From positions 1-35,255 of the forward strand of contig CACZXZ010000017.1 in the NCBI GenBank assembly GCA_902785325.1: a stretch of 35,255 nt of DNA, read 5' to 3'. Position 1 is the first letter of the stretch; the number at the start of each line of letters is the position of its first letter. Shown piece after piece: positions 1 to 35,255 of this stretch. This stretch comes from an uncultured Succinivibrio sp. (GTDB lineage Bacteria > Pseudomonadota > Gammaproteobacteria > Enterobacterales > Succinivibrionaceae). Below the pieces are notes generated by a model. The model ran no database searches, was not told the DNA's origin, and saw only the letters and a program-made list of their open reading frames with translations. A program made the position numbers and the translations under genes.

Positions 1-93
1 ACAAAATTCATGAAAAGTAGATTAAATAAGGGAGAAGAGAAAATCACCTAGATAGAATTTGAGTGATACTCTACATTAAATTAGGGGATTTAG

Positions 94-543
94 GTATATA
101 AGGTTACAACCGCTTCTAACTACATCGTTGATAGCGAATCTTTAGTTGGTAACGATATTGAAAAAGTAAAAACAGTAGCCTTAGATATTAAAGCTCAAGC
201 TACAAATAATTTAGGCTCCGTAAGTAGTATCGTACTAGTATGTATGATAACCTTCATAGCCTCACATGCAATCGGATCTGGTACTATTATTTGGGTATTC
301 ATTTCTGAGATTTTTCCAAATTCAGTTCGTGCAAAAGGTCAGTCTTTAGGTAGCTTTACTCACTGGATTTTTGCAGCAGGATTAACGCTATTCTTCCCAA
401 TTGCAATTAGCTCTTTTGACGCTGGCTTCATCTTTGGATTCTTTGCCTTCATGATGGTATTACAATTGATATGGTGTGTATTTATGATGAAGGAAACTAA
501 AGGTAAAACTTTAGAAACTATTGCAAGAGAAATGCAAATCTAG
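94..543 (+). pseudogene. 5'-truncated MFS sugar porter (C-terminal remnant)
   Basis: The frame is open from about 94, just after in-frame stops, to the stop at 541-543, so no normal N-terminus exists. The first possible ATG is at 244. The part from 244 matches the last quarter of a sugar/H+ symporter of the XylE/GalP/AraE type: FIASHAIGSGTIIWVFISEI, then the family signature around PNSVRAKGQSLGSFTHW, then the final KETKGKTLE motif. Intact family members are about 450-500 residues with 12 membrane helices, and only about the last three helices remain here. Residues encoded by 94-240 are hydrophilic and could be an extracellular loop. It is presumably non-functional unless the 5' part was lost through a rearrangement or contig edge. 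Sequence before 94 has stops in all frames and holds nothing I recognise. Confidence 0.75.
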
Positions 544-566
544 TAAAAAAAGAATAACCGCTGTTA

Positions 567-601
567 GCTCCTAAATTCAAACTTAATTTAGGAGCTTGTT
601 T
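567..601. terminator. Intrinsic terminator after the sugar-porter remnant
   Basis: An 11-bp perfect stem (567-577 paired with 585-595, core GCTCCTAAATT) with a 7-nt loop is followed by a T-rich tail. It ends transcription coming from the truncated symporter. The esterase operon arrives from the other side and stops at 702, so the hairpin may also help there. Confidence 0.75.
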
Positions 602-701
602 ATGATGATTTATCTTCACACAAAAAGAACTAAAAGATAAGTTTCTACCACCAACAAAAAACTTTTGTTCACTCACCTTTAGCCTAAGTTTAAATTATCT
701 T

Positions 702-2255
702 TTACTGATAAATAATCTGTTCTAACTTATCTAATCTGTCATATAACTGATAGGACTCAACGGTGGAGAAAGTATCAAACTTAAAGACATATTTGTGCTT
801 ACTCTCATACTTAGGCCAACGCAATAAAGTCTTTTGCTTACCGTCAGTATTAGGATCCCCTGTTTTAATAAAGTTTACAAATCTCTTGTGAACAATATCA
901 GCTACATCTTTTTGTAGATCTGAGGATTTCTCATTTAGAGTATTAAAGGTGTAAGGTAATTCACTTATGTGTGGAACTACACCATTTCTTGTCGAAAAAT
1001 CAAAATGATAGGCATACACTTTGTTCTTTTCACTTAATTTGTCTAAAAAGATTTTAGTCCCAAGATTAAACATAATATCGCCTAAAAACTCTACTTGGCA
1101 AGTTAACACATCATGCTCTTTATCAATGGGGTAAAGCTCTTTTAAAAGTTGTCCTTTATCTTGTCCAAAGTGATTATTTAAAGCTTTGATAAAATCTTGC
1201 TCTTTGATACCATCTTGCACAAAGTTAATGCCTTCATGCGTGTTATAGCCAATCATCACCTCAACTTTTGGAAATTTGTGGGAAGCTAGTGCTTTGTAAG
1301 GATCATGTGGTAACACCACTCCATCAAAATTAGGTTTTAAGTAGTTATAAGTTTTACCTTTGATAAAGTCATAATCAAAGCTTGCCTGCGTTGCAAGTAG
1401 CATCGGATCTAATTGTCTTAAAAGGTTTAGACCTGTCTCTGAGTCATCTGCGCCAAAAGTTTTCGCTACATTAAAGCTATTTTTATAAGTTGTATATTGA
1501 TTCTCTTTTGCAGTAAAACTTGAAAAAGGATAATTTAAAATAGTGCCACTTTGCATTATTGCTCTTTTAAATAAACCACGAGCTTTAGGACTTAAAAGCA
1601 AAGCTGACACACTGTAGGCTCCAGCAGACTCTCCACCTATAGTAACTTTATTAGGATCGCCACCAAACTCTCTTATATGGTCGTGTACCCACTCTAAGGC
1701 GCTAATCTGATCTAATAGTCCCCAATTACCAGTGGTCTTGTACTCTTTTAAAGTAGCTTTTGATGAGTAAAAGCCTAAAGCGTGCAATCTATAATTTAAA
1801 GTTACTAAAATTACGCCGTTTTTAGCAAAGCTTTTACCATGATAGATAGGTTGTGATGAATCACCAGAGACAAAAGCACCGCCATAAATCCAAACGTAAA
1901 CTGGGAGTTTCTCATTTTTGGCAATATTACTTTTGCGATAAATATTTAAGCAAAGATAGTTGTTATCAAAAGAGCCAGTTTCTTGCTCAAAATTAGTTAA
2001 AAATGAATATTGAGGTACAATTTTGCAGAACTTATCGGCTTTAAAAGTGGATTTAAAAGCTTCTGCTTTTTGTGGTGGGGCAAAGCGCAAATCACCTTCA
2101 GGATTTTTAGCATAAGGAATGCCTTTAAATACCTCCACACCATTCTCTACTACACCTTGAATATCACCTAAAGAGGTGTGAACTAGTGGATTTGCATATA
2201 CTTTTGTAGTAAAGCTTAGGACAATTAACAAGACTGTACAAAGATACTTTATCAT
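702..2255 (-). CDS. Secreted type-B carboxylesterase
   Basis: This is an alpha/beta-hydrolase of the carboxylesterase/para-nitrobenzyl esterase family that hydrolyses carboxylic esters. Residues 1-21 form a signal peptide (hydrophobic core, cleavage near VYA-NP), so a periplasmic location is likely. The family N-terminal block GIPYAKNPEGDLRFAPP is at 45-61. The oxyanion-hole segment YGGAF is at 124-128. The nucleophile elbow GGESAG places Ser210, with Glu341 (NTHEG) and His429 (VPHISELPY) completing the triad. Length (517 aa) is normal. The start has AGGA a few bases upstream. The gene lies 17 bp after miaA on the same strand and is probably the last gene of the nnr-miaA operon. The substrate is not evident; acetylated plant or mucin glycans, or food esters, are guesses. 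Confidence 0.88.
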   Translation of the reverse strand: MIKYLCTVLLIVLSFTTKVYANPLVHTSLGDIQGVVENGVEVFKGIPYAKNPEGDLRFAPPQKAEAFKSTFKADKFCKIVPQYSFLTNFEQETGSFDNNYLCLNIYRKSNIAKNEKLPVYVWIYGGAFVSGDSSQPIYHGKSFAKNGVILVTLNYRLHALGFYSSKATLKEYKTTGNWGLLDQISALEWVHDHIREFGGDPNKVTIGGESAGAYSVSALLLSPKARGLFKRAIMQSGTILNYPFSSFTAKENQYTTYKNSFNVAKTFGADDSETGLNLLRQLDPMLLATQASFDYDFIKGKTYNYLKPNFDGVVLPHDPYKALASHKFPKVEVMIGYNTHEGINFVQDGIKEQDFIKALNNHFGQDKGQLLKELYPIDKEHDVLTCQVEFLGDIMFNLGTKIFLDKLSEKNKVYAYHFDFSTRNGVVPHISELPYTFNTLNEKSSDLQKDVADIVHKRFVNFIKTGDPNTDGKQKTLLRWPKYESKHKYVFKFDTFSTVESYQLYDRLDKLEQIIYQ

Positions 2256-2272
2256 TTCCTAAGCTCCTTTCA

Positions 2273-3235
2273 TTATAAAAACTCTTGTAAGGACTCTAAC
2301 ACTACTTCAAGATTATTAGGATCCCCTATCTTAAGCTCTTTTTTAAACAAGGCACTTTGCGCATTTGCCAAAGAGCCTCTAAGCCAAGTCATTTGATGTT
2401 TAGCAAGGTGCGCTGTTGCAATCACACTAGCTTCAATCATCTGCTCTTTATCAAGCTTACCCTCTAAATATTCCCAAACTTGTCTATAACCTACACAACG
2501 CATAGAAGGCAGATCTAAGTTTAGATCACCCCTATCTTTGAGTTTTTGAACTTCGTCAATTAAACCGTCCTTAAGCATTTGATTAAAACGAATTCTAATC
2601 AACTCTCTTAAGTGGGTTCTATCGTCATTTTCAGGTAATAGGATATATTCAAGTCTTTCAAAAGGACATTGGCATTGCTTGTTCTCAAAAAAAGAGCTCA
2701 TAGCACGACCTGTCATTTGATAAACCTCTAAAGCTCTTGAAACGCGCTGTTTATCATTAGGATTTAACTTTTGATAGGAAACAGGATCAATCGTTTTAAG
2801 CTTTTGATGCATAGCAGGCCAGCCAACTGCTAAAGCTTCTTTTGCAATAGCAGCTCTAACCTCAGGAGTGGTAGTAGGAAGTGGGGATAAGCCATCTACA
2901 AGGGCCTTGTAGTACATCATAGTGCCACCACAAATAACAGGAATGGCACCTCTTTGTTCAATCTCTTTTACTAATCTTATGCAGTCTTCTCTAAAGTTTG
3001 CTGCACTGTAGCTATCTTTAGGAGAGATAATATCAATTAGGTGATGAGGTACAGATAAAAGCTCTTCTTTAGTAGGCTTAGCTGTACCAATATCCATATC
3101 TTTATAGATTAAAGCTGAATCTAAACTTATGATTTCTATCTTAAGGTGTCTTGCTAAGGCTAAGGCTAAGGAAGTCTTACCTGAAGCAGTAGGACCTAAG
3201 ATTACTATGGCTCTATTCTTCACTAGCACCACCAA
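2273..3235 (-). CDS. miaA: tRNA dimethylallyltransferase MiaA
   Basis: The enzyme transfers a dimethylallyl group from DMAPP to N6 of adenosine-37 in tRNAs reading UNN codons, the first step to ms2i6A. Residues 14-22 are the P-loop GPTASGKTS. It is followed by the family motif DSALIYKDMDIGTAKPT around 38-54, ICGGTMMYYKALVDGLSPLP around 101-120, and the C-terminal MRCVGYRQVWEYLEG segment that contacts tRNA. The length of 320 aa is close to the E. coli protein (316). Its start overlaps the end of mutL by 23 bp, as expected for the conserved amiB-mutL-miaA order, and indicates translational coupling. In many gammaproteobacteria hfq follows; here an esterase follows instead. Confidence 0.97.
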   Translation of the reverse strand: MVVLVKNRAIVILGPTASGKTSLALALARHLKIEIISLDSALIYKDMDIGTAKPTKEELLSVPHHLIDIISPKDSYSAANFREDCIRLVKEIEQRGAIPVICGGTMMYYKALVDGLSPLPTTTPEVRAAIAKEALAVGWPAMHQKLKTIDPVSYQKLNPNDKQRVSRALEVYQMTGRAMSSFFENKQCQCPFERLEYILLPENDDRTHLRELIRIRFNQMLKDGLIDEVQKLKDRGDLNLDLPSMRCVGYRQVWEYLEGKLDKEQMIEASVIATAHLAKHQMTWLRGSLANAQSALFKKELKIGDPNNLEVVLESLQEFL

Positions 3236-5219
3236 ATTTATAAGCTAATTGTTTTAAGTTCACTTGAACTGATGCACCTTCTACTTTTGCAAGATCTTCA
3301 ATAGCATTGATATTCTTTAACACCTCACGAGGCATTAGCGCATTGTTCTGATGATTTTGATATTGAGCAATAACTAAAGACAACTGCAATGGGCAATGAC
3401 CATCTTCAATACTTGCAAAAGCAGCACTAATAATAGGTAGTGCTTTTTGGCACAGTAAGGTTAAATTACTACCCTTAACACTTTGTGGGATCTTAATAAT
3501 ATCAGCTTTAGTTTTGGTAAAATTAAGCTCAAAACCACAACGCTGCAATGCTTTTGTAGCATTTTTAAGACCTTTAATTAAAGTATCTTCAAGTTTTAAA
3601 CTAAAAGGAATAGTAAGTGCATAGGTTTGTACACTACTGTTCTCAACTTCTTCTGCATAAACTTTTGAATTTAAATAGCAATAGACTTTTTTAATATTTA
3701 CAAAGTAGTATTTACCCTCTTCTTTTACTAAAGCGATATTGCTATCTACCATATCTAAAAAAGCAATCTTGTCAGTGCTTGTAAATAAATCAACCTCTTG
3801 TTTAAGATTTAAATTAGCACTAGTACCCACAGCTTGGGAGCTTACTTGGGATTTAAATAAATTGATATTGCGATTTACTTGCTCTTGATTAGATAAAGTA
3901 CCTGCATAAGGAGATAGACTAGGGCTTGTAGCGCTAGTACCACCTTTATTACTGTTTAAACTAGTATTAGCATGAGTGATGACTGGGCTACTTCTATCTT
4001 TAACATCATTTAAATTGATAAATGATGACATTCCATTTGGAAAAGCTGGTAACTTATTACTATTGATATCAAAGCTAGTTGAGTGCATGGAAGGAGCTAA
4101 ACTGCTATTTTGAGCATTAGTTGTAGCTGCACTTGTAGGAGCACTTTGCTTTGCACTCTCAGTAATGCCTGCGCCTAACAGCAGATCTTCACTAGAACTT
4201 ATAGGACCTACCCCTGCCTTTTTTAGGGCTAAAACAATACTATCTACAATTAAATCGTGGACTAAAGCTGTTTCATGGAATCTTACCTCATCCTTACGAG
4301 GATGTACGTTTACATCGACAGCTTTAGGATCAATAGATAAGTACAACACGCATCTTATAGGTAAGGTTTGACCTAATACTTCATAAAAAGCTTCTTTTAA
4401 AGCATGAGTAACTACTTTATCTGCAATAGGTCTACCGTTTAAAAAGAGGTAAATTTGATCAGATACGCTTGCCTCAACAGGTGGTGGAGGTAGTAGCATA
4501 CCTTCCATCTTTAAATTAGGATCTTCGCATAAAACTTTGATGCCATCGCAGGAGAAATCACTACCAATTAAAGTTGAGGTGCGCTGATGATCAAGACCTT
4601 GCTCTTTAGTTGATTTATTTACTTTAAGAATGGTTTTTCCATCAGAGATAAGCTCAAAGCCTACATCAGTATGAGCTAGTGCCACACGGATAAAAGTATC
4701 TTTGATTTTTAAAAATTCTGTTCTATCAGATTTTAAAAATCTGCGACGGGCAGGAGTGTTAAAGAATAATTCTGCTACATCTACAGTAGAGCCTGTAGGG
4801 TGAGCTGCTGGCATAATATTAGGCTCTTGCTCAGGACCTTCAACACTTACACTAAAAGCGTGCTCTTGATCTTTAGTTTTAGAGGTTAAAGTAAGTTTAC
4901 TTACAGAGGCAATTGAGGCTAAAGCTTCGCCTCTAAAGCCTAAAGTGTGAATAGCAGCTAAATCCTCAACCGTGTAGACTTTTGAGGTAGCATGAGGTGC
5001 AAGCGCTAGGGCTAAATCGTCTTTTTCAATACCAACACCGTCATCACGGACTCTAATTAAAACTTTACCGGCGCTTTTGATTTCGCATAGAACTTTATTT
5101 GCGTGAGCATCTACTGCATTTTCAAGTAATTCTTTGACTACAGAGGCTGGTCTTTCTACCACTTCTCCGGCAGCAATTTGGCTAGCTAATTGTTTAGATA
5201 ATCGTCTAATTACTGTCAT
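3213..5219 (-). CDS. mutL: DNA mismatch repair protein MutL
   Basis: MutL couples MutS mismatch recognition to strand incision and unwinding. The N-terminal GHKL ATPase motifs are all present: ELLENAVDA (Glu30, Asn34), RDDGVGI at 58-64, HATSK at 76-80 and GFRGEALASI at 94-103. A transducer domain follows (NVHPRKDEVRFH). A long Ser/Thr/Asn-rich linker spans roughly residues 345-470. The C-terminal dimerisation domain is at about 475-668. I do not see the DQHAxxExxxE endonuclease motif, as in MutH-type systems such as E. coli. The total of 668 aa is somewhat longer than E. coli MutL (615) because of the linker. It lies 8 bp downstream of the amidase gene in the same operon. Confidence 0.97.
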   Translation of the reverse strand: MTVIRRLSKQLASQIAAGEVVERPASVVKELLENAVDAHANKVLCEIKSAGKVLIRVRDDGVGIEKDDLALALAPHATSKVYTVEDLAAIHTLGFRGEALASIASVSKLTLTSKTKDQEHAFSVSVEGPEQEPNIMPAAHPTGSTVDVAELFFNTPARRRFLKSDRTEFLKIKDTFIRVALAHTDVGFELISDGKTILKVNKSTKEQGLDHQRTSTLIGSDFSCDGIKVLCEDPNLKMEGMLLPPPPVEASVSDQIYLFLNGRPIADKVVTHALKEAFYEVLGQTLPIRCVLYLSIDPKAVDVNVHPRKDEVRFHETALVHDLIVDSIVLALKKAGVGPISSSEDLLLGAGITESAKQSAPTSAATTNAQNSSLAPSMHSTSFDINSNKLPAFPNGMSSFINLNDVKDRSSPVITHANTSLNSNKGGTSATSPSLSPYAGTLSNQEQVNRNINLFKSQVSSQAVGTSANLNLKQEVDLFTSTDKIAFLDMVDSNIALVKEEGKYYFVNIKKVYCYLNSKVYAEEVENSSVQTYALTIPFSLKLEDTLIKGLKNATKALQRCGFELNFTKTKADIIKIPQSVKGSNLTLLCQKALPIISAAFASIEDGHCPLQLSLVIAQYQNHQNNALMPREVLKNINAIEDLAKVEGASVQVNLKQLAYKFGGASEE

Positions 5220-5227
5220 AAAATTTC

Positions 5228-6946
5228 CTATGGTAGATATAAAACTTGACCTACCCGTAAGACATCACTTTTTAGATTATTAGTCTTTTTAAGAGAAGCT
5301 ACACTAGTACCATACTTAGCAGCAATACCTGATAAAGACTCACCTTTTTTCACAGTGATACTCTGTTTACCTTTTAAAGAATTAGTACGAGCATAAGACT
5401 CTTGGCGGGACTTAATCTTTTGAGCTGGATATTTCTCGTAATAGGATTTAATACCTAAGTAAATTCTGTAAGCAATTTGCTTTTGGTAGTTAGGTTGATT
5501 TAACTGAATTTCCTCATAGCGATTTGACAAATAGCCAGTCTCAATCAGCAAGGATGGGATATCAGGAGATTTTAGTACCGCTAAAGAAGCTGAGATTGGC
5601 TCTGACTTTCTTACATGAGTAAAAGCTTTAAGCTTTGCTAAAATCTCTTTAGCAAGTAAATTTCCTTCAGAGCGAGAGTTTGTTGAGGACATATCCAAAA
5701 TAGCCGTTGCTAAATATGGATTACCCACACTCTGATCCATAACCTCACCTGCGCCACCAATTAACTTAGTTTGTTGTTTTTTCTGTAAAATCTTACTGTT
5801 TTCTCTAGTAGCACGGCGCTCTGATAACACAAGTACACTAGCTCCACGCGCAGTAGAGCTTCCTGACTCTACAGAATCAGCATGGACAGAAATTAACAAG
5901 TCAGCTTTTCTTTTACGTGCAATTTCAGAACGTCTATCTAAATCAATAAAGATATCTTTAGCACGGATTAAAGTGCCTCTAAATTGCTTATTTGAATTGA
6001 TGTAATTTACTAAGGCTTTTGAAATAGCTAAAGTTACATTCTTTTCTCTAACGCCACGTTTACCTATGGCACCAGGATCTTTACCACCGTGACCTGCGTC
6101 AATGGCAATAATAAAAGGTTTAGAAATTGACTTTACAGCAACAGGCACAGGAGGGGCAACAGACTCCTCAACTACATCCTCAATCTCTGCTTTGGTAGTT
6201 TTGGCTTTGGTGTTTTTTAAATTTTGACTTTGCTTGGTAGCTTTTTTAGCACTTACTTTATCTTGTTGAGCCTTTTTGTCACAAGCTGCCTTATAGTCTT
6301 TTCTTAATTTAGTTAAATCCTTTTGATAGGCTTTTACATCCTTAGGCTCCATAGTTCTAAAGCCGTCTTTAGTAGCCTTAGTATATTTGATAAATAAATC
6401 GCGCTCGTAGTTTTTAAGAGGCACACTAACATCAATTGCAGAAGGATCTTTTACTACTACAGTTTTGTTGTTTTGTGTTTTTAAGGTTGTGCCCTTTGTG
6501 TTCTTTTGTCTGTCTTTTGAGGTTGAGGTTTTATTAGCATGCTCAAAATCTAAAACTAAACGATAGTTTTTACTAGTTTTAGACGCCTCAAGAACAAAGG
6601 CTTTAGGAACAGAGCACTGCTTTAATGAAAATAGGTAACGTACGTCTTTTTTATCAAGTCTCTTTTCAAGAGCTATAACACAACTTTTAGCAGATAGATT
6701 TAAAGCTTTAGGCGCAGTTTGGTAGTTTGAAAGATCTCTTAGTCTCACCACAAAAGTATTCCCATCTTTACTCAAAAAAGTCGAGTAATTTGGTTTACTT
6801 TTTAACTCTAACACAATGCGAGTTTTATAAGCATTGTGGTAGGAGCGCATAACTTCTAAAGAATTGGCAATAGCACTTTGTGGTAAGAGTACTAAAACAC
6901 TAATTACCACTGTAAAAGTTGCACAAAGACGATTTAAAAAAGACAC
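5228..6946 (-). CDS. amiB: N-acetylmuramoyl-L-alanine amidase with AMIN and LysM domains (AmiB/AmiC-like)
   Basis: This is a periplasmic zinc amidase that cleaves the MurNAc-L-Ala bond of septal peptidoglycan to separate daughter cells. Residues 1-28 form a signal peptide. Residues 29-135 resemble an AMIN domain, which targets the septum. A Lys-rich, probably helical linker runs to about 275. The amidase_3 catalytic domain spans 277-500, with zinc ligands His286 (DAGHGG), Glu301 and His355 (SVHADS) and catalytic Glu469 (LLIETG). The loop between about 370 and 410 resembles the autoinhibitory helix region of AmiB/AmiC. The C-terminal LysM module is at 528-572. The order tsaE-amiB-mutL is the conserved gammaproteobacterial arrangement, which supports the symbol amiB. 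Confidence 0.93.
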   Translation of the reverse strand: MSFLNRLCATFTVVISVLVLLPQSAIANSLEVMRSYHNAYKTRIVLELKSKPNYSTFLSKDGNTFVVRLRDLSNYQTAPKALNLSAKSCVIALEKRLDKKDVRYLFSLKQCSVPKAFVLEASKTSKNYRLVLDFEHANKTSTSKDRQKNTKGTTLKTQNNKTVVVKDPSAIDVSVPLKNYERDLFIKYTKATKDGFRTMEPKDVKAYQKDLTKLRKDYKAACDKKAQQDKVSAKKATKQSQNLKNTKAKTTKAEIEDVVEESVAPPVPVAVKSISKPFIIAIDAGHGGKDPGAIGKRGVREKNVTLAISKALVNYINSNKQFRGTLIRAKDIFIDLDRRSEIARKRKADLLISVHADSVESGSSTARGASVLVLSERRATRENSKILQKKQQTKLIGGAGEVMDQSVGNPYLATAILDMSSTNSRSEGNLLAKEILAKLKAFTHVRKSEPISASLAVLKSPDIPSLLIETGYLSNRYEEIQLNQPNYQKQIAYRIYLGIKSYYEKYPAQKIKSRQESYARTNSLKGKQSITVKKGESLSGIAAKYGTSVASLKKTNNLKSDVLRVGQVLYLP

Positions 6947-6953
6947 TTTTTTA

Positions 6954-7442
6954 TTAATTTAAATTCTGAACGATTGAATCAAGCTCTGCTTTACCTAATA
7001 AATTAGATTCTATCACAACCTGTCTTGATTGCTCTAAATAACTAAGTTTGAGTACGATATCAGGACTTGGTAGTACACCTTGAGCCTTATCAGGCCACTC
7101 AACTAAGCACACACAAGGCTTTGAGAAATAGTCACGAATACCCATATACTCAAGCTCTTCAGGATCTAAAAGTCTATATAAATCAAAATGATATATAGAG
7201 TAATTTTCAAACTCATAAGGCTCAACTAAGGTATAAGTTGGAGATCTTACCACGTCGTTATAGCCACAAGCGCCAATAAAACCTTTTGAAAAGGTGGTTT
7301 TACCTGCACCTAAATCACCTTCTAAGTTAATTAAGATACTACGTTGAAGTTTCTTGCATAAAGGCACGCATAGGGCAGATAGTAGAGTGCCTAATTTAAC
7401 AGTTTGCTCTGCGCCTTTAATGGTAAAACTAACACTTTGCAT
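6954..7442 (-). CDS. tsaE: tRNA threonylcarbamoyladenosine biosynthesis ATPase TsaE
   Basis: TsaE is the ATPase partner of TsaB/TsaD that resets the complex during synthesis of t6A37 in ANN-decoding tRNAs. The 162-aa protein shows the P-loop GDLGAGKTT (42-50), SPTY (68-71), the HFDLYR segment (85-90) and VEWPDKA (114-120), all characteristic of the YjeE/TsaE family. The start overlaps the end of nnr by 14 bp, and the stop lies 7 bp before the amidase, so it is embedded in the operon. Confidence 0.97.
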   Translation of the reverse strand: MQSVSFTIKGAEQTVKLGTLLSALCVPLCKKLQRSILINLEGDLGAGKTTFSKGFIGACGYNDVVRSPTYTLVEPYEFENYSIYHFDLYRLLDPEELEYMGIRDYFSKPCVCLVEWPDKAQGVLPSPDIVLKLSYLEQSRQVVIESNLLGKAELDSIVQNLN

Positions 7443-8982
7443 TGATTAAATCTCTTACATAGTTACATAAATCTAGTGGCAAACAGCCTAAAACGCCTTC
7501 TTTACTGCCACATATTTTTCCTGCTCTTGCATGTACGCAAGCTGCTGCAATGGCCGCCATATCAAGATCTAAGCCTTGAGCTAAAAAGGAGACTATCATA
7601 CCAGTTAAAAAGTCCCCTGAGCCACCGGTGGCTAAAGCAGGAGCTACTTCATTGATAATAGTTAATCTTTGACCGTCGCAAATTACAGTGCCAGCACCTT
7701 TTAAAAGTACTACACCACCATATTTTTGCCAGAGTTTATAACAAGAAAGCAAACGGTCTTGATTTACCTCTTCAATACTAATACCTAAAAGTCTAGCAGC
7801 CTCCCCAGGATGCGGGGTAATGATGCGATTTTCTTTATAGTAATTCTGCTCATATTTTGCTAAAACATTTAAAGCATCAGCATCATAAACAAAAGCTCTA
7901 TCATTATCATCATCTAATAAAGCCATTAAAGAAGCTGTTTTTTCATTAACGCCTAAACCTGGACCTATAGCAATCACATCTGACCAAGCAACCGCTTTAG
8001 AGACCGCATCTAAATCTTCAAGATCAAGACTCATAAGTTCAGGGCAAACACTTAACATAGCAGAGACATTAAAGTTGTCAGTTGCAAGTTTTACTAAACC
8101 AGAGCCTGAGCGCAAAGCTGAGGTACCACAAATAATGGCAGCGCCACCCATTCCCTTACGACCTGCGATAATCAATACTTTACCGCTGTCAGATTTATTA
8201 AAGGATTTATAACGGGATGGTAACTCCTCTTTGATATCCTCGTAACTTAGTTTAACAATTGGCAAGAGGTAGCGTGGATTATTAAAGTTTAGGATATTCT
8301 CATAGTTACTAATATCTACGCCTAAAGAGGCAAACTCAATATCCCCCACAAAATCAACGGCTGCACCTGTAAATAAACCAGGTTTTAAAGCTAGCATGCA
8401 CACGGTTTTATCAGCTTTAACGCAGACACCTGGTACACAACCTGTGTCAGCATCTACACCTGATGGGATATCCACACTTACCTTATAGGCTTTAAGTAAA
8501 TTTATATATTTAATCCACTTGGCAATGATACCTTCAGGGGCTCTTTCAATACCAGTACCTAAAAGAGCATCTACAATAACATAAGGTTTACTAAAGGAAA
8601 TTACGCTATTCTCATTAGTAAATTGACCGCTATTTGGTAATTCATATTCGATGCTACCACCAAATTTTGCATACATCTCGTAAGCTACACTAGCCTCAGA
8701 GCCTTCATGAGGGACACCTGTAGCAAACACGCGATGAGGAATAGCATGTTCTAGTAATAACTTAGCAACTATATAACCATCGCCACCATTATTACCTTTA
8801 CCGCAAAAGATCCAAACCTCACGTAGTGGATTACATTCTTTTAAGATAGTTTCAAAAACTGCAGCTCCTGCTTTTTGCATTAAATCAAAGCAATGTCCGT
8901 TATGAACTCTAGCGTAATCGCGCTCTATTTGTTTTACCTCATCAGCGGTAAACACTAAGGTTGGAAGATTATTCTGCTCCAT
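7429..8982 (-). CDS. nnr: Bifunctional NAD(P)HX epimerase / ADP-dependent NAD(P)HX dehydratase
   Basis: The enzyme repairs hydrated NADH/NADPH. The N-terminal YjeF epimerase domain (about 1-225) has GKGNNGGDG (61-69), DALLGTG (138-144) and VDIPSGVDADTG (170-181). The C-terminal ribokinase-like dehydratase domain (about 265-510) shows IAGRKGMGGAA (272-282), GPGLG (340-344), DADALN (367-372), TPHPGE (389-394) and the ADP-binding GGSGD (453-457). The length of 517 aa agrees with E. coli Nnr (515). It follows the unknown 145-aa gene by 12 bp and overlaps tsaE. Confidence 0.96.
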   Translation of the reverse strand: MEQNNLPTLVFTADEVKQIERDYARVHNGHCFDLMQKAGAAVFETILKECNPLREVWIFCGKGNNGGDGYIVAKLLLEHAIPHRVFATGVPHEGSEASVAYEMYAKFGGSIEYELPNSGQFTNENSVISFSKPYVIVDALLGTGIERAPEGIIAKWIKYINLLKAYKVSVDIPSGVDADTGCVPGVCVKADKTVCMLALKPGLFTGAAVDFVGDIEFASLGVDISNYENILNFNNPRYLLPIVKLSYEDIKEELPSRYKSFNKSDSGKVLIIAGRKGMGGAAIICGTSALRSGSGLVKLATDNFNVSAMLSVCPELMSLDLEDLDAVSKAVAWSDVIAIGPGLGVNEKTASLMALLDDDNDRAFVYDADALNVLAKYEQNYYKENRIITPHPGEAARLLGISIEEVNQDRLLSCYKLWQKYGGVVLLKGAGTVICDGQRLTIINEVAPALATGGSGDFLTGMIVSFLAQGLDLDMAAIAAACVHARAGKICGSKEGVLGCLPLDLCNYVRDLINAKC

Positions 8983-8994
8983 AACTTAATCTCT

Positions 8995-9432
8995 TTACTC
9001 TAAATTAGGCTCATTTAAATCTATGCCATTTGAAGCTAAAAGCACTACATCCTCAGCTAAGTGCTCTAAATCTGTAGGTTTGCAGGTAACTAAACTGTCA
9101 TCTACAGCTACCATGCCATATTTATTTTTATCGCCCTTGTCTTTAAAGAGGTTATCCATATCTAAAGAGCCTACCACGATTACAGGAATATCCTCATAAG
9201 TCATCTCAAAACGGGTGATATCATCTGGTAATAAAGCTTCACTATGATCGTCTTCAAAAAGGTTTACAGGTGCTTTAAAAAAGCGTCTTATAAGGCAAAG
9301 TTTATCTTTAGTTAACACATCCTCATAAACGTTATAATCACATTTGTCATACTTTCTTATAGTGATGTCAAAAATCTCATCTACAAGTAAAGCTCCAAAA
9401 TCCTGATAACTTAAAACATAAACTTTTGACAC
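8995..9432 (-). CDS. Hypothetical acidic protein heading the nnr operon
   Basis: I do not recognise this 145-aa protein. It begins with GTG at 9430-9432, preceded by AGG, and reads MSKVYVLSYQDFGALL at its N-terminus. It is rich in Asp/Glu, has no signal peptide or membrane helix, and is probably cytoplasmic. There is a central segment FEMTYEDIPVIVVGSLDMD and an acidic C-terminus. It lies 12 bp upstream of nnr and so is likely the first gene of the operon that ends with the esterase. In E. coli the corresponding neighbour is queG, which this does not resemble. Coding potential is supported by consistent codon use and close operon spacing. Confidence 0.6.
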   Translation of the reverse strand: MSKVYVLSYQDFGALLVDEIFDITIRKYDKCDYNVYEDVLTKDKLCLIRRFFKAPVNLFEDDHSEALLPDDITRFEMTYEDIPVIVVGSLDMDNLFKDKGDKNKYGMVAVDDSLVTCKPTDLEHLAEDVVLLASNGIDLNEPNLE

Positions 9433-9715
9433 TTTTACCTAACCATTCTAGCAAGCTACACTAAAAATCTTTTTCACCTTTCTATTTTAGTGAAATTTTG
9501 GTGATTTTTCTTTGTTTTATCACGATTAAATCGAAGACTCTCTTAAAAAAATCTCATTTTGTAAATTCGCTAAAGCAATTTATGCTTTTTTTGTGGCACA
9601 ACCATAAGTTTTAAGACATTTAACAAAAATATGGTAGATATAACTTTTTGTTTTTGCTTATACTCATTACAGAATTCAAACATGTACATAACATAAGAAT
9701 ATTTAGGATAAAAAA

Positions 9716-10456
9716 ATGGAAATATTAGGTATTGATATTGGTGGTAGTGGCATTAAAGGTGCCATCGTTGATACTGCAACTGGCGAACTAAAATCTGAGA
9801 GAATTCGTCTTGTTACCCCACAGCCAGCTACTCCTGAAGCTGTGGCTCAAACCTTAAAAGAATTAGTAGATCAAATAGGTTACAAAGGACCTATTGGTTG
9901 TGGCTTCCCTGCTCGCGTAATTAACGGTGAAGTTCTAACTGCAGCTAACATCGATAAGTCTTGGATCAATGTAAAGGTTGAAGACTTATTCTCAAAAGTT
10001 ACAGGTCAAAAGGTATTTGTTGCTAATGATGCTGATGTTGCAGGTCTTGCTGAATTAACCTTTGGTGCAGTTAAAGATTACAAAGGACCTGTACTATTTT
10101 TAACTATTGGTACTGGTATTGGCTCTGCTCTATTTATCAACGGTCAAATGTACCCTAATACAGAGTTTGGTCATATCAAATTTAAAGGTGATATTGCCGA
10201 GCACTATTGCTCAGATGCCGTTCGTGAGCGTGAGGAGCTAGGTTACAAAGAATGGGGCGAGAGACTTAATAAGTTCTTAGAGTATATTGCTTTTTTAACT
10301 CAGCCAGACTTTATTGTTTTAGGTGGCGGTGTTTCTAAGAAGTTTGAGAAATACGAGTCTAAACTTACCTTAAGCACTAAGGTTGTTCCTGCAACTACTC
10401 TAAACCTTGCAGGTATCATTGGTGCTGCTATGTATGCTAAATCTCATCTAGAGTAG
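9716..10456 (+). CDS. ppgK: ROK-family polyphosphate glucokinase
   Basis: Likely phosphorylates glucose to glucose-6-phosphate using polyphosphate and/or ATP. The 246-aa ROK fold has the phosphate-1 loop [12 protein letters not shown] (5-16), the catalytic-base region VANDAD (102-107; Asp105 by ROK analogy), the second phosphate loop [12 protein letters not shown] (129-140) and EFGHIKF (150-156). It lacks the CxCGxxGC zinc motif of canonical ROK glucokinases and repressors, and its length and the C-terminal [15 protein letters not shown] resemble the PpgK subgroup. Polyphosphate use is inferred from subgroup resemblance and could be wrong. It is a single-gene unit: 283 bp of divergent spacer upstream and a terminator immediately downstream. 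Confidence 0.8.
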
Positions 10457-10477
10457 TAAAACAACTAATCATGTTAG

Positions 10478-10505
10478 AAAAAGAGAGCTGTACAGCTCTC
10501 TTTTT
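10478..10505. terminator. Bidirectional intrinsic terminator between ppgK and orf189
   Basis: A perfect 28-nt dyad with an A-run on one side and a T-run on the other (core AGAGAGCTGTACAGCTCTCT). It serves ppgK on the plus strand and the convergent recJ-orf189 transcript on the minus strand. Confidence 0.85.
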
Positions 10506-10519
10506 AATGAATGCAACCT

Positions 10520-11089
10520 CTATTGAATAATCTCAACAGTTCTTTCACAAGAAAACCTTTCGTTAAGACGATGATGTTCTTGTAAAAAGTCTTTCCAAGC
10601 ATTAGAAATTTCTTCTTCTGTTGCAATTTCAGACTCTACACCGTTACCGCTATAAATAAAAATATCGTCTGAATCTTCAATATCCTTCTCAAAAAGAAGT
10701 TTATCTCCTTGATTAAATTCAAAAATAATTGCTCTTGTAAGCTTACACGTATCTTTGAGTCGGTTGTTTTTATATAAACGTTGTGTTTCGTGTATTAGAG
10801 TTATTTTTGAAATTGTTTTGTCGACAATGATTTCTTTAGGATTTTCTCCTAACAAACTAAGAGCTTGTTTACCAGTTTTATTAAGCTCAAATATACCAAT
10901 GTATTCCTCTTCACCTAAATAAGATACATCTCCAATAAAATTTGATAAATCGTAGGTTTCATCGCCAATGGTTATTTCAACAAGAATATAAATTACTGCT
11001 GAGCTTTCAAGGTCTGGAGTTCTATATTTTTTCAAACGTTTTCCAATAAACGGTTTAAACTCAGAACTTTCTAATTGAAGATTAGTCAA
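10520..11089 (-). CDS. Hypothetical protein downstream of recJ
   Basis: I do not recognise this 189-aa protein. The start is TTG at 11087-11089 with AAGGA about 9 nt upstream, which overlaps the end region of recJ (22-bp gap), so it is probably co-transcribed and coupled with recJ. It is acidic overall, lacks membrane segments or a signal peptide, and has alternating hydrophobic/charged stretches suggestive of a mainly beta fold (for example IYILVEITIGDETYDLS and YIGIFELNKTGKQAL), ending in a helical, Glu-rich tail. No catalytic motif is apparent. It may be a small lineage-specific accessory protein. Confidence 0.6.
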   Translation of the reverse strand: MTNLQLESSEFKPFIGKRLKKYRTPDLESSAVIYILVEITIGDETYDLSNFIGDVSYLGEEEYIGIFELNKTGKQALSLLGENPKEIIVDKTISKITLIHETQRLYKNNRLKDTCKLTRAIIFEFNQGDKLLFEKDIEDSDDIFIYSGNGVESEIATEEEISNAWKDFLQEHHRLNERFSCERTVEIIQ

Positions 11090-11111
11090 AGATATTTTTC
11101 CTTAAATTTCA

Positions 11112-12809
11112 CTAAATAGGCTCTATTGCAGAGATCTTAATTTCTAGTCTTTGTGATCCCATGTAGTGGTTAATACATACATTGTAGACAGCACGCACTA
11201 GCATGTTTCTTACAATTGAACGCTCATTTGGGGTAGCGCGTAATTTAATGGCGCTAATTGAAGATCCTTCTTTAGTCCTTAATTTAAAGCGCAGATGACG
11301 ATTACCAACTAAAGTTACTTCCTCTACCATAAACTCGCCATCAAAACTTGGCTCTTCAAAACCATTACCCCAAGGACCATATGCTTCAAGATCTCTTGCA
11401 AAGGCTATATTGATATAGTTTGAGGGTAAACAACCGTCTGTGTAAATCTCATCCTCACCTTTATCGCCTAAACACTCTTTAGCTACTTGATTGAATAACT
11501 CTTTGAATTTCTCAAAGTTATCTTTGCTAATAGAAGCGCCAGCTGCCATGGCATGACCACCATAACGAATCAAAAGATTTGGGCATTTCTCATTCATAGC
11601 TTGCAGTATTTTTACAATACTAAAGCCAGGGACGGAACGTGCTGATCCTGACAATTCCTCACTGTCGCCTGAGAACACAAAGCAAGGAACTGAGAATTTC
11701 TCTTTTATACGGCTAGCAATAAGTCCACCTAAGCCTACTAACCAGTTAGGACGGTATAGGACAATTGCTGAATTACCCTCTTGCAACTGAGCATCTTCAC
11801 TTGCTTCTTTTAAGAAAACGCGCTCATAATCGCCACGTCTTCTATTACACATTTCCAAATCACGAGCTAGTATACTTGCACTAGTCTCATCATCAGTAAG
11901 CATTAAAGATACAGCAGGGTTATTCTCAAGTTTAATACGACCTGGAGCATTTAATCTTGGGCATAAATCATAAGCTATACTTACCGCGTTGATGGAAGGT
12001 AAATCTACTCTACAAGAAGATGCTAAAGCCTTAATGCCAACAACGCATTCACCTTTTTTAATCCTATCAAAACCGTATTTAACTAACTTACGATTATTAG
12101 GATCTAGTTGCATTACATCGCCTATGGTGCCTAAAGCTACTAAATCTAAAAAGCGACCAATCTTAGGAATGGCTTTATCATTATAAAAACCGCTATCTCT
12201 TAATTTTGCTCTAGTAGCTACTAGCACATAAAACAAGACACCTGCGCCACAGAGATTTTTTGATGGGAATTTGTCATTTGGCAATTTAGGATCAACAATG
12301 GCATCTGCAATTGGTAGAATCTCAGGAGTCTCATGGTGATCGGTGATAACTACTTTCAAGCCTCTGCCTTTGGCGTAGTCTATAGACTCTTTGCAACTTA
12401 CACCATTGTCAACAGTTAAGATTAACTTAACTCCTTGCTCAATAGCTTTATCTACAGCTTCTGTGCTTACACCATAACCACCTTCATAACGAGATGGTAC
12501 ATAGTAAGAAACACTTTCTGCTCCTAGATCTTTTAAGCCTCTAACGCCTAAAGCAGTACCTGTAATACCATCCACATCATAGTCACCTGCAACTAAGATA
12601 GGATGCTTATGCTCAATAGCCTCTGCTAAAAGGGAACTTGCCTTATCAATATCATGAAGATCTTTAAAATGATGGATATCACTTAAATTGCACAGAATAT
12701 CACTTTGCGATTGAATACCACGCCTTGCAAGAATTTGCCTTATGATAGGATCTTGAACGTATTCTTTAAGATGAGAGTCATCCACATTTGTTCTTCTAAT
12801 AAGCTTCAC
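11112..12809 (-). CDS. recJ: Single-stranded-DNA-specific 5'-3' exonuclease RecJ
   Basis: RecJ degrades single-stranded DNA 5' to 3' in mismatch repair, RecF-pathway recombination and base excision repair. DHH-family motifs are present: GDYDVDG (75-81), TVDNG (132-136), TDHHE (156-160), CGAG around 187-190, and the C-terminal DHHA1 motif RYGGHAMAAG. An OB-like C-terminal region follows. Its 565 aa compare with 577 in E. coli. Transcription comes from the spacer shared with the Sel1 gene region and continues into orf189. Confidence 0.96.
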   Translation of the reverse strand: MKLIRRTNVDDSHLKEYVQDPIIRQILARRGIQSQSDILCNLSDIHHFKDLHDIDKASSLLAEAIEHKHPILVAGDYDVDGITGTALGVRGLKDLGAESVSYYVPSRYEGGYGVSTEAVDKAIEQGVKLILTVDNGVSCKESIDYAKGRGLKVVITDHHETPEILPIADAIVDPKLPNDKFPSKNLCGAGVLFYVLVATRAKLRDSGFYNDKAIPKIGRFLDLVALGTIGDVMQLDPNNRKLVKYGFDRIKKGECVVGIKALASSCRVDLPSINAVSIAYDLCPRLNAPGRIKLENNPAVSLMLTDDETSASILARDLEMCNRRRGDYERVFLKEASEDAQLQEGNSAIVLYRPNWLVGLGGLIASRIKEKFSVPCFVFSGDSEELSGSARSVPGFSIVKILQAMNEKCPNLLIRYGGHAMAAGASISKDNFEKFKELFNQVAKECLGDKGEDEIYTDGCLPSNYINIAFARDLEAYGPWGNGFEEPSFDGEFMVEEVTLVGNRHLRFKLRTKEGSSISAIKLRATPNERSIVRNMLVRAVYNVCINHYMGSQRLEIKISAIEPI

Positions 12810-12938
12810 GATAGATTACCTAGGTTTAGTTTCTTTTAAGTTCGATAAATTGCTAAATTTGTATCATTATATTTGCTTTTTGTACAAAATACTTATGACA
12901 AAGCCAAAGAATGAAAAAATATTGTAAGTTACTGTAAG

Positions 12939-13385
12939 TTAACCTAAATGTTTTAAGATCATCTTTATAAAGATGTACGGAATGCAAATAATGCTTGAAC
13001 CTAGAATTGCAACTGCAGCCACAAAGAAAATAGTGTTCATTAAAAGTATGAAGAACTCTTTTATAAACCATCTTTTAGCTTTAGGATGACCTCTTTTTAA
13101 AGCCTCCCTATACCATTTTTTAGTTGCGACATAACTTGAAGGTACACCTTCACCAATTTCATACATTCTTGCAAGCTCATACATAGCTTCTACATGCCCT
13201 TGTATGGCAGCTTCCCTAAGATAGATGGAGGCTTTAATAAATTCTTGTTTCTTGTAGTAGTAATGAGCAAGCTTGAAGGCAGCGATAGGATCTTCAGAGT
13301 TTGCCCTTTTTACTAAAGCTTCAAACTGAGCTTTTTTCTCTTGCTCTCTTTTTTGCGCTTCTAAGTCAGGCGTTAAAACTATCAT
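12939..13385 (-). CDS. Small Sel1-repeat protein with C-terminal membrane anchor
   Basis: A 148-aa protein with an N-terminal charged helix (10-28), about two Sel1-like/TPR-type helical repeats (31-65 and 66-102, including GHVEAMYELARMYEIGEGV) and a strongly hydrophobic stretch at 111-144 that could form one or two membrane helices. The soluble repeats probably face the cytoplasm and mediate protein contacts, with the tail holding the protein in the inner membrane; there is no signal peptide. The start is supported by a strong AGGAGG 5 nt upstream. It is transcribed divergently from the PTS-like gene. Its partner and role are unknown. Confidence 0.75.
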   Translation of the reverse strand: MIVLTPDLEAQKREQEKKAQFEALVKRANSEDPIAAFKLAHYYYKKQEFIKASIYLREAAIQGHVEAMYELARMYEIGEGVPSSYVATKKWYREALKRGHPKAKRWFIKEFFILLMNTIFFVAAVAILGSSIICIPYIFIKMILKHLG

Positions 13386-13605
13386 AAAGACCTCCTACCT
13401 AAAGGCATTTACTTTAACAACTAAATTTAATACTTATCCTTAATATTTAGTATAAAACACAAATAGTTAATCACAACCTATTTCTATAAAATTTCTCAAT
13501 ATTTAGACTCTTTTTGGAAGTTTTTATTAACTTTAGCTTTTCTCTATTAAGACATCGAATATCAACTAGAATTTTTGATAAAATAGCACTAGGAAAGAAT
13601 AAGCT

Positions 13606-15060
13606 ATGCAAATCAACGTATATCAAAAAAGAAGTCTTGTAATGTTACTGCCACTTGGATTATTGGCAGTAAGCTCTTATGCGCTTGATAAAAGAATTCC
13701 TTTAGGTATCAGCTTTGATATGCAACATATTCTGTTGCAATTTTTCTCCTTAGTAATGCCAGGTCTTTTTGCTATTGCAGTATCAAGCCTGATGCCAACC
13801 TCTAACCGCTTTTATCAATTATTAGCGGTAGGCTTTAATTACTCGTTTTTAACTTGTATCTCAAAGCTGTTTTATCAATATACCTTTACCCAACCTACTG
13901 CTATAGTAATTGCTTCTTTAACTGCTACCTTATTCTTATTACCAAGTAACGATTTAGATAGTGATAATGACAACATTACCTTTTTCTCCTTCTTATCAAA
14001 GGCAATTGGTATTTTACTAACCCCTTTAATCTCGCTAATCTGTTTCGTGGTAATCATTAAAAATGTGGAGCACTCTATTCTTATTACCTTTACCACAGTA
14101 TTTATTGAGTCCACTCTATCCTGCATCTTTGTGCCAATCTATGAGTTTATGCTAACCTTTGGGTTTAGCTCTGTTTTAAACTCTGTGGTAAGCGTGCAGA
14201 CTAATTCAGAAACCGTAAACGCCATCTTAAACAGTATTACGCTAACTAACTTAGTTTCTCTTCCTGTTATTATCTTAACTAAGGCTTTGTTTTCAGACTC
14301 CTACTCTAGGATCTTTTTAGTATTCTTAGCTTTAATTACTTGTCTATCAGCAAAAATTGGCTCTTGTATTTCTATTGAACTTGCCATCTTAATGTTCTTC
14401 TTCCCAGGAACTTTAATTGCTTTGTGCTTAAGCTCTGTAGTGGTATTCTTTTTCTGCTACAACATGCAACTGCAAACTTTTACAAGTTTCTACATGTTGT
14501 ATGAACCTGATTTAGTATTAAAGAATTTAACTTTATTACATATCAATACTTACCATCATTACGCTATTGCTTTATCAGTTGTCTGCCCAATTCTTATTCA
14601 AATTGCCTTTTCTAAAATAGGTTTACTAAACCTTTTAAAGGACAAATTTAAAAGCTCTGACAAAATTGCAGGTTACAAACCAAGTCAACTTACTAATCCT
14701 GATTTACAACTTATCGCCATCCTTAAAGCTTTAGGTGGTATAAGTAATATTTGTAACACTTCTTTAATAGGTAATGAGCTTTATGTAAAAGTGTTTAAAT
14801 ACAAACGGATTTCCACCTTCCGTCTAAACCTATTTGGAAAAAACAAGATCACTTATCTTAGAGCTTTTAGTGAAGTAAAATTCTCATTTGGTCTTAATAG
14901 TCAGATAATTTATCAGCGCTTACAAAATATCTTAAGCGACTCAAAAAACTACAATCAAAGCTATATTTCTTTGACTAGACCTTTTGACATCAACGAATAT
15001 CTCAATAATTTGCAGGAGAATTTAAATCGTGAGCAACAACACCGATTGGATCCAAATTAA
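13606..15060 (+). CDS. Degenerate glucose-family PTS EIICB-like membrane protein
   Basis: A 484-aa polytopic protein (about 8-10 hydrophobic segments up to residue 345) followed by a soluble domain (about 365-445). The order of blocks follows E. coli PtsG. MPGLFAIAVSS (51-61) corresponds to MPLIFAIGVA. FIESTLSCIFVPI (166-178) corresponds to FIERCLVPFG. SCISIELAILMFFFPG (253-268) sits where the sugar-binding TEPIEFSFMFVAP occurs. In the EIIB-like domain ALGGISNI (375-382) matches AFGGKENI, but the phosphorylated Cys of the CITR motif is Ile388 (IGNE). It therefore probably cannot carry out phosphotransfer and may be a sensor, scaffold or non-PTS permease. No EIIA or HPr gene is near. RBS AGGAAAG precedes the ATG. 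The 3' end overlaps prmA by 32 bp. Confidence 0.6.
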   Translation: MQINVYQKRSLVMLLPLGLLAVSSYALDKRIPLGISFDMQHILLQFFSLVMPGLFAIAVSSLMPTSNRFYQLLAVGFNYSFLTCISKLFYQYTFTQPTAIVIASLTATLFLLPSNDLDSDNDNITFFSFLSKAIGILLTPLISLICFVVIIKNVEHSILITFTTVFIESTLSCIFVPIYEFMLTFGFSSVLNSVVSVQTNSETVNAILNSITLTNLVSLPVIILTKALFSDSYSRIFLVFLALITCLSAKIGSCISIELAILMFFFPGTLIALCLSSVVVFFFCYNMQLQTFTSFYMLYEPDLVLKNLTLLHINTYHHYAIALSVVCPILIQIAFSKIGLLNLLKDKFKSSDKIAGYKPSQLTNPDLQLIAILKALGGISNICNTSLIGNELYVKVFKYKRISTFRLNLFGKNKITYLRAFSEVKFSFGLNSQIIYQRLQNILSDSKNYNQSYISLTRPFDINEYLNNLQENLNREQQHRLDPN

Positions 15061-15919
15061 ACTAAGAACCACCAACCAATCTGCCGACACTATTGCAGAG
15101 CTTTTAGAGCAATTAGGCGCTCTAGCTGTAAGCTACACCGATGCTGAAGATTCTCCTATCTTAGAGCCAAAGCCTGGTGAGAGACGTTTGTGGCCTAATA
15201 CTGAGGTTACTGGTCTTTTAGAGCAAGGTACCGATCCTAAACCTATTCTTGCTGTACTAAAGCAATTACTTGGCGATCATATTCCTATGGTTGCTACCAC
15301 TTTAGAAGATAAGAATTGGATTAGAGCTTGGATGGATCAGTTCAAACCTTTAAAGTTTGGTCAACATCTTTGGATTTGCCCATCTTGGCTTAGCGTGGAT
15401 GAAAAAGACAGTGTTGTAGTGATGTTAGATCCAGGTCTTGCCTTTGGTACTGGAACTCACCCTACTACCTCCCTTTGCTTAAGTTACTTAGATTCTCTAG
15501 ATTTAAAAGACAAGGACGTCTTAGATTATGGTTGTGGCTCAGGTATTCTTGCAATTGCAGCTTTAAAGCTAGGTGCAAAATCAGCTACAGGTGTTGATAT
15601 AGATGAGCAAGCTTTAATAGCTTCAAAAGAAAATGCAAAAAGAAATGGAGTTGAAGATAAACTTCAACTAATTATGGGCACTGATAAAAAGCTAGATTTA
15701 CCACAATTTCCGATAACTGTTGCTAATATTCTAGCAGGTCCCTTAGCTGAACTTGAGCCTATCATTGCAAGTCTTACTCAATCAGGTGGTAAGCTTGCCT
15801 TATCAGGTATTTTAACAGAGCAAGCAGATAGCGTAATTGAAGCCTACTCAAAAGACTTTGTAATGAATAAAGTAAAAGACTTAGATGGTTGGGCACTACT
15901 TACAGGAACTAAAAAGTAA
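15029..15919 (+). CDS. prmA: Ribosomal protein L11 methyltransferase PrmA
   Basis: SAM-dependent trimethylation of ribosomal protein L11. The GTG start at 15029 has AGGAG at 15014-15018, inside the preceding gene, and matches the family N-terminus (WIQIKLRTT; GERRLWPNTEVTGL). The SAM-binding core shows LDPGLAFGTGTHPTT (133-147), DYGCGSG (166-172) and the ANILAGPL motif near 225-232. The 296-aa length is normal. The 32-bp overlap with the PTS-like gene implies translational coupling. The common prmA-dusB-fis order is not kept here; a terminator follows directly. Confidence 0.96.
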   Translation: MSNNTDWIQIKLRTTNQSADTIAELLEQLGALAVSYTDAEDSPILEPKPGERRLWPNTEVTGLLEQGTDPKPILAVLKQLLGDHIPMVATTLEDKNWIRAWMDQFKPLKFGQHLWICPSWLSVDEKDSVVVMLDPGLAFGTGTHPTTSLCLSYLDSLDLKDKDVLDYGCGSGILAIAALKLGAKSATGVDIDEQALIASKENAKRNGVEDKLQLIMGTDKKLDLPQFPITVANILAGPLAELEPIIASLTQSGGKLALSGILTEQADSVIEAYSKDFVMNKVKDLDGWALLTGTKK

Positions 15920-15950
15920 CTTTTCACCGTACATCAATTAAAATTTATAA

Positions 15951-15993
15951 AAACCTCTAAACAGCATAAACAAAAGCGTTTAGAGGCTTTTTC
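15951..15993. terminator. Bidirectional terminator between prmA and the DUF4143-type ATPase
   Basis: A 9-bp stem (15954-15962 with 15978-15986, core CCTCTAAAC) has a T-run after it on the plus strand and an A-run before it, which becomes a T-run on the minus strand. It separates the convergent prmA and ATPase genes. Confidence 0.75.
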
Positions 15994-16018
15994 TACTCTA
16001 TTAACTGCTAAATACTAA

Positions 16019-17371
16019 CTAGTTAGCTGGTAATTCATTTAGCTTATGTTGCAACAGATAGAACGGGTAATTTACGATATTGCCAATTTTTTGGTATTCC
16101 TTTTGCGACACTAGCATGCCTTCTTTTACTTGATTTGAGAACTTTACTAAAAAGGCATCTAAAGATGAGTGATTGTCAATTCTTGAGGATTTAACCTCAA
16201 TGGCTACTAACTTTGAATTACAAGGTACTAAAAAATCAATTTCATAATAATGAGCACTTTGCTCTTTATTCCAAGTATGGTAAAAAAGAGAACTTCCACT
16301 TGAAGCAATCAGTTGCGCTACAACATTCTCATACAAGAAGCCTAAATTTGAAGGCAATTTGTCAGATAATAACTTGGTGTAAATATCTTTATCAACACCA
16401 TGTCTTGAGCCGAACATTAAAGACACAAACAAGCCTATATCAGCAAGATACAATTTAAACTTATCAAGCCTTTTACTACTTACTAGATCAATTGAAGGTG
16501 AACTTACGTCATAGCAAGTAAGTGTTATTTTGGAATCAGCTAAAGTTAAAATTTGCTCTAATTGATTATCTTTACTACTTCTCTTGTTAGTAGCTTTTGA
16601 AATCACAAATTTTTTAGCATCCTTTGACAGTTGAGAAGGAATAGATTTGTAGATTTCTGACAAGGCGCCTGTCTTATCTATCTTATATAGATCCTCAAGA
16701 TATAAGGCAATGATATTTTGCTTTACAACTTCAATCTGGCTAAAACTCTTTTTATTTAGGTACGCTTCAACAACTTGAGGCATACCGCCAAGTGCCATAT
16801 ACAATCTAAAATCTTTCATCAGCTTACGATTTAGATCTTGTCCTATAGCAACCTTTTGCTGATAGATTTTGTCTAGTATTGCTATTTTATTTGGCTCAAC
16901 AGCCTGTAAAAACTCCTCATAGTCTAATGGATACAGCTGTAGCTTCATTTCCTCAGAAGGAATCAAAATATCTTTAAGATTTTGACGAATTGAAATTAAA
17001 GATCCTGTCTCAATAAAGTGATATCGACCATCAGCAATTAAATGCTTAATTGCTTGTCTTGCCTTTGGAAACAGCTGAATTTCATCAAAAATAATGACTG
17101 ATTTGTAAGGCTCTATATTAGAATTTGTGACCGCACCTAATTTAAAGTAAAACAAATCAAGATTGGTAAGATCATCAAAACAGGCTAACACCTCTTTTGT
17201 AGTATTAGAAAAGTCGATGAATAAAAAGCTTTCATACTCATTTTTAGCAAAGGTAACTGCTAACGTAGTTTTGCCGACACCTTTAGCACCTTCAATTAAC
17301 AAAGCATAGTCATTAGCATATTGCTGTTTCCAGGTTAACAACTGCGCATAAGCTTTTCTTTTGAAGATCAT
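16019..17371 (-). CDS. AAA-family ATPase with DUF4143-type C-terminal domain
   Basis: A 450-aa cytoplasmic ATPase of the AAA_14/DUF4143 type found widely in gut bacteria and of unknown function. I place the start at 17371, not at the in-frame ATG at 17383, because GGAAGG lies just upstream of the inner ATG while the outer one has no ribosome site. In this numbering the Walker A GAKGVGKTT is at 28-36, Walker B VIIFDE at about 92-97, and a sensor-like ETGS near 121. The C-terminal region has YEIDFLV and VAIEVKSS, the D...ExK spacing of a PD-(D/E)XK-like fold, though nuclease activity is not established for the family. It is divergent from tatABC across a spacer with phased repeats. It is likely an accessory gene. 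Confidence 0.8.
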   Translation of the reverse strand: MIFKRKAYAQLLTWKQQYANDYALLIEGAKGVGKTTLAVTFAKNEYESFLFIDFSNTTKEVLACFDDLTNLDLFYFKLGAVTNSNIEPYKSVIIFDEIQLFPKARQAIKHLIADGRYHFIETGSLISIRQNLKDILIPSEEMKLQLYPLDYEEFLQAVEPNKIAILDKIYQQKVAIGQDLNRKLMKDFRLYMALGGMPQVVEAYLNKKSFSQIEVVKQNIIALYLEDLYKIDKTGALSEIYKSIPSQLSKDAKKFVISKATNKRSSKDNQLEQILTLADSKITLTCYDVSSPSIDLVSSKRLDKFKLYLADIGLFVSLMFGSRHGVDKDIYTKLLSDKLPSNLGFLYENVVAQLIASSGSSLFYHTWNKEQSAHYYEIDFLVPCNSKLVAIEVKSSRIDNHSSLDAFLVKFSNQVKEGMLVSQKEYQKIGNIVNYPFYLLQHKLNELPAN

Positions 17372-17455
17372 AGTACCTTCCATTCAACGATGCTCTACTG
17401 TCTTTTAGTATAGAAAACTATTAGTTTTATATCAATTATAAATAAGCCATTTTTG

Positions 17456-17568
17456 CATTTATTCAAGATCTTTTTTTATCCAATAATGACATTTCTTCAA
17501 GATAATATTTGTCAATTTATGTCATTTCTTCAAGTTAATTTCACGCAAAATTTTACATTTATTCAGCA
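17456..17568. repeat. Four phased direct repeats, CATTTMTTCARG core, 33-34 bp period
   Basis: Copies start at 17456, 17490, 17523 and 17556 (spacings 34, 33, 33). The cores are CATTTATTCAAG, CATTTCTTCAAG, CATTTCTTCAAG and CATTTATTCAGC. A weaker fifth copy (ACTTCTTCATG) starts near 17600. They lie 85-200 bp upstream of the ATPase start and 200-310 bp upstream of tatA. The regular period of about three helical turns suggests same-face binding of a regulator. On the minus strand each core contains a TTGAA-like element. Confidence 0.6.
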
Positions 17569-17610
17569 TCATATTTTTTTAGAATGAGCCTTTATGAAAA
17601 CTTCTTCATG

Positions 17611-17644
17611 TTATTAAAAGGTGCAAAGTTGCACCTTTTAATAA
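17611..17644. promoter_or_regulatory. Long palindrome in the tatABC leader containing an operator-like half
   Basis: A 16-bp perfect inverted repeat (17611-17626 with 17629-17644) centred on GTGCAAAGTTGCAC. The right half reads AAGTTGCACCTTTTAA (17626-17641), close to the motif upstream of the receptor genes (ATGTTGCACCTTAAAC at 25399). A second look-alike, TTGTTGCAACTTTCTC, lies at 17690-17705. It could be an operator or, because a T-run follows the stem, a terminator for a short leader transcript. No T-run longer than four is present, which favours a DNA-binding site. Confidence 0.45.
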
Positions 17645-17723
17645 AGACTTGCACTGTAATTGATTATTATGTGTTAAACCCCACAAGTTTTGTTGCAACT
17701 TTCTCAATACAAAGTGATACTAG

Positions 17724-17742
17724 ACTTAACCTTTTGTTAAGT
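17724..17742 (+). promoter_or_regulatory. Inverted repeat just upstream of tatA
   Basis: ACTTAAC and GTTAAGT (7 bp each) flank a 5-nt CTTTT spacer, ending about 14 nt before the AGGAG ribosome site of tatA. It may be an operator or a leader hairpin affecting tatA translation. Confidence 0.4.
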
Positions 17743-17768
17743 ACAATGAATTTCATAGGAGATTTACT

Positions 17769-17966
17769 ATGGGCGCGATGTCAATTTGGCACTGGTTAAT
17801 TCTATTAGTTGTAGTTGCTTTAGTTTTTGGCACTTCAAAACTTAAGAATGTAGGTAAAGATCTTGGTGGTGCAATCAAAGGTTTTAAAGAAGGTATGAAG
17901 GAAGCTTCAGACGAAGTTTCTTCAATTGATAAACAAATGACTAACAGTGTAGCTGAAAAGAAGTAA
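17769..17966 (+). CDS. tatA: Twin-arginine translocase subunit TatA
   Basis: Pore-forming component of the Tat system that moves folded proteins across the inner membrane. The 65-aa protein has the typical short N-terminal helix ([20 protein letters not shown]), the FG hinge and the amphipathic helix with [12 protein letters not shown], followed by a charged tail. AGGAG lies 7 nt before the ATG. It is followed 2 bp later by tatB. The three nearby solute-binding proteins with twin-arginine signals are obvious cargo. Confidence 0.97.
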
Positions 17967-17968
17967 TC

Positions 17969-18376
17969 ATGAGCTTTATAGGTTTTGATGAGCTTATTAT
18001 CATCGTGGTTCTTTCACTTGTCGTTCTTGGACCACAACGTACCTTTAAAATGGCGTTTGCAATAGGTGGGGTTTTCTCTAAAGCTAGAGCTTATTTAAAC
18101 TCTGTTAAAACTCAAATGGGGTTAGATGAGTTAGATCAAGTAAAATCCAGCCTTAAAGCAAATGACTTTTCAAGTGCACTAAAAGTCTCATCTCCAAAAT
18201 CTAAAACAAAGACTGATCCAAAACAAAGATTATGGACAGTCGATGTAAATGAGTTTTCAGAGCCCGCCTCTACTCAAGGTAATGAAAATTCAGATAAAGA
18301 CATTGATTTAGAACGTAGAATTTCATCTTTAGAAGCAGAAATAGCAGCATTAAAGCAACAAATTGCTACTAAGTGA
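17969..18376 (+). CDS. tatB: Twin-arginine translocase subunit TatB
   Basis: Tat receptor component acting with TatC in signal-peptide recognition. The N-terminus MSFIGFDELIIIVVLSLVVLGPQR is diagnostic: Glu8 in the membrane helix, then the LGPQR hinge. An amphipathic helix follows to about 65, then a polar, variable tail ending in a coiled-coil-like helix (LERRISSLEAEIAALKQQ). The 135-aa length is shorter than E. coli TatB (171), within the family range. It overlaps slightly with, or nearly abuts, tatC. Confidence 0.95.
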   Translation: MSFIGFDELIIIVVLSLVVLGPQRTFKMAFAIGGVFSKARAYLNSVKTQMGLDELDQVKSSLKANDFSSALKVSSPKSKTKTDPKQRLWTVDVNEFSEPASTQGNENSDKDIDLERRISSLEAEIAALKQQIATK

Positions 18377-18383
18377 GTGTGCT

Positions 18384-19145
18384 ATGACTAATAATACAGA
18401 AGCCTTAAAAAGCATGAGTCTAACAGCCCATTTTTTAGAGTTAAGAAAACGTATCGTACTGATATTATTAGGCTTAATATGTTGCACTATTGCTCTTTCT
18501 CCTTTTACAAATACTCTCTTTGAGTATTTCTCAAAACCACTGATGCAGGCTTTGCCACAAGGAGCTCAGTTACTTTCCGTTAGTGTTATTGCACCTGTTC
18601 TTGGTCCACTTAAAATATTACTATTTTGTGCTTTTTGCCTATCTCTTCCTTTTACTGTTTATCAAATTTGGATGTTTTTATCTCCAGCCTTATTTAAGAA
18701 AGAGAAAAAATTTGTGATTCCGCTTGTTATAAGCTCACTTTTGATGTTTGCATCAGGCGTTGCTTATTGCTACTTTGTAGTCTTTGGTTTTCTTTTCACC
18801 TTTATTGCCTCTTTTAGCCCTGATGCAATTAACTTTGCTCCAGACATCGATTCTTATTTAAGCTTTGTGTTACATATGTTTATAGCTTTTGGCGCAACTT
18901 TTGAAGTACCAGTTGCTGTTACTTTATTAGCATCCATGAATGTAGTCTCACTTGAAAAGTTGAAAAAGTTTAGACGCTATTTAATTGTTGTAGCCTTTGC
19001 TATTGCAGCTGTGTTAACCCCACCAGATATTGCTTCACAATTATTATTAGCTTTACCAATCATTATTCTTTATGAAGTTGGTATTGTTATTGCCACTATA
19101 TTTTGCAGAAGAAAAGAAAGTCTTCCAAAAGAAGATCTTGCATAA
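18384..19145 (+). CDS. tatC: Twin-arginine translocase subunit TatC
   Basis: Core six-helix membrane receptor that binds the RR motif of Tat signal peptides. I use the ATG at 18384, seven bases after the tatB stop, which gives MTNNTEALKSMSLTAHFLELRKR, the normal TatC N-terminus. An earlier in-frame TTG at 18363 inside tatB is less likely. Conserved segments include the cytoplasmic HFLELRKR, LPQG with the following periplasmic loop, ALFKKEKKFVIPL, FAFGATFEVPVA-like membrane sequence and AAVLTPPDIASQ. The length of 253 aa is close to E. coli (258). No clear terminator is visible in the 253-bp gap after it. Confidence 0.96.
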   Translation: MTNNTEALKSMSLTAHFLELRKRIVLILLGLICCTIALSPFTNTLFEYFSKPLMQALPQGAQLLSVSVIAPVLGPLKILLFCAFCLSLPFTVYQIWMFLSPALFKKEKKFVIPLVISSLLMFASGVAYCYFVVFGFLFTFIASFSPDAINFAPDIDSYLSFVLHMFIAFGATFEVPVAVTLLASMNVVSLEKLKKFRRYLIVVAFAIAAVLTPPDIASQLLLALPIIILYEVGIVIATIFCRRKESLPKEDLA

Positions 19146-19293
19146 ATTTTCTTTAAGCTACCTTCTATTCTTTATTTTAGAAAGTGCTGTTTACAAGAAC
19201 TAGCCTTCAGCTGATAGTGATATTTCTTTTATTGTTGCCTTGTTTTGACACACTCATGCACCTTCATTCAACAAATTGCCTATTTTTTAGCAA

Positions 19294-19362
19294 ATGTTGC
19301 ACTTTAAACTATTTTTCCGATAGTTTACGTTGTACTTACAACATATATGTGGTACTTTAAAC
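19294..19362 (+). promoter_or_regulatory. Three operator-like motifs upstream of the phospho-lyase/aminotransferase
   Basis: Copies at 19294-19309 (ATGTTGCACTTTAAAC), 19327-19342 (ACGTTGTACTTACAAC, a near-perfect dyad GTTGT-ACTT-ACAAC) and 19347-19362 (ATGTGGTACTTTAAAC). They lie 37-105 bp before the ATG at 19399, overlapping the expected promoter. The same motif recurs at three other promoters of the cluster, which points to a shared regulator, most simply the DeoR-family protein at 31128. Confidence 0.65.
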
Positions 19363-19398
19363 ATAAAGAACAACAAAAGTTTTATTTAGGAGCTTGTT

Positions 19399-20730
19399 AT
19401 GGCTATTAAATCTATTTTATCTATGAATGCTTTTGATCAAGCAAATTTTGATAGTCTACCAGAGGATGTAAAACCAGAAACTAAAAGACGATTAGATGTT
19501 TTTGGCTCTGCATCAGTCTTATTTTTCCAAGAACCAATTGAGGTAGTCAAAGGTGAAGGATGTTATTTAATTGATGCAAAAGGCACAAAATATCTAGACT
19601 GTTACAACAACGTTGCTTGTATTGGACATGGTCATCCTCGTGTAGCTGAGTATGTAGGCAAACAATTAGCAATTGTTAATACGCACACCCGCTACTTAAA
19701 TAAAGTTGTTGATGATTATGCAGAAAAACTATTAGCAACTTTTCCAAAGCCATTAGACAAAATTGCAATGACTTGTACAGGCTCTGAAAGTAACGACTTA
19801 GCTTTACGCTCAGCCTTCTACTACACTGGTGGTAAAGGTGTTATTGTAACCTCTGGTGCCTACCATGGTAATTCTTATTTAACCACCTTTGTATCTCCAT
19901 CAAGCACTAACGGTAAAATTACTTGCGACTTTGTAAAAACAGTTCCAGCTCCTGATACTTACCGTATACCAAAAGACCAACTAGCTGATAAATTTGCCAG
20001 TGATGTTGAAAAAGCAATTGAAGATCTCGAAGCTTCAGGTATTAAATTTGCAGCCTTACTTATTGATGATATCTTTTCATCAGACGGCGTATTCTCAGAT
20101 CCAGAAGGTTTTATCAAAAAAGCTGTTGATGTAGTACATAAGCATGGTGGTGTCTATATTGCTGATGAAGTTCAACCTGGATTTGGAAGAACAGGAAAAA
20201 TGTGGGGATTCCAAAGACACGGGGTAATACCTGATATTGTAACTATGGGTAAACCTATGGGTAATGGTTATCCAATGTCAGCAATGGTTACTCGCAATGA
20301 AATTATTGATGCTTTAAAGCAAACTGGTTACTTTAATACCTTTGGTGGTACCCCAGGAGCTTGCGCTGCTGGTACTGCGGTTTTAGAAGTACTAAAGGAA
20401 GACAATTTAATTGAGAATGCAAAAGAAGTTGGCGATTACTTAAGAGATGGCTTAAGAGCCCTTAAAAAGGATCATCCTTGCATAGGAGACGTAAGAGGTA
20501 CAGGTTTATTTACTGGATTAGAACTTGTAAAAGATCCTGAAACTAAAGAGATCGATCCAAAAGGAGCTACACTTTTAATCAATAGACTTCGCTACAACAA
20601 CGTACTAATTGGTGCTGCAGGTCCATATGGAAATATTCTAAAGATCCGACCACCACTACGTTTCTACAAAAAAGATGCTGACTTCTTTATTGAAGCTATC
20701 AAAAAATCTTTAACAGAAATTCACCTTTAG
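19399..20730 (+). CDS. Class-III PLP aminotransferase-fold enzyme, AGXT2L-type phospho-lyase candidate
   Basis: A 443-aa fold-type I PLP enzyme. Its N-terminal block, with YLDCYNNVACIGHGHPRV (65-82) and NTHTRYL (94-100), is the hallmark of the AGXT2-like branch that includes ethanolamine-phosphate and 5-phosphohydroxylysine phospho-lyases. PLP-site residues are GSES (128-131), AYHG (154-157), Asp256 in IADEVQ, and the Schiff-base Lys285 in MGKPMGNGYP. Members of this branch convert a phosphorylated amino-alcohol to an aldehyde, ammonium and phosphate; others are ordinary omega-aminotransferases. The kinase at 22970-23977, under the same operator motif, makes the phospho-lyase reading attractive. 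AGGAG lies 5 nt upstream of the ATG and a terminator follows, so it is monocistronic. Confidence 0.8.
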   Translation: MAIKSILSMNAFDQANFDSLPEDVKPETKRRLDVFGSASVLFFQEPIEVVKGEGCYLIDAKGTKYLDCYNNVACIGHGHPRVAEYVGKQLAIVNTHTRYLNKVVDDYAEKLLATFPKPLDKIAMTCTGSESNDLALRSAFYYTGGKGVIVTSGAYHGNSYLTTFVSPSSTNGKITCDFVKTVPAPDTYRIPKDQLADKFASDVEKAIEDLEASGIKFAALLIDDIFSSDGVFSDPEGFIKKAVDVVHKHGGVYIADEVQPGFGRTGKMWGFQRHGVIPDIVTMGKPMGNGYPMSAMVTRNEIIDALKQTGYFNTFGGTPGACAAGTAVLEVLKEDNLIENAKEVGDYLRDGLRALKKDHPCIGDVRGTGLFTGLELVKDPETKEIDPKGATLLINRLRYNNVLIGAAGPYGNILKIRPPLRFYKKDADFFIEAIKKSLTEIHL

Positions 20731-20739
20731 AAATGAAAG

Positions 20740-20769
20740 TGCGCTAAATCAAAGATTTGGCGCATTTTT
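20740..20769 (+). terminator. Intrinsic terminator after the aminotransferase
   Basis: Stem GCGCTAAATC (20741-20750) pairs with GATTTGGCGC (20754-20763), with one wobble pair, an AAA loop and a T5 tail. It isolates the aminotransferase from the MFS gene. Confidence 0.85.
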
Positions 20770-20871
20770 GACTTACCTAATACTTTTACATTTATCCTCA
20801 AAATTCTTGCATGTAATTCTTTCTATTAGCAAAGCCTTGCCTATACTCATAATATAGACTAAGGATTTTGC

Positions 20872-22092
20872 ATGAAGAAAAAAGACAAAGCTAAAAAAGA
20901 AAAGACTAAAACTAGTTTTCAAAAGAAAAAACTTGGGCTTGCAAGAAACGTAATTGGTGCTGGATTTACTAGTTTCTTTACTGATACTGCCACAAAAATG
21001 ATTTACGCTGTAATGCCGATGTTTTTACTCTCAATTGGAGCGAGTGCTACAGCTATTGCTTTAATTGAAGGTATTGCTGAAAGTACCGCTGCTATTCTTA
21101 AAGCTATCTCAGGCTATATCAGTGACCGTATTGGAAAAAGTAAGCCTTTTATGATCATAGGTTATGGTCTTGCTTCCTTAGTCTTACCTTTATATGCCCT
21201 TGCAACTTTACCTATTCATGTATTGCTAATCCGCTTTACAGAGCGTGTTGGTAAAGGTATACGCTCAGCTCCTCGTGATAGCTTAATTAGTAATTCCATC
21301 AAAAGAAAAGTTGCAGGTAAAAGTTTTGGATTCCAAAAGGCTATGGATGACAGTGGTGCAGTGTTAGGACCACTACTTGCTTGTCTTATTCTTTATCTGA
21401 TGCCTGGAAACTACCACTTAGTATTTTTATTAGCAGTGATACCTGCAATTTGTGGTGTAGCTTGTGTAGTGTTCTTTGTAAGAGAAGTACACCTTAAAAG
21501 AGAGCATCAACAACAAGATGCAAAATTTAAGTGTTCTCAATTTAAGCAATTGCCAAAAAAGTACTTTCAATTTTTGTTGGTGATCTTTATCTTTTCCCTT
21601 GGAAATTCCTCAGATGCGCTCTTACTTTTAAAGGCAGCAACCACAGATATCAATCCTATCTTTGTGCCTTTTATCTTTATGCTTTTTAGTACTACCTCTG
21701 TGTTATGCGCTATGCCGGTTGGAAAATTGTCCGACAAAATTGGCAGACCAAAACTTATGGCTTTAGGCTTTTTGATTTATTCTTTAAGTTACCTAGGCTT
21801 TGGTCATTACGACAACTTTTTAGCTTTTATACCATTGTTTATCATGTATGGTATTTACAGTGCACTAGCAGATGTTTCCCAAAAATCCTTAATCTCAGAT
21901 ATCACGACACCTGAAACTAAAGGTACAGGCTATGGTTTGTATCATGCAACTTTAGGTTTAACCTTGTTGCCAGCAAGTTTCATAGGTGGTTATTTATACG
22001 ATCATGTAAACAATCAAGTACCTTTCTATTTTGGCTCTGTAACAGCCTTTATTGCTTGTATCTTGATGTTCTACTTTTTCAGGAAGGATTAG
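20872..22092 (+). CDS. MFS transporter, drug-efflux-like
   Basis: A 406-aa 12-helix major facilitator protein. After a Lys-rich cytoplasmic N-terminus (1-20) comes NVIGAGFTSFFTDTATKMIYAVMP, then the MFS motif A GYISDRIGKSKP (81-92), the subfamily signature RVGKGIRSAPRDSLIS (125-140) and a second motif-A copy GKLSDKIGRPK. This signature belongs to a poorly characterised branch usually annotated as a multidrug or unknown MFS transporter. The substrate cannot be read. It has its own upstream gap (140 bp) without the cluster operator motif, so it may be a bystander or may export a by-product of the neighbouring pathway. It converges on the SDR gene. Confidence 0.82.
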   Translation: MKKKDKAKKEKTKTSFQKKKLGLARNVIGAGFTSFFTDTATKMIYAVMPMFLLSIGASATAIALIEGIAESTAAILKAISGYISDRIGKSKPFMIIGYGLASLVLPLYALATLPIHVLLIRFTERVGKGIRSAPRDSLISNSIKRKVAGKSFGFQKAMDDSGAVLGPLLACLILYLMPGNYHLVFLLAVIPAICGVACVVFFVREVHLKREHQQQDAKFKCSQFKQLPKKYFQFLLVIFIFSLGNSSDALLLLKAATTDINPIFVPFIFMLFSTTSVLCAMPVGKLSDKIGRPKLMALGFLIYSLSYLGFGHYDNFLAFIPLFIMYGIYSALADVSQKSLISDITTPETKGTGYGLYHATLGLTLLPASFIGGYLYDHVNNQVPFYFGSVTAFIACILMFYFFRKD

Positions 22093-22098
22093 GCTTTT

Positions 22099-22134
22099 GC
22101 CATACAACAGCACCGCAATTACAAGTTGTATGGC
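22099..22134. repeat. Inverted repeat between the convergent MFS and SDR genes
   Basis: GCCATACAAC (22099-22108) and GTTGTATGGC (22125-22134) form a perfect 10-bp stem with a 16-nt loop. Neither side carries a T-run in the direction of the incoming gene, so it is not a standard intrinsic terminator, although the location between convergent genes suggests a role in 3' end formation. Confidence 0.5.
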
Positions 22135-22152
22135 ATAAAGACAGACATTTGA

Positions 22153-22959
22153 CTAAGCATTTTCCTGCTCAAAATCTTTGCGCATTAGCTCTAAAGCTCC
22201 TGCACACTCAGGTAAAACCTGACCCCCATCAATGACTAAATTATGGCCATTGATATACCAAGATTCTTTAGCTGCTAAAAATAAAGCTCCATTAGCAATT
22301 TCAAAACCTGTGCCTAATTTACCTACAGGAACTGATTTACACATAGAGTTAACATATTCTATGCCTAAAGATTCAAGACCTTCTGTTAGTACATTGCCGG
22401 GAGATACTGCATTAACGGTAATGCCATATGGAGCAAGCTCCATAGCAGCTGTATGCATAAAACCTAATTGAGCTGCTTTACTTGCACCATAATGAGCCCA
22501 ACCTGGATATCCTGTGATAGGACCTGTAATAGATGAAGTCAGAATAATTCTGCCATAACGTTGCATCTTCATCTGCTCCATTACAGCCCAAACAGCATGA
22601 AAAGTACCTTTAACATTGATATTCATGACATAGTCATAATCTTGATCTGTCATTTTAGAAAGTGGTACTTGAGGAATTACACCTGCATTAGAGAGTAAAA
22701 TATCAATAGAGCCAAAGGTATCAACTGTGGTTTTTGCAACCTTTTTCATATCATCAAAGACACTTACATCGGCAGCTATTGCTAAGGCTTTGCCTCCATC
22801 TTTTTCAATTAAAGAAACCACTTCATCTAAGGCACTTTTACGTCTTGCTACACAAACTACATTACAACCTTCACGACCAAAGGTTAAAGCCATAGCTTTA
22901 CCAATACCAGCGCTGGCACCTGTGACAATTACAGTCTGACCTTTTAACGAAGAAAACAT
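22153..22959 (-). CDS. Short-chain dehydrogenase/reductase (SDR)
   Basis: A 268-aa NAD(P)-dependent classical SDR. TGASAGIG (13-20) is the cofactor loop, NAG (91-93) the structural motif, and Ser143, Tyr157 and Lys161 (HYGASKAA) the catalytic residues. SPGNV is at 186-190, and the C-terminal INGHNLVIDGG is typical of FabG-like enzymes. Arg39-Arg40 after the second strand favour NADP(H). It is 10 bp downstream of the kinase gene and certainly in its operon. It probably oxidises or reduces an alcohol/carbonyl in the pathway; the exact substrate is not deducible. Confidence 0.88.
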   Translation of the reverse strand: MFSSLKGQTVIVTGASAGIGKAMALTFGREGCNVVCVARRKSALDEVVSLIEKDGGKALAIAADVSVFDDMKKVAKTTVDTFGSIDILLSNAGVIPQVPLSKMTDQDYDYVMNINVKGTFHAVWAVMEQMKMQRYGRIILTSSITGPITGYPGWAHYGASKAAQLGFMHTAAMELAPYGITVNAVSPGNVLTEGLESLGIEYVNSMCKSVPVGKLGTGFEIANGALFLAAKESWYINGHNLVIDGGQVLPECAGALELMRKDFEQENA

Positions 22960-22969
22960 CTTGCGCTCC

Positions 22970-23977
22970 TTATTTTAAATAGGTACCAGCTAAATACTCG
23001 TTACACAATCTAACGGTATCCCTAGTTACATTAGCGCCTTCTTTAGCAGCAAAAGGAACCTCACTGTGACTTGCGCACCAAGTCATAAGCTCAATACGCC
23101 TTAAGATAGAAAAAGTAGGTAATAAAGATTTTTCGTAAGCTGACAACTTATTTACTTTCTCATAACCTTTAACCCAAGCTTTAGCTAATTTAGGTGCATC
23201 AACAGCCTGATCCATAAAACTAATTGCTGCTGCAAAGTCAAACAAGTACCAACCAAAGCCCATATCATCAAAGTCGATAACATGTAATTGGTCGCCATCT
23301 ACTAATAAGTTTGTAGCTCTGCAATCAGAATGAATTACCCCAAAATTCTCATCATTGATGCCATACTCATCTAAGATTGGCTTTACAACATCTAAGGTCT
23401 TACCTACAACTTTTTTGTCATCTTCACTAAGCCCCACTCCTTGATGCCAATCTCCCCAGTAAGCATGCTCACCGATAATGCCGTCATAATCCCAAACACG
23501 TCTTGTAAACCAAGATGGTCTTTTCCAAGATCTAGCTTGATTGTGCATCTTGGCACTAATCTCACCTACCACTTCAAACCAGTGATCTAAGCCGGCTAAC
23601 TCTAAAGTAGGCTCTTTACCATTAAGTTTTTCAAACGCTACTACCATGCGCTCTTCACCAGCATCAGTCTTAGTAGTTGCAACATATTCACCATTAACTA
23701 AAGGTACAGGCTTTGCTGTAGAAATAGTATGTGAATCATAAAGAGCTTTTACCCAAGCTAATTCTGAACGAATAGCATCTTTTGTGGAGTAATCATTACG
23801 TTGCACTCTAATGATGATCTCCTGACCTGTTTTAGGATCACTTGCACTAAAAGTTGCGTTTTCAGATAAATTGATTAGTTTTGCTTGTGCTTGATCACTC
23901 ATTCCCCATAAAGGAAGAGACTTATTTACCATCTTAGTTAAAGCTGCAACTGTTTGTGGCTCATACTCTTTGCTCAT
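22970..23977 (-). CDS. APH-family small-molecule kinase (amino-alcohol/hydroxylysine kinase-like)
   Basis: A 335-aa phosphotransferase of the APH/choline-kinase fold. The catalytic loop HSDCRATN (216-223: His216, Asp218, Asn223) and metal-binding IDFDDMGFG (234-242) are clear. An N-terminal lobe with NLSENATF (36-43) and IIIRVQR (54-60) contains the nucleotide-contact region. Relatives include hydroxylysine kinase, homoserine kinase II and aminoglycoside phosphotransferases. Because the motif-linked aminotransferase is of the phospho-lyase type, phosphorylation of an amino-alcohol is the best guess, as in human hydroxylysine catabolism (HYKK then PHYKPL). It is divergent from receptor gene 1 with a shared operator region, and co-transcribed with the SDR. 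Confidence 0.75.
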   Translation of the reverse strand: MSKEYEPQTVAALTKMVNKSLPLWGMSDQAQAKLINLSENATFSASDPKTGQEIIIRVQRNDYSTKDAIRSELAWVKALYDSHTISTAKPVPLVNGEYVATTKTDAGEERMVVAFEKLNGKEPTLELAGLDHWFEVVGEISAKMHNQARSWKRPSWFTRRVWDYDGIIGEHAYWGDWHQGVGLSEDDKKVVGKTLDVVKPILDEYGINDENFGVIHSDCRATNLLVDGDQLHVIDFDDMGFGWYLFDFAAAISFMDQAVDAPKLAKAWVKGYEKVNKLSAYEKSLLPTFSILRRIELMTWCASHSEVPFAAKEGANVTRDTVRLCNEYLAGTYLK

Positions 23978-23992
23978 ATTTTCGCACCTCTA

Positions 23993-24141
23993 ATGTTGTA
24001 CTTAATCTAAAGAAAATGTTGTATCTTTATCTTTAACATATATCGATGTTGCACTTCAGTCAATACAATTATAATTATTTTGGCATTTAAACATTTTTTT
24101 ATTGTATTTACAACATTTGTGTTTTATATTTTATACAACAT
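23993..24141. promoter_or_regulatory. Five operator-like motifs in the divergent kinase/receptor promoter
   Basis: On the plus strand: 23993-24008 (ATGTTGTACTTAATCT), 24016-24031 (ATGTTGTATCTTTATC) and 24046-24061 (ATGTTGCACTTCAGTC). On the minus strand: 24101-24116 (ATGTTGTAAATACAAT, dyad-like) and 24126-24141 (ATGTTGTATAAAATAT). The two groups point towards each other, one near each gene start, as expected for co-regulation of both directions by one factor. Confidence 0.65.
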
Positions 24142-24182
24142 CAACATTTCTCTGAACTAAGTAACACTATTAGGAGCGTTTT

Positions 24183-25310
24183 ATGACAATGTTAACTCGC
24201 CGTTCTATTCTTAAAGCTATAGGTGCATCCTCTTTATTAAGCAGTCAAGGACTTTTAGCTAGTAAAGCTTTTGCAGGAGAAAGAGATGATCAATTAAACA
24301 TCTTATGCTGGGAAGGCTATAACTCTGCAGAGGTGTTAGATCCTTATCGCACCTTAAAATCAGCCAACGTTAAAGCTGAATCTGCAACAAATGATCCAAC
24401 CATGGTAAATAAGCTTCGCGCAGGTGAAACTAAGGTGTGGGATCTTATAAATGTAAACAATCCTTGGGCTCGTAAAATTTTGTTTCCTGAAGGTTTAATC
24501 CTTCCTTTAGATAAGGATGAATTTGCACCATTCTTTGACAAGATGCTACCAACCTTTAAATTTCCTTACGATTGGGCAATGTCCGTTGATGGAAGTCAAT
24601 TATTAGGTATGGCTCAGCGTTTTGGACCTTTTAATTTTGTGGTTAATACCGATAAGATCTCAAGAAAAAGTGCTGAGGAAATTGGGTGGAAACTCTTTAC
24701 CGATCCTGCCTTGAAAGGTAAATTTGCAATTCAAGAATCAGACGATTGGAACGTTGCACATATCTTTGCTATTGCAGGTATAGATCCTTATAAGGAGCAT
24801 ACAAAAGATGAAATGGATGCTTTTGCAAAAATGAGTAAATACATCTTCTCAAATGCTAAGTTTGTAGGAGACATTGCAGCGGTAAATCAAGGCTTAGTCA
24901 ACGGTGAAATTGATGCTTATATCTCAGGTGGTACCTATACTGCATCTTTAGCAAGAGCTGAAGGTCTATCAAACATCAGAGCTATATCTCCTAATAAAGA
25001 TGCCTACATGTGGGTAGAGTTAACCTCTGTTGTAAACAATCCAAACAAAACTCCACTTGCTTATGACTTCTTAAAATATGTACAAACACCAGAGGTTGCA
25101 CATACTGTAGCTTTTGCAGAAGGCACCTTCAATCCAGTTGCACAAATGGGAAATAAGGAGTGTTTTAATCTGTTCACTAATGATGAATTAGATGCAATTC
25201 AGTATGACTCTCTTGAAGAGGAAATGTCTCGTTCAAGAGCTTACGATATTGTTCCTGACTACGATAAAGCTCATGACATTATGGTAGAAGCTAAACGCAA
25301 TAAAGGATAA
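24183..25310 (+). CDS. PotD/F-like ABC solute-binding protein 1, Tat-exported
   Basis: A 375-aa periplasmic receptor related to spermidine/putrescine-binding proteins (LNILCWEGYN just after the signal, WDLINVNNPWAR, ISGGTYTASLA, YMWVELTSVVNNP, FLKYVQTPEVAHTVAF). The signal peptide has the twin-arginine motif LTRRSILK (Arg6-Arg7), a moderately hydrophobic core and a probable AFA-GE cleavage after residue 31, so it should be folded in the cytoplasm and exported by Tat. AGGAG precedes the ATG. A terminator follows, so it is a single-gene unit facing away from the kinase. It shares most of its sequence with receptors 2 and 3. The ligand is probably a cationic amine or amino-alcohol. Confidence 0.87.
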   Translation: MTMLTRRSILKAIGASSLLSSQGLLASKAFAGERDDQLNILCWEGYNSAEVLDPYRTLKSANVKAESATNDPTMVNKLRAGETKVWDLINVNNPWARKILFPEGLILPLDKDEFAPFFDKMLPTFKFPYDWAMSVDGSQLLGMAQRFGPFNFVVNTDKISRKSAEEIGWKLFTDPALKGKFAIQESDDWNVAHIFAIAGIDPYKEHTKDEMDAFAKMSKYIFSNAKFVGDIAAVNQGLVNGEIDAYISGGTYTASLARAEGLSNIRAISPNKDAYMWVELTSVVNNPNKTPLAYDFLKYVQTPEVAHTVAFAEGTFNPVAQMGNKECFNLFTNDELDAIQYDSLEEEMSRSRAYDIVPDYDKAHDIMVEAKRNKG

Positions 25311-25328
25311 ATATGAATTTTGATATGA

Positions 25329-25358
25329 AGAGATCTTAAAACTAAGATCTCTTTTTTT
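25329..25358 (+). terminator. Intrinsic terminator after receptor 1
   Basis: Stem AGAGATCTTA (25329-25338) with TAAGATCTCT (25343-25352), loop AAAC, then T7. Confidence 0.9.
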
Positions 25359-25398
25359 GTCTTATCAGCTGTTCACCAAACTAGAACAATTTGCAAAA

Positions 25399-25489
25399 AT
25401 GTTGCACCTTAAACAATAAACTCTGCACCATTCCAACAATATTTTTAATAAATATATCTCAAAATAACACTTTTTGTTGCACGTACAAT
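25399..25489 (+). promoter_or_regulatory. Operator-like motifs upstream of receptor 2
   Basis: ATGTTGCACCTTAAAC at 25399-25414 and TTGTTGCACGTACAAT at 25474-25489, the latter containing the dyad TTG-(C/T)A-nn-TACAA. They lie 50-140 bp before the ATG at 25539. This implies separate but parallel control of the receptor 2-receptor 3 transcript. Confidence 0.6.
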
Positions 25490-25538
25490 ATTTCCATTGT
25501 TAGATAAACACAACACAAAGATTTAATCGGAGAAAAAT

Positions 25539-26666
25539 ATGACAGATTTAACCAGAAGAAGTTTATTAAAAGCATTATCAGCAGGAGCAATTGCCTCAAG
25601 TTCTCTTTCAGTAGCAGCTAAAGCTTTTGCAGTTTCAAGAGAAAAAGAATTGAACATTTTATGTTGGGAAGGATATAACTCTGCTGATGTATTAGATCCT
25701 TACAGAAAATTAAGAAGTGCCACTGTTCACGCTGAATCTGCCACCAACTCCCCTACCATAGTAAATAAGCTTCGTGCAGGCGAAACTAAAGTATGGGATT
25801 TAATCAATGTTGATAATCCTTGGGCCCGTGAATTCATGTACCCAAATAATTTGATTTTACCTTTACCAATTGAAGAGTTTGCCCCTTACTTTGACAAGAT
25901 GTTGCCATTCTTTAAATACCCATTTGATTGGTCTATGTCAACTGATGGTACTAAGTTACTAGGTATGGTGCAGCGCTTTGGTACTAATAACTTTGTGGTA
26001 AATACCGACAAAATCTCTCGCAAGACAGCAGAAGAGCAAGGTTGGAAACTTTGGGCAGATGACAGCCTAAAAGATCGCTATGCTATCAATATTGCAGATG
26101 ACTGGAACGTTTGTCATATGTTCGCTATTGCAGGTATCGATCCATATAGAGAGCACACAAAAGAGGAAATGGAGCTTTATACCAAAACTTGTAAGAGAAT
26201 TTTTGCTAACGCTAAGTTTGTTGGTGATATTGCAGCTGTAAACCAAGCTTTAGTAACTGGTGATATCGATGTTTATCTATCAGGTGGCACCTATACTTCA
26301 TCTCTTGCAAGAGCTGATGGTTATGACAACATTAGAGCTATTTCTCCAAATAAAGATGCTTACATGTGGATTGAAATTACCTCCCTTGTAAACAATCCTG
26401 AATTATCACCTCTAGCTATGGACTTCTTAAAGTATGTTCAAGAGCCTGAAGTTGCACATACTGTAGCCTTTGCTGAAGGAACCTTTAACCCTGTAGCTCA
26501 AATGGCAAATCCTGAGTGCTTTAAACTCTTTACTAAAGAAGAGTTAGACATCATTCAATATGATTCTCTTGAGGAAGATTTAACTAAATGTAGGGCAGAT
26601 GACATTATCCCTAACTACGATGAAGCTCATGAGATCATGGTCGAAGCAAAGCGTGTAAAAGGTTAA
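25539..26666 (+). CDS. PotD/F-like ABC solute-binding protein 2, Tat-exported
   Basis: A 375-aa paralogue of receptor 1 with the same blocks and the twin-arginine signal LTRRSLLK (Arg6-Arg7); cleavage is likely after KAFA. Ligand-pocket neighbourhoods differ from receptor 1 at several places (for example TNSPTIV for TNDPTMV, and QRFGTNNF for QRFGPFNF), so ligand preference may differ. RBS GGAG lies 6-9 nt before the ATG. Only 48 bp separate it from receptor 3, with no terminator between them, so the two form one operon. Confidence 0.87.
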   Translation: MTDLTRRSLLKALSAGAIASSSLSVAAKAFAVSREKELNILCWEGYNSADVLDPYRKLRSATVHAESATNSPTIVNKLRAGETKVWDLINVDNPWAREFMYPNNLILPLPIEEFAPYFDKMLPFFKYPFDWSMSTDGTKLLGMVQRFGTNNFVVNTDKISRKTAEEQGWKLWADDSLKDRYAINIADDWNVCHMFAIAGIDPYREHTKEEMELYTKTCKRIFANAKFVGDIAAVNQALVTGDIDVYLSGGTYTSSLARADGYDNIRAISPNKDAYMWIEITSLVNNPELSPLAMDFLKYVQEPEVAHTVAFAEGTFNPVAQMANPECFKLFTKEELDIIQYDSLEEDLTKCRADDIIPNYDEAHEIMVEAKRVKG

Positions 26667-26714
26667 TTAAAACTTAATACATTGATAAAGGAAACTTGTA
26701 AGTTCGGAGGTCGT

Positions 26715-27842
26715 ATGACTAATTTAACTCGTCGTTCATTGATAAAAGGTCTTGGTGCAGGTGCATTACTTTCATCTAACTTGTCAGTAGCTTCTAAGGC
26801 TTTTGCAGGAGAGCGAGATAAGGAACTAAATATTCTTTGCTGGGAAGGTTATAACTCAGCTGAGGTGCTGGATCCTTACCGAAAATTACGAGGCGCAACC
26901 GTAAGCGCAGAATCAGCTACAAATGATCCTACCATGGTTAACAAGCTTCGTGCTGGTGAAACAAAGATTTGGGATCTAGTAAACCTTAACAACCCTTGGG
27001 CTCGTAAAGCCTTGTATCCAGAAGGGTTAATTACCCCTCTTAACAAAGAGGAATTTGCTCCATACTTTGACAAGATGATGCCAATCTTTAAATACCCTTA
27101 TGATTGGGCTATGAGTGAAGATGGTAAAGAGTTATTAGGTATGGTACAACGTTTTGGTCCTTACAACTTTGCTGTTAACACCGATAAGATCTCCCGTAAA
27201 ACTGCCGAAGAACAAGGCTGGGCTATCTTCCGCGATGACAGTTTAAAAGGTAAGTACGGCATTAACGAAACCGATGATTGGAACGTAGCACACCTCTTCA
27301 TGATTGCAGGTATCGATCCTTATAGAAAGCACACAGAAGATGAACTTGAGACCTTTAGGGAAACTTGCAATAGGATCTTTGCTAATACCAAATTTGTGGG
27401 CGATATTGCAGCTATGAACCAAGCTCTAGTAAACGGTGATATTGACTGCTACATCTCAGGTGGTACCTACACAGCTTCTATAGCAAGAGCTGAAGGTCTT
27501 GAGAATATCCGTGCAATTTCTCCACTTAAGGATGCTCTAATGTGGGTAGAGGTAACTTCTATTGTGAATAATCCAGTTCACTCTCCTCTTGCAGAAGACT
27601 TCCTAAAGTATGTTCAAGATCCAACCGTATCTCATACAGTTGCCTTTGCTGAAGGAACCTTTAACCCTGTAGCACAAATGTCAAATCCAGAATGCTTTAA
27701 GTTATTTACTAAAGATGAACTTATGGCAATTCAATATGACTCTCTTGAAGAAGAGATGTCTCGTTCAAGAGCATACGATATCGTTCCTGATTACGATAAA
27801 GCTCATGACATCATGATGGAAGCTAAACGTACTAGAGGATAA
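26715..27842 (+). CDS. PotD/F-like ABC solute-binding protein 3, Tat-exported
   Basis: The third paralogue. I use the ATG at 26715 rather than the earlier in-frame ATG at 26682. It has GGAGG 4 nt upstream, gives exactly 375 aa as in the other two receptors, and puts the twin-arginine motif LTRRSLIK at the same positions (Arg6-Arg7). It keeps LNILCWEGYN, QRFGPYNF, SGGTYTASIA and the C-terminal SLEEEMSRSRAYDIVPDYDK shared with receptor 1. A terminator follows, then a 350-bp regulatory gap before the ABC ATPase. Receptor 3 is closer to receptor 1 than to receptor 2 in several blocks, consistent with successive tandem duplications. Confidence 0.87.
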   Translation: MTNLTRRSLIKGLGAGALLSSNLSVASKAFAGERDKELNILCWEGYNSAEVLDPYRKLRGATVSAESATNDPTMVNKLRAGETKIWDLVNLNNPWARKALYPEGLITPLNKEEFAPYFDKMMPIFKYPYDWAMSEDGKELLGMVQRFGPYNFAVNTDKISRKTAEEQGWAIFRDDSLKGKYGINETDDWNVAHLFMIAGIDPYRKHTEDELETFRETCNRIFANTKFVGDIAAMNQALVNGDIDCYISGGTYTASIARAEGLENIRAISPLKDALMWVEVTSIVNNPVHSPLAEDFLKYVQDPTVSHTVAFAEGTFNPVAQMSNPECFKLFTKDELMAIQYDSLEEEMSRSRAYDIVPDYDKAHDIMMEAKRTRG

Positions 27843-27865
27843 TTATTCCTATATTGCACAATCTT

Positions 27866-27888
27866 GCCGGCTATATGCCGGCTTTTTT
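27866..27888 (+). terminator. Intrinsic terminator after receptor 3
   Basis: GCCGGC (27866-27871) and GCCGGC (27877-27882) pair around TATAT, followed by T6. Confidence 0.9.
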
Positions 27889-28051
27889 GTCTAAAACAAG
27901 GCAAAAGTATTGCTTGCGCAATCAAAGTGCAGAGTTTGCACCAAGATTTTTTTTGCCCGTCTTTTGAAAGTTCCACATCCACTTACAAAATTAAATTATT
28001 TATATAAATCAATATGTTATAAATGTAATTCTGCATTTACATGATAAATTT
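27889..28051. other. Non-coding stretch with two small dyads
   Basis: No ORF is convincing here. Two small inverted repeats are visible: 27909-27922 (ATTGC-TTGC-GCAAT) and 27927-27941 (GTGCA-GAGTT-TGCAC). Together with the motifs that follow they make the leader of the ABC operon unusually long (about 320 bp after the terminator), leaving room for a complex promoter or a small RNA. Confidence 0.4.
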
Positions 28052-28137
28052 GATGTAAATTCAACATTTTTTATAGTGCAAATGTTTAACCTAAACATAA
28101 TTATGTTGTATCTCACACATCATTGATGTACTTTAAA
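28052..28137 (+). promoter_or_regulatory. Operator-like motifs upstream of the ABC ATPase operon
   Basis: ATGTTGTATCTCACAC at 28103-28118, ATTGATGTACTTTAAA at 28122-28137 (a weaker copy that keeps the GTACTTTAAA half), and ATGTTGAATTTACATC on the minus strand at 28052-28067. They lie 70-155 bp before the ATG at 28208. This matches the positions of the other copies in the cluster. Confidence 0.55.
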
Positions 28138-28207
28138 ACCATGAAGCTTGGGAACCAATCCAAAATTCTAAAATTCAATCAATACTATAAAAATAATGGA
28201 GTTGCTT

Positions 28208-29320
28208 ATGATTAGCTCTAAAAACGAAGTTACCCAGAATGTAGCTGAAGAAATTAAACCAGGTCAACCACTCCTTGATCTAGTTAATGTGTGCAGAGAT
28301 TTTGACAAAGTTAAAGTAATTAAAAACGTAAACCTTGTAGTTAAAAAGAACGAATTCTTTACCTTAGTTGGACCATCAGGCTCAGGTAAAACCACCATCT
28401 TAAAAATGTTAGCAGGTATGGATCAACCAACCTCTGGTGATATTGTGCTAGGTTCAAAAAGTATCTCAACTCTACCACCAGATAAGAGACCTACTTGCAT
28501 GGTGTTCCAGTTCCTAGCCCTTTTTCCTCACATGACAGTAGGTCAAAACATTGAGTTTCCTATGCGTGTAAAAGGAATGAGAGCTGAGGACTGTATTGCT
28601 AAAGCACAAAAGTTACTAGACTTAGTTCACTTACCTGAAGATTACTACAACAAGAACGTAATGAAGTGCTCTGGTGGTGAGAGACAACGTGTTGCAATTG
28701 CTCGTGCTCTAGCCTACGACAGTGAAATCATTCTTTTTGATGAGCCTTTATCAGCTATCGATGCAAAACTTAGAAAGACTTTACAAAAAGAATTAAAGGA
28801 TTTACATCGCAGATCAGGAAAAACCTTTATCTACATTACTCACTCCCTTGAAGAAGCTATGTTTATGTCTGACAGAGTGGGAGTACTTTGCAAAGGTGAG
28901 TTAAAGCAAGTAGGTACTCCTGAGGAAATCTACGCTCACCCAGTCTCAAGATTTGTCGCTGAGTTTATTGGTGATGTGAATATCTTCCCAATCCGTGTAA
29001 AGCCAACTGGCGGTTGGGGTAGTACCGATTTCCCAGGTCAACTCTTTAAGGTTGAACCTCATGGAGATGATTTAGAAGGTTACATTATCGTAAGACCTGA
29101 AGCCTTAAAACTTGTAAAAGAAGGTACTCAAGTAGATAACGTTATTGAGTGTAAAGTTTTAAACCAATTCTCCCTAGGTTCTCGCTCTCAATTCCAATTA
29201 GCCTGTGGCAAAAAAGAAATTACTTTAGAGCTACCTCGTAGTGAAGTAGATCTAAATAGCGTAGGTAAAACCATCAAGATTGGTTGGAATGCTCATGATG
29301 CTATCTTTGTTACGGAGTAA
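28208..29320 (+). CDS. ABC transporter ATP-binding protein (PotA-like)
   Basis: A 370-aa ATPase that powers the importer. The start is set at ATG 28208 because GGAG lies 6 nt upstream; the in-frame ATG at 28196 lacks a ribosome site. Walker A GPSGSGKTT is at 55-63, the Q-loop Gln at 101 (VFQFLALFPHM), the signature CSGGERQ at 154-160, Walker B ILFDEP with Asp178-Glu179, and the switch His212 (ITHSLEEA). A C-terminal TOBE-type domain follows (from about 240). The length and the TOBE domain place it in the polyamine/opine/iron group. It is followed by the two permease genes with 5- and 9-bp gaps. Confidence 0.92.
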   Translation: MISSKNEVTQNVAEEIKPGQPLLDLVNVCRDFDKVKVIKNVNLVVKKNEFFTLVGPSGSGKTTILKMLAGMDQPTSGDIVLGSKSISTLPPDKRPTCMVFQFLALFPHMTVGQNIEFPMRVKGMRAEDCIAKAQKLLDLVHLPEDYYNKNVMKCSGGERQRVAIARALAYDSEIILFDEPLSAIDAKLRKTLQKELKDLHRRSGKTFIYITHSLEEAMFMSDRVGVLCKGELKQVGTPEEIYAHPVSRFVAEFIGDVNIFPIRVKPTGGWGSTDFPGQLFKVEPHGDDLEGYIIVRPEALKLVKEGTQVDNVIECKVLNQFSLGSRSQFQLACGKKEITLELPRSEVDLNSVGKTIKIGWNAHDAIFVTE

Positions 29321-29325
29321 AGATT

Positions 29326-30219
29326 ATGACTAAATTCTCTGTTCAAAAAATTAAAAGCTCCCTCACAGAGTTTATAAGCTCTAAAGGCGGAAAGTGTGCT
29401 TTACCTGTATATATCCTATTAACATTAGGATTTGTAGCTCCACTATTTATGGTGTTAGGGTTCTCCTTTGCAACTCCTCGCTCCTTTAGTGCTTTTACAT
29501 CTTTTTCACTAGACAACTTTATCCAGATCTTTGACGGATCAACCTCTGTTTGGAGATCTTTTCTATGGTCTATTGCCCTTGCAGCTTTTGTAACCGCAAT
29601 TTTAGCTGTGGTTTGCTATCCTGTAGCCGTTGGCATGGTAAGAATTTTTGGTTCAAAAACTTCTACTTTTATTAGTATATTGTTTGTGTTCCCTTTATTC
29701 GTATCAGAAAACGTAAGATTATATGGCTGGATCTTATTCTTTGGTAAAAACGGTGTTTTAGATGGTATTTGTAAATTATTAGGATTTCACGGTCCTGATA
29801 TTCTATTTACTCCAGGAATGACCGCTATGGGTCTTGCCTACTCCTATCTTCCATATATGCTATTCCCAGTAATCATGGGTGTAGCTCTAGTGCCAAAGGA
29901 TTTAATCACCGCAGCTCGTGATTTAGGCTCTTCAAGACTTCGCACTTGGTGGCAAATTGAATTACCACTTGCAATGCCAGGTGTGCTAATTGGTATGTTA
30001 CTAACCTTTGTATTAGCTACAGGTTCAATGTCTGAATCAAAGATCTTAGGTGGTCAATCCATCATCGTAATCACTAACGATATCGATGTATCCTTTACAT
30101 TCTCTCAAAACTGGCCTCAAGGTGCAGCTTTAGCTGTGGTTCTAACTCTGATTATTGGCTCCCTTACCCTATATGCCTTTAAGAAGATTGATTTAGATAA
30201 ACTTATGGGTCGTTCATAG
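29326..30219 (+). CDS. ABC transporter permease 1 (PotB-like)
   Basis: A 297-aa inner-membrane subunit with six predicted helices beginning at about residue 25. The cytoplasmic EAA loop that docks on the ATPase is AARDLGSSRLRTWWQIELPLAMPG (positions 196-219, key residues Ala196, Asp199, Gly201 and Pro214). GGAG precedes the start. It pairs with permease 2 as PotB does with PotC. The single permease pair must serve all three receptors. Confidence 0.92.
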   Translation: MTKFSVQKIKSSLTEFISSKGGKCALPVYILLTLGFVAPLFMVLGFSFATPRSFSAFTSFSLDNFIQIFDGSTSVWRSFLWSIALAAFVTAILAVVCYPVAVGMVRIFGSKTSTFISILFVFPLFVSENVRLYGWILFFGKNGVLDGICKLLGFHGPDILFTPGMTAMGLAYSYLPYMLFPVIMGVALVPKDLITAARDLGSSRLRTWWQIELPLAMPGVLIGMLLTFVLATGSMSESKILGGQSIIVITNDIDVSFTFSQNWPQGAALAVVLTLIIGSLTLYAFKKIDLDKLMGRS

Positions 30220-30228
30220 GAGGCTTAT

Positions 30229-31038
30229 ATGGAATATACAAAACAAGGTAGACGCAACCGTACCCTCATCATTATTTGGACTATATTTGTTATTGCATTT
30301 ATCTATTTGCCTGTTATTTGTGATGCTTTATCCTCCATCTCAAAAGGCAGATACTTCATGTTCCCAATCAAGAAATTTAGTCTAGATTGGTGGAGCAAAA
30401 CTGCAAACTCTATTGAAATTAGCTCCCTTGTAAGCAACTCACTTTTAATTGCTTTTGTGGTAACTATTCTAAGTACTGTAATTGCATTTTGTGGTGCTTT
30501 AGCTTTTGCTAGATTCTCTTGGAAAGGTAAAAAATTATTCCAAAAGATCATTTTACTACCAGTGTTCTTCCCTCAACCTGTACTAGGTCTAGCCCTATTA
30601 CTTTGGTTCAACGCTATTGGTATTAACCTATCTTGGCAAACTGCTGTATTTGCTCACTTAGTTTGGATCACACCTGTGGTAACTTTAGTAATTGCTATTC
30701 AAGTTTACGGATTTGATCCTACTCTTGAAGATGCAGCTAGAGATTTAGGTGCAACTCCATTCCAAATCTTCTACCGCATCACCTTACCTCTGTTATGGCC
30801 TGGTGTATGGTCAGGAATGCTATTTGCATTCCTACTATCCTGGGGTAACTTCCCTCTATCTTTGTATACCACAGGTGTAGATAACACTGTTCCTAAGTGG
30901 TTATACTCAAAGATGGTTGCAGGTTATACTCCTATGGTTCCAACCTTAGGTACCATGAGTACTCTAGGTGCTGCAGGCTTAATGTTAGTAGGAGCACTAA
31001 CTGTATATATGATGCATCGTCGTCAAGGCAGAGCTTAA
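30229..31038 (+). CDS. ABC transporter permease 2 (PotC-like)
   Basis: A 269-aa inner-membrane subunit with six helices. The EAA loop runs at about 168-192 (DAARDLGATPFQIFYRITLP, then a conserved Pro-Gly). A strong AGGAGG lies upstream of the ATG, 9 bp after permease 1. It is the last gene before the terminator at 31060. Confidence 0.92.
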   Translation: MEYTKQGRRNRTLIIIWTIFVIAFIYLPVICDALSSISKGRYFMFPIKKFSLDWWSKTANSIEISSLVSNSLLIAFVVTILSTVIAFCGALAFARFSWKGKKLFQKIILLPVFFPQPVLGLALLLWFNAIGINLSWQTAVFAHLVWITPVVTLVIAIQVYGFDPTLEDAARDLGATPFQIFYRITLPLLWPGVWSGMLFAFLLSWGNFPLSLYTTGVDNTVPKWLYSKMVAGYTPMVPTLGTMSTLGAAGLMLVGALTVYMMHRRQGRA

Positions 31039-31059
31039 TACAATGCTAGAAAAATAAAG

Positions 31060-31098
31060 CGGTGACCTTTATAATAAATTTGCTTAAGGCACCGTTTT
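31060..31098 (+). terminator. Terminator after the ABC operon
   Basis: CGGTGaCCTT (31060-31069) pairs with AAGGCACCG (31086-31094), with one bulged A, followed by TTTTAT. It overlaps the GTG at 31062, which argues against that codon as the start of the next gene. Confidence 0.7.
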
Positions 31099-31127
31099 AT
31101 ATCATTGAGCAATTTGAGGCTCTGAAG

Positions 31128-31928
31128 ATGGATCTAAAAAGAAATAAATTAACTAAACCTGAAAGACAAAAACTCATAACTGATAAACTAAAAGAGCAAC
31201 CTGCTCTTAGAGTTTCTGAGTTATCCCAAGACATTGGCGTTTCTACAGAAACTATTAGACGTGATCTTGATGAGCTTGAAGCCCAAGGTTTAATTAGTCG
31301 CACTTATGGCGGAGCTGCCCCTGCTTTAAATAAAGAGCCTTCTTTTAAACAAAGAGAACTTATCAATGCTAAGCAATATGAAATTATTGCTAAAGCTTGT
31401 TGCCACTATGTGCAAAACGGTGAAGTGCTAATTCTTGGAAGCTCTGTAACTACTTTGCAAGTAGCAATAAGACTTGCAGCTGAGAAAAAAGATCTCTGCG
31501 TATTTACAGATTCTTATGCGATTGCCTCAGCCCTATCCTCAAATAACACCATTAAAGTTCACCTAGCACCAGGCTCCTTTAATGATGATGAGAGTTGTGT
31601 CTATGGACCTGAGACTATTAACTACTTTGCAAACATCTATGCAAATAAAGCTATTTTAGGCGCTACAGGTTTAAATCAGAATGGCGTATCAAATGTAGAT
31701 CTTGAAATTGGTGAAACTTATAAAGCTATGGCAAGATGCGCAAGCGAAACTATCATCGTTGCAGATAGCTCAAAGATTTCAAGAAATGCTATTTCTCTAT
31801 ACTTACCATGGACTAATGTAGATAGACTAATTATCGATAAACCACCTTTTGATGAAAGTTTAGTAGTCGGATTAAAACACGGTAACGTTGAGGTTACCAT
31901 TGCCTCAGAATCTAGTTGGTCCTTCTAA
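31128..31928 (+). CDS. DeoR-family transcriptional regulator
   Basis: A 266-aa repressor-type protein. I choose ATG 31128 (GAGG 8 nt upstream) over the in-frame GTG at 31062, because the latter lies inside a terminator hairpin and would add an atypical 22-residue hydrophobic leader. The DeoR winged helix is at about 11-63 (ELSQDIGVSTETIRRDLDEL, then RTYGGA), followed by the DeoRC sensor domain with the GSSVTTLQVA phosphate-loop-like segment and the FANIYANKAILGATGLN, ETYKAMARCASETIIVADSSK blocks. Relatives usually sense a phosphorylated metabolite, which fits a kinase-dependent pathway. It is the best candidate to bind the 16-bp motifs; no copy was seen directly upstream of it, so autoregulation is unclear. 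Confidence 0.9.
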   Translation: MDLKRNKLTKPERQKLITDKLKEQPALRVSELSQDIGVSTETIRRDLDELEAQGLISRTYGGAAPALNKEPSFKQRELINAKQYEIIAKACCHYVQNGEVLILGSSVTTLQVAIRLAAEKKDLCVFTDSYAIASALSSNNTIKVHLAPGSFNDDESCVYGPETINYFANIYANKAILGATGLNQNGVSNVDLEIGETYKAMARCASETIIVADSSKISRNAISLYLPWTNVDRLIIDKPPFDESLVVGLKHGNVEVTIASESSWSF

Positions 31929-31991
31929 TATAATAAAAGCTAACTTTGAAGTAAGCTTTAAAACCCATTTTCTAAAATTCATAGGTAAGAA

Positions 31992-32035
31992 AAAATCCTC
32001 TTTATATTTAAGATACAAAGAGGATTTTGCTTTTT
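31992..32035. terminator. Bidirectional terminator between the DeoR gene and the OPT fragments
   Basis: AAAATCCTCTTT (31992-32003) and AAAGAGGATTTT (32017-32028) form a 12-bp stem. T-runs follow on both strands, serving the two convergent units. Confidence 0.85.
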
Positions 32036-32059
32036 ACAAATTTAAAAATTGCTGTTTAC

Positions 32060-32653
32060 TTAAGACTTTTTCATGATCTTTTTATAGATATAAGCAATTG
32101 CAGCTATAAATAGCATCAAACCAATAGCTGTAGCAATGGTTTCATGACCTAAAAAGCCTATAGCGATAGGATTATCACTTCCACCTGTAGTAGATGAAAC
32201 CATGATAATCATCGCAATTAGCACACCAATTAAGCTTTCACCAACAATTAAGCCTGCAGCTAATAAAGTACCACGATGATTTGCTTCTTTTAAAGTTTCA
32301 CTATAGGTAGAACCTTGATGTTTAAATTTAATCACTCTTGAGACAAACCAAGCGATTAAACCACCAAAGAAGATTGGAGTAACAATTGAAGGTGGTAGAT
32401 AAATACCAAAACCTACCGCTAATGGTGGTAGAGCAAGACGGCCATTTGAGGACTTATTTAATAAAACATCAATTAAGATCACAACCACACCAAGCACTGT
32501 TCCTATAATGACATAAGTCCATTCTAGTTGATGAGTAAAAATGCCATCAGCAATAGTAGCCATTAAGTTTGCCTGTGGAGCACTTAAAGCTAAGCTAGGA
32601 TCCATACCTTCTCTTGGCATCGCACCTGTAAAACCATAAGCTTGATAGAGCAA
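32060..32653 (-). pseudogene. OPT-family oligopeptide transporter, C-terminal fragment
   Basis: C-terminal third of an OPT transporter: helices around LEWTYVIIGTVLGVVVILIDVLL, FGIYLPPSIVTPIFFGGLIAWFV, then GTLLAAGLIVGESLIGVL, the last helix and a short tail. The listed start is an internal TTG. The homologous frame actually opens at about 32695, where codons repeat the CIVGAFVIAPV peptide that also ends the central fragment, before continuing into LELLYQAYGFTG. The two fragments are thus the same gene interrupted by a 64-bp partial duplication. It may not be translated on its own. Confidence 0.8.
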
Positions 32654-32658
32654 TTCAA

Positions 32659-32758
32659 GTACAGGAGCAATTACAAAAGCGCCTACGATACAACTTTAAT
32701 TTTCATCACGACAAGCATCTTGGTACAGGAGCAATTACAAAAGCGCCTACGATACAAC
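32659..32758. repeat. 36-bp direct repeat pair (64-bp offset) breaking the OPT gene
   Basis: Identical 36-bp copies at 32659-32694 and 32723-32758 (starting GTACAGGAGCAATTACAAAA) flank 28 bp of unrelated sequence. Total extra DNA is 64 bp, which is not a multiple of three, so it shifts the frame. Removing one copy plus the filler restores a continuous OPT reading frame from GCIVGAFVIAPV to LELLYQAYG. It may be a real duplication or an assembly artefact. Confidence 0.85.
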
Positions 32759-33967
32759 CTATAATTAAGGCAACCTGCTGACGCCAAGGTGTAGCACCTA
32801 CAAGATAGCCAGTCTTCAAATCCTGCATGTTGTCATTTGAAATTGCAGAGATAGCAAGCACGATAGCTACTGTCATCATCACAAGTGCTGTCATGAACTT
32901 AGTGCCACCAGCACTTTCAAATATTCCAGTAAGATTACCTACACCTAAAAGTATAGCTGAAACTACAATTACTGAAATAATGCAGATACCAGAGATAGGG
33001 CTTGAGGAGGAGCCGATTAAGCCTGCCATATAACCGCAAGCTGCTGCTACTAGAAAACCTATCACGTAAGCTAAAATTATAGAGATAAAGACTAGTAGTA
33101 GGCATAAACCAAAGGAGAAGCCACTATCAACCACAAAGCTCCACATAGTTAGACTTAAAATCACTAACATTGCAAAACTTATCCATAACATGGTTTTTAA
33201 AGATAGATCGTGGAAGATGCGTTCTCTTGGAATTGAATCTTTTGACTTAAAGGCAACCACAGACATCTTCATGCCATCAATTAAAGGCTTAGCTAATTTA
33301 AATAGCACCCAAATTGCAGCTACAGCAATACAGCCAGCGCCAATATAACGAACTTTAGTTGCCCAAACTTGTACTGCATAAGAAGATAAATCAACACCGC
33401 TATCTGCAGGGAAAATGCTTGAAATAATAGGTACGCCACCACACCAAGCGATGATGGTACCTACCATCATTGCAATACCACCTGTAATTCCTACAAGAAA
33501 GCCTGCGCCTAAAAGTGCAAAGGAAAAACCAAATTGCAAATTAAAGATTGCAGCACCAGCATTAAAAGTTACAGCCACACTATCAGCTACAACTCTAAAG
33601 CCACCTGTTAATAAGGCCATAATTCCTGATAAGGCACCGCCTCTGACAATAAGGCGCATACCTTCTTTTGGAGAGGTAGCGCACTCTTCTTGATTAGAGT
33701 GAGCATCACCAGCCTTTAGAATTTCGGCAGCGGCTACGCCTTCTGGATAAGGAAGTTTACTTTCAACGACCATAACTTGGCGTAATGGAATGGTGAAAAT
33801 TACACCTAAGATACCGCCAGCGGCACAAATTAGCATGATTTGCCAAAATGGAAAACCTTGCCAATAGCCAAGCATTAACATACCAGGTAGCACGAAAATA
33901 ATGGAGGACAAGCAACCTGCTGCAGAAGCTTGAGTTTGCACCATATTATTTTCAAGGATATTTGATC
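32706..33967 (-). pseudogene. OPT-family oligopeptide transporter, central fragment
   Basis: The major part (about 420 residues) of an OPT transporter importing short peptides or metal chelates with protons. In frame upstream of the internal ATG at 33944 is GSNILENN, giving the conserved OPT motif GSNILENNMVQTQASAAG. Further features are many membrane helices, PLRQVMVVESKLPYPEGVAAAEI and the large loop before FHDLSLKTMLW. It ends abnormally as IAPVPRCLS at 32706 because of the 64-bp insertion. Joined with the two other fragments it would give a normal-sized bacterial OPT protein of about 690 residues. Confidence 0.82.
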
Positions 33968-34162
33968 CTTTAAAAATTTTAATACTGCCATAGAAATTAC
34001 AGCAGCAGGAATTGAAGAAGCAAAAGTCAAACCGACTTTTAATCCAAGATATACATTAGCAGCAGTGAACAATAATGTAATCACTGCGCCTAAGAGCATG
34101 CCTCGTAGCGTAAGCTCTCTCATACCTGCCATCTTAGATAGATGATCTTGATTATTAAGCAT
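33875..34162 (-). pseudogene. OPT-family oligopeptide transporter, N-terminal fragment
   Basis: Begins at ATG 34162 (GGAG upstream in the mRNA; an earlier TTG at 34177 is in frame but less likely). It encodes ELTLRGMLLGAVITLLFTAA, NVYLGLKVGLTFASSIPAAV and ISMAVLKFLK, the canonical start of OPT proteins with the NxYLGLKxGLTxxSSIPAA motif. The homologous frame leaves this ORF at about 33968 and continues one base back as GSNILENN; beyond that point the ORF tail to 33875 is out-of-frame sequence. The transition coincides with TTTAAAG read as T-TTA-AAG. Confidence 0.8.
33968..33974 (-). other. Frame transition at a slippery heptamer (T TTA AAG) in the OPT gene
   Basis: In the frame of the N-terminal fragment the codons here are TTA AAG preceded by T, a textbook X XXY YYZ heptamer. 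A -1 slip gives TTT AAA GGA and yields FLK-GSNILENNMVQT, the conserved peptide. A lost base in the A/T run (mutation or sequence error) would look the same. Confidence 0.5.
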
Positions 34163-34182
34163 GAAAAAACGCTCCAATATAA

Positions 34183-34312
34183 CAAAAAAACGCCATATTC
34201 TAGCGTATTTTGCCTATATTTCCTAATCTAAGACTATCACTTTGAGAGTTAATTAAAAGTATTCTTAACTTTGTATAAAAAAGCTTACAGAATATACTTA
34301 ACTTTGCCTATA
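34183..34312 (-). promoter_or_regulatory. Leader of the OPT gene: hairpin with T-run and repeated TATAGGCAAA motifs
   Basis: On the minus strand, ACGC...GCGT (34206-34203 and 34193-34190) followed by T7 lies about 20-30 nt before the OPT ATG, like a short attenuator. Upstream, TATAGGCAAAGTTAAG (34312-34297) and TATACAAAGTTAAG (34277-34264) are two copies 33 bp apart, with a third partial copy TATAGGCAAAAT near 34217-34206. Confidence 0.35.
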
Positions 34313-34333
34313 TAAATGCTTTGACAAGTTTTG

Positions 34334-34879
34334 CTACTGTAAATTTATCTCTTTTGCATAAGCTTTGTATGCTTCATATTCACTGTCTTTAAAGCAAGCT
34401 AAAGTAACTGTAAGTGAGCCTTTATATTGCTTTAAGTAAGCTTCAATTGTATCTATAGCAACTTTAGCAGACAATTTTATAGGACAGCCATACACTCCTG
34501 CACTTATACAAGGAAAAGCAATAGAGCTTAGCTTTTTCTCCTCTGCAAGCTTTAAACACTCAAGATAGCAGCTTTCAAGTAGACTTTCCTCATTTTTGTC
34601 TTGTCCAAAAATAGGTCCTACTGTATGGATGATCCATTTTGCTGTAGTTAAGTTGTATGCTTTTGTAATTTTTGCTTTTCCTGTTTCACAACCATGTAAA
34701 GTGCGACATTCAGCTAAAAGCATAGGTCCTGCAGCTTTGTGGATAGCACCATCAACACCACCTCCACCTAATAAAGAGTGATTAGCTGCATTTACAATGG
34801 CATCAGCTTTAACCTCTAACACACTAACCTTTTTAATTTCGATAACACTTTGTCCTATCAGAAGTTTAAGATCTTCCAT
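34334..34879 (-). CDS. Macro-domain ADP-ribose hydrolase (YmdB/MacroD-like)
   Basis: A 181-aa single macro domain that likely hydrolyses O-acetyl-ADP-ribose or removes mono-ADP-ribose from proteins. Diagnostic blocks are VNAANHSLLGGGGVDGAI (29-46; Asn30 and Asp43 in the ligand/catalytic site), the IIHTVGPIF segment (83-91) and CISAGVYGCP (124-133), which forms the phosphate-binding loop. It is cytoplasmic. It appears to be a single gene upstream of the OPT leader, on the same strand; there is 156 bp between them with its own regulatory sequence. Confidence 0.93.
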   Translation of the reverse strand: MEDLKLLIGQSVIEIKKVSVLEVKADAIVNAANHSLLGGGGVDGAIHKAAGPMLLAECRTLHGCETGKAKITKAYNLTTAKWIIHTVGPIFGQDKNEESLLESCYLECLKLAEEKKLSSIAFPCISAGVYGCPIKLSAKVAIDTIEAYLKQYKGSLTVTLACFKDSEYEAYKAYAKEINLQ

Positions 34880-35009
34880 TTCTTGATCCTTTTTAAGTTA
34901 AATTTCTTTTATTTATTGTAGAGATTTTGCCTCAAAAAATTCAGTACTAGTTCATATTCTTGTGATTACTTTTATTTCTTAATCTTTTTGAGAGTAGAAT
35001 AATTCTGAC

Positions 35010-35031
35010 TGCAAAGCGTTTTTGCTTTGCA
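35010..35031 (+). repeat. Hairpin upstream of the small lipoprotein ORF
   Basis: TGCAAAGC (35010-35017) and GCTTTGCA (35024-35031) form an 8-bp stem around GTTTTT, extendable by ACTG/CAGT with one bulge. It lies about 45 nt before the ATG, so it would sit in the leader or near the promoter. No T-run follows the stem. Confidence 0.45.
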
Positions 35032-35075
35032 ACAGTTCTTGTAAAACAATTAAATTCTTTTTTGAGATTTATATT

Positions 35076-35159
35076 ATGAACAAATTAGCAACTGTTATTG
35101 CTGTGTCTTTTACAGCTCTTACTTTAACTGCCTGTGGTGGCGCAAAAACTCCTGAGTGA
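35076..35159 (+). CDS. Very small lipoprotein ORF (27 aa), possibly truncated
   Basis: ATG 35076 to TGA 35157-35159 encodes MNKLATVIAVSFTALTLTAC followed by GGAKTPE. Residues 1-19 form a lipoprotein signal with the lipobox LTAC (Cys20), so the product would be lipidated and have only seven mature residues beyond Cys. Such peptides exist (entericidin-type proteins are about 40 aa), but 27 aa is extremely short, so truncation of a longer lipoprotein is likely. Ribosome site is weak (GAG). The sequence after the stop has no matching reading frame that I recognise. Confidence 0.5.
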   Translation: MNKLATVIAVSFTALTLTACGGAKTPE

Positions 35160-35174
35160 ATTTTCTGTTCCATA

Positions 35175-35246
35175 GGAGCACTGTCTCTGTTGATTGGAGC
35201 AATACATTTATGAACGTTGGAGCAAATAAAATTAAATACTGGAGGC
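35175..35246 (+). repeat. Phased GGAGCA motifs at the window end
   Basis: GGAGCA at 35175, 35196 and 35219 and GGAGGC at 35241, with spacings of 21, 23 and 22 bp, about two helical turns each. Contexts include ATTGGAGCAATAC and GTTGGAGCAAATA. Such arrays occur at ends of some transposons and at regulator arrays, but the window stops here. Confidence 0.35.
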
Positions 35247-35255
35247 GAAAAATCG

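What the first reader, a model, noticed from the sequence alone, without database searches (positions are those of the whole stretch)
19399..31928. Candidate uptake-and-phospholysis system for an amino-alcohol
Under one motif are an AGXT2L-type PLP enzyme, an APH-fold kinase, an SDR, three polyamine-type receptors, an ABC importer and a DeoR regulator. Known precedent is phosphorylation of 5-hydroxylysine (HYKK) then elimination by PHYKPL, or the ethanolamine-phosphate counterpart ETNPPL, giving aldehyde, ammonium and phosphate. DeoR proteins often sense phosphorylated intermediates, which would be the kinase product. The combination with triple receptors in a gut-type gammaproteobacterium is not one I know as described. 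Collagen- or lipid-derived amines would be plausible substrates.
Basis: partly seen in the sequence, partly recalled or inferred. Interest (0 to 1): 0.72.

Follow-up and report, generated by a model that had tools for sequence, protein, structure and literature searches.

The report
Shell-less aminopropanol uptake and breakdown cassette
A bacterium, probably from an animal gut, carries genes that most likely import a small amino-alcohol (1-amino-2-propanol or its ketone form, aminoacetone), tag it with phosphate and split it into ammonia and an aldehyde; the three enzymes resemble those of a known bacterial protein-shelled compartment, but here they come with their own importer and no shell.

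The parts
19399..20730 (+). class III PLP-dependent phospholyase (predicted 1-amino-2-propanol O-phosphate phospho-lyase), ETNPPL/AGXT2L clade
   Evidence: PDB best 6tor human ETNPPL E 3e-104, 5g4i phospholyase E 1e-97, next 3e-59; tree 98/99 with both, apart from E. coli PatA/PuuE/GabT; motifs YNN-V with 2-residue gap, MGKPMGNG, FNTFGG
22153..22959 (-). SDR, predicted 1-amino-2-propanol dehydrogenase / aminoacetone reductase
   Evidence: best PDB 6ci8/6ci9 E 4e-79, 49% identity; NCBIfam would call it FabG (NF004202, 352.6 over cut-off 333); 59-61% identical orthologues in L005, L006 and L089
22970..23977 (-). APH-fold kinase, predicted 1-amino-2-propanol kinase
24183..25310 (+). solute-binding protein 1, twin-arginine start TRRSILK
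   Evidence: SBP_bac_8; 72-77% to the other two; matches at E 1e-40 in the same 4 of 56 family genomes as the strong kinase matches
25539..26666 (+). solute-binding protein 2, twin-arginine start TRRSLLK
26715..27842 (+). solute-binding protein 3, twin-arginine start TRRSLIK
28196..29320 (+). ABC importer ATPase
29326..30219 (+). ABC importer permease 1 (PotB-like, below cut-off)
30229..31038 (+). ABC importer permease 2 (PotC-like, below cut-off)
31128..31928 (+). DeoR/GlpR-type regulator
   Evidence: HTH_DeoR and DeoRC; 53-56% in L004-L006, 40-41% in two Agrobacterium cassettes
19328..19343 (.). palindromic operator-like site CGTTGTACTTACAACA before the phospholyase gene
   Evidence: 1 mismatch to TGTTGTAnnTACAACA
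24100..24115 (.). palindromic operator-like site TATTGTATTTACAACA between kinase and receptor 1
   Evidence: 1 mismatch
25475..25490 (.). operator-like site TGTTGCACGTACAATA before receptor 2
   Evidence: 2 mismatches
28104..28119 (.). weaker operator-like site TGTTGTATCTCACACA before the ATPase (another at 28051-28066 with 2 mismatches)
   Evidence: 3 mismatches

Best explanation
It is a DeoR-regulated uptake and breakdown cassette for 1-amino-2-propanol and/or aminoacetone, a shell-less counterpart of the RMM (aminoacetone utilization) microcompartment pathway. Inferred steps: receptors with twin-arginine starts and the ABC importer bring the amine in; the SDR reduces aminoacetone to 1-amino-2-propanol (or is bypassed when the alcohol itself is imported); the kinase makes 1-amino-2-propanol O-phosphate; the PLP phospholyase eliminates ammonia and phosphate to give propionaldehyde; with no shell and no suitable aldehyde dehydrogenase found in this draft genome, the aldehyde is most likely reduced to 1-propanol by an iron-type alcohol dehydrogenase, so the pathway would serve mainly as a nitrogen source and a sink for reducing power. 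Shown here: gene content, family placement, synteny, co-occurrence, no PF00936 shell protein found. Inferred: substrate, stereochemistry, direction, export route, aldehyde fate, effector of the regulator.
Against: Kinase identity to 6ef6 is only 36%, and the kinase tree leaves 6ef6 unresolved and puts the kinases of the shelled loci L007 and L052 in another group than the window's. The SDRs 3pk0/3rih score nearly as well as 6ci8 and I do not know their function. Nothing was assayed. The receptor model failed (pLDDT 44), so there is no pocket evidence. A 44% receptor homologue in Antarctobacter lies with glutamine synthetase-like and amidohydrolase genes and no annotated kinase in the stretch; Shinella homologues at about 30% were not looked at. 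Three of 18 fetched kinase loci have no class III PLP partner within about 10 kb, and 16 of 18 lack this importer. The genome is a 101-contig draft, 97.4% complete; an aldehyde dehydrogenase could be in a gap, and two of the four carriers do have a full-length one (type not determined). Only PF00936 was sought among shell families. An iron-type threonine dehydrogenase is not excluded (one search lists that model below its cut-off).
Confidence: 0.7

Rival explanations
1. The same chemistry on ethanolamine: import, phosphorylation to phosphoethanolamine, elimination to acetaldehyde, ammonia and phosphate.
For: The PLP enzyme's top PDB match is human ethanolamine-phosphate phospho-lyase, 45% identity. 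Kinase and phospholyase occur without an SDR of this type in the stretch in, for example, L050, L053, L056 and L100.
Confidence: 0.13
2. Another amino-alcohol (a hydroxylated polyamine such as hydroxyputrescine, or another vicinal amino alcohol) taken up by a polyamine-type importer and split by the same route.
For: Importer ATPase and permeases resemble PhnT2, PotA, PotB and PotC, all below cut-off; receptors weakly match PotD/PotF-type proteins. Three receptors might mean several ligands.
Against: The importer also accompanies kinase and SDR in the shelled loci L007 and L052. Receptor 1 matches polyamine-binding proteins only weakly (E 2e-7 at best).
Confidence: 0.1
3. The first reader's hydroxylysine route (HYKK then PHYKPL).
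For: Same enzyme classes: APH-fold kinase and AGXT2L-type lyase.
Against: The closest solved kinase is the aminopropanol kinase; the SDR has no obvious role. I had no HYKK or PHYKPL sequence for the trees, so this branch was not tested directly.
Confidence: 0.04
4. The PLP enzyme is an ordinary omega/polyamine transaminase and the kinase is a drug-modifying enzyme that happens to be adjacent.
For: Pfam class III aminotransferase and APH domains; annotation of the A. fabrum counterparts reads 'aspartate aminotransferase family protein', 'phosphotransferase enzyme family protein', 'FabG'.
Against: Tree and motifs, kinase-lyase pairing in 13 of 18 fetched loci, fold ranking, and NCBIfam model PRK06148, one long protein that matches the PLP enzyme (589-1011, E 3e-138) and weakly the kinase (46-289, E 1e-7), both far below its cut-off.
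Confidence: 0.03

Closest known systems
RMM / aminoacetone-utilization (Aaum) bacterial microcompartment of Mycobacterium smegmatis and Rhodococcus (Mallette and Kimber 2018, titles seen; Axen et al. 2014, PMC4207490, passages seen)
   Same: SDR, APH-fold kinase and class III PLP enzyme; the RHA1 locus holds a kinase homologue and a PLP enzyme of the same type
   Different: No PF00936 shell protein in the genome; no aldehyde dehydrogenase apart from a ProA-like protein; DeoR regulator instead of the GntR named for RMM1; dedicated ABC importer with three receptors
Agrobacterium cassettes: ATU_RS25115-25070 (A. fabrum C58 pAt) and CFBP5877_RS26710-26745
   Same: Same eight functions; receptors with twin-arginine start
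   Different: One receptor instead of three; C58 adds an isochorismatase-type hydrolase and a short unnamed gene; kinase and phospholyase in tandem; annotation does not name the pathway
Human ETNPPL (6tor) and Arthrobacter phospholyase (5g4i)
   Same: Phospholyase clade and motifs
   Different: 45% and 40% identity; outside the window enzyme's 16-row subclade
Aminoacetone / 1-aminopropan-2-ol O-phosphate phospho-lyase route described biochemically in Pseudomonas in the 1970s (recalled, not read)
   Same: Kinase then phospho-lyase logic
   Different: Genes were not known then (recalled); organism here is a Succinivibrionaceae draft

Membership tests
Class III PLP phospholyase (ETNPPL/AGXT2L type) | Grouping with characterised phospholyases, apart from transaminases | tested here: met
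   98/99 support with 6tor and 5g4i; PatA, PuuE, GabT outside (midpoint root, several long branches, window row flagged for letter make-up)
Class III PLP phospholyase (ETNPPL/AGXT2L type) | Sequence features shared by the two solved phospholyases and absent from the three E. coli transaminases | tested here: met
   NN-V with two-residue gap, MGKPMGNG, FNTFGG or close variants
Class III PLP phospholyase (ETNPPL/AGXT2L type) | Phosphate-binding residues and lyase activity | not tested
   Residues not checked against a published list; activity needs an assay
1-amino-2-propanol kinase (6ef6 family) | Closest solved relative is 6ef6, with shared catalytic motifs | tested here: met
1-amino-2-propanol kinase (6ef6 family) | Grouping with 6ef6 in a tree of the kinase family | tested here: inconclusive
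   6ef6 sits at an unresolved fork
1-amino-2-propanol kinase (6ef6 family) | Activity on (S)-1-amino-2-propanol | not testable with these tools
   no assay
1-amino-2-propanol dehydrogenase (6ci8/6ci9) | Closest solved relative, conserved active-site stretch | tested here: inconclusive
   best hit, 49%, but 3pk0/3rih nearly tie; that 6ci8/6ci9 are this enzyme is recalled, the search prints them as 3-oxoacyl-ACP reductase
RMM/AAU microcompartment | BMC shell proteins | tested here: not met
   no PF00936 match in the genome; other shell families not sought
RMM/AAU microcompartment | Aldehyde dehydrogenase in the locus | tested here: not met
   the only PF00171 match in the genome is elsewhere and ProA-like
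Polyamine ABC importer (PotABCD/PotFGHI) | Receptor of the PotD/PotF family at curated cut-off | tested here: not met
   window receptors score 23 bits at best against cut-offs of 582 and 636

The most novel reading that the evidence does not exclude
An unassigned ABC importer family, with receptors exported by the twin-arginine route, is the dedicated transporter for aminoacetone/1-amino-2-propanol. It travels both with shelled (RMM-like) and shell-less versions of the pathway, and in gut Succinivibrionaceae the pathway runs without shell or aldehyde dehydrogenase, ending in propanol, with receptor (three) and kinase (two in one relative) duplications tuned to different enantiomers or to ketone versus alcohol.
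Probability: 0.35. Interest if true: 0.55.

Novelty: new variant of a known kind. Interest (0 to 1): 0.4.

Why it matters
If right, it names the substrate of an uncharacterised importer and of a gene set that annotation hides under 'FabG', 'aspartate aminotransferase family', 'phosphotransferase' and 'PotD/PotF family'. It shows the aminoacetone/aminopropanol route working without its microcompartment, which bears on why some bacteria shell this aldehyde pathway and others do not, and it gives some Succinivibrionaceae a use for a small amine. The Agrobacterium counterpart makes the claim easy to test.

Tried and rejected
MFS gene 20872-22092 as part of the unit: rejected; no match to it in the stretches L004-L006 or L088-L092, and no half-site upstream. 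It was not sought elsewhere in those genomes.

PLP enzyme as polyamine transaminase: rejected by tree and motifs. The own-genome ArgD-like protein (L001) was offered to the tree script but fell out at its length/E-value filter, so the 33-row tree lacks it. Five rows are long-branched. Most rows were picked because they lie near a kinase, so their clustering is not independent evidence of pairing.

Zinc-type threonine dehydrogenase as internal source of aminoacetone: no PF08240 match in the genome.

Structure of receptor 1: predicted, pLDDT 44, not used.

Operator as a clean regulon marker: at up to 3 mismatches 315 places against 256 in the reversed control. With at most 2 mismatches it recurs before the phospholyase gene and between receptor and kinase in L005, but in none of L004, L006, L007, L042, L052.

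Of 21 non-window places listed, 18 were fetched; G441, G178 and G106, among the weakest, were not.

Papers: the Mallette and Kimber kinase paper is not held and the dehydrogenase paper was seen only as a reference; what they say beyond their titles is recalled, including that aminopropanol kinase is widespread and often paired with a candidate phospholyase. Passages only were seen in PMC4207490, PMC8007038, PMC8156839, PMC6787980, PMC8262871, PMC10710832 and a reference entry in PMC6620236. Search listings (the longer ones show only the top rows) showed no paper on this importer or cassette; most subscription journals are not in that library.
Full report
What is there. The span holds eleven genes: a class III PLP enzyme, an MFS transporter, an SDR and an APH-fold kinase on the minus strand, three solute-binding proteins, an ABC ATPase, two permeases and a DeoR-type regulator. 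That gene has no match in the related stretches L004-L006 and none of the shared half-sites upstream, so I leave it out of the unit.

It is a unit. The window's genome is a draft of 101 contigs; its relatives G034, G047 and G013 match in contig length the records titled Succinatimonas sp. UBA7265, uncultured Aeromonadales RUG12150 and Candidatus Anaerobiospirillum merdipullorum, so I place it in the Succinivibrionaceae by inference. Over 56 genomes of the family, strong kinase matches (E below 1e-100) occur in 4 and receptor matches (E at most 1e-40) in 4, the same four: G000, G034, G047, G013. Eight further genomes had weak kinase matches (E 2e-6 to 1e-3, over part of the protein), which I count as other APH-family proteins. 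The phospholyase is in all four, and so are SDR, ATPase, permeases and regulator. In G047 the pieces lie on three contigs. G034 has three receptors and two kinases; G013 and G047 have one receptor each.

It recurs outside the family. In plasmid records, 13 Agrobacterium plasmids carry both the receptor (62-65%) and the kinase (41-43%), the same 13 accessions in both searches (20 and 22 records in all). I read two: A. fabrum C58 pAt and A. tumefaciens CFBP5877 hold kinase, phospholyase, SDR, receptor, ATPase, two permeases and DeoR regulator, 40-72% identical to the window's proteins. In a sample of 398 genomes of the phylum, 20 had a kinase match at 1e-40, the window's own included. Of the 21 non-window places listed I fetched 18 with about 10 kb on each side. 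An ETNPPL-type PLP enzyme lies nearby in 13 of 18, only a different class III PLP enzyme in 2 (L051, L052), none in 3 (L045, L055, L057); an SDR of at least 48% identity in 9 of 18; the importer with receptor in 2 of 18 (L042, L052); shell proteins like those of the Rhodobacter locus in 1 of 18 (L052). So the importer is a minority companion of the kinase family as a whole.

The PLP enzyme. Human ETNPPL and the Arthrobacter phospholyase are by far its best solved relatives (E 3e-104 and 1e-97; the next is 3e-59). In a 33-row tree it sits with both at 98/99, away from E. coli PatA, PuuE and GabT, and inside a 16-row subclade (98/96) that excludes both solved enzymes. Fourteen of those 16 rows have a kinase of this family in the stretch; L088 has its kinase on another contig, and the surroundings of L070 were not read. 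Since most rows were chosen by that neighbourhood, this is not independent evidence. Three sequence features (NN-V with a two-residue gap, MGKPMGNG, FNTFGG or a close variant) are shared by it and both solved phospholyases and absent from the E. coli transaminases.

The SDR. NCBIfam would name it FabG. Its best solved relatives are 6ci8 and 6ci9 (49% identity), followed closely by 3pk0 and 3rih. [quoted passage not shown] smegmatis RMM microcompartment; the title of that paper is in a reference list I saw, but the link to those PDB codes is from memory, and a text search for the codes found nothing relevant.

Why aminopropanol. In passages I saw, RMM is described as proposed to metabolise aminoacetone to propionyl-CoA (PMC8156839) and as 1-amino-2-propanol utilising (PMC6787980). 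Axen et al. list a phosphotransferase and a short-chain dehydrogenase in RMM1, cite that dehydrogenase as converting amino-2-propanol to aminoacetone, and discuss the aminotransferase acting on aminoacetone to give methylglyoxal, a different chemistry from the one proposed here (PMC4207490). In the RHA1 RMM locus I confirmed a kinase homologue (32%) and a PLP enzyme of the window's type (43%; 24% to the other type) among annotated shell and aldehyde dehydrogenase genes. The three enzymes of the window thus point to one pathway, and the SDR, which has no obvious place in a hydroxylysine or ethanolamine route, gets one.

The importer. The receptors share 72-77% identity with each other and start with twin-arginine motifs (TRRSILK, TRRSLLK, TRRSLIK; a twin arginine in every relative read). 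I read this by eye as a Tat signal; the Tat models in NCBIfam score below cut-off. They match polyamine receptors only weakly (receptor 1: E 2e-7; all three: at most 23 bits against cut-offs of 582 and 636). The same importer accompanies kinase and SDR in Rhodobacter sp. Har01 (L007) and in L052, both with shell proteins, which is the main reason to think it carries the pathway's substrate. Against exclusivity, a 44% homologue in Antarctobacter sits in another context. The structure prediction of the receptor failed.

No shell, and where the aldehyde goes. The genome has no PF00936 match; other shell families were not sought. Its only PF00171 match is a 418-aa protein beside what reads by eye as ProB, so I call it ProA. 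Of the four carriers, G034 and G047 have one full-length aldehyde dehydrogenase each, of undetermined type, and G000 and G013 only a weak ProA-like match. The genome has three iron-type alcohol dehydrogenases over the Pfam cut-off, best matching the PRK15138 alcohol dehydrogenase model, below its cut-off. Reduction of propionaldehyde to propanol is therefore my inference. The draft is 97.4% complete, so absence is not proof.

Regulation. A palindrome TGTTGTAnnTACAACA is found with one mismatch at 19328-19343 and 24100-24115, two at 25475-25490 and 28051-28066, and three at 28104-28119. Two of the five genome places with one mismatch are these. In L005, versions with two mismatches lie before the phospholyase gene and between receptor and kinase; none with two or fewer were found in L004, L006, L007, L042 or L052. 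It is a reasonable operator for the DeoR protein, but that is inference.

Verdict. The enzyme trio is known; the shell-less form with a dedicated importer in Succinivibrionaceae is a variant I found no description of in the searches listed, in a library that lacks most subscription journals.

Noticed in passing
window 17969-19145; L088, L091, L092: A TatB-like gene (below cut-off) and a tatC gene (over cut-off) lie directly before the phospholyase gene, and a TatC-like gene, read by eye, is next to it in the three relatives too (divergent in L088), while the cassette's receptors start with twin-arginine motifs. Whether the adjacency means anything was not tested.
   Followed up: partly
L091 / L005 (7586-8611 and 10001-11014): Two kinase genes, 56% and 59% identical to the window's, interleaved with three receptor genes in one Succinatimonas draft.
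   Followed up: partly
L007, L051, L052: These loci use a different class III PLP enzyme (the L007 one is about 25% identical to the window's) beside the kinase and SDR; L007 and L052 also have the importer and shell proteins, L051 shows neither in its stretch. The L007 enzyme matches putrescine aminotransferase models below their cut-offs.
   Followed up: partly
L007, L046, L051, L052, L096: An isochorismatase-type cysteine hydrolase accompanies these versions outside the family; its role is unknown.
   Followed up: no
window 32060-34177 (-): Three adjacent minus-strand ORFs look by eye like one oligopeptide-transporter-type membrane protein split over frames; family not searched.
   Followed up: no
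window 16019-17383 (-) and L091 11991-13253 (-): A similar P-loop ATPase, by eye, lies near the cassette in both; likely unrelated.
   Followed up: no
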